Part shown: positions 1 to 64,000 of the stretch, one piece after another
Position numbering within the stretch: the first letter of the stretch is position 1
Layout of the letters: each line of letters begins with the position of its first letter
Source: Phytophthora colocasiae
Taxonomy: Eukaryota; Oomycota; Peronosporomycetes; Peronosporales; Peronosporaceae
DNA length: 64,000 nt
Direction: 5' to 3'
NCBI GenBank assembly: GCA_018806915.1
Contig: JAGKQI010000059.1
Coordinates: 1,672,991 to 1,736,990, forward strand
The notes under the pieces: generated by a model
Seen by the model: the letters and a program-made list of their open reading frames with translations, nothing else
Database searches by the model: none
Told to the model about the DNA's origin: nothing
Position numbers and translations under genes: made by a program

Positions 1-431
1 TCGGAAAACACTTGGGTCTAGTATGGTCGAATCTTCAACGGCCGATTGTGGGTACAAATCAGGGCTAGTCCGGTTGGACTCTGGGTACAAATCTGGACTG
101 GTTCGGTTGGACCTATTCGATCCAAACAGCCATCTTCCACTTGGACATCCAAAAGTAACTCCAATATCTCGGAATCAGGTAACTGTCAACTGGGCAGAAG
201 GCGGCAGTCCAGGAAATCACTTGACTTGAGTATGTACGTCCAACCGGACATATACCACTTGGAGTCCCAACTGGAGATCTTGGACTGACTTCGCCTGGGC
301 TCTCCGGAATCCACATTTATTTCGTCCATTCAATCCTCCTTGGCTCGCAGCGTCCCAATATAGTCCTTTCGGAGCCAATCAGAGCGTAGCTGGGATATTT
401 ACTCCGTAAAAACTGGAGCCACATCTTCACA
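1..431 (-). repeat. Partial 3' LTR of element B
   Basis: It matches 32454-32884 base for base as far as I can read, with a constant offset of 32453. The outer boundary (CA on the plus strand, TG on the element strand) falls at 430-431, followed by a purine-rich tract on the minus strand, as expected of a 3' LTR start. The remaining roughly 1.1 kb lies left of the window. Short open frames here recur in the other LTR copy and are not genes. Confidence 0.95.
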
Positions 432-446
432 ACCGTCCCTCTCGTC
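432..446 (-). other. Polypurine tract of element B
   Basis: On the minus strand the tract reads GACGAGAGGGACGGT and directly abuts the LTR start. This is the expected plus-strand primer for reverse transcription. Element A has a comparable tract (AGGAGGGGCGGT) in the same place. Confidence 0.75.
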
Positions 447-805
447 ATGTGCTCTCATTGAGAAATTTACTCTCGAGGTGAAAGGACACGATGAGACGAA
501 GTGGGGCGACATCATCTTGGACATCCAAAACTCCCAGTCGGTCTAAACCTTCAGGTTGGTCCGGTCGGAATGTTCAGTCCAAAAACGGTCGATCAGTCCG
601 GCGGGAGCTTTGTGTCCACGAAAATTCAGTCCAACAGGAGATCTCCTTTCTCCCTCCTTTCTCAGCAAACTCCAACTCCGTTCTTCAACTGGCGGAGGTC
701 GCTTCCTTTCTGCGCCCCGTCCCAAGTTACCCAATCAAGACTCAAATCAAATCCAAACGGCAGTTCGCCAATTATAACCCGATTTCCAAGCTCTTGAACA
801 CATCG
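447..805 (+). promoter_or_regulatory. Leader between 3' LTR and antisense gene of element B
   Basis: About 360 bp separate the LTR from the chosen start codon of the antisense gene. The antisense frame is open upstream to 491, but the residues before the ATG at 806 show no similarity to the element A protein. I read the stretch as 5' leader. A promoter firing out of the LTR in antisense direction, or within this leader, would be needed. I see no clear TATA box. Confidence 0.35.
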
Positions 806-3595
806 ATGGCGACCCCAAGTAGCGCCTCGGCGTCCGACGCACCTGCGACAGGCGCCTCGACTTCACGCGCATCTTCCGATGCTCTTGCGGCGACTGGCGC
901 CGACGACGACGGTGGTGGCGGCACGGAAGTGTCTGCCGGAGCGGCTCCCAGCGGTTCCACGGCTGAGGATGACTTCAGGGAGGAGGACGACGACAGCGGC
1001 CACGTGTCGGAGACTCCTGCACCTCCTTTCCCAGACACGGCGAAGGTACCTGGCTCGCTCGTGACCATCAGAGAGGCCTCCAGCGTCGGATTGTTCAAGC
1101 GCAAGGCTGTGTCCACTCTCACGTTGGGGCCCGGTCATTACACTTTGGAGGACATGAGTTCCGACGAGCGCGTTCGTATCGCTGGAGTCCCATTGGCAGA
1201 TCGCCACTTGGAGCATGGTGTCTTCGTCCAAGATGGGTATGGTGGTCTGGAGGGCATGGTCCAGCTGGAGAGTCTGTCAACTGCAGAGAAGTCCGAGTTG
1301 TTCCAGTTCTTCGATGATAAAGTGAACTTGGACTATCGCGTGCTGGTGCCCCGAGATCGTCCTCTGGATGGGGATGCCCTGGATTCCGAAATGAACAACC
1401 TGCTGGTCCGACGGGAAGTTGCGTCTATCCTGACGCAGTTCGAACCCGAAGGTCTCGCTCGTCGCGTGTTCGGGACGGTCTCTCTCCTTCGTCGCGTCAT
1501 CCAGAAGCTCTCCCGGAACCAGACACTGCTCGAAGATACAGACGCGGCGGTGACGGATGCACTGGCTGTCCAGGACTCCTTGGACAACTTGAAACGTGAG
1601 TCTCAGCTGAAAATTCAAGCCCTGGAACGGCTTGTATCGATGTCGGCAGCCGAGAAGGAGGAACTCGTGCAGAACTTCCGAGCTGACACTTTACAGCTCA
1701 TCCAAGAACACAAGCGCGACAAGCAAGGTCTCCAGCGTCAGGTTCGAGATCTGCAACAGCAACTAGCCGCCGCCAAGTCTCGCCAATCCTTTAGTCCAGT
1801 TGGACTCATGAACTTTCTCGGTCACGGTGGAAATGGAAATTCGGAGCTCCAGTTGAACTGGGAGCGTCTCTTGGAACTTTTGATTCACTTTCGCTATGGG
1901 GTCCCAGTGCCGTCGTCCTGGCGTACCATGATTACTGTGATGACTCCAGATGACACTCGGCACACGTTCCCGCCATTCACGCAACTTCCTCGTTCGGAAG
2001 ACGGTGATGAATCCAAGGAGAGCGATCCTCCGGCCGGCGGCGAGATCGACCTGACGAAGGCTTCGTCCAAGTCTTCCGGTTCGTCGTCCTCCAAGAAGCG
2101 ATCTGGACCTCCAACCGGACCTTCAAGCTCCAAGCGCCGCAAGAAGTCTCGAAAGGCTCCAGAGGAGGTTCAAGAGCGACCCGATGGGTGGATTGCTCAC
2201 TCTAACGAAGACTGTCTCTCCGACAAGTACCCGTTGTCTTGGACTGTGGAGAAGGCTCGGAAGTCTCTGGCAGATCACCCGGTTGCTTGGGAGGATCTCC
2301 GTTTGGACGTCCAGATGCTGATTCGCACGGGCGTCCCGTTTCCAAGTGTGATCGAGTGGCTGAACGATGATCGTTCGGCTCATTTTGGCTTCCAGTTGGA
2401 TGTCCTCCTCTCGATGCTTGTCCGGATGATGTACTGGAACGCACTGGACGACGTCCACTGGACAAAGTACGTCCCTCGCCGCTACTTCAGTATAGCCGAT
2501 GCCATTCTGGCTAATCTCGTGGAGCAAGATGTTCAGCCGGAGTTCTGGGGTCCAATGGTGGAAGGCGAGTCTGGAGTTGAAGAAGATCCCGATCCTGAAG
2601 CTCTGGTCGAAGACAAGGATGACAAGTCCAAGGACGAGGACTTCCACCCGGACGACGACGGAAATGCCGAAGAAGAAGAAGAGGAGGAAGATATCCAGAC
2701 TCCTCCTCCACGTTCTGCACGCCGTCGTCTGAGCTCCAGCAGCACACCTGCCACGCCGAAATCCTTCAAGAAGTCTCGTCGGAAGAAGTCTGCCCGGACG
2801 GCTCTCGCTCGGAAGGACTACGAAGACCTTACCCAGTCGGAGAAAGAAGTGATTGAGAGCCCGGACGACGAGAACAAGTCGTGGCTGCACTACGGAGTCC
2901 GGGTGAAGCGTGGGGACCCCATGTATGGGGTGTCGCTCCAGACGTTTGGATTCCCGGACTACGCACCCAACCGTTGGGACATCAAGATCTTGAAGTCCCG
3001 TTCGACAACCAAGTTCTCAGAGATCCAGCAGCTCATGGCGGACGCACCTTGGAGTGAGATGTTCTCCAACCGAACCCAAACGTTCTTCTTTCACAAGCGC
3101 GATGACCTCTCGGATGACACGGTGGAAGCGTTGGGTCGGTGGATCAAATTCGTCTCACGGAATGTCCGGTCGTTCTGGAACGCTGGTCACTGGTTGACAT
3201 TGGATGGTTCGGCCGATGCTCCCGCTCTCGTACGTCAGATGCAAAATGATCGGTCGAACCACCAAGCGTCCTTCCGGAAGCGCGTTCTCGCACTCCAAAC
3301 GGAGCTGGATCCCGACATCCCGGACTCACTTTGGATGGAGCCTGGCATCTGGGCGTACCCGCACAAGCTGTGCCACTGGATTCTCATGGATCCAAAGCAC
3401 GTCAACCCGGACACTTCGGCGCCGTATACTGTCCAAGAGCAGTTGAAGATCTTGGACAAGCGTGAACCTGGACGAGCCCAATGGGGCCATTCCAAGTCGG
3501 ACAAGGAGCGCATTGCGCACCTCCCACCAGACGTTCGTGCCAAGTTGATTCCGGCCGGACAACGCGTGAAGTTCTCTGACCTGTGGGCACTATGA
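806..3595 (+). CDS. Antisense protein of element B, 929 residues, intact, function unknown
   Basis: This is the longest uninterrupted frame of element B and it runs opposite to gag-pol, between the 3' LTR and the pol end. I start at the ATG at 806, which opens an Ala/Ser-rich N-terminus like that of element A's copy. Order: disordered N-terminus; block RREVASILTQFEPEGLARRV (about 190-230); coiled coil (about 240-325); an NWERL...P-W-T-I block (about 350-385); NLS-like KRRKKSRK (about 440-450); a block with W-KYVP (about 480-560); an acidic stretch with an E run (about 585-630); a basic stretch (635-665); C-terminal block (690-925) with SWLHYGVRV, GFPDY, FFFHKR and EPGIW. All blocks recur in element A (16255-19298). 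There is no signal peptide or membrane segment, so it is not env-like. A nuclear role is only an inference. Confidence 0.85.
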   Translation: MATPSSASASDAPATGASTSRASSDALAATGADDDGGGGTEVSAGAAPSGSTAEDDFREEDDDSGHVSETPAPPFPDTAKVPGSLVTIREASSVGLFKRKAVSTLTLGPGHYTLEDMSSDERVRIAGVPLADRHLEHGVFVQDGYGGLEGMVQLESLSTAEKSELFQFFDDKVNLDYRVLVPRDRPLDGDALDSEMNNLLVRREVASILTQFEPEGLARRVFGTVSLLRRVIQKLSRNQTLLEDTDAAVTDALAVQDSLDNLKRESQLKIQALERLVSMSAAEKEELVQNFRADTLQLIQEHKRDKQGLQRQVRDLQQQLAAAKSRQSFSPVGLMNFLGHGGNGNSELQLNWERLLELLIHFRYGVPVPSSWRTMITVMTPDDTRHTFPPFTQLPRSEDGDESKESDPPAGGEIDLTKASSKSSGSSSSKKRSGPPTGPSSSKRRKKSRKAPEEVQERPDGWIAHSNEDCLSDKYPLSWTVEKARKSLADHPVAWEDLRLDVQMLIRTGVPFPSVIEWLNDDRSAHFGFQLDVLLSMLVRMMYWNALDDVHWTKYVPRRYFSIADAILANLVEQDVQPEFWGPMVEGESGVEEDPDPEALVEDKDDKSKDEDFHPDDDGNAEEEEEEEDIQTPPPRSARRRLSSSSTPATPKSFKKSRRKKSARTALARKDYEDLTQSEKEVIESPDDENKSWLHYGVRVKRGDPMYGVSLQTFGFPDYAPNRWDIKILKSRSTTKFSEIQQLMADAPWSEMFSNRTQTFFFHKRDDLSDDTVEALGRWIKFVSRNVRSFWNAGHWLTLDGSADAPALVRQMQNDRSNHQASFRKRVLALQTELDPDIPDSLWMEPGIWAYPHKLCHWILMDPKHVNPDTSAPYTVQEQLKILDKREPGRAQWGHSKSDKERIAHLPPDVRAKLIPAGQRVKFSDLWAL

Positions 3596-3891
3596 AAGTC
3601 CAAGCGAGTGTTTTCCATCTGGATGCCTTCGTAGCCTTGCATATTTCATACGTAGTGACCCCACAATAATCATCCAGAATACACTCACCTTCATTTCCAT
3701 CACTGTTCCATCTCGTCATAGCTCGCCATCTCGTCTCCAAGTTTCACCATTCGAAAACTCCAATCTCTAACATGTCCACAGTCACTCGAACACTCCAAAA
3801 GGTACAATCAAAATCAAATCAATGTCCGTCGTAACAGTTCCAATAGTCACACCACCCGGACGTCCAACATGCCATAAGACTTGTTGGACGT
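3596..3891. other. Spacer between convergent pol and antisense gene, element B
   Basis: About 300 bp separate the antisense stop (3593-3595) from the pol stop (3892-3894, minus strand). Element C has the same spacing. The region must end transcripts from both sides. I see no clear polyadenylation hexamer or long hairpin. Confidence 0.5.
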
Positions 3892-4010
3892 CTAAGCCCG
3901 GGGATGATCGTCCCCTGCCTGCATCGCTTGGAATCTCGCCCGCGCTCTTGCTCCTTGATTGAACTCATAGAGCAGGGCACCGCAGCTGAGTTGCGACACA
4001 GGTAGCCATT
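3892..4010 (-). pseudogene. C-terminal chromodomain tail of element B pol
   Basis: The minus strand encodes WLPVSQLSCGALLYEFNQGA, then an Arg/Ala-rich stretch ending GDDHPRA and a stop. This aligns with the last 39 residues of element A pol (WLPLSKLNCGALLYEF...GDDHPRV). The preceding part ends in KGYDEPE at 21243, across element A. The Trp codon is split by the insertion and its bases lie in the CATT duplication. Removing element A and one CATT would restore the reading frame. Confidence 0.93.
4007..4010. repeat. Target-site duplication CATT, left copy
   Basis: CATT directly precedes the 5' LTR (TGACATG...) and recurs directly after the 3' LTR at 21243-21246. Four to six bp is usual for Ty3/Gypsy integration. 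Confidence 0.9.
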
Positions 4011-4923
4011 TGACATGATGTTAATTCCGATTTTCGAGCGACAGGTGGATATTACGTTACGATGTGATTGGTTATACTATGGGTTATAAGCGAAAGGGAC
4101 TTTGGGACGCGGCCGCACCCGTGCGACATCTGTGGAAGATTGTGGATAAACCTTCGCCTGACTGTAAAGGGGCCCAAAGGACCAGAAGTGTACTTCAGAG
4201 TGTGCACAACTCTGAAGGTCAACTACACTCTGTCTGGTCACCGGACTTTCCCCGACGATGAGTGCCTAAGTTCTGGCGGAAAGTCTCTCAGAAGAACGTA
4301 TCTCTGAGAGACCTCATCCCGTTACCGTCCAGCGCGACGATGGATGGTTCAAGGATTCACAATATATACCCGCAGAGACCAAGTATCGCGCGCCGGACGC
4401 CGCGCACCCGCGGAACCCTCAAGATCTTCATGTACGTTGAAGCATTAGTGCTCCGTACTCTGGTTTCGTATTCAAGACTCTGGTATCTCTAACTCTGAGT
4501 GACCAAGACTCTGAAAAACCAAGTGATATCGGACTCTGAAAACCAGGATACCAGACTCTGAAACCACCGAAGATTCAAGACCATACTGAAACCAAGTGAA
4601 CCCAAGTTCAAGTCACGCATTCAAGTGATTACTGACCTGCACATCCCCCGTAATGACGTCTCTACCTGTCAACCCATCGAGATCGGCTGCACAGATTGCA
4701 TACTGAGACCAAGTCAAAGTACCAGATGTATACAAAGACCAAGAGTACCTGAGATATGAAGACTGACTGCATAAAGGACGCAAAAGACGACAAGAAGGAG
4801 AGAATTACCAGAGATATATGATAGTTATGAGGAAGATAAACGATAAACAGAGTTCAATTTGCTTGCTACTGCACAAGTCCGCTTGAGAGGTATCCAAGCC
4901 ACTGCGTCATCACGTACGTCGTG

Positions 4924-4961
4924 TGATCTCCACCAAATTCAATCCCCTTAGGTGGAGATCA
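4924..4961. repeat. 11-bp inverted repeat in the LTR of element A
   Basis: The arms TGATCTCCACC and GGTGGAGATCA are perfect complements with a 16-nt spacer. They lie about 200 bp upstream of the TATA box. Solo LTR D keeps the same pair with slight changes near 34438-34476. It could be a dimeric protein site or an RNA hairpin; I cannot tell which. Confidence 0.6.
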
Positions 4962-5139
4962 GGTAACGTAGAGACCTGAAAGGACCCGCCTATTCCATAT
5001 CCTAGTTGGGTCGTTTGTTTTGTCTCTAGCGGTAGCCCATTTCATATTGATCGTTTGGACAGGCTCTGGAAACTAGACAGTCGTTTTCAGAGTGCAAGGT
5101 AGACTGTTGTATATAGCCGATTGTATTGGTTTATATTTT

Positions 5140-5156
5140 CCCTCTATATAAGAGGG
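5140..5156 (+). promoter_or_regulatory. TATA box inside an inverted repeat, 5' LTR of element A
   Basis: CCCTCT-ATATA-AGAGGG places a TATA element between perfect 6-bp arms. Solo LTR D has the same layout with 7-bp arms (34654-34672), so symmetry is kept although the centre changed. It is the likely core promoter of the element; the genomic RNA would start some tens of bases downstream. Confidence 0.6.
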
Positions 5157-5230
5157 TGGTGCGCGAACGTAAAGGGATACCAGACAGACCAGGTGTCTGG
5201 TAGCGAGTCCCTAGTTGACCTGGAGTGTTA

Positions 5231-5268
5231 GCCCACCGTTCAAGGGCCAGCCCACCGTTCAAGGGCCT
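5231..5268 (+). repeat. 19-bp tandem duplication of a conserved LTR hairpin motif
   Basis: GCCCACCGTTCAAGGGCC is present twice in tandem. A single related copy lies downstream of the promoter in element B's LTR (31761-31777, minus strand) and in solo LTR D (34749-34765). All are followed by a GAAAG-ATAAGA-like stretch. GCCC/GGGC ends can pair into a short hairpin. Position suggests a role in the transcribed leader, but that is inference. Confidence 0.6.
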
Positions 5269-5717
5269 AGAAAGAATAAGAACGGCTGTATATATTTGTA
5301 TATTTTCGAACTCTGTATATTGGTTGTTTATCTCTGAAAGTCAGGTATCTCGGTTCTGGATTTGTGATATTCAGACACCGATTTCAGACTTTCTCTGGTA
5401 TATTAACCTCTTTTCGACCGCCGACTTCCTGGAGACCATCTTGGTTCCCAGAGATTCCGACCCCCGAACGCTCCTGGAAGGATTTCCTGAATACCGACAC
5501 CAGACTTCAAGGGAACCCCAACCTCTCTTCACAACACACTCTCAGACTCCGGCGAGGGTCATATTTCCGAAGACAACGAACCCACGAGGATACCGCAAGG
5601 TACCACACGCCAACCTACCGTTGTACGGCTCTGAAAACCCCTTTTCAGTAGTCGTATAACTAGGGTTCACTATACGCCCCTGCTCCGCGACCAAAGTTTC
5701 ACCGACTTCGCGACAAC

Positions 5718-5735
5718 TGGTGCGCGCGCCCGGAT
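5718..5735 (+). other. Primer-binding site of element A
   Basis: TGGTGCGCGCGCCCGGAT begins two bases after the LTR and is complementary to a tRNA 3' end including CCA. It differs by one base from the primer site of element B, so both use the same or a closely related tRNA. I cannot name the tRNA. Confidence 0.8.
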
Positions 5736-5808
5736 CTTTGGAATCGTGATATCACCGGATTTGAGAGTACAAGAAGAGAAAGTTTCCTGTCAAGCGTCTA
5801 TATTCAAG

Positions 5809-8800
5809 ATGGCTACGCCAGGATCTACGAGAGGAGGACGCCGTGGTCGTGGTCGGAGCATTCCGCCACGCCAATCCAAGCGTCTACAAGGTTTGTCGCC
5901 TGAAGAGCAACCAGACTTGGATGCTATCCAGAAGGCGGCCCGCGAGAAGAGGAGAGCTGCGCGAGAGAAGAAGGCAGCTGAGAATGTGAGCGTCCCAGAA
6001 CCGGCGGTCGAAGACCAGCCTGCTGAGGAACCAGAAGCTCAAGAGACACCTGCTGTCCCTGGTGAACAAGGTTCTGAAGGCTCGTCAGAAGTCGAAGCTT
6101 CTGGTGACGAGGCGACCACTGCCCGCGAGGGCGGTGATGAGGCGTCTGAGGGAGGCGCCGATATGGTTGAGTCCCCGGAAGTGATCGATCTGTGTTCAGA
6201 TTCGGCAACTTCCGGCCAGTCCGTGGATGAAGTGAAACCAGAACCCGGACTCTCTGAAGAACATGTTCCACGGTCCCCAAAGTCTGAAGACGCACCAATG
6301 TCTGATGACATGGCGATCAAGTCTGAAGAGTCTCTGAAGACACCGTCTGACGAGTCTGGGAGGGCTGATTCGCTTGACGGGGAACGAGCTCTGAGGTATG
6401 TGCGCCGTGAGTTCCGCCGTTGGAGAGATATGGACACAGGCAAGGTCGTCCCGCCAAGCATCGAATATATGTGGCCGACGATGAAGCCTAGTGCTGATGC
6501 TTTCCAGAAGGCTGCTGCAGCGACCGGTGACTACATCAAATGGCGATGTTCCTCAGTTTTCCCCGAGGATATGTGGATCTCAGAGTTTCACGCGAGGCGT
6601 CATAGTTTTGGTTGGATCCAAGACCTGTCTTACGTTGAGATTCCGATGAGCACGTTGACAGCACCGGAGTGTGTGGCTGTTCTTCAGACAATGTTGTACG
6701 AGGCAGGTTTCGAATTCCAGAATCTCCTCCCAACCTGGCCCCAGACGCAGGCGTCAGCCGTCGTTGGGTCTCAAGTGCGCAGTGTGGCGTCCGAACTTCA
6801 GAGTCGACTCGCAGTAGAATTGGTTGAGTGGGCCACAGTGACCGCCAGGTTACAAGTTTGCCGACTCCCAGAAAGCATGAAGCAAGAAGACACAGCTGGC
6901 AAGAACGAAGCAAACGGTGTATTACCTGACGAAAATGCTGACCTACAAGGACAACGGCTGATCATGCGACTCCGGGTAACCGGACTCCGAGTGACGCACA
7001 GCTCTGATGGTTCCAGCAGTGACGAGCCGCCGCAGTCCAAGCGCTTACAGCAGAGACCGCCGCGCCCACAAATCCCGTCGACACCGTCAGCTTTATCGAC
7101 GCCATCGCTATCTTCACTGCCGCAGTACGAGAGCCGCTCTGATAACACGCGACCAGAGTCTGAAAATCCAATGTCCGAAGATCACAGCATCTCTCAGACA
7201 CAGATGTCGGACGTGCCAATTCCCAGTGTCATTGGGACCTCAGACGACCAGTCGTCGGGTTTCCAGACTTCACGAGGAAGCTCTACGGACTCGTCCTTGA
7301 TGTCCATGAGTCGAGGGGCGGCATCACATATGCCGCCGCCCACAGGAAGTCTGGCGTTGATCGCTCAAGGCGCTGATGTAGGAGGAACAGTCTCTGAAGG
7401 CATGGGGATCCAAGTGACGCGAACGCTGTTACCAGTGAAACCAGAGTCCGAGGATGTCGACATGCCGGAAGAGAGGCCAGAGGTGCCGGGCGCGGAGTCT
7501 GGAAACCAGGTGTCTGTCAGAAGTTCTTCACGGGAATTCAAACAATTGTCTCCGGAGATTCCGCCTGTATCTGCCTCCACCCGAAGCGAGAGTCACCAGA
7601 GCCACCGCCAAAGTGTGAAGAGTGGAGACCTTCCGAGACCACCGTCCCGACGCTTGAGTTCCATTGCGTCGGGTCGTACGAAGTCTGAAGCTCGAAGCTC
7701 TCAGAGATCAGGGCCTGCCCAGATCGAGTTGAACGTCATGAGGCAACAGCAGGAGTGGCAAAGCCGGATGGAGCAGGCGCAGATGGAGTTCTTGGCCCGA
7801 GAACGCTTGGAGACCATGGAACGCGATCGTCGTCGAGAGCAACGTGACTTGGAGGCAAGACGCGAAATTCAGACGCTCACCGAGCGCTTGTTGAAGTCGG
7901 AGAACGCGAGGCGGGAGGCTGAGAGACGCGCCGACGATGCTGAAGAACGCAGAAGTCTGGTATCTGAAAGCAAGCTCAGGAATCGCAGCGCGGCAGAGTT
8001 GGAAACTCTGAAAACGGAGCTCCAGAACTCTGAAAATCAACGGCTGGAATCAGTGTTTGCTGAACGCTGGCGACAAAGAGAGGCTGAGATTGAAGCCGAA
8101 CGTGCGCGTGCGACTGACGAGATGAAACGGGACTGGATTTCTCAAATGGAAGCCTTACAACAGCGAATGAAAGTCATGGAAGCCGAGCGCGACAGGGAGA
8201 AAGAAAGTTCTCAGAACATGCAACGGTTCCAAGCCGGTCAGTTGAGAAACCTTCGAGCAACATTATCCCAAGTTCAAGAAGCGCGAAGGGTCGGCCACCC
8301 TGATTCAGCAACTTCAAACCAAACGTTACAAACAGGCAACCCTGAAGTTGCAACTATGTATCCAGTATCAGGGTCAGAAATCAGAAGTGACGCAAGAAGG
8401 GTTGGGGTTGAACCCATGTCACATTCACCGGCTCTCAAGACGGAATCTCGAGAGGTTGCAACCTTCCAGCAAGGCACCCCTGCACGAAGCACGGGGACGA
8501 AGCGAGTGAAGCCTGAGAGGAATGGCGGCGCTACTGCTGCTACGGCCACCCACGTGATTCAAGCGACCTCGGTGACAGAGACCAAGGGCGATACTAGACG
8601 TGCGCCTACTCCGAGACGAGATCCGCCGCCGAAAACTGAAGCTAGACGGCCTAATGGAGATCGAAGAGCGTCTCGCAGAGCGAAGCGTCATGATAGAGCA
8701 CCAGACTCTGGTGGAGACTCTGACAATTCAAGCTCAGACTCTGCGAGCTCGTCATCGGAGGACTCAGAGCCAGGTGAAGTGATGAATCTGACGGCAGCAA

Positions 8801-10052
8801 CTCAAGCACAAGCCGGAACCACACTTCTGACGCTAAGGCCGTTCATGAACTCGAACAACCTTGGGGAATTCGACCCCAGAGCTACTCTCAGGGAACGTGT
8901 CCACTGGTGGGAGCGATTTACGAATATGGCTTCTCAAGGAGGTTGGTCGACTAAGACGCGCATCCAGGAACTTAAGTTGAAGCTCCTGTGTCTGCGCGAG
9001 ACTGGTTTAACCAGCTACCCAAAAGTGTGTCCCGTGACTGGAAAGAGCTGTCTTCAGAGTTCAAGAAACGTTATTGCAAAGCTCGGTCATCGTATTCTGA
9101 GAGATACTTCACTATGGCTATGAAAGACTCTGAGACTCCGCTTGAATTTTTCTACCGACTTAATTCTGCCGCTGGAAAAGCTGACATCGATTTCCGGAAG
9201 TCGTCCAAGCGTCTTGAGAAGCATGTACTGCGATTCATCACGAAGCTTAAGGATGCACGCCTGAAAACGTCGCTACAAGGTCAGAGATTTCGAAGAATTT
9301 CAGACTTGGAATATGCGTTGCAGCAAGATGAAGATGTGTGGCGAACTGGTGACCAAGAAATGACCCCTGCCAAGTCTCGAGACTTCCGGGCTGACAATAT
9401 TCCGCGAGGACAGTTCAAGCCCAAGCGTGTGCATCGGACTTATGTCGCAAGAGATATGGATTCTGAAGACTATGACTCTGACAACTTTGAAAATCATAAG
9501 GAATCTCTGAAATCCAATCAGGATACCAGAGATCAGACAGGTGATTCCAGAACTCCAAGTGCGACTTCAGAGTCTACCCGCGATGAAAGTACTGCGCAGG
9601 CATCTTCGAACAATTCAAAGGCTCCACCAAGTGCAGACTGGACGCAGACTCTGACGAATGAGGTATATCGAGTGATGGATAACATGGGATGGCGTCCGCC
9701 GCCCCAGTCCCCGTCTGGATCGTCAGGTCAAGGATTCCACCAGAGGCGTCATGAAAATAGTGGCTACTGGAACAAGTTGTGTGAAAAATGTCAACGCTCA
9801 GGACACTCAGAAGATTGCTGGAGAGACGTCACGTGTGACCGATGTCAGGAAAAGGGACACCCGAGTCGAATGTGTCGGATGCCACCCTGTGAAGTATGTG
9901 GAAGAGTACACCCTGGAAAACCCTGTGAAGATTTGAAAACTCTGGAAGCACTCAAGCAACTCGCTCGACAAGGTGCACTCAAGGACATGCCGAACCACCT
10001 ACGGGAGAAACTCCTGAGTGATGAGGCAGACTCTGGGAAGCCGTTAAACTAA
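5809..10052 (+). pseudogene. gag: gag of element A, very large, one frameshift
   Basis: I start at the ATG at 5809 (MATPGSTRGGRRGRGR). The protein would be about 1414 residues, roughly three times a usual Ty3/Gypsy Gag. Order: Arg-rich start; acidic and Ser/Pro-rich region; a globular stretch near 6380-6870 shared with element B; a long coiled coil (about 7730-8260) rich in Glu/Arg/Gln; a Lys/Arg/Ser linker; a capsid-like domain (8830-9350, with VHWWERF and WKELSSEFKKRY); three Cys-His boxes (9778-9930). A one-base loss near 8985 shifts the frame (the second half reads from 8988), judged against element C. The first zinc box is CX2CX4HX3C, one residue short; the second is canonical; the third is CX2CX3HX4C. 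It ends SGKPLN-TAA inside the frameshift signal. Confidence 0.9.
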
Positions 10053-10101
10053 TATGCCCGTCGGATGGGGATCCGAAACGCGCCGGGCATGGCGTTACCC
10101 C
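10043..10101 (+). promoter_or_regulatory. -1 ribosomal frameshift signal between gag and pol, element A
   Basis: The heptamer G-TTA-AAC (10043-10049) sits in the gag frame directly before the stop TAA (10050-10052). After a 6-nt spacer a two-part hairpin follows: outer stem GCCCG/CGGGC (10056-10060 with 10084-10088), inner stem TCGGAT/ATCCGA (10061-10066 with 10071-10076), and loop GGGG. Pol is open in the -1 frame from upstream of the stop onward. The loop GGGG could pair with CCCC at 10098-10101 as a pseudoknot. Elements B and C have the same module, B with paired compensatory changes. GUUAAAC is known from arterivirus frameshifting. Confidence 0.85.
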
Positions 10102-11044
10102 AGAGTTGTGTGTTCTAGTGTGTGTAGGGCCAGAGCTGAGAAAGATTCACGATAACACTCAACAATGCATGACTACTTTTGCCCAAGAATCGACCATACC
10201 CTCTGGAAACTCAGGGAACGAGCTACCTGAGATCACCGACGACGCCGACCCGACACCAGACGACTCAGTGTCGTTCAGGTTGAAGGATAGCGAGTGTTAT
10301 GGCTGGTGGGAAGATAACTACCCTGATCGGTCAAAGAGGGATGTGGTGATGGTGTATGGTGCTGTGAATGACCATCGGACCAAGATTCTCTTGGATACTG
10401 GTGCGACCATAAATATTCTGAGTTACGACTTTGCGCGTAAGCTCGGACTCAGACTTAAGTCGCACAAGCAGACCAAGGTGTCAGGAATGGGTGGTGTCCC
10501 AACATATATTGGTGCCAGCGCTGAGATCAAATTGACGCTTGGGCCAAGAGTGGTATATATTGTGGATGATTGGGTCGCGAATATCGGTGAAGGAATTGAC
10601 GTGCTTCTGGGAATGGGTTTTATGTTTGCTGCTGGAGTGAGAATCAGTGCTCGTGAAGGTCTGGTATCGTTACCAGACGAGGTAGTGGTGATGATGTGTA
10701 ATTGGGAACCTGGTGATCACATTGGTCGTAACAGGTCGGTTAGACCCAGCGAGGCTGTCCTTCTGAGTCCGGGTGAGGAGTTTATTGTCCGAATTGACTA
10801 TGGCCCAACGAACCCCCAGAGGGAAGTCGTGTGGGCCGGACGCGGTGACCGCTGGGTTACCCAGCTGATCTATGCGGCCCGATCTTGGCCCGTGGCCGTT
10901 CGCGTGGTAAACATCTCTGATAAAAACACGTGGGTCAATGAACTTTCTGATGTCGCGAGGATCGTGGAATATGGTTTCTTTCCAAGGCATGGACGTTTCG
11001 TGCGTCCAGGTTCTGCTGCCTATCGTGATTGGGAGGTTCTGATT
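10049..11044 (+). pseudogene. pol: pol part 1 of element A: aspartic protease and linker
   Basis: This is the -1 frame entered at the slip site; no separate start codon is needed because it is made as Gag-Pol. The first residues (LICPSDGDPKRAGHG) bridge the gag stop. The retroviral-type protease has its active site at LLDTGATINIL (DTG codons 10394-10402) and a later hydrophobic VDVLLGMGF-like segment. It would release Gag and Pol products. The frame continues in element C without a break into RT. Here a two-base loss near 11045 sends it to a stop at 11074. Confidence 0.88.
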
Positions 11045-12965
11045 CGGGGAAAGCACCCCGTCACCAGAAACTAAGAAACGTATGAAGAGAGAGGCGGAGT
11101 TGGAGGCTTTGATGCCGCAGCCCCCGTGTGTAGATCGCCCGGACTACCCATGGCCGACTGAAATACTGCAACGTCCAAGGTTTGATAACGCTCGAGTGCA
11201 GTTCGTGAAACCAGAGTCACCACCGACCGTGAAACGAGTACGCTTCGCCCTGGATGCATTCACCCAGACGGAGAATGGTTGCTCCGGCGAGTCAACGGGA
11301 AGTGCGGACATTAGTACAGATACCAGAGATTTGGAAACCTCCTCTGAAAGTACTCCACATACAGACCCTGGTGACTCGTCCGTTGTTATTGCCGGTGACG
11401 TCCTTGACTCAAAGCCTGAGTGTCTATTAGGTGACTCTCAGACCCCTGAGTTACCCGCGGACGATTTCGACCTAATGGATGAATCCTGGGATATTCCCAT
11501 TCAGGGGATGCCTGGAACGCCTGTGGAAAAATTACGAGTGGAATACGAGCGGTGCATGAATGTTTCGAATGAAGAATTGGACTTGGAGCCGGGTGTATAT
11601 ATGCGAGAAGGCACGGAACTCCTCGCTCAATTACGTGACCAACTGGTCATGTTGCCTAAGCTGGAAGAGTTGACACCAGAGTGTGATATCGACAGCGCTG
11701 ATGTTGGAGAACCAGGAAAGACGACCCCAGAAATGGAGAAGAAACTGCGTGATATTCTGAGGTACCACAGGAAGATATTCCTGGGAGATGGCAATGCAGC
11801 ACCCGCACCGGCAAGGGGCGTGGTCTGTGATCTGGATGTGGGAGATGCCAAGCCGGTAGCTCAACGTCCGAGATCCGTCGCCCCTCATCTCATGCTGAAG
11901 GTATACGAGCTTCTAAAGAAACTCCTGGAAACTGGTTTGATCGAGTACTCTAACTCCCCGTGGGCATCTCCTATTGTGATCGTTCTCAAGAAGAATGGTG
12001 TTGACATACGGATGTGCATCGACTATCGCATCGTGAATGGCTTCATTCAACTGTCGCGTTACCCTCTACCTCTTATTGACGATCTCTTAACTGGTTTTGA
12101 GGCTGCCATGTGGTTCATGAGCCTGGATATGGCTAGTGGTTTCTGGGCGATCAGGATGACGGAGCGCGCACGACTGATATCAGCTTTCATTTGCCCGTTT
12201 GGACATTTTCAGTGGGTAAGGATGCCGTTTGGACATTTTCAGTGGGTAAGGATGCCGTTTGGTCTGAAGAACGCCCCTCTTGTGTATCAGGCTATGCTAG
12301 ACAATTGCCTGTGGGGATTCGTGAGACTGTCACCAGAAGAAGAAGCTGAAGTCGATGCGGAGGTTCTGGAATTTCTGCAACTCCAGCCTCAGGACTCTAA
12401 AAAGCATTTTTCAGACTCTGAGAACCATACTCCGATTTCAGAGATGCCAACCCTCACAAGTCAGATGACCGTCTTTCAGAGGAACATTCCTGTTCCCACG
12501 TGTATGGGCCCAGTCCTGGGGAGGAGTTCATACATCGACGACATCGCACATGGAGCACCGACTTGGGACCAATTATGTGACGATTTGAATGCCCTGCTTT
12601 TCAGGCTTCGCTATTGGAACATTTCTGTGAGTTTGCCCAAGAGCGAGTTCGGGAAGTTGTCGATACCGTACCTATCCCACGAAATCAGTGCCGAGGGTCT
12701 GAGGGCAACACCTAAGATTGTCAAAGGAGTCGAAGAACTGCCATTTCCGTCTACGTTGAAGGGAGTTCAGAGTTTCATGGGAAGCCTCAACTATTACAAC
12801 AAGTTTATTGAGGATTTACCGGTAATTGCTGCTACCCTCTATGAGCTGACGGACGAGCAGATTCGTGCTGGACGAGACCTGACTCGTGCGAAAGAGGCGT
12901 TCGAAATTCTGAAACGCAAGATAGTCTCTACTCCACTACTTAGACATCCAGACCGAACCAGACCG
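11045..12965 (+). pseudogene. pol: pol part 2 of element A: reverse transcriptase
   Basis: An acidic linker (11082-11830) with IQGMPGTPVEKLRVEYERCM and LEPGVY motifs leads into RT. Recognisable pieces are LIEYSNSPWASPIVIVLKK, RMCIDYR, LDMASGFWAIRM (first catalytic Asp), RMPFGLKNAPLVYQ, and SYIDDI (catalytic YIDD at 12531-12542). Between the last two motifs lies an extra acidic stretch of about 75 residues, also present in B and C. A 30-bp in-frame duplication repeats PFGHFQWVRM (12195-12254) and probably harms the enzyme. A two-base loss near 12966 breaks the frame before RNase H. Confidence 0.9.
12195..12254 (+). repeat. 30-bp in-frame tandem duplication inside the RT of element A
   Basis: Units 12195-12224 and 12225-12254 are identical and encode PFGHFQWVRM twice. 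Elements B and C each have one copy in the same place. The duplication therefore arose in the element A lineage, next to the conserved PFGLKNAP motif. Confidence 0.95.
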
Positions 12966-14831
12966 TGTTGTCATTCCGCATGCGAACCCTTGGGCTGCTT
13001 CAGCAGTCTTGGGACAAGAATATGAGGGAATAATACACCCAGTCCGGTTTACGGGTCGTGTCCTGAACGATGCCGAACTCAGGTATCATATCGCTGAGAA
13101 AGAGGTGATTGCGATCCTCAGAGTTTTAGAAAACTTCAGAGCTCTGGTGGAGTCAAGTCCGGTGATTGTGGTCTATACCAGATACTCTGTCCTGAAATGG
13201 TTGCTGACATCGAACTCCACCGACGGCAGAAACGTCAAGTGGGGTATGAAGTTGTCGCAGTGGAACCTGGAGATCCGCCGGGTACAGCGTGACGAAGATG
13301 GACTCCCAGCTATACTCGGTGCGGGCATTACCCCCAGGGAGCATCTGGACGAGGTCTCTGAAAATCTGATCCCAGTCAAGGGGCGAGTCAAGCCGCCAGT
13401 TCCTATCAGTGTGGAAATGCTGGGAGCAGATTATCAGGGCTATGTTCTGAGTTTTGATGGTGCCGCAAAGACGTCTACCCGTCTGGGAAGCTGTGGGTGT
13501 ATACTCTGGGAACTCCCGGGGTGGAGCGTTCTGGAAGCCCGAGGGTTTCCCCTGACGGATGTCACGGTGAATGACTCGGAATATTGTGGCCTGAATTACG
13601 GTCTGAAGATGGCACTCGACCACGGAATACAGGAGTTGGTGGTTGTGGGAGATTCGCGCATCGCGATACAACAGGCTCAGGGACTGATCAACTGCAATCA
13701 GCCTAACTTGCAACGGAGGTTAGCCGAATTTGAGTCTCTGAAGACCAAGTTTCGGACTCTGAAGTTGGTGCATGTGAAGCGCGAGTTTAACCAAGCAGCG
13801 GATTACCTGACCTCGAAGACTTTGACTCTTGGGGTAGCCTGGCAGGTGCAAGATGAGGATGAACTTGTGCACCTGCAACTGGTATCCAAAGTTCATGAGA
13901 AACTGATGAAACCTTGCTCAACCCCGGACATGGAAGTTCACGAGTCAAAATCAGACTCTGAAAATCATAATGCGTCACCAGAGTCTGAGAATGTTTTTGA
14001 TCCGGAATCCGCACCCCTACCTCGATCGGTCAGAGTGTTGATTGCTGTAACCCGTGCCCAAGCTCCGCCTGACGCTAATCTTCCTGAGGGTGATGACGAA
14101 CGAGAACCTTTGGGGCCTTTGGAGTTCCAGGCAGAACGCTGGCGACGGATCAAGGCGCATCAGAGCCAGGACCCGTACTTGGTTGAACTCATGAAGTTTC
14201 TGAAAGGTGACGTGGGAGATTTACCACGACCCCGAGTCAGGAAGCTTGCCAGAGTTGCTGAGGACTTCGTTCTGGATTCTAGAGATGTACTATATCGCCT
14301 GAGTCGCGCTACTCGAGAGCGGCCCCGGGACAACGTTGACGAACTCAGACTGGTGGTTCCCAGAGACTTGTATCCAGACCTGTTACACTATGCTCATGAA
14401 GACTACCAAGGTGGACATCAAGGAATCAGGAGAACCTTTGAGAAGTTGAGTTCGGAATTTTACTGGTTGGGTATGTATGCCGATGTGGAGAGATTTGTGA
14501 AGGAATGCGTAGACTGTGCCAGTGGCAAGGGGCGACCCCCAAATCCTGGACCGTCCCCTGGAAATATTGAGCCCAGCCGGCCATTTGAAGTGGTGTCTAT
14601 GGATTTTGTGACACACATGCCGAAAACCGCACGTGGAAACACATTTCTCTTGCTGTTCCAGGATATGTTTTCGGGATACGTAATGTGCAAGCCAATGAGT
14701 GTCACCACTGCTCAGGATGTAGCAGAGGCTTATGAGGAACGCGTTTTCAGAAACTTTGGTGCTAGCTCTCTGATTCGTCATGATCAAGATCCTCGTTTTA
14801 TGAGTGAGGTGTTCAAGTGTTTCAGGAACTT
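12966..14831 (+). pseudogene. pol: pol part 3 of element A: two RNase H domains and first half of integrase
   Basis: RNase H 1 (to about 13330) keeps the Glu of AEKEVIAIL. It lacks the first catalytic Asp (HAN-WAA in the relatives) and has YTRYSVL where TDH is usual, so it looks inactive. RNase H 2 (about 13440-13840) keeps the full set: SFDGAAK, NDSEYCGL, VGDSRIAIQQ and NQAADYL. The integrase follows with a zinc region (HYAHEDYQGGHQG...CVDC) and catalytic core residues in VSMDFVTHM and RHDQDPRFMS. A one-base change in the T run near 14832 breaks the frame in the core. Confidence 0.9.
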
Positions 14832-15779
14832 TTGGGTAGCAGACAACGCGCTACTCTAGGATACCGGCCTCAAGCCAACGGCCAGCAGGAGAGATCAGTA
14901 CAGACTGTGGTGCGCGCGATTAAGGCATATATCTCTGAAGCCGATCAAAGTGACTGGGATGATCACGCCGAACGTCTGATGTTTGCCCTGAACACGTCAT
15001 TCGATGCCACCCGTCTGGAGACGCCTTTCTACCTGGTACATGGTTGGGATGCTCATGGGACGGTGTCCGCTATGCTTGGACCCAAGCCATCGACGACTCA
15101 GGAGCGAACTGCGTACGAATGGAGACGGAAGATGCAACGAGACTATAGCTATGCTCTGGCATGTGCCGAAGATCTCCAGAAGAAGGCAAAGCGTGACCGG
15201 TCTGAAGAACAGACCAGAAAATGGAACGAGTTGTCAGAGCGTCTGAAGTCAGGTTTCGCTATAGGCGACGCTGTATGGCTCTACATCCCTAAGGTACAAA
15301 CGGGATTGAGCAGGAAACTAGCACACATGTGGCACGGACCCTTCAGGATTGAGGAGATGCTGGACGATTTCAGAGTACGACTAAAGGTTGAAGATACCGG
15401 CTACCGCGTGAACCCCTGGGTCCATGTGAGCCGTCTGAAGCCAAGGGCTCTGTTCCCCAGACGACCCACGGTGGAACTCCAGATTCCAGAAGATGATGAT
15501 TTTGACGCCGCCCTGTTACCAGAAGATAGCTGGGAACCTGATATTGAAAACGGCGAGTATGAAGTGGAGAAGATTCTGGATACCCGTTGGAACAAGCGTA
15601 CCAGGACGTCCAGACGCCTGCGCGAATATTTGATTAAGTGGAAAGGTTACGATGAAACTGAGTGGTTGCCGTTATCGAAGTTGAACTGTGGAGCATTACT
15701 TTACGAATTCAATCAGAGTGCACGAGCACGAGCCCGTTTTCAGGCGATGCAGGCTGGAGACGATCATCCCAGAGTCTAA
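14832..15779 (+). pseudogene. pol: pol part 4 of element A: integrase C-half and chromodomain
   Basis: The frame resumes with LGSRQRATLGYRPQANGQQERS, supplying the third integrase catalytic residue (Glu of QQERS). A GPFRIEE / YRVNPWVHVSRLKPR module and an acidic linker follow. The chromodomain spans about 15558-15715: YEVEKILDTRW, YLIKWKGYDETEWLPLSKL. In chromoviruses this domain binds modified histone tails and steers integration into heterochromatin. The protein ends GDDHPRV and a stop. Element B has the same ending. Confidence 0.92.
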
Positions 15780-16254
15780 TAACTATGAAAACACATCTGG
15801 AAGTCTGATATCTGAAGGATTTCAGATATTGACTTTTAGAGTGTGGTAATCTGAGTGCGTGTTTTCAGAGACCTATTTCTGAAATTCATGCGTTTGGATA
15901 TGTGATCGACCATGTTGCTGCTTATATAAAACGACTGTGTGAATGTGAATATGGAAGTGAGTTTGTGGAGAATTAAATACTGGAGGATACGAAGTTATGA
16001 ATGATGAGATGATGAGAAGGAGTGTGATTATGTGGAGTGATATTGAAAGATTAAGGGATTAGGGAGCTACACTGAGGCCGGGGATTTACGTCACAAATGC
16101 AGACAACTATTTGGCTTCTCGAAGATGCAGCCTTCCCGTGGGCACCATGGTGGACACCTGAGCTTCAGTAGTGAAGGGAGATCGGGTTCTCGGAACGCTC
16201 CGCAGGTGTCAATTGATCCTTCTTGATGTCAGCAGGGACATACTGGAGCCACTC
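15780..16254. other. Spacer between convergent pol and antisense gene, element A
   Basis: This 475-bp AT-rich gap lies between two convergent reading frames. Near 15802-15835 an imperfect palindrome (GTCTGATATCTGAA...TTTCAGATATTGAC) could form a hairpin. I see no coding potential. It must hold the 3' ends of any antisense transcript; no clear AATAAA is visible. Confidence 0.5.
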
Positions 16255-19200
16255 TTAGTCCGCATTCACCGTGGCCCATTGCATCCGAGCAGGCTCAATA
16301 GCGTCCAAGTCACCCAGTTGCGTCTCCAGACTCAGACACTTGGGACCCCCCAGCTCTGCGACTCTGGGATCTTGCCAGATCCAAGGGCAGGACTTGTCTG
16401 GGACAACCCAGATGCCAGGCTCTGAAAGCAGCGACTCTGGGAAATCTTTGTGCCCCAGGACCTTTCGGATGAGGGCGTTGTGCTGGCGAATCATGGCGGC
16501 TCGACGCATGGACCGGTACTTGTGAAGCTCCGCAGACTTGTCGGCAGCCTCGACATCCATGGTCACCCAATGCGTACGCTCCCAGAAGGCTTGAGCATGC
16601 TTCTTCATGCTGCGCACAATGTCTTCCACGTCAGCCAACACCATGGGCCCCAGTTCTTCCCGCTTGTGGAAGTAAAACTCTGAGAATCGGTTGTCGAACA
16701 TGACTTTCCAAGGGGCACGCTTCTTGCGGAGGACTGCACAGTACCGCTCAGAGTCCCAGCGCTTCTTGAGGATGGCACATGAGTGCTTGTGCACCTCGTA
16801 GTCTGGAAAACCCAATGTCTGGCCAGTGGTGGTCTTGGTAGAGCTCACTCGTTGTACCCTGATACCATAGTACAACCAGGAGGATGCCTCACAGTCTGGT
16901 GTTTCCACCACCTGGAGCTCCTTGACCGTCAGGGAGTTATAGGGCTTTGACACCAGACTACGCGCTTTCCCAGATGAACTTTTGGACTTCGATCCACTTC
17001 CACTGGTGGACTTCGGGCGAGACTTAGGACTGGTGTGGGCCTTTACGGATGCGATACTCCTCTTGGACTTCTTGGTGGGGATGATAGGTCCATCATCAGA
17101 GTCTGAGTCGTCATCAGAATCCCGGGGACGTTTGGAACCAGGACGCGGGTGGTCATCAGACTTCTTGTCTCCAGACTTCTTACTCCCGGACCTCTTGTCC
17201 CCAGACTTCTTGCTCCCAGACTTCTTGTCCTGAGACTTCTTGTCTTCAGACTTGTCGCTCTCGGAATCGCTGTCGTCAGACTCACCATCATCAGAGCTCT
17301 CGTCGTCGTCTTCGTCTTCAGACTCGATCACACCAGAATCCTTGTAATCCGGATCGTCCTTGGGGTTGTCGGCGGTGGACTCGACATCACTTTCTGGATA
17401 ATTTACGTGACCATCCAGATCACCCCAGGCTGCAGGCTCGGTACCAGCTGAGATGTGACGATCCACCACCTCGTCGGCCATCTGGTAATACACTTCAGGG
17501 ACGTACTTGGCCCAAAGAGTAGCATCCAGGCGACGAGAGAATACCAGGCTCACCAACATCTGAATGAGAGCCGGACTGCTGAAGAGACTGTGAGCCGCTT
17601 TATCCGATGCCAACCACTCCATGGCTTTATCATACTTGATCCCAGATAGCAGGGCTTGGCGGAGGTCGGGTCGAACTTCCTTCCAGACCACGTCACCAGG
17701 GAGTCTCTTGTGGACTTCAGACTTTGCCACCTTAGAATCTGCATTCGCCGGAAGCGCCGATTCTTCAACGGGCTTGTGTCCGGACGGGCGACGCTTCAAA
17801 TTCTTGGAGTCCCACTTGAGCGGTCGCTTCGGAGGTGATTTCAGAGTCTGGGGCTTCGGCGGATATGACAGGTACCGTGGGCTCTCGCTCTTGGACTCTG
17901 AGGTTTCAGTACTTGGACGAGTAAGATCCAGAACTCTGGAGGTCCTCGCGGTCTTCTCAGCAGCCTGACGAGCTCGTTCTTCAGAAAGCCGTTTCTTGAA
18001 GTCAGGAACGGGTTTCTTTCGCGCGTCCAAGGCTGTCACGTTGATGATAGTCGTCCAGTTATCAGGGACGATGGTGTCCTCTTGGTATGACACCAGAAGG
18101 TCATGGAGCCGATCCCAATTACCAGAGATTTCAGAATTCTCTTGTAAGAACTCTGAGAACCCCCACGGATCTGTGGGCTTGACCTCAGGACGCGACTTCA
18201 GAATCGAGACCTGTGCTTGAAGATCAGCGACTTGGGACTTCAGAACTACCTTGTCCGACTTCAGAGCTTCCACTTGGTCCTGGTAGTGAGCTTTGAGATC
18301 CTGAATCTCCGAAGTCATGCGTTCTTCTACCGCACCGGCGTCTTGCTGGGCACACTTAAGCTCGTGTTTCCAGTATTGACAGTGCAGTACCCACTCACGC
18401 TTGATTTCTTCGCATTCAGAGCGCGCTGCTGCAGCATCAATCAAGGCGACACCGTTCTGAGAACCAACGCGTTCCCGAAGGCGACGGTGAGCAGCAGTCA
18501 TAAGCTTTAAGCATCCGGCCGTCCGAAAAACTTTCTCGGCAAGCCGAGTGGGAGAGACATGAGAAACCAGAGACCCCAGTTCCCGGCGAAATCCACAGAC
18601 GACGTCAAAGCATCCAGAGTACGCACGTCTGGAATCTGGGCGCACGGAGACACAACTTCGGCGGGGTCGAAGCTTGGAATCACTCGCTCCAGCTCCCGGA
18701 GGTCTTCATCAGTAAGTGCCTCGTAACCCACGAGCACACAGGGGCCACCGTACGCATTCGCTATGTGGCGCCCTCTTCTGAAGTCTTCAGCTCGCGCGGG
18801 GGTACTCACCAGAAAGGCACGTCCCTCTGGCTTCACGCTGGGAGCGATATAGTTCTGGGGAACATCAGAGTCCCCCACGCCCGTGACTTGATCCCCTGTG
18901 GTTGTCACCAGACCCTGACGAAACAGCCGATCGACCTCTTCCGTAGACAAAAGCCGTGGGGCACCAAAGGCTCGCGGTCTGAAGACACCAGGAGTTCCCT
19001 CAGAGAATTCAGAGTGAGATTACCCACGTGAAACCACTGGTGGCGAGAGATCACCAACACCGGCCGAGTTCATGTCATCACCAGGGAGATCCTCAGTCGG
19101 ACCATCGACCTGTGAGTCGGTAGGTTGGGATGCATGTGCTGGGGCGCTAGGGCTGCCACCTGGCGATGTGGCCGAACCAACATCTCCACCCTGCGACATA

Positions 19201-19298
19201 TTGACAGTTGCCGAAGCAGGACAAGTGCCTGTGGCGTCGCCTGCCGCCCCATTCGGTGGGGCGTTTAAGCTCAGAGAAGCGTTCGTTTCCTCAGTCAT
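16255..19298 (-). pseudogene. Antisense protein of element A, homologous to that of element B; one stop and one frameshift
   Basis: The gene reads from an ATG at 19298 (MTEETNASLSLNAPP; an upstream in-frame ATG at 19484 is possible) to the stop at 16255. An in-frame TAA at 19020-19022 and a frameshift near 18585-18597 interrupt it. The stop lies in a 45-nt GT...TTCAG stretch (18979-19023) divisible by three, so a tiny intron is possible but unproven. Order: Ala/Ser/Pro-rich start; RRELGSLVSHVSPTRLAEKV block; coiled coil (about 18210-18450); NWDRL...PDNWTTI block; Lys-rich linker; W-KYVP block; Asp/Ser-rich acidic region; SKKSGDK-type repeats; C-terminal block SWLYYGIRV, GFPDY, FYFHKR, EPGIW. 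All blocks match element B (806-3595) in order. No known domain is recognised. Confidence 0.85.
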
Positions 19299-19525
19299 GA
19301 GCGAAAGGACGGAGTTTTGAAAATGATCGCCTGTTTGGCAAGTCAAATTCAAGTTTCTGAGTCTGAGAGAATCAGATTGTGCGACGGGACACCAGAGACT
19401 CTGAAAACCAGGTAACTGACAAAGAGTTGCAGCTACGCTACGCTCTGAAAACCGTCTATCAGAATGTTTGATAGGCCTGGCCATGATACACAGCTTGGAG
19501 AAAGTTCCGCACTGATGGATCGTGA

Positions 19526-19539
19526 CCAGGAGGGGCGGT
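19526..19539 (+). other. Polypurine tract of element A
   Basis: The purine-rich run CCAGGAGGGGCGG directly precedes the 3' LTR start. It is the expected primer for plus-strand DNA synthesis. Confidence 0.75.
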
Positions 19540-21242
19540 TGACATGATGTTAATTCCGATTTTCGAGCGACAGGTGGATATTACGTTACGATGTGATTGG
19601 TTATACTATGGGTTATAAGCGAAGGGACTTTGGGACGCGGCCGCACCCGTGCGACATCTGTGGAAGATTGTGGATAAACCTTCGCCTGACTGTAAAGGGG
19701 CCCAAAGGACCAGAAGTGTACTTCAGAGTGTGCACAACTCTGAAGGTCAACTACACTCTGTCTGGTCACCGGACTTTCCCCGACGATGAGTGCCTAAGTT
19801 CTGGCGGAAAGTCTCTCAGAAGAACGTATCTCTGAGAGACCTCATCCCGTTACCGTCCAGCGCGACGATGGATGGTTCAAGGATTCACAATATATACCCG
19901 CAGAGACCAAGTATCGCGCGCCGGACGCCGCGCACCCGCGGAACCCTCAAGATCTTCATGTACGTTGAAGCATTAGTGCTCCGTACTCTGGTTTCGTATT
20001 CAAGACTCTGGTATCTCTAACTCTGAGTGACCAAGACTCTGAAAAACCAAGTGATATCGGACTCTGAAAACCAGGATACCAGACTCTGAAACCACCGAAG
20101 ATTCAAGACCATACTGAAACCAAGTGAACCCAAGTTCAAGTCACGCATTCAAGTGATTACTGACCTGCACATCCCCCGTAATGACGTCTCTACCTGTCAA
20201 CCCATCGAGATCAGCTGCACAGATTGCATACTGAGACCAAGTCAAAGTACCAGATGTATACAAAGACCAAGAGTACCTGAGATATGAAGACTGACTGCAT
20301 AAAGGACGCAAAGACGACAAGAAGGAGAGAATTACCAGAGATATATGATAGTTATGAGGAAGATAAACGATAAACAGAGTTCAATTTGCTTGCTACTGCA
20401 CAAGTCCGCTTGAGAGGTATCCAAGCCACTGCGTCATCACGTACGTCGTGTGATCTCCACCAAATTCAATCCCCTTAGGTGGAGATCAGGTAACGTAGAG
20501 ACCTGAAAGGACCCGCCTATTCCATATCCTAGTTGGGTCGTTTGTTTTGTCTCTAGCGGTAGCCCATTTCATATTGATCGTTTGGACAGGCTCTGGAAAC
20601 TAGACAGTCGTTTTCAGAGTGCAAGGTAGACTGTTGTATATAGCCGATTGTATTGGTTTATATTTTCCCTCTATATAAGAGGGTGGTGCGCGAACGTAAA
20701 GGGATACCAGACAGACCAGGTGTCTGGTAGCGAGTCCCTAGTTGACCTGGAGTGTTAGCCCACCGTTCAAGGGCCAGCCCACCGTTCAAGGGCCTAGAAA
20801 GAATAAGAACGGCTGTATATATTTGTATATTTTCGAACTCTGTATATTGGTTGTTTATCTCTGAAAGTCAGGTATCTCGGTTCTGGATTTGTGATATTCA
20901 GACACCGATTTCAGACTTTCTCTGGTATATTAACCTCTTTTCGACCGCCGACTTCCTGGAGACCATCTTGGTTCCCAGAGATTCCGACCCCCGAACGCTC
21001 CTGGAAGGATTTCCTGAATACCGACACCAGACTTCAAGGGAACCCCAACCTCTCTTCACAACACACTCTCAGACTCCGGCGAGGGTCATATTTCCGAAGA
21101 CAACGAACCCACGAGGATACCGCAAGGTACCACACGCCAACCTACCGTTGTACGGCTCTGAAAACCCCTTTTCAGTAGTCGTATAACTAGGGTTCACTAT
21201 ACGCCCCTGCTCCGCGACCAAAGTTTCACCGACTTCGCGACA
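19540..21242 (+). repeat. 3' LTR of element A
   Basis: It is 1703 bp, starts TGACATG and ends GCGACA, and matches 4011-5715 except for one substitution and two single-base deletions. It carries the same inverted repeats, TATA box (20667-20683) and duplicated hairpin motif as the 5' copy. It is followed by the CATT duplication. Confidence 0.96.
20667..20683 (+). promoter_or_regulatory. TATA box inside an inverted repeat, 3' LTR of element A
   Basis: This is the same CCCTCT-ATATA-AGAGGG arrangement as at 5140-5156. In this LTR it could drive outward transcription into the flanking element B sequence. Confidence 0.5.
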
Positions 21243-21246
21243 CATT
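21243..21246. repeat. Target-site duplication CATT, right copy
   Basis: It matches 4007-4010 and belongs to the interrupted Trp codon region of the element B chromodomain. Confidence 0.9.
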
Positions 21247-22650
21247 CTGGTTCGTCGTAACCTTTCCACTTGACCTGATACTCTCGGACTCTTTTGGAAG
21301 TTCGGGTCCGCTTGGACCATCGGAGATCCAAGATCTTTTCGACCTCATACTCGTTGTTTCCGATATCCGGTTCCCAACTGTCTTCGGGAAGCAAGGCAGC
21401 GTCGAAATCATCGTCATCGTCCGGTTGGACTTCCACGGTTGGACGTTTCGGAAAGATGGCTCGTGGCTTCAGGCGACTGATGTGGACCCAAGGGTTGACA
21501 CGGTAACCCGTGTCCTCAACCTTGAGCTTCACTCGGAAGTCATCGTGCACCTCTTCAATCCGGAAAGGTCCATGCCACATGTGAGCCAATTTTCGACTAA
21601 GTCCCGTTTGAACCTTCGGAATGTACAGCCAGACTGAATCTCCCTTTTCGAACCCGGACTTCAACCGGTCGGACAGTTCCTTCCACTTTTGCGTTTGGAC
21701 CTCCGACCGATGCCTCTTGGCCTTCTTTTGGAGATCTTCAGCGAACGCAACAGCGTAACTGTAGTCACGTTGCACACTACGTCTCCACTCATAGGCTGTG
21801 CGCTCCGGAAGGCTATTGGCCTTTGGACCCAACATTGCCGAAATCGTACTCCGGGCGTCCCAGCCGTGCACCAAGTAAAAGGGAGTCTCCAACCGGGTGG
21901 CATCGAACGAAGTGTTCAAAGCGAACATCAACCGTTCAACATGGTCGTCCCAGTCGGACTGATCCGCTTCCATGATATAACCTCGGATAGTTCGGACGAC
22001 CGTTTGGACTGACCGTTCTTGTTGACCGTTCGCCTGAGGGCGATATCCCAAAGTAGCCCGTTGGAGACTTCCAAGTAGATTTCGGAAACATCCGAACACC
22101 GCACTCATGAACCTTGGATCTTGGTCATGTCGGATCATCGAACTGGCACCAAACTTTTGGAAGACCACTTGCTCGTAAACTTCAGCAACATCTTGGGCAG
22201 TCGTTGAACTCATTGGTTTGCACATGACATATCCGGAGAACATATCTTGGAACAATAATAAGAACGTATTCCCACGAGCCGACTTCGGAAGATGAGTGAC
22301 GAAATCCATCGACACCACTTGGAATGGATATGCCGGTTCGATGTTTCCAGGCGACGGACCTCCATTTGGAGGCCGTCCCTTTCCACTGGCACAATCCACA
22401 CACTCCTTCACATGTCGTTCAACATCCGCATACATTCCAGGCCAGTAGAACTCCAAGAGTAACTTTTCGTGAGTCCGACGGATACCTTGGTGACCACCTT
22501 GGAAATCCTCATGGACATAATGTAGCATATCCGACCGGAGTGACTCCGGAACAACCAACCTCAAATCACCCAAAAAATCGCGTGGACACTTCTGGGTGAC
22601 AGTAGTCATCCGGTACAGCACATCTCGACTGTCCAACGTGAACAGGTCTG
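21243..22650 (-). pseudogene. pol: pol of element B: integrase and first part of chromodomain
   Basis: One open frame covers the zinc region (HYVHEDFQGGHQG...CVDC), the catalytic core (VSMDFVTHL, RHDQDPRFMS, NGQQERS), the GPFRIEE/VNPWVHISRLKPR module and the chromodomain up to VKWKGYDEPE. It then runs into element A. All three catalytic acidic residues are present, and this is the best preserved sense-strand enzyme of element B. The end of the protein is at 3892-4010. Upstream, the frame is broken near 22650. Confidence 0.93.
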
Positions 22651-24110
22651 CGACCTTGGCAATCTTTCGGAGTCTCCGTGGAGAACCGTTGGAACTCTCC
22701 TTTCAGAAATGACTTCAGCTCAGACAAGTACTCGTCAGCGTCTTGGTGGACCTTGATCCTCCGCCATCGCTCTGCCTGGAACTCCAGTGGTCCCATTGGA
22801 GGTCCATCTGGACGTCCAACCGGTTCATCATCATTCTGAGCTATCGCAGCCATGACTCGAGCGGCGAACGTCAGGGGGGGCAGATTCTGATCCAGTGAGA
22901 TTTTCTCCAACCGGAGGATTGTCATCTGAACTTCCACCAACTTGGATGTCGTCCGCTGGCCCCTGGGCACTCATGCGCACAGAACTTGAAGGCTGATCAT
23001 CTGGCGGTTCATCTTTCAGAGTATGACCATCCGGAGGTTCAACTGGTCCGTTGTCTTTTGGAGTGATCTTGACTTCCGGAACTTCAGGCTTCATCAACTT
23101 TTCCGGAATCTTGGATACGTACTCCAAATGACGTAGGTCACTTTCATCCTCGACATCCCATGACGCTCCCAAGAGTAAAGTCTTGGAAGTGAGATAGTCG
23201 GCGGCCTGGTTGTAGTCTCGCTTGAGATGCACCAGTCGGACCCTCTGGAACTTTGCCTTCAAAACCTCCGCCTCCGCAAGGTGTTTTTGGAGGTGCGGTT
23301 GATTGCAGTTGATCAGACCCTGAACTTGTTGAATCACGATCCGAGAATCTCCAACGATAACTAACTCTTGGACCTTCCGATCGGACGCCATCAGCATACC
23401 TTTCAGAAGGCCGTGGTACTCGGCATCGTTCACGGTGACATCTTCCAAGACGAAACCTCGAGCCTCGAGGATAGTCCAACCGGGTAACTTCCAAAGGATG
23501 CATCAACAACTGCCCTTCCGGTTGGAGGTCTTGGCAGCTCCGTCGAAACTCAGAACGACGCCTTCGTAGTCGGACTCCAACATCTCGATACTCATCACTG
23601 GTGGTTTCCGGATGCGTCCCTTCAGTGGAATCAACGACTCCGAGATTTCGTCCAAGCGTTCACGAGGAGTGATTCCGGCGCCCATAATGGCCGCTAAACC
23701 GTTGGACCTTCCGAATGTCCAAATTCCAGTGGGACAGTGTGAGTCCCCAGGGTACACACCGTCCATCCGCCGACTTGGAATTGATAACCCACTTCAAGAC
23801 GGAATACCGTGTGTACACGATCAACTTGGACTGTTCAACCAGCGTCCGGAAAACTTGGAGTACTCTCAATATTGCGATGACCTCCTTTTCCGCAATGTGA
23901 TATCGCAGTTCAGAGTCGTTCAGAACGCGACCGGTATATCTGACCGGATGGATTACACCATCATACTCCTGGCCCAAGACAGCGCAAGCCGCCCAAGCAT
24001 TTGCATGCGGGATGATCACGAACAGTCGAGTCCGGTCGGGGTGTCGAAGCAGTGGAGTCGAAACGATCTTGTGCTTCAGAAGTCCGAACGCTTCCTTGGC
24101 CTGATCCAAG
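22651..24110 (-). pseudogene. pol: pol of element B: RNase H 1, RNase H 2 and linker, several frameshifts
   Basis: RNase H 1 (about 23700-24060) reads IIPHANAWAACAVL and AEKEVIAIL, with VYTRYSVLKW. As in element A the first and third catalytic Asp are missing. RNase H 2 is in two frames: VLSFDGAAK (near 23550) and VNDAEYHGL to ADYLTSKTL (23170-23448), with GDSRIVIQQ. Its catalytic residues are all present. The linker GPLEFQAERWRRIKVHQ leads to integrase. Frame breaks lie near 23700 (short deletion), 23505, about 22880 and 22650. Confidence 0.85.
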
Positions 24111-25380
24111 TTCCGGCCGGACTTGATCTGCTCATCAGTTAACTCATACAACACTGCGGCGACCACCGGAAAATCTTCGATGAACTTGTGGTAATAGTTC
24201 AAACTTCCAAGGAACGATTGGACTCCTTTCAGAGTGTTCGGAAATGGTAGGTCCAAAACGCCCTTCGCGATTTTTGGAGTCGCTCTGATACCCTCCGCAC
24301 TGATCTCGTGGGACAAGTACGGGATGGTCAGTATTCCGAACTCGCTCTTCGGAAGGCTCACCGAGATGTTCCAATATCGGAGTCGAAACAGAAGTGCGTT
24401 TAAGTCTTCGCATAGCTGGTCCCATGTTGGAGCACCATGAGCAATGTCGTCGATATACGAACTTCGACCTAACACCGGGCTCATCTGTGACGGAGCAGGG
24501 ATGTTCCGTTGGAAGACTGTCATGGTGTCCGACAGGTTCGGCACTTGAACTCCAACGGGTTGATCGTCCAAAAGTGAATGCTCCGGTCGGACCAATCCCA
24601 GAAATTCCATAACCTCCGGTTGAACTTCAGCTTCTTCCTCTGGCGGGAGTCGGACAAAACCCCACAGACAATTGTTGATAACCGCCTGGTAGACTAGTGG
24701 AGCATTCTTCAGTCCAAATGGCATTCTCACCCATTGGAAGTGTCCAAACGGACATACGAAAGCCGAGATCAGTTTCGCCCTCTCGGACATCCGGATGGCC
24801 CAGAATCCACTGGCCATGTCAAGACTCATAAACCACATCGCACTTTCGAATCCAATCAGCAAATCGTCGATCAGAGGTAGCGGGTAGTTCGACAGTAAAA
24901 TGAACCCATTCACGACCCGGTAGTCAATGCACATCCGGATGTCGATCCCATCCTTCTTCAGAACAATGACGATCGGAGAGGCCCATGGGCTTTCGGAATG
25001 TTCAATCAGACCTGTCTCCAGAAGCTTCTTGAGTAACTTCTGGAGACAGGTACTCGTACACCTTGATTGCCAAGTGAGGAGCTATCGATCGGGGTCGTTG
25101 AGCGACAGGTTTTGCCGACCCGACGTCCAAGTCGCATATCACACCTCTAGCCGGAGCAGGAGCCGCATTACCGTCTCCCAAGAAAATACTCCGATGGCGC
25201 TTCAGAATGTCCCGAAGTTTACGTTCCTCTTCTGGAGTAGTTTTTCCCGGTTCACCTACATCGGCCGATTCGAAATCACACTTTGGAGTCAGCTCATGTA
25301 TTTCCGGAAGCATAACCAGCTGCTCTCGCAACTGGGACAACATGTCGCTTCCCTCATGTACATATACATCTGGCTCCAAG
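24111..25380 (-). pseudogene. pol: pol of element B: reverse transcriptase
   Basis: The motifs are GNAAPAPARGVICDLDVG, SPWASPIVIVLKK-like, MCIDYRVVNG, LDMASGFWAIRM, RMPFGLKNAPLVYQ, and SYIDDI (YIDD codons 24446-24457). An acidic insert between the last two matches A and C. The frame is broken near 25045 by a short palindromic insertion (25010-25051). Otherwise the RT core to 23660 is one open frame. It copies the element RNA into DNA together with the RNase H domains. Confidence 0.9.
25010..25051. repeat. 15-bp perfect inverted repeat made by a local inverted duplication in RT of element B
   Basis: ACCTGTCTCCAGAAG (25010-25024) and its exact complement CTTCTGGAGACAGGT (25037-25051) flank 12 nt. 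The arm nearer 25010 encodes the expected LLETGL residues. The other arm is an inverted copy with no counterpart in elements A or C, and it shifts the frame. It looks like a fold-back template switch. Confidence 0.8.
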
Positions 25381-26995
25381 TTCAACTCTTCGGCATCACG
25401 TGCAGGCATCGGACGAACTTGGTCTCTAGCTTCCGGATGGCTCGATTTACCACGTCCAACCTGGACTCAGCCTCCGACTGGACATCTTCAGATTCGAGTT
25501 CTTCAACCAACGTTTCTTCCGGAAAGCATTCTCCGTCAGCATCACTAATCGCGTCGAAAAATTCATCATCATTTAAATCTCCAGTTGGATCACCATCTGA
25601 TCTTTCCAAAATCGTCAATTTTGTCGATCGTTCCACGGGTACACCTTTATCATCCATGCTAATCACATCGAAAAAATCCTCATCATCCGAACTTCCAACA
25701 GGCTCATCGTTGGTAGGACAATCATTACTGCCTCCATCAGACACTTCATCGGGGGTGACTCCAGCATCTTCCGGCTGTTCAGTAACAGAATCTGCAACTT
25801 CTGGATGTAACACCTTCTGAACTTCCGACGGTGGAATCTGCAGTTGGACCATATGAACCCTGGTACTCCCACGCGGCGACCGTGTCAACAACTTCTTCGG
25901 CCATGGGTATTTCGGTCTTTGGACCGACGGCGGCGCAGACTCGGACATCATTTGGAGGTACTTCTCCTGTCGGAGCTGCTCCTGTCTGGAATTCGTATTC
26001 TCGTAAATGAGCACTTCCCACTCACGGTACCTCCGAAGTCCGGGCCGAACAAATCTTCCGAACGGGTAACACCCATATACACAGTAGTATTCGTCCCAAG
26101 CCAGACATCCTTCTCCGAGATATTCACCACTCGGACTGCAACCGCCCAGGACTTCGCTCCATAGATGAGTTGAGTCACCCAACGGTCACCACGACCAGCC
26201 CACACAACTTCGCGCTGTGGGTTACTCTGACCGTAGTTAATCCGAATGACAGTCTGCTCACCCGGTTGGAGGCATATCGTCCCTGACGGTCGAACGTCCG
26301 GGTTAGAAAACGTGATGTTGTCTGGTCGAATGTCCGACCAGACAACATCACGTTTTCTTCATCCGGCAACTGAACCAATCCTTCTCGAACGCACAGTCGT
26401 ACTCCAGCTGAGTACATGAAGTCCATTACAAGTAACACGTCAACACCTTCACCGATGTTCGCCACCCATAATTCCAGAACGTAAACCACGTTCAGTCCAA
26501 GGGTGATCTTCACTTCGGTCCGGGCGGTAATCACGGTTGGAACTCCACCCAATCCGGACACCCGGAGCTGCTTCTCAAAGTTCAATTTGAGCTTGAGCCT
26601 ACGCGCAAGGTCTAAGCTCAACATGCTCACAGAAGCTCCGGAGTCCAAAAGGATGTCGGTCCGACAGTTGTTCACTGCACCATGCACCATCGCAACTCTC
26701 TTTGAACTGTCCGAACGGTGTTCTTCCCACCATCCGTAACCTTTTCCCGGTTTCAGCCTGAACTCCAACGGGGTGTCATCCAGATTGTCTGGATTCCAAT
26801 CGTCTGAAAGTTCATCTCCGACCGGATCGCCAAAGTCACTACCAACCGGAGTACGAGAGTCGTCATCGATAATTGTCGTCATGCATTGATGGTTAACCTG
26901 TCGCTTCAACTCTGGTCCAACATACGCTAACACACACAATTCGGGGGGTTTCTTCAGCCCGGCGCGTTCTGGATCCCCATCCAGCGGGCTTATTG
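25381..26995 (-). pseudogene. pol: pol of element B: protease and acidic linker, frameshifted
   Basis: The protease frame enters from the -1 frame of gag (VKPISPLDGDPERAGLKKPP) and holds the active site LLDSGASVSML (DSG rather than the DTG of A and C). Further on, VWAGRGDRWVTQLIYGAKSW and GRFVRPGLRRYREWEVLI match element A in other frames, with breaks near 26225 and 26075. The linker to 25400 is acidic (DDEDFFDVI, DDEFFDAI: a duplicated motif). A palindromic insertion at 26306-26357 replaces the sequence seen after LPDE in A and C. Confidence 0.85.
26306..26357. repeat. 23-bp perfect inverted repeat in the protease region of element B
   Basis: The arms 26306-26328 and 26335-26357 are exact complements separated by 6 nt. 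One arm matches protease coding sequence (LPDEENVMLSG). The other is its inverted copy and has no counterpart in elements A or C. It resembles the inverted duplication at 25010-25051. Confidence 0.85.
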
Positions 26996-27002
26996 GTTTG
27001 AC
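26957..27002 (-). promoter_or_regulatory. Frameshift signal of element B, heptamer degraded, stem covarying
   Basis: On the minus strand the heptamer is GTCAAAC (26996-27002), followed by CAA and the stop TAA. The hairpin keeps the outer stem GCCCG/CGGGC and has inner stem CTGGAT/ATCCAG with loop GGGG. Against element A (TCGGAT/ATCCGA) two base pairs changed on both sides. Spacing from heptamer to stem is again 6 nt. The TTA to TCA change should weaken slipping. A C6 run downstream could pair with the GGGG loop. Confidence 0.8.
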
Positions 27003-30000
27003 GGCTGTTCCCCTGAATTGTCCTCCGGATCCAAAAGTTGGTTCCGGATGGCAGTCGGTATGTCTAGCGCACCTTGTCGGATCAGGTTCTTGATATCTTG
27101 GAACGCCTTGAACTCTCCACACGGTCCTTCATGATACTTGTTGCAGAATTCACACTGTCGAGTCCGGCAGAAGCGGGGCGGATGTCCCTTTCGATGGCAT
27201 CTTTCACATTCAATGTCCGCCCAGCAATCTTCCTTGACATGTCCAAAACCCCGGCAATTCTCGCAATATCTCGCGGAGTAATTCGGATTCCGGAATCCTT
27301 GTCGCTTGGAGTCCGGATGGCCTTGACGTCCGGAATCCGTATGGTCATTCGGACTTCGAGACTTCCATCCACCTTCCTGAAGGATCTTGAACACTGCGTC
27401 CGAAAGATCATCCATAGTTGAAAAAGTGACGTTTGAACTCTCGGAGTTCGGAGTGTCCGAAGTCGCATTCGCTTCCGGAGTGGTTGTGGCTTCATCTTCT
27501 TGGAACGTCACATGACGGTCATCATCGTCCGAAGTATCGTCACTCCGAGTGAGATATGCCCGTCCGGACCGCTTCAACCGGAGTTTGTCACGGGACACAT
27601 TGTCCGCCCGGAAGTCCCGTTTTGGAGGAGGGGTATCGTAGTCGTCATCCAAATTCAAGTCTTCGTGCTGTTTCAAGACGTACTCGACGTCCTTCAGACT
27701 TCGGAGACGCTGACCTTGGAGTGTCGTCCGGAGGCGGGAGTCTAAAAGCTTCTTCATGAAAACCTTCAGATGGTCTTCGCGGCGCTTACTCGATCCATCG
27801 GTTTCAATACCCGCTCGGTCCGCCACCTTGTTCAACCGGTAGTAGAACTCCAACGGGGTCTCCGACTTCTTTTGGATCATCGTGTAATAGCGTTCCGCAT
27901 CCGAAGTCTTCGCCTTGCAATATCGCTCTCGGAATGCCTTCAAGAAGGGCTTCCCCTTCCGACGCACTTTGGAGTCCAAATTCGCACGCCAATTCCGGAC
28001 AGCCGGGGACATCTTCAACTTCATTTCGTAGATCTTGACACTGTCCGCCCAGCCGCCTTGAACCGCCATACTTTGAAATCTTTCTAACCAGCGCATCCGG
28101 TTGGACAACGCGGCCTTCTCATCGAAGTCTTCCAACGTGCTTGCGTTTACAAAAGGCTTGAACAGATACGTAGTCGTCCCATTCGGACCAGTCGTTGTCG
28201 TGAGTCCCGGAGTTGCGTCTTCAAACGAGCTGCTATCGGAGCTTCCAGAGTCAGAATCACTGCTCGAACTCGAACTCAAACCGGAAGAACTTGGATCATC
28301 GTCGGAGTATTTCTTCCTCCGGGTGGAGGACGGCTTCATCAACGACTTGTCCTTCCTCGACGAGGTCTTCTTCGGTACATCTGAACGTCGCGAGGAGCTC
28401 CGTCCGGACGTGTCCTTCGACCCCTTCTGGACATCACGCGAGCTACGACCGGACATACTTCGTCGTCCAGCGTCTGCATCTTTCCTCGCCACCAGAGCCT
28501 GCTGCGTCGGCGCCTTCGCCTCGTGAGTCTTGGGCACTTTCGTCTCCCGTGTGACAACTTGGAGGGCGGCCGCAAGTTGAGCGGCCAGCAATCCATCCGG
28601 GTCCAAAACATCTGTTTTTTGGGAACCGGCTGAAGATGCTCCCTGGGATGCGCCACTGGATACTGGGTGCAAAGACGTTGGACCAGACGGCTGACGATCT
28701 TGAATATCCGGAGTGCGTCCGGACGCCTTTGGCTTCACAAATTCCTTGGCTGTCGTTGCCCGAAGATCTCGGACTTGCGTAGCTAGGAACTTCTGGACAG
28801 CCAAAGATGCCTCGCGCTCCTTCTTCCGGGTAGCTTCCGATTCTTCCAGTTCTCGCCGTAGTCTGCGGAGCTCTTTGGACGGCTTGGACTTGGACTTGAC
28901 GTCCCGAGTGGTGTCCCTCTGGTCCTGTTCGAGTTCCAACGAGGGGCCATCTGGACGTCCAAAATCGGCTTGGACTTCCGGACGCGCAGTGAACACTTGG
29001 GTCGGCTCCTGCTTCGGGAACAGCTTCTCGAACTTGGAGTCCAACAGTCGGTCTAGCTTGCTGTCCAGGTCTCCAGACATCTTCTCGAGTGCAGAGCCTT
29101 GCTGGTCCTCCATCCGCGCCATGACCTTCTGAAGCTGGTACATGGTGTTCAACGCGACCTGGGTAGATCCGGAACTTGCAGACTTGGAGGACCGCTCGGA
29201 CCGCACTGATCCAGTTGGAGTCTCATGGCGCCGTTCGGACTTTCGACTTCCACGTTCTTTGGATTTCGACGACTTGTCTGCGCGGTCGCCTCGAATGCTT
29301 CTTCTTCGGCTTCTCCGGTTTAGACTCTTCCAGGTCGACATCATCTTGTTGGACAACACTTGAGCGTCCACGAGGATTCTCGTGAGTAATCTGGAAAGCC
29401 ATTCCGGATTCCATGGGCATAGCGCCTCCTGAAGTTCGAGCGGACATGGCCATCGGAGTGAACCTGGGGAACGGCATATGCGATCCGGCGGATCGACTCA
29501 TTCCGAACCTGACGAATCTGACATGCTCTCCGTGGAACTCCGCGTCCCTGACGAAGCGCTAGCCATCGACTCACTCGAGCCTCCGGAGGTTCCAAACAAG
29601 CTTGACTCTTGAATCGAACTCGTTCGTTCGGATGGATTCGTCTGATCGGACATGCTCTGTTGAGAAGTCATGCCGCTTCTAGACGACCCAGTCCGGCTGG
29701 ACCCCAACCTCTGGAATAACGACGATGGTGCTGATGGGAACGATGATGTAGCGGGCGACGGGATAGACGATGGTGGCGCTCGGGGCATCACTCGCTGGAC
29801 TCGCTTCGGTTGAACCTCTGGCTGGACGGGTCCTCTTGGACTGCGTACCTTCCGGAATCCAGCCGACTTCAGCAGCCTCGCGAATTCCCATCCAAACAGC
29901 GATACTTCGTAATCCGAAATAAACACACCTTCATCTTGGCTGAACTCTTCTGGATGTTGTTCGTATAAGCTTTGTCTCCCAGAAGTTGCCAATATCTGGT

Positions 30001-31268
30001 TGGACTCTGTCGCTTGGACAACCACTTGCCTCCATTCGACCAATTCGACCACCAATAGCTGGAGCATGTCTCCGACCACTTGACGGACCAAATCCGGATG
30101 CACTTTGTAGACACGCGTCCGGAACCATCCCGGGACGAGGTTGACAAATCCAAATCCAGCTTCGAAAAGTAATGTCTGAAGAACAGCAATACATTCCCGC
30201 GGAGAAAACTCCGAAGGTGGAATCAACGCCGCTTGGATGTCCCGAGCCATTCCGAACGTTCGACGGTGTATCTGCAACTCGGAGATCCAAGCGTCAGTCT
30301 GAGCTGGCATCGACATCCGGCGGTCCAAATACTGCGAAGTCATGGACGCCGCCCGAATGAACGGTTCAACGTTCAGCCTGACTTGCGGCCAGTCGAATCG
30401 GGCCTCGGGTGGGATATTCCTTTCGGAACCATCACGCTCCCAACGTCGTACTTGATCGGCCACATACGCCTTCGCTTGAACTTCCGTCATCTCGAATTCC
30501 GACGGTGCCGGTTGAACTTCCGGCTGAACATTCGAAGGTTCGAACATTTGGGCATCCGGAATGTAAACTCCAGAAGCTGGTTGAGCCGGCGTCCCAAACT
30601 GTTCCACAACAGGTGATTCGTCCGGAATCAGTGGTGGCACTTGAACGTCCGGAGTCATTGGCGAAGTCACGATCGTGTCTTCCAGCGCAATGCCCTCCCG
30701 GACCGGTGACAATGGTCGATACTCCTGTTCGACTGAGGGCAGTCCAACGGGGGCATCAGCATCCAAATGAAAATCTTCCAAGGGAGGAGAATCCGGAACT
30801 CGATCCTCCACCTGGACATCTTCAAACGCGCCCTCTCCATCGGAGTCCTCAGCCTCGTTTTCCACAGCTTCGATCTCCTCCCCTTCGGACACCTCCTGAC
30901 CGGACTCATCTGAAGGGTCTTCGTCCGGGTCGACATCCGATCCAGACTCCTCTTCTCCATCCGGACTCCTCCTGCTCAGGATCGCCTTCTCCATCCGAAG
31001 CTTCCTCGGAAGCACTTCCGTCTTGACTCGCGTGGTGCGCGTCCAACTGGTCGGCCTCCGACTGGACTTCTTCACGTTCCAGCAATTCCTTCGCCTCAAG
31101 GGCAGCCTTCCGCTTCGCAGCGTTTCCCTGACGATTTCTTCTCACAATGCTTTCCAAATCTTCATGCTCCTCAGGCTGCTGCCCTTTCAACCTTCTCGAC
31201 GCTCTCGTAGCCATACCGCTTCCAGACGCGTCGCCTCTTCCTTCGCGTGTAGTTTCACTTCCAGTCAT
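26990..31268 (-). pseudogene. gag: gag of element B, very large, frameshifted
   Basis: I start at the ATG at 31268 (MTGSETTREGRGDASGSG). SRRLKGQQPEEHEDLESI matches the start of element A gag. Order: basic then acidic disordered region; a globular stretch (about 29900-30480) shared with A; Ser-rich linker; a short coiled coil near 28780-28900 and 29040-29150; a basic linker; capsid-like domain (about 27640-28160); three Cys-His boxes (27070-27260): CX2CX4HX4C twice, then CX2CX3HX3C. Frame breaks lie near 30955, 29500 and 29300. It ends EQPSNQ-TAA, one codon later than the relatives, in the frameshift signal. Confidence 0.9.
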
Positions 31269-31344
31269 AACAACCACGATCAGAAAGTTAGTTAGTACTC
31301 AAACCCCGAAACTAATCAAAATATAAAAATAACTCGGTGATATC

Positions 31345-31372
31345 CTCGGTTCGAATCCGGGCACGCGCACCA
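31345..31372 (-). other. Extended primer-binding site of element B
   Basis: The plus strand ends ...GGTTCGAATCC, GGGCACGCGCACCA: a tRNA T-arm, acceptor strand and CCA. On the element strand this is TGGTGCGCGTGCCCGGAT followed by the complement of the T loop and stem, two bases after the LTR. The match covers about 28 nt, past the usual 18. It is not a tRNA gene, because no 5' half is present. Confidence 0.85.
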
Positions 31373-31374
31373 GC

Positions 31375-32884
31375 TGTGGCGAAGTGGGTGAACACTTTTC
31401 CCGCCCAGGTGCGTATAGCGTGTCTTCCGGAAAATAAGTCCGACTGGAAAGATGTCCGGTCGGACTAACGAAAGTCAGAACCTCCAACCGGGATCCAAAT
31501 GGGTATCCGGAAAGAGGGTTGGCGTGTGACCTTGTGACTACCCTCGTAGGTGTCGTTTGTCTTCGAACGCGAGGAGTTCCACCTGGATGAGTTACTTCCA
31601 AAAGCTTGACTGGATCCAGATGTGGAGTGCTAATGCACTTCCAAATGCAGTGGTTGGGTCTGAATGCAGGTGATAGACTATTAGCAAAGCCTTCCAACAA
31701 CAGATAACCAATATACAAGAGAGTTAAATGCAAATATACAGCCGCTTCTTATCCTTTCCGGCCCTTGAGCGGTGGGCACTCCAAATGCCAGTACGACGTT
31801 GGACACTCCAACCGGGACACTGGCACAGTCCCGGGGTCCTTTAGCGCACCACTTCTGGCAAGTCCACTTGGAAGACAATTATCCAAGTATACCAGGAATA
31901 CTATAGAGCACTCCAAAATACACACACACACAAATACAGTCCAATCACACAGCAGTCAATCAATCAATCTCAGGGGTGACTACTAATAACCTCCTAAAAC
32001 GCAGTTGTAATATGAAATGTACAAACCAAACGACCGTTTGGAATGTCCAACTGGGATATGAAATGGGAGGGGTCACGCCCGGGAATCGCCGCCCGGATCA
32101 CCTTCCCAACTTGGTCTTAACCTGGCGGAGATTCACGCGGTGGTGACGATAGTCGACGCGGCCTGACGCTTGTTCGCTGATTCCGAGCCCTCGACTTCGA
32201 GGCTGGTCGGCAGTGCTCACAGTGGTGGCTTATGGGAAAACCTCCCGCTCTTCCACTTGCGCCCTTGGTGGCAAATTGAACTCTCTTTAATATATAACTA
32301 TCCGTTGTAAAGCTAAACATGCAAAATAGACTTGGTTTCACTATAGGCAGAGGCGTAATCATCCGGAGGCGACCTGACACATCCGAAGAACACCGAAGAA
32401 CATGGCCGAATTCCAGCTGTGCCGAACAAATCATGGTCGGTCGTCTTGGTCGGTCGGAAAACACTTGGGTCTAGTATGGTCGAATCTTCAACGGCCGATT
32501 GTGGGTACAAATCAGGGCTAGTCCGGTTGGACTCTGGGTACAAATCTGGACTGGTTCGGTTGGACCTATTCGATCCAAACAGCCATCTTCCACTTGGACA
32601 TCCAAAAGTAACTCCAATATCTCGGAATCAGGTAACTGTCAACTGGGCAGAAGGCGGCAGTCCAGGAAATCACTTGACTTGAGTATGTACGTCCAACCGG
32701 ACATATACCACTTGGAGTCCCAACTGGAGATCTTGGACTGACTTCGCCTGGGCTCTCCGGAATCCACATTTATTTCGTCCATTCAATCCTCCTTGGCTCG
32801 CAGCGTCCCAATATAGTCCTTTCGGAGCCAATCAGAGCGTAGCTGGGATATTTACTCCGTAAAAACTGGAGCCACATCTTCACA
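31375..32884 (-). repeat. 5' LTR of element B
   Basis: It is 1510 bp, bounded by TGTG and CACA. Its outer 431 bp are repeated at 1-431. On the minus strand it has a TATA-like TTATATATTAAAG (about 32285-32300) and, downstream, the hairpin motif GCCCACCGCTCAAGGGC (31761-31777) shared with the otherwise very different LTRs A and D. CATTTCATAT-like and CGTTTGG words are also shared. It is rich in TTGGAC and TCCGG words. Confidence 0.92.
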
Positions 32885-32885
32885 C

Positions 32886-33340
32886 TACTATATCGGACTC
32901 TTCCATGAGCTCCGATACTATGCAGCGAAGAAGACTTCGTGCAAGAGCAAAGTGTCCGAGTGGCAGGCACTTTGTCAGTTGTGGAACGCCTTTGTTGAAA
33001 ACTTCAACAAAGACCCGAAGGCATATCGCGAGCGCGTTGCTGCGGCTCGCGATCGCTACTACACTTACACTACACGTGGTACCTGTGAACGCCTCCATGA
33101 TCAGTCCATGGAAGCGGGGATCCCATGTGCCGTTCCCTTCGGCACACCCTGCCCGTGTTGCCAACCCTTGGCAACACGTCTCTTAGAAAGTGATCTCCTG
33201 GGGTACACGCTTGTACGTGTATCCGATCACATTAAGGAGCTTCGTGGTCGTCTTGAGCCACGCGGAGCTCCGAGTACTGTGGCTGACCGCAGCACTCCTC
33301 GTGCAGGGCTTACCCCTGCAAGTTATGGTGGGCTTCGTAC
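32886..33340 (+). pseudogene. Unknown reading frame in the antisense slot of element C (C-terminal part), continued at 35164-35233
   Basis: The frame is open from the element B boundary to the solo LTR. If LTR D and its short target duplication are removed, the frame runs on through TPHDIPGELHFFFQNN and stops at 35231-35233. The visible protein (about 175 residues) has a basic helical stretch (YRERVAAARDRYY), a Cys cluster (CPCC) and an SDHIKELRGRLE segment. It lies on the strand opposite to C's gag-pol and ends 297 bp from the pol stop, the same place and spacing as the antisense gene of B. I find no resemblance to the A/B antisense protein. The N-terminal part is left of element B, outside the window. 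Confidence 0.6.
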
Positions 33341-35163
33341 TGACACGTTGCTAATTACGATTTTACGAGTGGATATGGACGTTACGCTGTGATGTGATTG
33401 GACGTACACTGGGTTGTGGGAGAAAGGGAGATGTGGGACGAGGTTGTGTCCCGTGCGACAATGATGGATCTGTGGAAGAAATATATATATATTAACCTTC
33501 ACCTGTACTGCAAAGGGGCCCAAGAGATCAGAAGTGTTCCTCGGAAAAGTGCACAAACTCCGAGAGACAACAACACTCAGTCTGATCACCGGACTTTCCC
33601 CGACGATGAGTGCCTAAAGGTTGGCAGAAAGTCTCTCAGAAGAATGTATCTCTGAGAGACCTCATCCCGTTGCCGTCCTGTGTGACGATGATGGTTCAAG
33701 GAATACAGTTATACCCACAAGATACCAAGTATCGCGCACCGGACGTAGCGCACCCGCGCATATCCCAACTGGACTTCGTGCGTTGCAGCATACGTGCTCC
33801 GCACCCTGAAAACACTCATGGATTTCTGGTATCACGCATGGAAATTCTGATATCACACCATGAAGTCTGACGTACATGAGTCCGACGTACATGAAGTCCG
33901 ACGTACATGAGTCTGACGAACATGATTCTGGTAACACAAGTCTAATGTGTCCGGCTTATACAAGCAATATTCCAGACATTACCAGTTTCCGATGAACAGA
34001 CTCCGACGTACAAGGCTCTGATGATCAGACCCAAGTGTCACGACGCTGGTATTACGACTCTGATGTACATGATTCCGGAGAACATGGTTTAGATGAACAT
34101 GTCTCCGACGCACATGATTCCAGACCCTGACAAACAGGATACCAGACTCTGACACTCTGAAGTCCACCCCATACTGAAACCAAGTGTACCCAATACGACC
34201 TCACGCAATCAAGTGAAACGCAACCCACTCATCCCTGTAATGACATCATTAAGTGTCGACTCGACAAGATCCGCTGTACCGACTACCATAGTGAGCCCAA
34301 GTGTATATGAGAATATGGAAGACAGAAGACAGAGAGATACGAGATATGTAACCAGAGTTCAATTTACCTTGTCACAAACAAGTCTATCTGCCTGCTGCTT
34401 CTTGTAGGTATTAGGCCACAACAAAGCTTTGAGTTGTGTGATCTCTCACCTATCAAGCCCCTTTAGGTGGAGATCAGCGTAACGAAGAGACCTGAGAGGA
34501 CCTACCTATTCCATTTACTAGTTGGGTCGTTTGTCTTGTCTCTAGCGGTAGCCCATTTCATATTGTACGTTTGGACAGGTTTTGGGAGCTAGACAGTCGC
34601 TCTCAAGACGCTCGGTAGACTGTTATATAACTGATAGTGTATTGGCTTATTTTCCCTCTATATATTAGAGGGTGGTGCGCGAAAGTTACAGGGATACCAG
34701 ACAGACCAGGTGTCTGGTGAACAATTCCCTAGTTGACCTGGAGAACTAGCCCACTGCTCAAGGGCCAGGAAAGAATAAGAGCAGCTACATATTTGTATAT
34801 CGGAACTCTATATTGCGGTTATCTCGGAAGTCTAGTGACAGGAGTTCCCATTGTATTAATCTCTCTTTTGACTTCAGAAATCTCCGGCATACACAAGTGT
34901 TCACCGGAAAACGTTCGCCTCTCAAGCGCTCCTGTGAGGACCAGAAGGACATCCGACGGTCTACGCAACGAACCCTCACTCTCACACAAAACTCTCACGA
35001 CCCCGGCGAGGGTCTCATTACCAAGACAACGAACCTACGAGGACAGCACAAGGTAACACACGCCCACCTTGCTGTGCGACTCTGGTATCACTACCGGTAG
35101 TCACACTTCCAGGTTCACTGTACGCCCCTGCACCGCGGTAAACGTTGCACCGACTTCGCGACA
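33341..35163 (+). repeat. Solo LTR D, related to the LTR of element A
   Basis: It starts TGACACGTTGC and ends CTTCGCGACA and aligns along its length with 4011-5715, with many differences. No internal region is attached. Element C sequence lies on both sides, with TAC(T) on each flank as a probable target duplication. It is 1823 bp, longer than A because of a degenerate repeat block (33855-34140). It has the palindromic TATA box (34654-34672) and one hairpin motif (34749-34765). It is a recombination remnant of a former insertion in element C. Confidence 0.88.
33855..34140 (+). repeat. Degenerate short-period repeat block in solo LTR D
   Basis: Words of the form ACATGA-GTCCGACGT recur at short spacing with many changes: GTACATGAGTCCGAC, GTACATGAAGTCCGAC, GTACATGATTCCGG, CACATGATTCCAG. 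The matching part of element A (about 4480-4610) has a different repeated word, GACTCTGAAAACCA. The block accounts for much of the length difference between the two LTRs. Confidence 0.7.
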
Positions 35164-35233
35164 TACTCCTCATGACATCCCCGGGGAACTACACTTCTTC
35201 TTCCAGAACAACTTAGTCGTCTGCATATCGTAG
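35164..35233 (+). pseudogene. C-terminal end of the unknown reading frame of element C
   Basis: This short stretch continues the frame of 32886-33340 after solo LTR D and ends at TAG 35231-35233. The residues read PHDIPGELHFFFQNNLVVC. It is called only because the frame joins cleanly over the LTR. Confidence 0.5.
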
Positions 35234-35530
35234 CGTGGTAACAATTCCAAATATAGTTCCCCAGCGACCTTCTCCTTTAACATCCTCACATGTCGTTCAG
35301 TCATCTTCTTCTCACAGCATCATCATAATCCACTCGTAAAATTCCATCACAAACACACAATCGCAAAATCTTCTCCATACAAATTCACATAACAATCACC
35401 ATCTCTGGGAGTCACGTATCCCCGAAATCACATTTCCGAAAGACATGTCTCTCAGACACCTCATCTTTGAAATACATCATCTGATGAACACCGCTGTTCA
35501 CCAGAGTTTTCAGAAATGAGTTCTTAGAGT
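35234..35530. other. Spacer between convergent frames of element C
   Basis: About 300 bp, AT-rich, lie between the unknown plus-strand frame and the pol stop. I see no gene or clear signal. Its length equals the matching spacer of element B. Confidence 0.45.
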
Positions 35531-37044
35531 TTAAACTCTCGGGTGATCGTCTCCAGCTTGCATTGCTTGGAAACGAGCTCGCGCTCGTGCGCTCTGATTA
35601 AACTCACATAGCAAAGCGCCACAGTTCAGCTTTGACAAGGGTAGCCACTCTGTCTCATCGTAACCCTTCCACTTGACCAGGTATTCGCGAAGCCTCTTGG
35701 AGGTTCTGGTACGCTTGCTCCATCGAGTGTCTAGTATTTTTTCCACTTCGTATTCGTCATTCTCGGTGTCGGGCTCCCAATTGTCTTCTGGTAACAGCGC
35801 TGCATCAAAGTCATCATCCTCATGGACATCGAGTTCCACAGTCAGTCTTCTGGGAAACAGGGCTCTCGGCTTCAGGCGACTTATATGAACCCAAGGGCTC
35901 ACCCGATACCCGGTGTCCTCGACCTTCAGTTTCACATGAAAATCATCCAACATCTCTTCAATCCGGAAAGGACCATGCCACATGTGTGCGAGTTTCCGAC
36001 TCAACCCCGTTTGTACCTTAGGGATGCCGACGGCAAATCCGGACTTCAGGCGTTCCGACAATTCCTTCCACTTTCGGGTCTGTTCTTCAGAACGCTCCCG
36101 CTTGGCCTTCTTCTGAAGTTCTTCAGCACAGGCTTGAGCGTAGCTGTAATCTCATTGCATCTTCCGACGCCACTCGTAAGCAGTGCGCTCTTGTACACCA
36201 GAAGGCTTTGGACCAAGCATCGCGGACACAGTCCCGTGAGCATCCCATCCGTGCACCAGGAAAAATGGTGTTTCCAGACGGGTCGCATCAAAGGAAGTGT
36301 TCAATGCGAACATCAGACGTTCGGCGTTGTCGTTCCAGTCACTCTGATCAGCTTCGGCGATGTAGGCCTTGACGGCGCGCACGACCGTCTGAACAGACCG
36401 CTCTTGTTGGCCGTTCGCCTGGGGACGGTACGCCAGAGTCGCTCGTTGTCTGCTTCCCAGGAGGTCTCGGAAACACCTGAATACTTCACTCATGAACCGA
36501 GGGTCCTGATCATGGCGTATCAGGGAACTGCTCCGAAGTTCCGGAAGACACGTTCTTAGTAGGCCTCAGCGACATCTTGGGCTGTAGTGATACTCATAGG
36601 CTTGCACATCACATAACCTGAGAACATGTCTTGGAAAAGCAACAAGAACGTGTTGCCTCTGGCGGACTTTGGTATGTGCGTCACGAAATCCATGGACACG
36701 ACTTCAAAAGGTCGACTGGTCGATGTTGCCGGGCGACGGCCCAGGATTCGGGGGACGCCCCTTGCCGCTAGCACAGTCCATACACTCCTTGACGAACCTT
36801 TCCACATCAGCGTACATACCAATCCAGTAGAACTCGGAGCTCAGCTTCTCGAACGTACGTTTGATTCCCTGGTGAGCACCCTGGTAATCCCCATGAGCAT
36901 AGTGTAGCATATCAGCATGCAAGTCTCTTGGAACCACAAGTCTGAGTTTATCAACCATGTCTCTCGGACGTTCCCTGGTAGCACGGCTAAGGCGGTACAA
37001 AACGTCTCTGGAATCCAAGATGAAATCATCAGCAATCCTGGCAA
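35531..37044 (-). pseudogene. pol: pol of element C: integrase and chromodomain, decayed
   Basis: The pieces in several frames are DSRDVLYRLSRATRERPRD, HYAHGDYQGAHQG...CMDC (zinc region), VSMDFVTHIPKSARGN, RPQANGQQERS, GPFRIEEMLDDF, YEVEKILDTRW and VKWKGYDETEWLPLSKLNCG. The protein ends GDDHPRV at 35531 as in element A. Frame breaks occur near 37040, 36720, 36550, 36150 and 36060. It cannot make an active enzyme as read. Confidence 0.88.
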
Positions 37045-38330
37045 GCTTCCTTACTCAGGGTCGTGGTAGATCTCCCACGTCACCCTTAAGGAACTTGATG
37101 AGTTCTGCCAGATGAACATCTTGAGTCTGGTGGACTTTGATCCGCCGCCAGCGTTCTTCCTGAAACTCCAATGGACCCATGGGTTCACGAGCTTCTACAT
37201 CGTCTGGTAGGTTTACTTCTTCCTGATTGTGTGCACGAGTGATGGCAGCAAGCACCTTGGCAGCATGAGGCAGGGGTGCAGACTCCGGCCCTGGATCATC
37301 TCCGGTGTACCATCATGTTCGCCAGAGGTCTGGTGAACATCGTCCGGAGCTTCAGAAGACATCTCTTCGGGAGGCTTCATCAACTTCTCAGGGATCTTGG
37401 ACACCAGTTTCAGATGAGTCAGTTCGTCAGGGTCTTGGACCTGCCAGGACTCGCCAAGAACGAGGGTCTTGGACGTCAAATAATCAGCTGCTTGGTTGAA
37501 CTCACGCTTCACGTGCACTAGCTTCAGAGACTGGAACTTGATCTTCAGAGACTCAACCTCGGCCAATTTCCGCTGCAAGTTCGGCTGATTACAATTAATC
37601 AGACCTTGAGCTTGCTGGATAGCGATACGGGAGTCTCCGACAACCACCAAGTCTCGGATACCACGTTCCATAGCCAACTTCAATCCATTGATCAAACCAC
37701 AGTATTCTGAGTCATTCACTGTGACGTCTTTCAGAGCGAACCCTTGGGCTTCCAGGATGTTCCAACCCGGGAGCTCCCAGAGCACACATCCGCAGCTTCC
37801 CAGGCGAGTGGATGTCTTGGCGGCACCATCAAAACTCAGAACATAACCTCGGTAATCAGCCTCTAGCATCTCCACGCTAATGGGCGCTGGAGGTTTGACT
37901 CGCCCCTTGACGGGAATGAGGTTTTCAGAGACCTCATCGAGGTGTTTACGGGGTGTGATGCCCGCTCCAAGAATAGCCGGGATACCATCTTCGTCTCGCT
38001 GGATCCTGCGAATCTCCAAGTATCAATGTGACAACTTCAATCCCCACTTCACGTTCCGACCATCAGCCGAACTGGATAACAGGAGCCATTTCAAAACCGA
38101 ATGTCTGGTGTACACCGTGATCACGGGACTCGTGTTTACCAGAGCCCGAAAGTTCTCCAGAACCCTGAGGATCGCGATGACCTCCTTCTCTGCGATGTGA
38201 TACCGGAGTTCTGCCTCATTCAGCACACGTCCAGTGAACCGTACGGGGTGTATCACTCCATCGTACTCCTGTCCCAAGACGGCTGAAGCAGCCCACGGGT
38301 TCGCATGAGGTATAATAACGAAAGGTCTGG
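37045..38330 (-). pseudogene. pol: pol of element C: RNase H 1, RNase H 2 and linker
   Basis: RNase H 1 reads IIPHANPWAASAVL, AEKEVIAIL and VYTRHSVLKW, with catalytic Asp positions lost as in A and B. A TGA at 38023-38025 replaces a Trp codon, and the same frame continues after it. RNase H 2 reads VLSFDGAAK, VNDSEYCGL, GDSRIAIQQ and NQAADYL, so its catalytic residues are kept. A shift near 37250 precedes GPLEFQEERWRRIKVHQ. Confidence 0.87.
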
Positions 38331-39990
38331 TGCGATCTGGGTGTCTGAGGAGCGGTGTCGAGACAATCTTGCGTTTCAGGATCTCAAAGGCTTCCTTCGC
38401 TCGAGCCAAATCTCGACCGGCGCGAATCTGTTCATCGGACAACTCGTAGAGCACAGCAGCGATCACCGGTAAGTCTTCGATAAACTTGTTGTAGTAATTC
38501 AGACTTCCCATGAAACTCTGTATTCCCTTGAGTGTCGACGGGAACGGCAATTCTTCCACTCCCTTGACGATCTTCGGCGTGGCTCTCAGTCCTTCAGCAC
38601 TGATCTCATCCAACAGATAAGGGATCGCCAGCTTCCCAAACTCGCTCTTGGGCAGGCTCACAGAAATGTTCCAGTATCTGAGTCTGAAAAGCAAGGCGTT
38701 CAAGTCTTCACAAAGTTGATCCCAGGTGGGCGCTCCATGAGCAATGTCGTCAATGTAGGAACTTCGACCGAGCACCGGTCCCATGAAGGACGGGACAGGG
38801 ATGTTCCTCTGACAGTCATTTGGTCGGTGAGCACCGGAACCTCTGGCATGTGTTCATCAGAGTTCTGAAGTTGTTCATCAGACATCAGACCATGTTCATC
38901 AGAGTTCTGGGGCTCCAACTTCAGGAATTCCAGCACATCGGAGTCAACTTCCACTTTTTTTCCTCTTCAGGTGACAATCGCACAAATCCCCACAAATAGT
39001 TATCCAACATCGCCAGGTATACCAGGGGCGCGTTCTTCAGACCGAAGGGCATTCTTACCCACTGGAAGTGTCCAAATGGGCAGATGAACGCTGAGATCAG
39101 CCTTACACGCTCCATCATTCGAATAGCCCAAAAACCACTCGCCATATCCAGACTCATAAACCACAGTGCTGCCTCAAAACCAATCAACAGATCGTCTATC
39201 AGGGGCAACGGATAACGCGACAACTGGATAAAACCATTCACCACTCGATAATCAATGCACATGCGTATATCCACACCATTTTTCTTGAGAACAATCACTA
39301 TTGGTGATGCCCAAGGCGAAGTCGAGTATTCGATGAGTCCAGTCTCCAGGAACTTCTTCAGAAGTTCGTACACCTTGATCATCAGGTGAGGGGCAACGGA
39401 CCTCGGACGTTGGGCAACAGGTTTAGCGTCTCCCACGTCCAAGTCACAGACCACGCCCCTTGCCGGGGCAGGTGCGGCATTGCCGTCTCCCAGAAAGATT
39501 TTCCGATGATACTTCAGAATGTCTCTGAGTTTCTTCTCCATCTCCGGCGTCGTTTTCCCGGGAACTCCGACATCAGCCTTGTCAATGTCGCATTCAGGAG
39601 TCAAATCTTCCAGTTCAGGCAACATAACCAGCTGGTCACGTAACGGAGAGAGTAGCTCTGTTCCTTCCCGTATATAGACACCGGGTTCCAGATCTAGCTC
39701 TTCATTCGTGACTCGCATGCACCGCTCGTACTCAACTCGGAGCTTTTCCACAGGGGTGCCTGGCATACTCTGGATTGGAATGTCCCACGAACAGTCTGTC
39801 GGATCCTCATCTCCCATGGACAGTTCACCAGAAACACTCAGGGCGACCCCATCCTCGACAATGTTACTCGGAATTCCAGGCATGGGCTCAGAGTGTTTCC
39901 GGGTCACTCTCTCTGACAGCAACTTCAAATCTCCGGTGTTCACAGCGGTATCTCGGATCTTCTCTTTTCGGGCATCCACCCAGTCATCTG
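38331..39990 (-). pseudogene. pol: pol of element C: reverse transcriptase
   Basis: It carries SPWASPIVIVLKK, MCIDYRVVNG, LDMASGFWAIRM, a single RMPFGLKNAPLVY, and SYIDDI (YIDD codons 38746-38757). Breaks lie at an A8 homopolymer near 38953-38960 and near 38812, both in the acidic insert between the last two motifs. The insert holds a short duplicated motif (QNSDEH twice). The upstream linker with EKLRVEYERCM matches element A. Confidence 0.9.
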
Positions 39991-41242
39991 TCTGCGTAGC
40001 CACATCCAACGCGAAACGAACTCGTTTTGTTCGTGGGACCGGAGTAGGCCTCACAAACTGTACTCGAGCATTATCCAGCCTTGGGCGTTGTAAGATCTCA
40101 GTTGGCCACGGGTATACCGGGTGATCCACACACGGAGGTTGAGGTATCAGATCCTCCAAGTCAGCTTCGGCCTTCAGACGTTTCTTCGTCTCTGGTGATG
40201 GAGTGTTCTCCAGAATCAAAACTTCCCAGTCACGGTAGGCTGCAGAGCCTGGCCGTACAAAGCGACCATGTCGTGGGGAAAATCCATACTCCACAATCCT
40301 TGCGACATCAGAAAATTCATTCACCCAAGTATTCTTGTCGGAAATGTTCACCACGCGCACCGCTACAGGCCATGACCGGGCTGCATAAATCAGTTGGGTC
40401 GCCCAACGATCTCCACGTCCCGCCCACACGACTTCTCGTTGTGGGTTCGTCGGACCATAGTCGATCCGAACAATGAATTCTTCACCCGGCCTCAGGAGTA
40501 CAGCTTCACTTGGTCTGATAGACCTGTTCCTGCCGATATGATCACCAGGCTCCTAGCTGCACATCATCACCACAACTTCATCTGGCATAGATACCAGTCC
40601 CTCACGAACGCTGATCCTCAGACCAGCGGCGAACATGAATCCCATTCCCAATAGCACGTTTATACCTTCGCCGATATTCGCGACCCAGACATCAACAATA
40701 TAAACCACTCTCGGTCCGAGAGTCAGCTTGATCTCAGCACTGGCACCAATGTACGTCGGAACTCCTCCCATCCCGGACACCCTTGTTTGTTTGTGTGACT
40801 TAAGCCTGAGTCCGAGCTTACGGGCAAAGTCGTAACTCAGGATGTTAATAGTCGCACCGGTGTCTAGGAGAATCTTGGTCCGATGATCGTTGACAGCGCC
40901 ATGCACCATAACCACATCACGCTTTGCAGGATCGGGGTAGTGATCTTCCCACCAGCCATAACATTCTCCGTCTTTCAGACGAAACTGGATTGTATCGTCC
41001 GGAGGCGATTCATTGTCCTTCGGAAAGTCCGGTGAACAGTCTCTCGGAAAGTTCGATGAACTGTCTCTTAGACGCGGAATTTCTGAAGACATTACTGCTT
41101 GAGCTAAGGCGGTCATGCAATGTTGATTTTTAGGTTGGTTCGTTTTCAGCTCCGGTCCTACGTACACTAGAACACATAACTCTGGGGGTATGCCTTGCCC
41201 GGCGCGTTTCGGATCCCCATCCGACGGGCTTGCTAGTTTAAC
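39991..41242 (-). pseudogene. pol: pol of element C: protease and linker
   Basis: The -1 frame enters over the gag stop (AVKLASPSDGDPKRAGQGIP). The protease active site is LLDTGATINIL near 40850-40870. A TAG at 40553-40555 stands where element A has Trp, and the same frame then continues through VWAGRGDRWATQLIYAARSW into the RT linker without a shift. This shows that protease and RT form one frame in the family. Confidence 0.88.
41197..41242 (-). promoter_or_regulatory. -1 ribosomal frameshift signal of element C
   Basis: On the minus strand GTTAAAC (41236-41242) directly precedes gag stop TAG (41233-41235). A 6-nt spacer and the hairpin follow, with stems GCCCG/CGGGC and TCGGAT/ATCCGA and loop GGGG, identical to element A. 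A C5 run follows downstream. The stem is unmutated although the rest of C is heavily decayed. Confidence 0.83.
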
Positions 41243-42840
41243 TGCTTCCCAGAGTCAGCCTCGTCACCCAGGAGTTTCTCCAGTAGGTGATCCGGCAGGT
41301 CCTTCAGTGCACCTTGACGGGCTAGTTTCTTGAGGGATTCCAGAGTCTTGACATCTTCACACGGTCTCCGAGAATGTACCTTTCCGCAAACCTCACACGG
41401 CGGTACTCGGCACATCCTGCTCGGGTGACCGTTCTCCTGACAACGGTCGCAGACGATGTCTCGCCAACAGCTCTCTTCAGAGTGACCCGAGCGACGACAC
41501 TTCTCACAGAACTTGTTCCAGTACTCGGTGTTATCGCGTCGTGTCTGCTGGAAGTCTTGACCTAATGATCCTCGGGGAGACTGGGGCGGCGGTCGCCATC
41601 CCATGTTGTCCATGACCCGATAAACTTCGTTTGTCAGAGTCTGGGTCCAATCAGCACCACCAGGCGTCTGAGAAGCAGCTTGTACACCAGACGAAGATTG
41701 TACACCAGACATCTCGCGATCGTGTTCTGACGACGAAGCTCTGGCATCCTTCTCTTGAGTTCTGGTATCCGCATCGACATCGTCAGAGGCATCCGGGTCT
41801 GCTTCTCGGGCGACGTAAGTCTTCCCCATACGCTTTGGCTTAAACTGTCCGCGTGGGAGATTGTCTGCTCGGAAGTCCCGATGTCTGGTGGTCGTAGTAT
41901 CTTGATCAGCAGTTCGCCAGACATCTTCGTCCTGTTGCAGAGCATATTCCAAGTCCGAGATACTCCTGAACTTCCGGCCTTGTAACGCGGTCTTCAGACA
42001 CTCGTCCTTCAGCTTGGTGATGTACCTCAGAACGTGTTTCTCCAGGCGTCTAGAGGATTTTCTGAAGTCTACCTCAGCTTTCCCGGCGGCCGAGTTCAGG
42101 CGGTAAAAGAAGTCCAACGGAGTCTCGGAACTCTTCATTTCCATCGTGAAGTATCTCTCGGAGTATGATGACCGGGCCTTGCAATAGCGCCTGCGAAACT
42201 CCGATGATAACTCCTTCCAGTCACGGGAAACACTCTTCGGGAGTTGGTTAAACCAATCTCTGGCAGACACCGGGAGCTTCAGCTTGAGCTCTTGAATGCG
42301 GGTCTTGTTCGTCCATGCTCCCTGAGATGCCATGTTCACGAAGCGCTCCCACCAGTGAACACGCTCCCGTAATGTCGCTCGGGGATCAAATTCTCCGATG
42401 ATACTGGAGTTTATGAAGGGCCTCATAGTCAGCAAAGTCGCTCCAGCTTGTCCATGGGACGAATAAGTCAGGTTAACAACCTCCGGAGGGTCCAAGTCAT
42501 CAGAAGACGAATCACTGGAGTCCGAGCTTGAGCCACTAGAGCTTCCACCCGGGTCTGGGTCATTCCTGCGTCTTCCAGGCCTTCGAGGAGCGTCCCGGCC
42601 ATCTTCAGAGCGTCGTTCGCTTGGTTTCCGGTGTCCTTCGCGTCTGGGAGTCGCTGGGCACCTTCCTTCGGTCTTGACCTCGGTCAGGGGAGCCGCTTGA
42701 GCCGTCTGGGTCGTCGTAGCGGCCGCGGTGGCCGCGCCATGCCTTCCAGCCTTCGCGCGCTTGGTTTCGGTCGATCTCCGTAGGGGAAGAGGCGTATGGA
42801 AGGCCTCCGTCGTTCTAATGGGTGTAACCCTACCCCTACT
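41233..42840 (-). pseudogene. gag: gag of element C, C-terminal 530 residues, truncated at the subtelomere
   Basis: The frame is open throughout: basic linker (from about 42780), Ser/Asp run, capsid-like domain (VHWWERF, RDWFNQLPKSVSRDWKELSS), and three Cys-His boxes (CX2CX4HX5C-like CEKCRRSGHSEESC, then canonical, then the short third box). It ends SGKQLN-TAG in the frameshift signal. The N-terminal roughly 900 residues, including the coiled coil, are missing because the element is cut near 42840. Confidence 0.88.
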
Positions 42841-43152
42841 GGCGACTCCTAGGTAGAGCGAGGAAACTTCAAGTCTAAGTATAGTTATGGTCACTCAAAG
42901 GAGAAATTTGAAAATTCATATATGTAGTCAGTGCGTGTGTCGAAAGTCGCAAGGCGTATTGTGTCGTTCACGCCAAACCGACCCATAAATGTGCTTCTTT
43001 TGTTTTAGATAAACGGTGAAAACTAGAGGATGTTCGTACGGTACAAACATCTCTTATAGCAGAAAAACAAAAACGCAAAATAGCAACAAACCGGTTGCGA
43101 CGGTGCTGAAGCAGTGGCGCGACTGGCCTAGGGTTTTGGCCTAGGGTTTTGG
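42841..43152. other. Junction of element C with subtelomeric sequence
   Basis: From about 42845 to 42898 the sequence (ACTTCAAGTCTAAGTATAG...) matches a piece of the subtelomeric unit, for example 44273-44325. The next 230 bp I do not recognise. Just before 43153 a TGGCCTAGGGTTT word is repeated, resembling telomere sequence. The junction also has CCCTACCCCTAC at about 42826-42837. It may mark an old chromosome break. Confidence 0.5.
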
Positions 43153-44086
43153 CCTATATATATGTTTCAGCCGATACACGTGTATCGGCGGGGTCCGGGG
43201 GTCCCCCTCAACCGGTTTTGCCCCTCTGTCGGGGGTCCCCTTTGCCCTGTATCGTGGGGTCCCCCAACCCAAAGTTAACAGTTTTGGGCACCTCGATATC
43301 ACTAGTTTGGGGTTTTGAACTCCTTCGCCAGACAGAAGAAGCTCAGGAGGGCCAAGTTGGTGCAAAATTCGCGCGAAAAAAAAACAGCCACTCGTAAGAT
43401 ATCGATGTCTACATGGTTCACTATGAGAATGGACATAGAAGGGCGTGTATACACGCAATAACCAATCAGCGATTAGATTGTAATACTGCAGCAACTACAG
43501 ACCTGGCGGGCCTGAAATTTCGCAAGGGTGTCTGTTTGACCATACCGAATCCGACTACAAACCACAGACAGCCGTTTTATGTCAAGTTCGTAGCCAATCA
43601 GCGGATAGAAGCAGCCTGCAACAACATTACAGTGGCTACTAGTACACTCACGGATAGAAAGCACGACACGGAATACACGCAGCATACATGCTCGGTTTCG
43701 TGCTGCAAACAGGTGGTATACGTATATACATAGTCGGTGCACATCCTAGAAGCGGAAAAGTGTGTCGTTTGTTTCCTCCCACGTGCGTGTTCGCGTGCAT
43801 TGTATACGCCATCTTTACATAGACGGGGCGGAATGGTTGTGCACATACATGACCCGCCACCGGTACCACTCGACGCGCCTTGATCCGTAGATACGATTTG
43901 CGCCGCGACTTGCCCGCTACCGCCAACTACAACGCACACAGTCTCGTCTCAAAGTTTGTCCTCCGGCCCCACGATCCGGCGCAACCCTATATATATGTTT
44001 CAGCCGATACACGTGTATCGGCGGGGTCCGGGGGTCCCCCTCAACCGGTTTTGCCCCTCTGTCGGGGGTCCCCTTTGCCCTGTATC
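43153..44086. repeat. 934-bp segment with 101-bp identical terminal direct repeats and a palindromic head
   Basis: 43153-43253 and 43986-44086 are identical. Each starts CCTATATATATG and holds the palindrome CCGATACACGTGTATCGG and a GC-rich GGGGTCC-type stretch. The interior has no convincing gene. The second copy joins subtelomeric sequence at 44087. It may be a truncated tandem duplication of an 833-bp unit or a small element with terminal repeats. There is no TG...CA end, primer site or purine tract, so I do not call it an LTR element. Confidence 0.7.
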
Positions 44087-44980
44087 TGAACAGCCGAAGT
44101 TAGAGCAGAAACAGTGAAACTTTAGAAAGAGTGAGTATAGATAAGTAGAAAGTAAGTAATTTGACTTTAAACGTGAATAACTTTGCGAAGACTTAACATA
44201 TGGAAATTCTACTTAGTACGATCGTGTAGCGCGTCAAATTCTACGTTGAATCCATCTAAGTAGAACGAGCAGACTTCAAGTCTAAGTATAGTTATGGCCA
44301 GTCAAAGATGAAATTTTGAAAATTCACTTTGACAGTTAATAACTTTGTCAAAAATAAGATTTGGGAGTGCTACCAGGTATAGTCGTGTAGTGCAAAAAAA
44401 GCCATGTTAGATATATCTAAGAAGTTTTGTCATCGGACAAGGATAGCTTAAGTTATAACAGAAAGAGTTTTTCATTATAAAGTTTGCAATACAATAATCG
44501 TTTCGATCAAAAATTAAAATTAATTACATTTAATTCAAATATTGGGTACACTGTACCAACTTTAAAAACTTATATTTTATAAATTTTCAAGGGTTAAATA
44601 TGGGTAAAAAACGAAGCAATATACAGAGTACCGAAGGAACCCGACTAAGTACGAATTAGGGTTTATGTAGGGTTAAACCGCTGCATATATGATAAGCGGG
44701 TTCCAGTGCAATACTGGGGTGGCTGGGGTGGCTATACTAGACTTTGTATTGGCTATTACACTGTAATCCGTGCTCTTAACAGTTAACTAGCATTTTTCAC
44801 TGGAATCCAGGGGTGGCTGCACTGGAATCCAGTGGTGGTTCTCACCAATCATTGGCTATTATTCTTCCTTTTACGTGCTTTGATTAGCTAAAATGGTTAA
44901 AAATGCTCGGTAAACGAGTTTTAGATTTTAAGAGCCGTCCACAACCTTAATATAGGAAATCCCATACAAAAACTCCGAGT
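44087..44980. repeat. Partial first unit of the subtelomeric tandem array
   Basis: It starts at GAACAGCCGAAGTTAGAGC and covers the distal half of a type A unit: two or three diverged roughly 170-bp subrepeats, the AT-rich block, and the telomere-like motif at 44655-44683. It then has the GGGGTGGCT and CACTGGAATCCAG words. No gene is seen. Confidence 0.85.
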
Positions 44981-47900
44981 CGATTGCGAACCCAAAACTC
45001 AGTGAAATCGGCGGAAAATTGGAGAGTGAAAAAAATAGTTGGCTTGAAAATGTATGACTGTACTCCCATGTCGTATAGACGGGCCATTGAGCCAATTTTC
45101 AAACTTCGTCAATACTTCACTTCACTATACGAAAAATTGTGAGGTGGGGTATTTCGGCACGGGGAAGATGATGGTGAGACCCCCATGTGACATAGACAGG
45201 CCAATCAGCCGATTTTTGAAACTTTCTCAATATTGCACCTTATTATACGAAAATTTGTGAGGTGGGGTATTTCGACACAGGGAAGATGATGGTGAGATTC
45301 CCATGAGACATAGACGGGCCATTGAGCCAATTTTCAAAACTTCGTCAATACTTCACTTCACTATGCGAAAATTTGTGAGGAGGGGTATTTTTATATGGGG
45401 AAGAAGATGGTGAGACTCCCATGTAGCATAAACGGGCCGAACACACGTATAACGTCTTCATGTTAAAAACTCCTTGTATAAGTTAATACTGACTTGAGAT
45501 ATTAAATTTGGTTGACAGATGAGATACCATCCGAAAGAGCATTATAAAGTACATTGTTTTCATGTGCGTAAGAAAGGGACACTGTAGATATAGCCAATGA
45601 TAGAGTAAGAAACGTCTTGGTTTTGAAAAATGCCTGTACAAGCTAATAATGACTTGAGATATTAAATATGGCCGACAAACGAAGTACCATCGGAAAGAGC
45701 ATAAAAAGTACGTTAAATCCACCTAAGAAATTTTGATAACGTGTAAGTATAGCCAAACTTATGACGAGATTAGTGGGCGTTTGGTGGTGTCAATGTGTAG
45801 TAAGTTTGAGTGAGTTTGCTCTTTAAACTTGAATAACTTTGCGAAGACTTAACATATGGAAATGCTACTTAGTACGATCGTGTAGCGCGTCAAATTCTAC
45901 GTTGATTCCATCTAAGTAGATCGAGCAGACATTAAGTCTAAGTATAGTTATGGCTAGTCAAAGATGAAATTTTGAAAATTCACTTTGACAGTTAATAACT
46001 TTGTCAAAAATAAGATTTGGGAGTGCTACCAAGAATAGTCGTGTAGTGCAAAAAAAGCCATGTTAGATATATCTAAGAAGTTTTGTCATCGGACAAGGAT
46101 AGCTTAAGTTATAACAGAAAGAGTTTTTCATTATAAAGTTTGCAATACAATAATCGTTTCGATCAAAAATTAAAATTAATTACATTTAATTCAAATATTG
46201 GGTACACTGTACCAACTTTAAAAACTTATATTTTATAAATTTTCAAGGGTTAAATATGGGTAAAAACGAAGCAATATACAGAGTACCGAAGTAACCCGAC
46301 TAAGTACGAATTAGGGTTTATGTAGGGTTAAACCGCTGCATATATGATAAGCGGGTTCCAGTGCAATACTGGGGTGGCTGGGGTGGCTATACTAGACTTT
46401 GTATTGGCTATTACACTGTAATCCGTGCTCTTAACAGTTAACCAGCATTTTTCACTGGAATCCAGGGGTGGCTGCACTGGAATCCAGTGGTGGCTCTCAC
46501 CAATCATTGGCTATTATTCTTCCTTTTACGTGCTTTGATTAGCTAAAATGGTTAAAAATGCTCGGTAAACGAGTTTTAGATTTTAAGAGCCGTCCACAAC
46601 CTTAATATAGGAAATCCCATACAAAAACTCCGAGTCGATTGCGAACCCAAAACTCAGTGAAATCGGCGGAAAATTGGAGAGTGAACAAAATAGTTGGCTT
46701 GAAAATGGATGACTGTACTCCCATGTCGTATAGACGGGCCATTGAGCCAATTTTCAAAACTTCGTCAATACTTCACTTCACTATACGAAAATTTGTGAGG
46801 TAGGGTATTTCGACACAGGGAAGATGATGGTGAGATTCCCATGAGACATAGACGGGCCAATCAGCCGATTTTTGAAACTTTCTCAATATTGCACCTTAAT
46901 ATACGAAAATTTGTGAGGTGGGGTATTTCGACACAGGGAAGATGATGGTGAGATTCCCATGAGACATAGACGGGCCATTGAGCCAATTTTCAAAACTTCG
47001 TCAATACTTCACTTCACTATGCGAAAATTTGTGAGGTGGGGTATTTTGATACGGGGAAGATGGTGAGACTCCCATGTAGCATAAACAGGCCGAACACACG
47101 TATAACGTCTTCATGTTAAAAACTCCTTTATATGGTAATACTGACTTGGGATATTATATTTGGTTGACAGACGATATACCATCCGAAAGAGCATGAAAAA
47201 GTACATTGATTCCATGTGCGTAAGAAAGGGACACTGTAGATATAGCCAATGATAGAGTAAGAAACGTCTTGTTTTTGAAAAATGCCTGTATAAGCGAATA
47301 CTGACTTCAGATATTAAATCTGGCAGACACACAATGTACCATCGGAAAGAGCATAAAAAGTACGTTAAATCCACCTAAGAAATTTTGATAACGTGTAAGT
47401 ATAGCCAAACTTATGACGAGATTAGTGGGCGTTTGGTGGTGTCAATGTGTAGTAAGTTTGAGTGAGTTTGCCTTTAAACTTGAATAACTTTACGAAGACT
47501 TAACATATGGAAATGCTACTTAGTATGATCGTATAGCGCGTATAATTCTACGTTGATTCCATCTAAGTAGATCGAGCAGACATTAAGTCTAAGTATAGTT
47601 ATGGCTAGTCAAAGATGAAATTTTGAAAATTCACTTTGACAGTTAATAACTTTGTCAAAAATAAGATTTGGGAGTGCTACCAGGAATAGTCGTGTAGTGC
47701 AAAAAGCCATGTTAGATATATCTAAGAAGTTTTGTCATCGGACAAGGATAGCTTAAGTTATAACAGAAAGAGTTTTTCATTATAAAGTTTGCAATACAAT
47801 AATCGTTTCGATCAAAAATTAAAATTAATTACATTTAATTCAAATATTGGGTACACTGTACCAACTTTAAAAACTTATATTTTATAAATTTTCAAGGGTT

Positions 47901-50900
47901 AAATATGGGTAAAAACGAAGCAATATACAGAGTACCGAAGTAACCCGACTAAGTACGAATTAGGGTTTATGTAGGGTTAAACCGCTGCATATATGATAAG
48001 CGGGTTCCAGTGCAATACTGGGGTGGCTGGGGTGGCTATACTAGACTTTGTATTGGCTATTACACTGTAATCCGTGCTCTTAACAGTTAACCAGCATTTT
48101 TCACTGGAATCCAGGGGTGGCTGCACTGGAATCCAGTGGTGGCTCTCACCAATCATTGGCTATTATTCTTCCTTTTACGTGCTTTGATTAGCTAAAATGG
48201 TTAAAAATGCTCGGTAAACGAGTTTTAGATTTTAAGAGCCGTCCACAACCTTAATATAGGAAATCCCATACAAAAACTCCGAGTCGATTGCGAACCCAAA
48301 ACTCAGTGAAATCGGCGGAAAATTGGAGAGTGAACAAAATAGTTGGCTTGAAAATGGATGACTGTACTCCCATGTCGTATAGACGGGCCATTGAGCCAAT
48401 TTTCAAACTTCGTCAATACTTCACTTCACTATACGAAAAATTGTGAGGTGGGGTATTTCGGCACGGGAAGATGATGGTGAGACCCCATGTGACATAGACA
48501 GGCCAATCAGCCGATTTTGAAACTTTCTCAATATTGCACCTTAATATACGAAAATTTGTGAGGTGGGGTATTTCGACACAGGGAAGATGATGGTGAGATT
48601 CCCATGAGACATAGACAGGCCATTGAGCCAATTTTCAAAACTTCGTCAATACTTCACTTCACTATGCGAAAATTTGTGAGGTGGGGTATTTTGATACAGG
48701 GAAGAAGATGGTGAGACTCCATGTAGCATAAACAGGCCGAACACACGTATAACGTCTTCATGTTAAAAACTCCTTTATATGGTAATACTGACTTGGGATA
48801 TTATATTTGGTTGACAGACGATATACCATCCGAAAGAGCATGAAAAAGTACATTGATTCCATGTGCGTAAGAAAGGGACACTGTAGATATAGCCAATGAT
48901 AGAGTAAGAAACGTCTTGTTTTTGAAAAATGCCTGTACAAGCTAATAATGACTTGAGATATTAAATATGGCCGACAAACGAAGTACCATCGGAAAGAGCA
49001 TAAAAAGTACGTTAAATCCACCTAAGAAATTTTGATAACGTGTAAGTATAGCCAAACTTATGACGAGATTAGTGGGCGTTTGGTGGTGTCAATGTGTAGT
49101 AAGTTTGAGTGAGTTTGCCTTTAAACTTGAATAACTTTACGAAGACTTAACATATGGAAATGCTACTTAGTATGATCGTATAGCGCGTATAATTCTACGT
49201 TGATTCCATCTAAGTAGATCGAGCAGACATTAAGTCTAAGTATAGTTATGGCTAGTCAAAGATGAAATTTTGAAAATTCACTTTGACAGTTAATAACTTT
49301 GTCAAAAATAAGATTTGGGAGTGCTACCAGGAATAGTCGTGTAGTGCAAAAAAAGCCATGTTAGATATATCTAAGAAGTTTTGTCATCGGACAAGGATAG
49401 CTTAAGTTATAACAGAAAGAGTTTTTCATTATAAAGTTTGCAATACAATAATCGTTTCGATCAAAAATTAAAATTAATTACATTTAATTCAAATATTGGG
49501 TACACTGTACCAACTTTAAAAACTTATATTTTATAAATTTTCAAGGGTTAAATATGGGTAAAAACGAAGCAATATACAGAGTACCGAAGTAACCCGACTA
49601 AGTACGAATTAGGGTTTATGTAGGGTTAAACCGCTGCATATATGATAAGCGGGTTCCAGTGCAATACTGGGGTGGCTGGGGTGGCTATACTAGACTTTGT
49701 ATTGGCTATTACACTATAATCCGTGCTCTTAACAGTTAACCAGCATTTTTCACTGGAATCCAGGGGTGGCTGCACTGGAATCCAGTGGTGGCTCTCACCA
49801 ATCATTGGCTATTATTCTTCCTTTTACGTGCTTTGATTAGCTAAAATGGTTAAAAATGCTCGGTAAACGAGTTTTAGATTTTAAGAGCCGTCCACAACCT
49901 TAATATAGGAAATCCCATACAAAAACTCCGAGTCGATTGCGAACCCAAAACTCAGTGAAATCGGCGGAAAATTGGAGAGTGAACAAAATAGTTGGCTTGA
50001 AAATGGATGACTGTACTCCCATGTCGTATAGACGGGCCATTGAGCCAATTTTCAAAACTTCGTCAATACTTCACTTCACTATACGAAAAATTGTGAGGTG
50101 GGGTATTTCGGCACGGGGAAGATGATGGTGAGACCCCCATGTGACATAGACAGGCCAATCAGCCGATTTTTGAAACTTTCTCAATATTGCACCTTAATAT
50201 ACGAAAATTTGTGAGGTGGGGTATTTCGACACAGGGAAGATGATGGTGAGATTCCCATGAGACATAGACGGGCCATTGAGCCAATTTTCAAAACTTCGTC
50301 AATACTTCACTTCACTATGCGAAAATTTGTGAGGTGGGGTATTTTGATACGGGGAAGAAGATGGTGAGACTCCCATGTAGCATAAACAGGCCGAACACAC
50401 GTATAACGTCTTCATGTTAAAAACTCCTTTATATGGTAATACTGACTTGGGATATTATATTTGGTTGACAGACGATATACCATCCGAAAGAGCATGAAAA
50501 AGTACATTGATTCCATGTGCGTAAGAAAGGGACACTGTAGATATAGCCAATGATAGAGTAAGAAACGTCTTGTTTTTGAAAAATGCCTGTATAAGCTAAT
50601 ACTGACTTGAGATATTAAATCTGGCAGACACACGAAGTACCATCGGAAAGAGCATAAAAAAGTACGTTAAATCCACCTAAGAAATTTTGATAACGTGTAA
50701 GTATAGCCAAACTTATGACGAGATTAGTGGGCGTTTGGTGGTGTCAATGTGTAGTAAGTTTGAGTGAGTTTGCCTTTAAACTTGAATAACTTTACGAAGA
50801 CTTAACATATGGAAATGCTACTTAGTATGATCGTATAGCGCGTATAATTCTACGTTGATTCCATCTAAGTAGATCGAGCAGACATTAAGTCTAAGTATAG

Positions 50901-53237
50901 TTATGGCTAGTCAAAGATGAAATTTTGAAAATTCACTTTGACAGTTAATAACTTTGTCAAAAATAAGATTTGGGAGTGCTACCAGGAATAGTCGTGTAGT
51001 GCAAAAAAAGCCATGTTAGATATATCTAAGAAGTTTTGTCATCGGACAAGGATAGCTTAAGTTATAACAGAAAGAGTTTTTCATTATAAAGTTTGCAATA
51101 CAATAATCGTTTCGATCAAAAATTAAAATTAATTACATTTAATTCAAATATTGGGTACACTGTACCAACTTTAAAAACTTATATTTTATAAATTTTCAAG
51201 GGTTAAATATGGGTAAAAACGAAGCAATATACAGAGTACCGAAGTAACCCGACTAAGTACGAATTAGGGTTTATGTAGGGTTAAACCGCTGCATATATGA
51301 TAAGCGGGTTCCAGTGCAATACTGGGGTGGCTGGGGTGGCTATACTAGACTTTGTATTGGCTATTACACTGTAATCCGTGCTCTTAACAGTTAACTAGCA
51401 TTTTTCACTGGAATCCAGGGGTGGCTGCACTGGAATCCAGTGGTGGCTCTCACCAATCATTGGCTATTATTCTTCCTTTTACGTGCTTTGATTAGCTAAA
51501 ATGGTTAAAAATGCTCGGTAAACGAGTTTTAGATTTTAAGAGCCGTCCACAACCTTAATATAGAAATCCCATACAAAAACTCGAGTCGATTGCGAACCCA
51601 AAACTCAGTGAAATCGGCGGAAAATTGGAGAGTGAACAAAATAGTTGGCTTGAAAATGGATGACTGTACTCCCATGTCGTATAGACGGGCCATTGAGCCA
51701 ATTTTCAAAACTTCGTCAATACTTCACTTCACTATACGAAAAATTGTGAGGTGGGGTATTTCGGCACAGGAAGATGATGGTGAGACCCCCATGTGACATA
51801 GACAGGCCAATCAGCCGATTTTTGAAACTTTCTCAATATTGCACCTTAATATACGAAAATTTGTGAGGTGGGGTATTTCGACACAGGGAAGATGATGGTG
51901 AGATTCCCATGAGACATAGACGGGCCATTGAGCCAATTTTCAAAACTTCGTCAATACTTCACTTCATTATACGAAAATTTGTGAGGTGGGGTATTTTGAT
52001 ACGGGGAAGATGATGGTAAGACTCCCATGTAGCATAAACGGGCCGAACGCACGTATAACGTCTTCATGTTAAAAACTACTTTATATGGTAATACTGACTT
52101 GGGATATTATATTTGGTTGACAGACGATATACAATCCGAAAGAGCATGAAAAGTTACATTGATTCCATGTGCGTAAGAAAGGGACACTGTAGATATAGCC
52201 AATAATAGAGCAAGAAACGTCTTGGTTTTGAAAAATGCCTGTATAAGCTAATAATGACTTGAGATATTAAATCTGGAAGACACACGAAGTACCATCGGAA
52301 AGAGCATAAAAAGTACGTTAAATCCATCTAAGAATTTTTGATAGCGTGTACGTATAGCCAAACCTATGACGAGATTAGTGGGCGTTAGGTGGTGTCAATG
52401 TGTAGTAAGTTTGAGTGAGTTTGCCTTTAAACTTGAATAACTTTGCGAAGACTTAACATATGGAAATGCTACTTAGTATGATCATGTAGCGCGTAAATAT
52501 TTACGTTGATTCCATCTAAGAAGATCGAGCAGACATTAAGTCTACGTATAGTTATGTCCAGTCAAAGATGAAATTTTGAAAATTCACTTTAAAACTTAAT
52601 AACTTTGTCAAAAATAAGATTTGGGAGTGCTACCAAGAATAGTCGTGTAGTGCAAAAAAAGCCATGTTAGATATATCTAAGAAGTTTTGTCATCGGACAA
52701 GGATAGCTTAAGTTATAACAGAAAGAGTTTTTCATTATAAAGTTTGCAATACAATAATCGTTTCGATCAAAAATTAAAATTAATTACATTTTAATTCAAA
52801 TATTGGGTACACTGTACCAACTTTAAAAACTTATATTTTATAAATTTTCAAGGGTTAAATATGGGTAAAACGAAGCAATATACAGAGTACCAAGTAACCC
52901 GACTAAGTACGAATTAGGGTTTATGTAGGTTAAACCGCTGCATAGATGATAAGCGGGTTCCAGTGCAATACTGGGGTGGCTGGGGTGGCTATACTAGACT
53001 TTGTATTGGCTATTACACTGTAATCCGTGTTCTTAACAGTTAACCAGCATTTTTCACTGGAATCCAGGGGTGGCTGCACTGGAATCCAGTGGTGGCTCTC
53101 ACCAATCATTGGCTATTATTCTTCCTTTTACGTGCTTTGATTAGCTAAAATGGTTAAAAATGCTCGGTAAACGAGTTTTAGATTTTAAGAGCCGTCCACA
53201 ACCTTAATATAGGAAATCCCATACAAAAACTCCGAGT
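44981..53237. repeat. Subtelomeric array, five type A units of about 1.65 kb
   Basis: The landmark CGATTGCGAACCC recurs at 44981, 46636, 48285, 49934, 51587 and 53238 (spacing 1655, 1649, 1649, 1653, 1651). Each unit has three tandem 118-bp subrepeats (first unit at 45081, 45198, 45316, remnant at 45434), then several diverged roughly 160-180-bp subrepeats, an AT-rich block with GGGTACACTGTACC, and a telomere-like motif AATTAGGGTTTATGTAGGG. Units are nearly identical, pointing to recent amplification or conversion. Frames of 60-87 codons recur at fixed places, lack any known motif and are not called as genes. Confidence 0.93.
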
Positions 53238-54745
53238 CGATTGCGAACCCAAAACTCAGTGAAATCGGCGGAAAATTGGAGAGTGAACAAAATAGTTGGC
53301 TTGAAAATGGATGACTGTACTCCCATGTCGTATAGACGGGCCATTGAGCCAATTTTCAAAACTTCGTCAATACTTCACTTCACTATACGAAAAATTGTGA
53401 GGTGGGGTATTTCGGCACGGGGAAGATGATGGTGAGACCCCCATGTGACATAGACAGGCCAATCAGCCGATTTTTGAAACTTTCTCAATATTGCACCTTA
53501 ATATACGAAAATTTGTGAGGTGGGGTATTTCGACACAGGGAAGATGATGGTGAGATTCCCATGATACATAGACGGGCCATTGAGCCAATTTTCAAAACTT
53601 CGTCAATACTTCACTTCACTATGCGAAAATTTGTGAGGTGGGGTATTTTGATACGGGGAAGAAGATGGTGAGACTCCCATGTAGCATAAACAGGCCGAAC
53701 ACACGTATAACGTCTTCATGTTAAAAACTCCTTTATATGGTAATACTGACTTGGGATATTATATTTGGTTGACAGACGATATACCATCCGAAAGAGCATG
53801 AAAAAGTACATTGATTCCATGTGCGTAAGAAAGGGACACTGTAGATATAGCCAATGATAGAGTAAGAAACGTCTTGTTTTTGAAAAATGCCTGTATAAGC
53901 TAATACTGACTTGAGATATTAAATCTGGCAGACACACGAAGTACCATCGGAAAGAGCATAAAAAAGTACGTTAAATCCACCTAAGAAATTTTGATAACGT
54001 GTAAGTATAGCCAAACTTATGACGAGATTAGTGGGCGTTTGGTGGTGTCAATGTGTAGTAAGTTTGAGTGAGTTTGCCTTTAAACTTGAATAACTTTACG
54101 AAGACTTAACATATGGAAATGCTACTTAGTATGATCGTATAGCGCGTATAATTCTACGTTGATTCCATCTAAGTAGATCGAGCAGACATTAAGTCTAAGT
54201 ATAGTTATGGCTAGTCAAAGATGAAATTTTGAAAATTCACTTTGACAGTTAATAACTTTGTCAAAAAATAAGATTTAAGAGTGCTACCAAGATTAGTCGT
54301 GTAGAGCGTCAGAAACTACATTAGGTACATAAAAGAAACGTCGCCCAAGTGCAAGAATAGCCAAAGCTAGAGCAGAAAGAGTGAAACTTTTGAAAGAGTG
54401 AGTATAGCGAAGTACAAAGTAAGTAATTTGACTTTAAACGTGAATAACTTTGCGAAGACTTAACATATGGAAATGCTACTTAGTATGATCGTATAGCGCG
54501 TAAAATTTTACGTTGAATCCATCTAAGTAGAACGAGCAGACTTGAAGTTGAAGTATAGTTATGGCCAGTCAAAGATGAAATTTTGAAAATTCACTTTAGA
54601 ACTTAATAACATTATCAAAAATAAGATTTGGGAGTGCTACCAAGAATAGTCGTGTAGAGCTTCGGAAACTACGTAGCGGACAAGGATTTATTGGTGAAAC
54701 CTCTTGTTTGGTGCGCTTTTATTGGTAGATTCTCGTCAGTGATTG

Positions 54746-54902
54746 GCGGATGATCGGCTATTCTCGACCTGCAAGTTATTAGCGGATGACCGGCTATTCT
54801 CGACATCCAAGTGATCAGTGGATGACCGGCTATTCTCGACATGTAAGATATTAGCGGAAGACCGGCTATTCTCGACATCCAAGTGATCAGCGAATGACCG
54901 GC
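54746..54902. repeat. 36-bp minisatellite, about 4.4 copies, first type B unit
   Basis: GCGGATGACCGGCTATTCTC plus a variable tail recurs at 54746, 54782, 54818 and 54854. Tails alternate between GTGATCA and TTATTA/ATATTA endings, suggesting a 72-bp dimer. The period of 12 codons yields a repetitive peptide on the minus strand, with no sign of selection. Confidence 0.9.
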
Positions 54903-56720
54903 AGCTGTTCTCTGCATATATGATAAAGCGGGTTCCAGTGCAATACTGGGGTGGCTGGGGTGGCTATACTAGACTTTGTATTGGCTATTACACTATAATC
55001 CGTGCTCTTAACAGTTAACCAGCATTTTTCACTGGAATCCAGGGGTGGCTGCACTGGAATCCAGTGGTGGCTCTCACCAATCATTGGCTATTATTCTTCC
55101 TTTTACGTGCTTTGATTAGCTAAAATGGTTAAAAATGCTCGGTAAACGAGTTTTAGATTTTAAGAGCCGTCCACAACCTTAATATAGGAAATCCCATACA
55201 AAAACTCCGAGTCGATTGCGAACCCAAAACTCAGTGAAATCGGCGGAAAATTGGAGAGTGAACAAAATAGTTGGCTTGAAAATGGATGACTGTACTCCCA
55301 TGTCGTATAGACGGGCCCATTGAGCCAATTTTCAAAACTTCGTCAATACTTCACTTCACTATACGAAAAATTGTGAGGTGGGGTATTTCGGCACGGGGAA
55401 GATGATGGTGAGACCCCCATGTGACATAGACAGGCCAATCAGCCGATTTTTGAAACTTTCTCAATATTGCACCTTAATATACGAAAATTTGTGAGGTGGG
55501 GTATTTCGACACAGGGAAGATGATGGTGAGATTCCCATGAGACATAGACGGGCCATTGAGCCAATTTTCAAAACTTCGTCAATACTTCACTTCACTATGC
55601 GAAAATTTGTGAGGTGGGGTATTTTGATACGGGGAAGAAGATGGTGAGACTCCCATGTAGCATAAACAGGCCGAACACACGTATAACGTCTTCATGTTAA
55701 AAACTCCTTTATATGGTAATACTGACTTGGGATATTATATTTGGTTGACAGACGATATACCATCCGAAAGAGCATGAAAAAGTACATTGATTCCATGTGC
55801 GTAAGAAAGGGACACTGTAGATATAGCCAATGATAGAGTAAGAAACGTCTTGTTTTTGAAAAATGCCTGTATAAGCTAATACTGACTTGAGATATTAAAT
55901 CTGGCAGACACACGAAGTACCATCGGAAAGAGCATAAAAAAGTACGTTAAATCCACCTAAGAAATTTTGATAACGTGTAAGTATAGCCAAACTTATGACG
56001 AGATTAGTGGGCGTTTGGTGGTGTCAATGTGTAGTAAGTTTGAGTGAGTTTGCCTTTAAACTTGAATAACTTTACGAAGACTTAACATATGGAAATGCTA
56101 CTTAGTATGATCGTATAGCGCGTATAATTTTACGTTGAATCCATCTAAGTAGAACGAGCAGACTTGAAGTTGAAGTATAGTTATGGCCAGTCAAAGATGA
56201 AATTTTGAAAATTCACTTTGACAGTTAATAACTTTATCAAAAATAAGATTTAAGAGTGCTACCAAGTATAGTCGTGTAGCGCGTCAAAAACTACATTAGG
56301 TACATAAAAGAAACGTCACCCAATTGCAAGATTAGCCAAAGTTAGAGCAGAAAGAGTGAAACTTTTGAAAGAGTGAGTATAGCGAAGTACAAAGTAAGTA
56401 ATTTGACTTTAAACGTGAATAACTTTGCGAAGACTTAACATATGGAAATGCTACTTAGTATGATCGTATAGCGCGTAAAATTTTACGTTGAATCCATCTA
56501 AGTAGAACGAGCAGACTTGAAGTTGAAGTATAGTTATGGCCAGTCAAAGATGAAATTTTGAAAATTCACTTTAGAACTTAATAACATTATCAAAAATAAG
56601 ATTTGGGAGTGCTACCAAGAATAGTCGTGTAGAGCTTCGGAAACTACGTAGCGGACAAGGATTTATTGGTGAAACCTCTTGTTTGGTGCGCTTTTATTGG
56701 TAGATTCTCGTCAGTGATCG

Positions 56721-56877
56721 GCGGATGATCGGCTATTCTCGACCTGCAAGTTATTAGCGGATGACCGGCTATTCTCGACATCCAAGTGATCAGTGGATGA
56801 CCGGCTATTCTCGACATGTAAGATATTAGCGGAAGACCGCCTATTCTCGACATCCAAGTGATCAGCGAATGACCGGC
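56721..56877. repeat. 36-bp minisatellite, second type B unit
   Basis: It has the same four units in the same order as 54746-54902, with a few substitutions. It was copied together with the large unit. Confidence 0.9.
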
Positions 56878-59021
56878 TGTTCTCTGCATATATGATAAGC
56901 GGGTTCCAGTGCAATACTGGGGTGGCTGGGGTGGCTATACTAGACTTTGTATTGGCTATTACACTATAATCCGTGCTCTTAACAGTTAACCAGCATTTTT
57001 CACTGGAATCCAGGGGTGGCTGCACTGGAATCCAGTGGTGGCTCTCACCAATCATTGGCTATTATTCTTCCTTTTACGTGCTTTGATTAGCTAAAATGGT
57101 TAAAAATGCTCGGTAAACGAGTTTTAGATTTTAAGAGCCGTCCACAACCTTAATATAGGAAATCCCATACAAAAACTCCGAGTCGATTGCGAACCCAAAA
57201 CTCAGTGAAATCGGCGGAAAATTGGAGAGTGAAAAAAATAGTTGGCTTGAAAATGTATGACTGTACTCCCATGTCGTATAGACGGGCCATTGAGCCAATT
57301 TTCAAAACTTCGTCAATACTTCACTTCACTATACGAAAAAATTGTGAGGTGGGGTATTTCGGCACAGGAAGATGATGGTAGAGACCCCATGTGACATAGA
57401 CAGGCCAATCAGCCGATTTTTGAAACTTTCTCAATATTGCACCTTAATATACGAAAATTTGTGAGGTGGGGTATTTCGACACAGGGAAGATGATGGTGAG
57501 ATTCCCATGAGACATAGACGGGCCATTAAGCCAGTATTCAAAACTTTCTCAATATTGGACTTTAGGTATTTTGATACGGGGAAGAAGATGGTGAGACTCC
57601 CATGTAGCATAAACAGGCCGAACACACGTATAACGTCTTCATGTTAAAAACTCCTTTATATGGTAATACTGACTTCATATATTAAATCTGGCCGACACAC
57701 GAAGTACCATTGGAAAGAGCATGAAAAAGTACATTGATTCCATGTGCGTAAGAAAGGGACACTGTAGATATAGCCAATGATAGAGTAAGAAACGTCTTGT
57801 TTTTGAAAAATGCCTGCACAAGCTAATAATGACTTGAGATATTAAATATGGCCGACAAACGAAGTACCATCGGAAAGAGCATGAAAAAGTACGTTAAATC
57901 CATTAAGAAATTTTGACAGAGTGTAAGTATAGCCAAACTTATGACGAGATTAGCAGGCGTTTTGGAGATACTAATGTGTAGTAATTTTGAGTGAGTTTTC
58001 CTTTAAACTTGAATAACTTTGCGAAGACTTAACATATGGAAATTCTTCTTAGTATGATCGTATTGCGCGTCAAATTCTACGTTGAATCCATCTAAGTAGA
58101 TCGAGATGACTTTAAGTCTACTTATAGTTATGGCCAGTCAAAGATGAAAATTTTAAAATTCACTTTGACAGTTAATAACTTTGTCAAAAAATAAGATTTA
58201 AGAGTGCTACCAAGATTAGTCGTGTAGAGCGTCAGAAACTACATTAGGTACATAAAAGAAACGTCGCCCAAGTGCAAGAATAGCCAAAGCTAGAGCAGAA
58301 AGAGTGAAACTTTTGAAAGAGTGAGTATAGCGAAGTACAAAGTAAGTAATTTGACTTTAAACGTGAATAACTTTGCGAAGACTTAACATATGGAAATTCT
58401 TCTTAGTATGATCGTATTGCGCGTCAAATTCTACGTTGAATCCATTTAAGTAGAACGAGCAGACTTGAAGTTGAAGTATAGTTATGTCCAGTCAAAGATG
58501 AACATTTTAAAATTCATTTTGACAGTTAATAACTTTATCAAAAATAAGATTTGGGAGTGCTACCAAGTATAGTCGTGTAGCGCGTCAAAAACTACATTAG
58601 GTACATAAAAGAAACGTCACCCAATTGCAAGATTAGCCAAAGTTAGAGCAGAAAGAGTGAAACTTTTGAAAGAGTGAGTATAGCGAAGTACAAAGTAAGT
58701 AATTTGACTTTAAACGTGAATAACTTTGCGAAGACTTAACATATGGAAATGCTACTTAGTATGATCGTACAGCGCGTAAAATTCTACGTTGATTCCATCT
58801 AAGTAGATCGAGCAGACATTAAGTCTAAGTATAGTTATGGCCAGTCAAAGATGAAATTTTGAAAATTCACTTTAGAACTTAATAACATTATCAAAAATAA
58901 GATTTGGGAGTGCTACCAAGAATAGTCGTGTAGAGCTTCGGAAACTACGTAGCGGACAAGGATTTATTGGTGAAACCTCTTGTTTGGTGCGCTTTTATTG
59001 GTAGATTCTCGTCAGTGATCG

Positions 59022-59178
59022 GCGGATGATCGGCTATTCTCGACCTGCAAGTTATTAGCGGATGACCGGCTATTCTCGACATCCAAGTGATCAGTGGATG
59101 ACCGGCTATTCTCGACATGTAAGATATTAGCGGAAGACCGCCTATTCTCGACATCCAAGTGATCAGCGAATGACCGGC
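59022..59178. repeat. 36-bp minisatellite, third type B unit
   Basis: It appears identical to 56721-56877, including the ACCGCCTATT variant in the fourth unit. This shows that these two large units share the most recent common source. Confidence 0.9.
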
Positions 59179-61146
59179 TGTTCTCTGCATATATGATAAG
59201 CGGGTTCCAGTGCAATACTGGGGTGGCTGGGGTGGCTATACTAGACTTTGTATTGGCTATTACACTATAATCCGTGCTCTTAACAGTTAACCAGCATTTT
59301 TCACTGGAATCCAGGGGTGGCTGCACTGGAATCCAGTGGTGGCTCTCACCAATCATTGGCTATTATTCTTCCTTTTACGTGCTTTGATTAGCTAAAATGG
59401 TTAAAAATGCTCGGTAAACGAGTTTTAGATTTTAAGAGCCGTCCACAACCTTAATATAGGAAATCCCATACAAAAACTCCGAGTCGATTGCGAACCCAAA
59501 ACTCAGTGAAATCGGCGGAAAATTGGAGAGTGAACAAAATAGTTGGCTTGAAAATGGATGACTGTACTCCCATGTCGTATAGACGGGCCATTGAGCCAAT
59601 TTTCAAAACTTCGTCAATACTTCACTTCACTATACGAAAAATTGTGAGGTGGGGTATTTCGGCACGGGGAAGATGATGGTGAGACCCCCATGTGACATAG
59701 ACAGGCCAATCAGCCGATTTTTGAAACTTTCTCAATATTGCACCTTAATATACGAAAATTTGTGAGGTGGGGTATTTCGACACAGGGAAGATGATGGTGA
59801 GATTCCCATGAGACATAGACGGGCCATTAAGCCAGTATTCAAAACTTTCTCAATATTGGACTTTAGGTATTTTGATACGGGGAAGAAGATGGTGAGACTC
59901 CCATGTAGCATAAACAGGCCGAACACACGTATAACGTCTTCATGTTAAAAACTCCTTTATATGGTAATACTGACTTCATATATTAAATCTGGCCGACACA
60001 CGAAGTACCATTGGAAAGAGCATGAAAAAGTACATTGATTCCATGTGCGTAAGAAAGGGACACTGTAGATATAGCCAATGATAGAGTAAGAAACGTCTTG
60101 TTTTTGAAAAATGCCTGCACAAGCTAATAATGACTTGAGATATTAAATATGGCAGACACACGAAGTACCATTGGAAAGAGCATAAAAAAGTACGTTAAAT
60201 CCACCTAAGAAATTTTGATAACGTGTAAGTATAGCCAAACTTATGACGAGATTAGTGGGCGTTTGGTGGTGTCAATGTGTAGTAAGTTTGAGTGAGTTTG
60301 CCTTTAAACTTGAATAACTTTACGAAGACTTAACATATGGAAATGCTACTTAGTATGATCGTACAGCGCGTATAATTCTACGTTGATTCCATCTAAGTAG
60401 ATCGAGCAGACATTAAGTCTAAGTATAGTTATGGCTAGTCAAAGATGAAATTTTGAAAATTCACTTTGACAGTTAATAACTTTGTCAAAAAATAAGATTT
60501 AAGAGTGCTACCAAGATTAGTCGTGTAGAGCGTCAGAAACTACATTAGGGACATAAAAGAAGCGTCGCCCAATAGCAAGATTAGCCGAAGTTAGAGCAGA
60601 AAGAGTGAAACTTCTGAAAGAGTGAGTATAGCGTAGTACAAAGTAAGTAAATTGACTTTAAACGTAAATAACTTTGCGAAGACTTAACATATGGAAATAC
60701 TTCTTAGTATGATCGTATAGCGCGTAAAATTCTACATTGAATCCATCTAAGTAGGACGAGCAGACTTCAAGTTAAAGTATAGTTATGGCCAGTCAAAGAT
60801 GAAAATTTTAAAATTCACTTTAACACTTAATAACTTTGTCAAAAATAAGATTTGGGAGTGCTACCAAGAATATTCGTGTAGAGCGTCAGAAACTACGTTA
60901 GGTACATAAAAAAAGTGTCGCCTAAGTGCAAGATTAGCCGAAGATAGAATAGAAAAAGTGAAAGAGTCATTTTCATTATTAATTCGCAATAATGGAATTA
61001 AAATAACAATACAATAATTGTTTAACACAATTATTGTAATTTAAATAAATAAGTGGGTACATTGTACCACCTTTATAATTTTATATTTTATAAATTTTTA
61101 AAGGTCTAAGTTTTAATATAAAAGGGCAAAATTGAAGTACCGAACA

Positions 61147-61745
61147 CACCTATATATTTGATCTCGGCGATAGATATCTATCGCCAGGGTTTTCGGGCGC
61201 ATTTCCGCCACTTAGTTTAGACATCGCGGGCGCACTTTTCCCTCCATCGAAGGGTCCAGAAAACCCAAAACGTAATATTCGGTACCTCTGAAAATTAACT
61301 TTGGGCGTTTCCGCGCCCTGGACAGATGCAAGAATACACACATTTCGGCCTATAGCGAAGCCAAAAGTCGTTGTTTCCAAAAAAAAAAAAAAGACACACA
61401 TCAGTGATTTGTATGTAGCATGCGTTTCGTAGTTTGATGTGTATAAAAAGGACATATGTGCATGGTCATTTATCGATAGCCACATCTCACCACATCGTCC
61501 TCTAATGGACCTGGAATTTCGCGAGGGTGCACTCTTGGCCGCACTGCCTTTATTAGTATACGTGTTCCCTCGAAAACTAGCCTGCAAAAAGGTCCTGAAA
61601 ATTTGCACACATATGCGCCTTCCAGAGATAGACAGAATACCAAAATTTCAAATCCTGAGATTGACTGGAAGTTTGTATAGACTAAAAAACATGGTTTTCT
61701 CAAAAAGTAGCCTGCAAACATATGTTTTTTAAAGTGTCATTCGAA
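61147..61745. other. Palindrome-headed segment interrupting the array, distantly like 43153-44086
   Basis: The subtelomeric unit breaks off after CCGAACACACC and TATATATTTGATCTC follows, then the 20-bp palindrome GGCGATAGATATCTATCGCC. The layout (TATATAT, palindrome, GGG-rich stretch, later ACCTGGAATTTCGCGAGGG) parallels 43153 on (ACCTGGCGGGCCTGAAATTTCGCAAGGG at 43501), with low overall similarity. A minus-strand frame of about 150 codons (61150-61608) has no recognisable motif and is not called. Confidence 0.55.
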
Positions 61746-62068
61746 CCAGCGTAGTCGATTTGGGGGGGGTAGGTCAAGGTCCTATGTTCAGAAAAAGTCC
61801 AGGGGAGAAGATATGGTACTATTACTTCTTAAGTACGATTGGAACCTAGGTTGTGGTACACTGGTAGATGGGTATACTGGTACATGGGTACATGGGTACA
61901 AGGTACTATACCTCACTTTAGTGACATGTCACTAAGGCGAGGTAAAATGGTTGATTTTTACTGCTTTAAATTTATAACCTCTGGAATTGTATAAATAAAT
62001 TTTGACTGTAAAATATAAGTTTATACAAGATACTGGTACACTGGTACATGGGTACACTGGTACATATT
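61746..62068. repeat. GGTACA-type minisatellite region
   Basis: Words such as GGTACACTGGTACATGGGTACA recur at 61853-61905 and again at 62031-62065. Between them lies TAGTGACATGTCACTA, a 16-bp palindrome near 61919. The words match the GGGTACA...TGTACC palindrome of the AT-rich block in each array unit, which may be their source. No gene is seen. Confidence 0.7.
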
Positions 62069-63720
62069 TAAACTTCATCAATATAGCAGTATAGTACACG
62101 AAAATTTGTGAGATGGGGTATTTTGATACGGGGAAGAAGATGGTGAGATCCTCATGTGACGTAGACGGGCCAATCAGCCAGTATTCACAACTTTCTCAAT
62201 ATTGCACTTCACTATACGAAAATTAGTTTGGTGGGGTTGTTCGATACGGGGAAGGTGATGGTAAGACTCCCATGTAGCATAAACGGGCCGAACACACGTA
62301 TAACGTCTTCATGTTAAAACTCCTTGTATAAGTTAATACTGACTTAAGATATTATATTTGGTTGACAGACGAGATACCATCCGAAAAAGCATGTAAAAGT
62401 ACATTGTTTCCATGTGCGTAAGAAAGGTACACTGTAGATATAGCCAATAAAAGAGCAAGAAACGTCTTGGTTTTGAAAAATGCCTGTACAAGCTAATACT
62501 GACTTGAGATATTAAATATGGCCGACACACGAAGTACCATTAGAAAGAGCATGAAAAAGTACATTGATTCCATGTGCGTAAGAAAGGGACACTGTAGATA
62601 TAGCCAATAATAGAGCAAGAAACGTCTTGGTTTTTAAAAATGCCTGTATACGCTAATACTGACTTGAGATATTAAATCTGGCAGACACACGAAGTACCAT
62701 CGGAAAGAGCATAAAAAAGTACGTTAAATCCACCTAAGAAATTTTGATAACGTGTAAGTATAGCCAAACTTATGACGAGATTAGTGGGCGTTTGGTGGTG
62801 TCAATGTGTAGTAAGTTTGAGTAAGTTTGACTTTAAACGTGAATAACTTTGCGAAGACTTAACATATGGAAATGCTACTTAGTATGATCGTACAGCGCGT
62901 ATAATTCTACGTTGATTCCATCTAAGTAGAATGAGCAGACATTAAGTTTAAGTATAGTTATGGCCAGTCAAAGATGAAAATTTTGAAAATTCACTTTAAA
63001 ACTTAATAACTTTTACAAAAAAAAATTTGGGAGTGCTACCAAGAACAGTCGTGTAAAGCGTCTGGAACTACGTTAGAGACATAAAAGAAGCGTCGCTGAA
63101 GTGCAAGAACAGCCGAAGTTAGAGCAGAAAGAGTGAAACTTTTGAAAGAGTGAGTATAGGGAAGTACAAAGTAAGTAATTTGACTTTAAACGTGAATAAC
63201 TTTGCGAAGACTTAACATATGGAAATGCTACTTAGTATGATCATGTAGCGCGTAAAAATTTACATTGAATTCATCTAAGTAGAACGAGCAGACATTAAGT
63301 CTAAGTATAGTTATGTCCAGTCAAAGATGAAATTTCAAAAAATCACTTTAAAACTTAATAACTTTTACAAATATAAGATTTGGGAGTGCTACCAAGAACA
63401 GTCGTGTAGAGCGTCAGAAACTACGTTAGGTACATAAAAGAAGCGTCGCCTAAGTGCAAGAACAGCCGAAGTTAGAATAGAAAAAGTGTAAGAGTCATTT
63501 TCATTATTAATTCGCAATAATGGAAATAAAATAACAATACAATTATTGCTTTACACAATTATTGTAATTTAAATAAAATAAGTGGGTACATTGTACCACC
63601 CTAATAATTTAATATTTGATAATTTTTTTAAGGTAAAATTTTAAGTAAAAAATAGCAAAATTGAAGTACCGAACACACCCGACTAAGTACGAATTAGGGT
63701 TTATAAAGGATAAACCGCTG
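62069..63720. repeat. Last, partial subtelomeric unit next to the telomere
   Basis: It begins inside a 118-bp subrepeat, runs through the diverged 160-180-bp subrepeats, and ends with an AT-rich block (IR of CAATTATTG type near 63537-63565). The telomere-like motif GAATTAGGGTTTATAAAGG and TAAACCGCTG follow, and the telomere starts right after. It is more diverged than the inner units. Confidence 0.88.
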
Positions 63721-64000
63721 TTAGGGTTTAGGGTTTAGGGTTTAGGGTTTAGGGTTTAGGGTTTAGGGTTTAGGGTTTAGGGTTTAGGGTTTAGGGTTTA
63801 GGGTTTAGGGTTTAGGGTTTAGGGTTTAGGGTTTAGGGTTTAGGGTTTAGGGTTTAGGGTTTAGGGTTTAGGGTTTAGGGTTTAGGGTTTAGGGTTTAGG
63901 GTTTAGGGTTTAGGGTTTAGGGTTTTAGGGTTTAGGGTTTAGGGTTTAGGGTTTTTGGGTTTAGGGTTTAGGGTTTAGGGTTTAGGGTTTAGGAGTTTAG
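63721..64000 (+). repeat. Telomere, about 40 TTTAGGG repeats
   Basis: The repeat is perfect for about 200 bp. Variants occur near the end: TTTTAGGG near 63922, GTTTTTGGG near 63953, and TTTAGGAG near 63992. The G-rich strand points to the right, so the chromosome ends here or just beyond. Confidence 0.98.

What the first reader, a model, noticed from the sequence alone, without database searches (positions are those of the whole stretch)
806..19298. A conserved antisense gene between pol and 3' LTR in two diverged giant Ty3/Gypsy families
Element B (806-3595) and element A (16255-19298, minus) encode, opposite to gag-pol, related proteins of roughly 930-1000 residues. Shared blocks in the same order are: an RRE/SL..V...L..K/RV block, coiled coil, NW-RL...W-T-I, a W-KYVP block, an acidic and basic middle, and a C-terminal block with SWL-YG-RV, GFPDY, FHKR and EPGIW. 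The families differ strongly in LTR and gag, so conservation suggests a selected function. Some plant Tat-type elements also carry extra or antisense frames, but I recognise no domain match. NLS-like KRRKKSRK and acidic/basic tracts hint at a nuclear role (inference).
Basis: partly seen in the sequence, partly recalled or inferred. Interest (0 to 1): 0.9.

Follow-up and report, generated by a model that had tools for sequence, protein, structure and literature searches.

The report
Antisense gene in oomycete Chronos retrotransposons
Two giant jumping elements in this (probably Phytophthora) genome carry, on the strand opposite to their usual genes, a large extra protein gene that natural selection has preserved; some plant elements carry an unrelated gene in the same place, and what either protein does is still unknown.

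Summary
Elements A (4011-21242, plus strand) and B (minus strand, split by the insertion of A) are Chronos-like Ty3/Gypsy elements: RT, RNase H, second RNase H, integrase, chromodomain. Between pol and the 3' LTR each carries a large antisense ORF (aORF). A's is broken at three places; sister copies are open. The proteins are related (27-35% identity). In 20 of 20 fetched B/D-type loci (chosen by aORF) it faces the integrase end at 279-328 nt. Of 77 A-type integrase ends, 38 have a listed aORF; 5 of the other 39 were inspected and all 5 have one. The frame is under purifying selection (dN/dS 0.11-0.17 where dS is 0.3 or more), yet evolves much faster than integrase, about like Gag. Homologues were found in six named Phytophthora species; no Pfam family or convincing fold. 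I read it as an element-encoded accessory protein, probably nuclear and regulatory, read from an antisense promoter at the 3' LTR. It resembles plant Retand/Grande antisense ORFs in position, not in sequence. The papers I could search do not describe it. Selection is shown; expression and function are not.

The parts
   Evidence: homology; selection
432..490 (+). leader between the 3' LTR edge of B (431) and ATG 491: purine tract (complement) and the INR+FPR-like TCATTGAGAAATTTAC at 455-470; block found in all 20 fetched B/D-type loci with at most small changes
   Evidence: motif match only suggestive
1553..1783 (+). predicted long helix / coiled coil (residues 250-326 counted from 806)
2156..2545 (+). 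middle helical domain, the confidently modelled part (residues 451-580 counted from 806; block means of pLDDT 79-92)
2807..3520 (+). conserved C-terminal domain (residues 668-905 counted from 806)
4011..21242 (+). element A (Chronos-like), inserted in B; LTRs 4011-5715 and 19540-21242, duplication CATT
10106..15779 (+). pol of A in several frames: protease, RT, RNase H, second RNase H (PF13456), integrase, chromodomain (PF00385)
1..431 (-). start of B's 3' LTR (continues left of the window)
31363..32884 (-). B's 5' LTR
21243..27122 (-). pol of B up to the insertion point of A (protease, RT, RNase H, second RNase H, integrase, chromodomain); a further piece matching the pol end of A lies at 3901-3985

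Best explanation
These Chronos-like elements carry a third gene, antisense to gag-pol, between pol and the 3' LTR. It encodes a protein of about 1000-1100 aa with a conserved N-terminus, a low-complexity stretch, a coiled coil, a basic patch, a helical middle domain, an acidic-then-basic tract and a conserved C-terminal domain. Shown here: position, orientation, recurrence, purifying selection in this frame, and inheritance together with pol. Inferred: an antisense mRNA starts at or next to the 3' LTR; in B-type elements the candidate core promoter lies just inside the LTR edge, so only the 3' end of an element would fire it. Inferred: the protein enters the nucleus by its basic clusters and acts on the element's own life cycle (LTR transcription, RNA export, or the fate of the preintegration complex), as proposed for plant antisense ORFs (PMC7264820, passages) and as I recall for HBZ of HTLV-1.
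For: 20 of 20 fetched B/D-type loci have the aORF convergent with the integrase end at 279-328 nt. 38 of 77 A-type integrase ends have a listed convergent aORF, mostly at 481-484 nt, with 0 of 58 aORF rows in the same-strand control; 5 of 5 inspected of the remaining 39 also have it. dN/dS 0.15-0.17 (L019 against D1), 0.12-0.15 (L014 against D2), 0.11-0.12 (L031 against A and L030). Four of the five other frames give 0.82-2.74 and all five hold stops. aORF and integrase distances rank alike (Spearman 0.87 over 28 non-independent pairs). Basic clusters in B and in 5 of 6 homologues checked. INR+FPR-like motif about 36 nt before the ATG in B, L009, L015, L019, L022.
Against: No transcript or protein evidence was available. 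The promoter match is weak: P 0.04-0.10 in those five copies, 0.43 in L014 and 0.20-0.32 in A. One of 6 homologues (P0015) has no basic cluster by the pattern used. No DNA- or RNA-binding domain was recognised. The aORF diverges about as fast as Gag, which also fits a particle protein or a host antagonist. In young D1 pairs integrase dN/dS (0.45) exceeds the aORF's (0.31), so ratios at low dS are noisy.
Confidence: 0.45

Rival explanations
1. Structural or packaging accessory: the aORF protein joins Gag in the particle or coats the RNA or cDNA and is no nuclear regulator.
For: Between A and B it is about as diverged as Gag (27-35% against 33-39%); it has a coiled coil and charged tracts.
Against: No profile match to the Gag or pol pieces (best E 0.44); antisense expression is an odd way to supply a particle protein.
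Confidence: 0.2
2. Antagonist of host defence, for example of small-RNA silencing or heterochromatin: the gene shields the element and evolves fast in conflict with the host.
For: Fast divergence under overall constraint; P. infestans Gypsy elements yield small RNAs in both orientations (PMC3522703, passages).
Against: No site-wise test for positive selection was run; no known suppressor domain was recognised.
Confidence: 0.2
3. The antisense RNA, not the protein, is the function, or the frame is a chance opening.
For: Antisense RNAs of some retrotransposons are thought to regulate through double-stranded RNA (PMC7264820, passages).
Against: Codon-position bias (61, 45, 166 differences for L009-L019, p 2e-21), dN/dS 0.11-0.17, and frames of over 1000 aa kept open in several families. 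An added RNA effect is not excluded.
Confidence: 0.03
4. Captured host gene or remnant of another mobile element that stayed in the 3' region.
For: The antisense orientation would fit insertion of a unit with its own promoter.
Against: Found in the same slot in each family inspected and on both sides of a deep split that each hold several Phytophthora species; no homologue found in viral contigs and only Phytophthora proteins in three capped searches. An ancient capture as ultimate origin is not excluded.
Confidence: 0.1

Closest known systems
Chronos Ty3/Gypsy LTR retrotransposons of oomycetes (Ustyantsev et al. 2017, PMC5348765; abstract and passages seen)
   Same: Gypsy RT, native plus additional RNase H, integrase and a C-terminal chromodomain, all found in A and B
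   Different: The word 'antisense' does not occur in that paper's main text; its supplements and figures were not seen. RT tree not rebuilt here.
Antisense additional ORFs between pol and 3' LTR (aORF-3R) of plant Grande, RIRE2, Retand, PvRetro13 and of fungal Boty (PMC7264820, passages seen)
   Same: Same slot and strand; kept in many copies; function unknown; nuclear localisation reported for Grande
   Different: No sequence relation recognised; different hosts and element lineage
Retand TRP28 (PF04195) antisense proteins (PMC11963269, passages seen)
   Different: PF04195 not listed in single scans of 12 Chronos aORF proteins at E up to 10; Chronos has a chromodomain
HBZ of HTLV-1 (mentioned in PMC11963269; further details recalled)
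   Same: Antisense gene read from the 3' side of a retroelement; nuclear regulator
   Different: Analogy only; no sequence comparison made; HBZ is much shorter (recalled)

Membership tests
Chronos LTR retrotransposons | Ty3/Gypsy RT with native RNase H and an additional RNase H (PF13456) | tested here: met
   Found in A, B and C
Chronos LTR retrotransposons | Chromodomain at the 3' end of pol after integrase | tested here: met
   PF00385 in A, E 2.1e-8, and B, E 2.8e-6; C not tested for it
Chronos LTR retrotransposons | Placement in the Chronos clade of the RT tree | not tested
   No reference RT sequences of Chronos were fetched
Antisense additional ORFs (aORF-3R) | Large ORF antisense to gag-pol between pol and 3' LTR | tested here: met
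   Window A and B; 20 of 20 fetched loci
Antisense additional ORFs (aORF-3R) | Present in all or most copies of a family | tested here: met
   A type: 38 of 77 integrase ends with a listed aORF, 5 of 5 inspected of the other 39, 34 not inspected. Second group: 18 of 48 listed, and 1 of 1 inspected of the other 30; the aORF lists are capped
Antisense additional ORFs (aORF-3R) | Conserved as a protein like other element-encoded proteins | tested here: met
   dN/dS 0.11-0.17 at dS of 0.3 or more
Antisense additional ORFs (aORF-3R) | Antisense transcript from its own promoter | tested here: inconclusive
   INR+FPR-like motif with P 0.04-0.43 by copy; no RNA data available
Retand TRP28 antisense protein | PF04195 domain | tested here: not met
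   Not listed for any of 12 proteins scanned singly at E up to 10; hmmscan filters drop most matches above about 0.1
Env-like additional ORF | Sense orientation with transmembrane protein | tested here: not met
   Orientation is antisense; transmembrane segments were not tested
HBZ-like nuclear regulator (works like) | Nuclear localisation and action on LTR transcription | not testable with these tools
   Only basic clusters were seen

The most novel reading that the evidence does not exclude
A second RNase H and an antisense nuclear accessory gene between pol and the 3' LTR form a recurrent package that arose separately in plant Tat elements, oomycete Chronos and some retroviruses, pointing to a shared constraint that favours a self-encoded regulator in such elements. 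The Chronos protein would then be a new regulator family, possibly with an undescribed fold.
Probability: 0.25. Interest if true: 0.8.

Novelty: new variant of a known kind. Interest (0 to 1): 0.62.

Why it matters
If right, oomycete Chronos shares with plant Tat elements not only an additional RNase H (published) but also an antisense accessory gene in the same slot, encoded by an unrelated protein. That makes the old question of what such antisense ORFs do open to comparison between two unrelated families. It also explains a group of 'hypothetical protein' entries in Phytophthora gene sets (for example clusters of 30 and 12 member sequences) as element genes. The many open copies in several families of this genome offer natural variation for tests.

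Tried and rejected

Against my reading: promoter motif not significant in L014 and A. In D1 pairs integrase dN/dS 0.45 is above the aORF's 0.31. L014 pairs have dS of 2.2-2.8, close to saturation. Rows dropped: L028 from the aORF pair lists; L019, L025 and L028 from the integrase control (no open or only short integrase); the last two short rows from the census, which used 58 of 60. Only open stretches entered dN/dS, except the L030 and L031 segments, whose stop codons were skipped. The 20 loci were chosen because they match the aORF, so the 20 of 20 says where aORFs lie, not how many elements have one. The control frame that shares wobble positions gives dN/dS 0.23-0.31, with 21-27 stops.
Full report
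Anatomy. All named homologues of the antisense protein are from Phytophthora, so the host is inferred to be Phytophthora or a near relative. Element A occupies 4011-21242 on the plus strand: LTRs 4011-5715 and 19540-21242 differ by one mismatch and two gaps, CATT flanks it on both sides, and the purine tract AGGAGGGGCGG precedes the 3' LTR. A is inserted in the end of pol of element B, which runs on the minus strand; B's LTRs are 31363-32884 and -1097..431 (98.7%). A partial third element C lies at 35.5-42.9 kb.

What the elements are. A, B and C carry aspartic protease, RT, gypsy RNase H and a second RNase H (PF13456); A and B also integrase and a chromodomain (PF00385). These are the features given for the Chronos group of oomycete Ty3/Gypsy elements (PMC5348765, abstract and passages).

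The antisense gene. In B it runs from 491 to 3595 on the plus strand, 1034 aa. In A it runs from about 19484 to 16168 on the minus strand and is broken by a stop at 19020-19022, a frame break near 18589 and an early stop at 16255-16257. Sister copy L030 (99% identical DNA) does not share these lesions and has others of its own; L034 is open over 1140 aa. B and A proteins align at 27-35% identity. The start at 491 is supported by the context ATGAGACGAAG (MRRS), present in all 20 fetched B/D-type loci, with one base changed in L021; the same loci share the LTR edge, the purine tract and a TCATTGAGnAATTT block just before that ATG, with one change in L014 and one in L024. From that ATG, 10 of these 21 sites (window and 20 loci) have at least 990 codons open; L021 was not measured by the script. 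In the A type the N-terminus beginning MAR is 60% identical between L034 and a further family, L036, over the first 57 aligned residues.

Recurrence. Searches of the own genome gave 46 rows with B's protein (44 of 895 candidates scored), 60 with A's (55 of 1481) and 42 with the L036 protein (42 of 1760); all are lower bounds and each includes the query's own place. By my count from the listings, 18 of the 60 A-type rows have an open frame of at least 1100 aa without a stop, and 16 of the 42 L036-type rows cover 1-1096 without a stop. In 20 of 20 loci fetched because they match the aORF, it faces an integrase end on the other strand at 279-328 nt. Starting from integrase, 125 rows were listed. 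Of the 77 A-type rows (96% or more, the window's own included), 38 have a listed convergent aORF, at 467-865 nt and mostly 481-484 nt from the aligned end; the same-strand control is 0 of 58 aORF rows. Of the other 39, I inspected 5 and all 5 contain aORF sequence, 3 of them visibly broken or truncated (L038, L039, L041); 34 were not inspected. Of the remaining 48 integrase rows (92-97%), 18 have a listed L036-type aORF at 388-394 nt, control 0 of 48; of the other 30, one was inspected (L037) and has a broken aORF of this family.

Selection. Nei-Gojobori dN/dS on open frames: B group 0.14-0.47 (15 pairs), D1 0.15-0.53 (15 pairs), D2 0.12-0.60 (28 pairs). Pairs with dS of 0.3 or more give 0.15-0.17 (L019 against five D1 copies), 0.12-0.15 (L014 against seven D2 copies, dS 2.2-2.8) and 0.11-0.12 (A-type L031 against A and L030). 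Differences by codon position for L009-L019 are 61, 45 and 166 (p 2e-21). In four test pairs, four of the five other frames give 0.82-2.74 with 7-40 stops, and the frame that shares wobble positions gives 0.23-0.31 with 21-27 stops. Integrase of the same elements gives 0.11 (B, 10 pairs), 0.45 (D1, 10 pairs) and 0.05 (D2, 28 pairs), against 0.33, 0.31 and 0.14 for the aORF. I conclude that the frame is a protein-coding gene under purifying selection.

Tempo. Between families the aORF protein distance is 0.42-0.72 where that of integrase is 0.08-0.20. Between A and B identity is 27-35% for the aORF, 33% and 39% for the two long Gag matches, 54% for protease, 68% for the second RNase H, about 74% for RT and 79-82% for integrase. 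aORF and integrase distances rank alike (Spearman 0.87, 28 non-independent pairs), so the gene has travelled with pol. The L036 family is about 93% identical to A in the last 320 residues of pol, yet its aORF is only about 46% identical to the A type, mostly with saturated synonymous sites.

Distribution. Three protein searches found 1, 6 and 14 proteins, from P. megakarya, ramorum, palmivora, sojae, citrophthora and capsici. The first search was limited to the 8000 candidates sharing most words, and relatives without shared five-residue words are missed, so absence elsewhere is not shown. In a maximum-likelihood tree of 23 sequences the A type (ramorum, capsici, citrophthora, palmivora, window A) is separated with 100/100 support from the rest (sojae, megakarya, ramorum, palmivora, window B, D1, D2); the program warns of long branches. 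Since both sides hold several species, the split is probably older than those species.

Mechanism. Shown: gene, position, orientation, selection. Inferred: expression and action. The oomycete core promoter is described as INR (YCAYTYY), two bases, FPR (MWTTTNC) (PMC3599244, passages). The leader block fits 11 of 13 fixed positions in B, L009, L015, L019 and L022 about 36 nt before the ATG; shuffled sequence reaches that with P 0.04-0.10, and L014 and A are weaker. As the block lies just inside the LTR edge, a start there would occur only at the 3' end of an element. With the basic clusters, coiled coil and charged tracts I hold a nuclear regulator likeliest (0.45), ahead of a particle component and a silencing antagonist (0.2 each).

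Relation to the known. Antisense ORFs in this slot are known in plant Grande, RIRE2, Retand and PvRetro13 and in Botrytis Boty; their function is unknown, and nuclear localisation is reported for Grande (PMC7264820, passages). In Retand 97% of clusters encode PF04195 (PMC11963269, passages), which was not found here. 'Antisense' does not occur in the main text of PMC5348765 or PMC10508981. The searches listed no title or abstract about such a gene in oomycetes; of the listed papers I opened only those cited, as passages, and most subscription journals, preprints and supplements could not be searched. I therefore call it a new variant of a known kind: same slot, perhaps same job, unrelated protein, new host group.

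Noticed in passing
44000-64000: AT-rich satellite with a higher-order period near 1.65 kb and 118-bp and 353-bp subunits, ending in a (TTTAGGG)n telomere at 63721-64000; the elements sit just inside a chromosome end.
   Followed up: partly
33341-42894: Partial element C: its pol (minus strand, 75-77% DNA identity to A) is followed at 33341-35163 by sequence 73-80% identical to A's LTR but in plus orientation, opposite to C's pol; unexplained.
   Followed up: no
5746-9123 and 29498-31099: The Gag regions of A and B share a stretch of about 300 residues (33% identity) with no Pfam match.
   Followed up: no
L036 (C75:33900-37900): A family whose pol end is 93% identical to A's carries an aORF only about 46% identical to the A type, with 16 of 42 listed copies fully open.
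   Followed up: partly
5746-15779: A's gag-pol is spread over six overlapping frames although its LTRs differ by only three changes; damage after insertion, assembly errors or help from other copies could explain this.
   Followed up: no
L019:855-2971 and 3097-6266: One D1 locus holds two inverted copies of the aORF with the same frame break, apparently a local inverted duplication.
   Followed up: no
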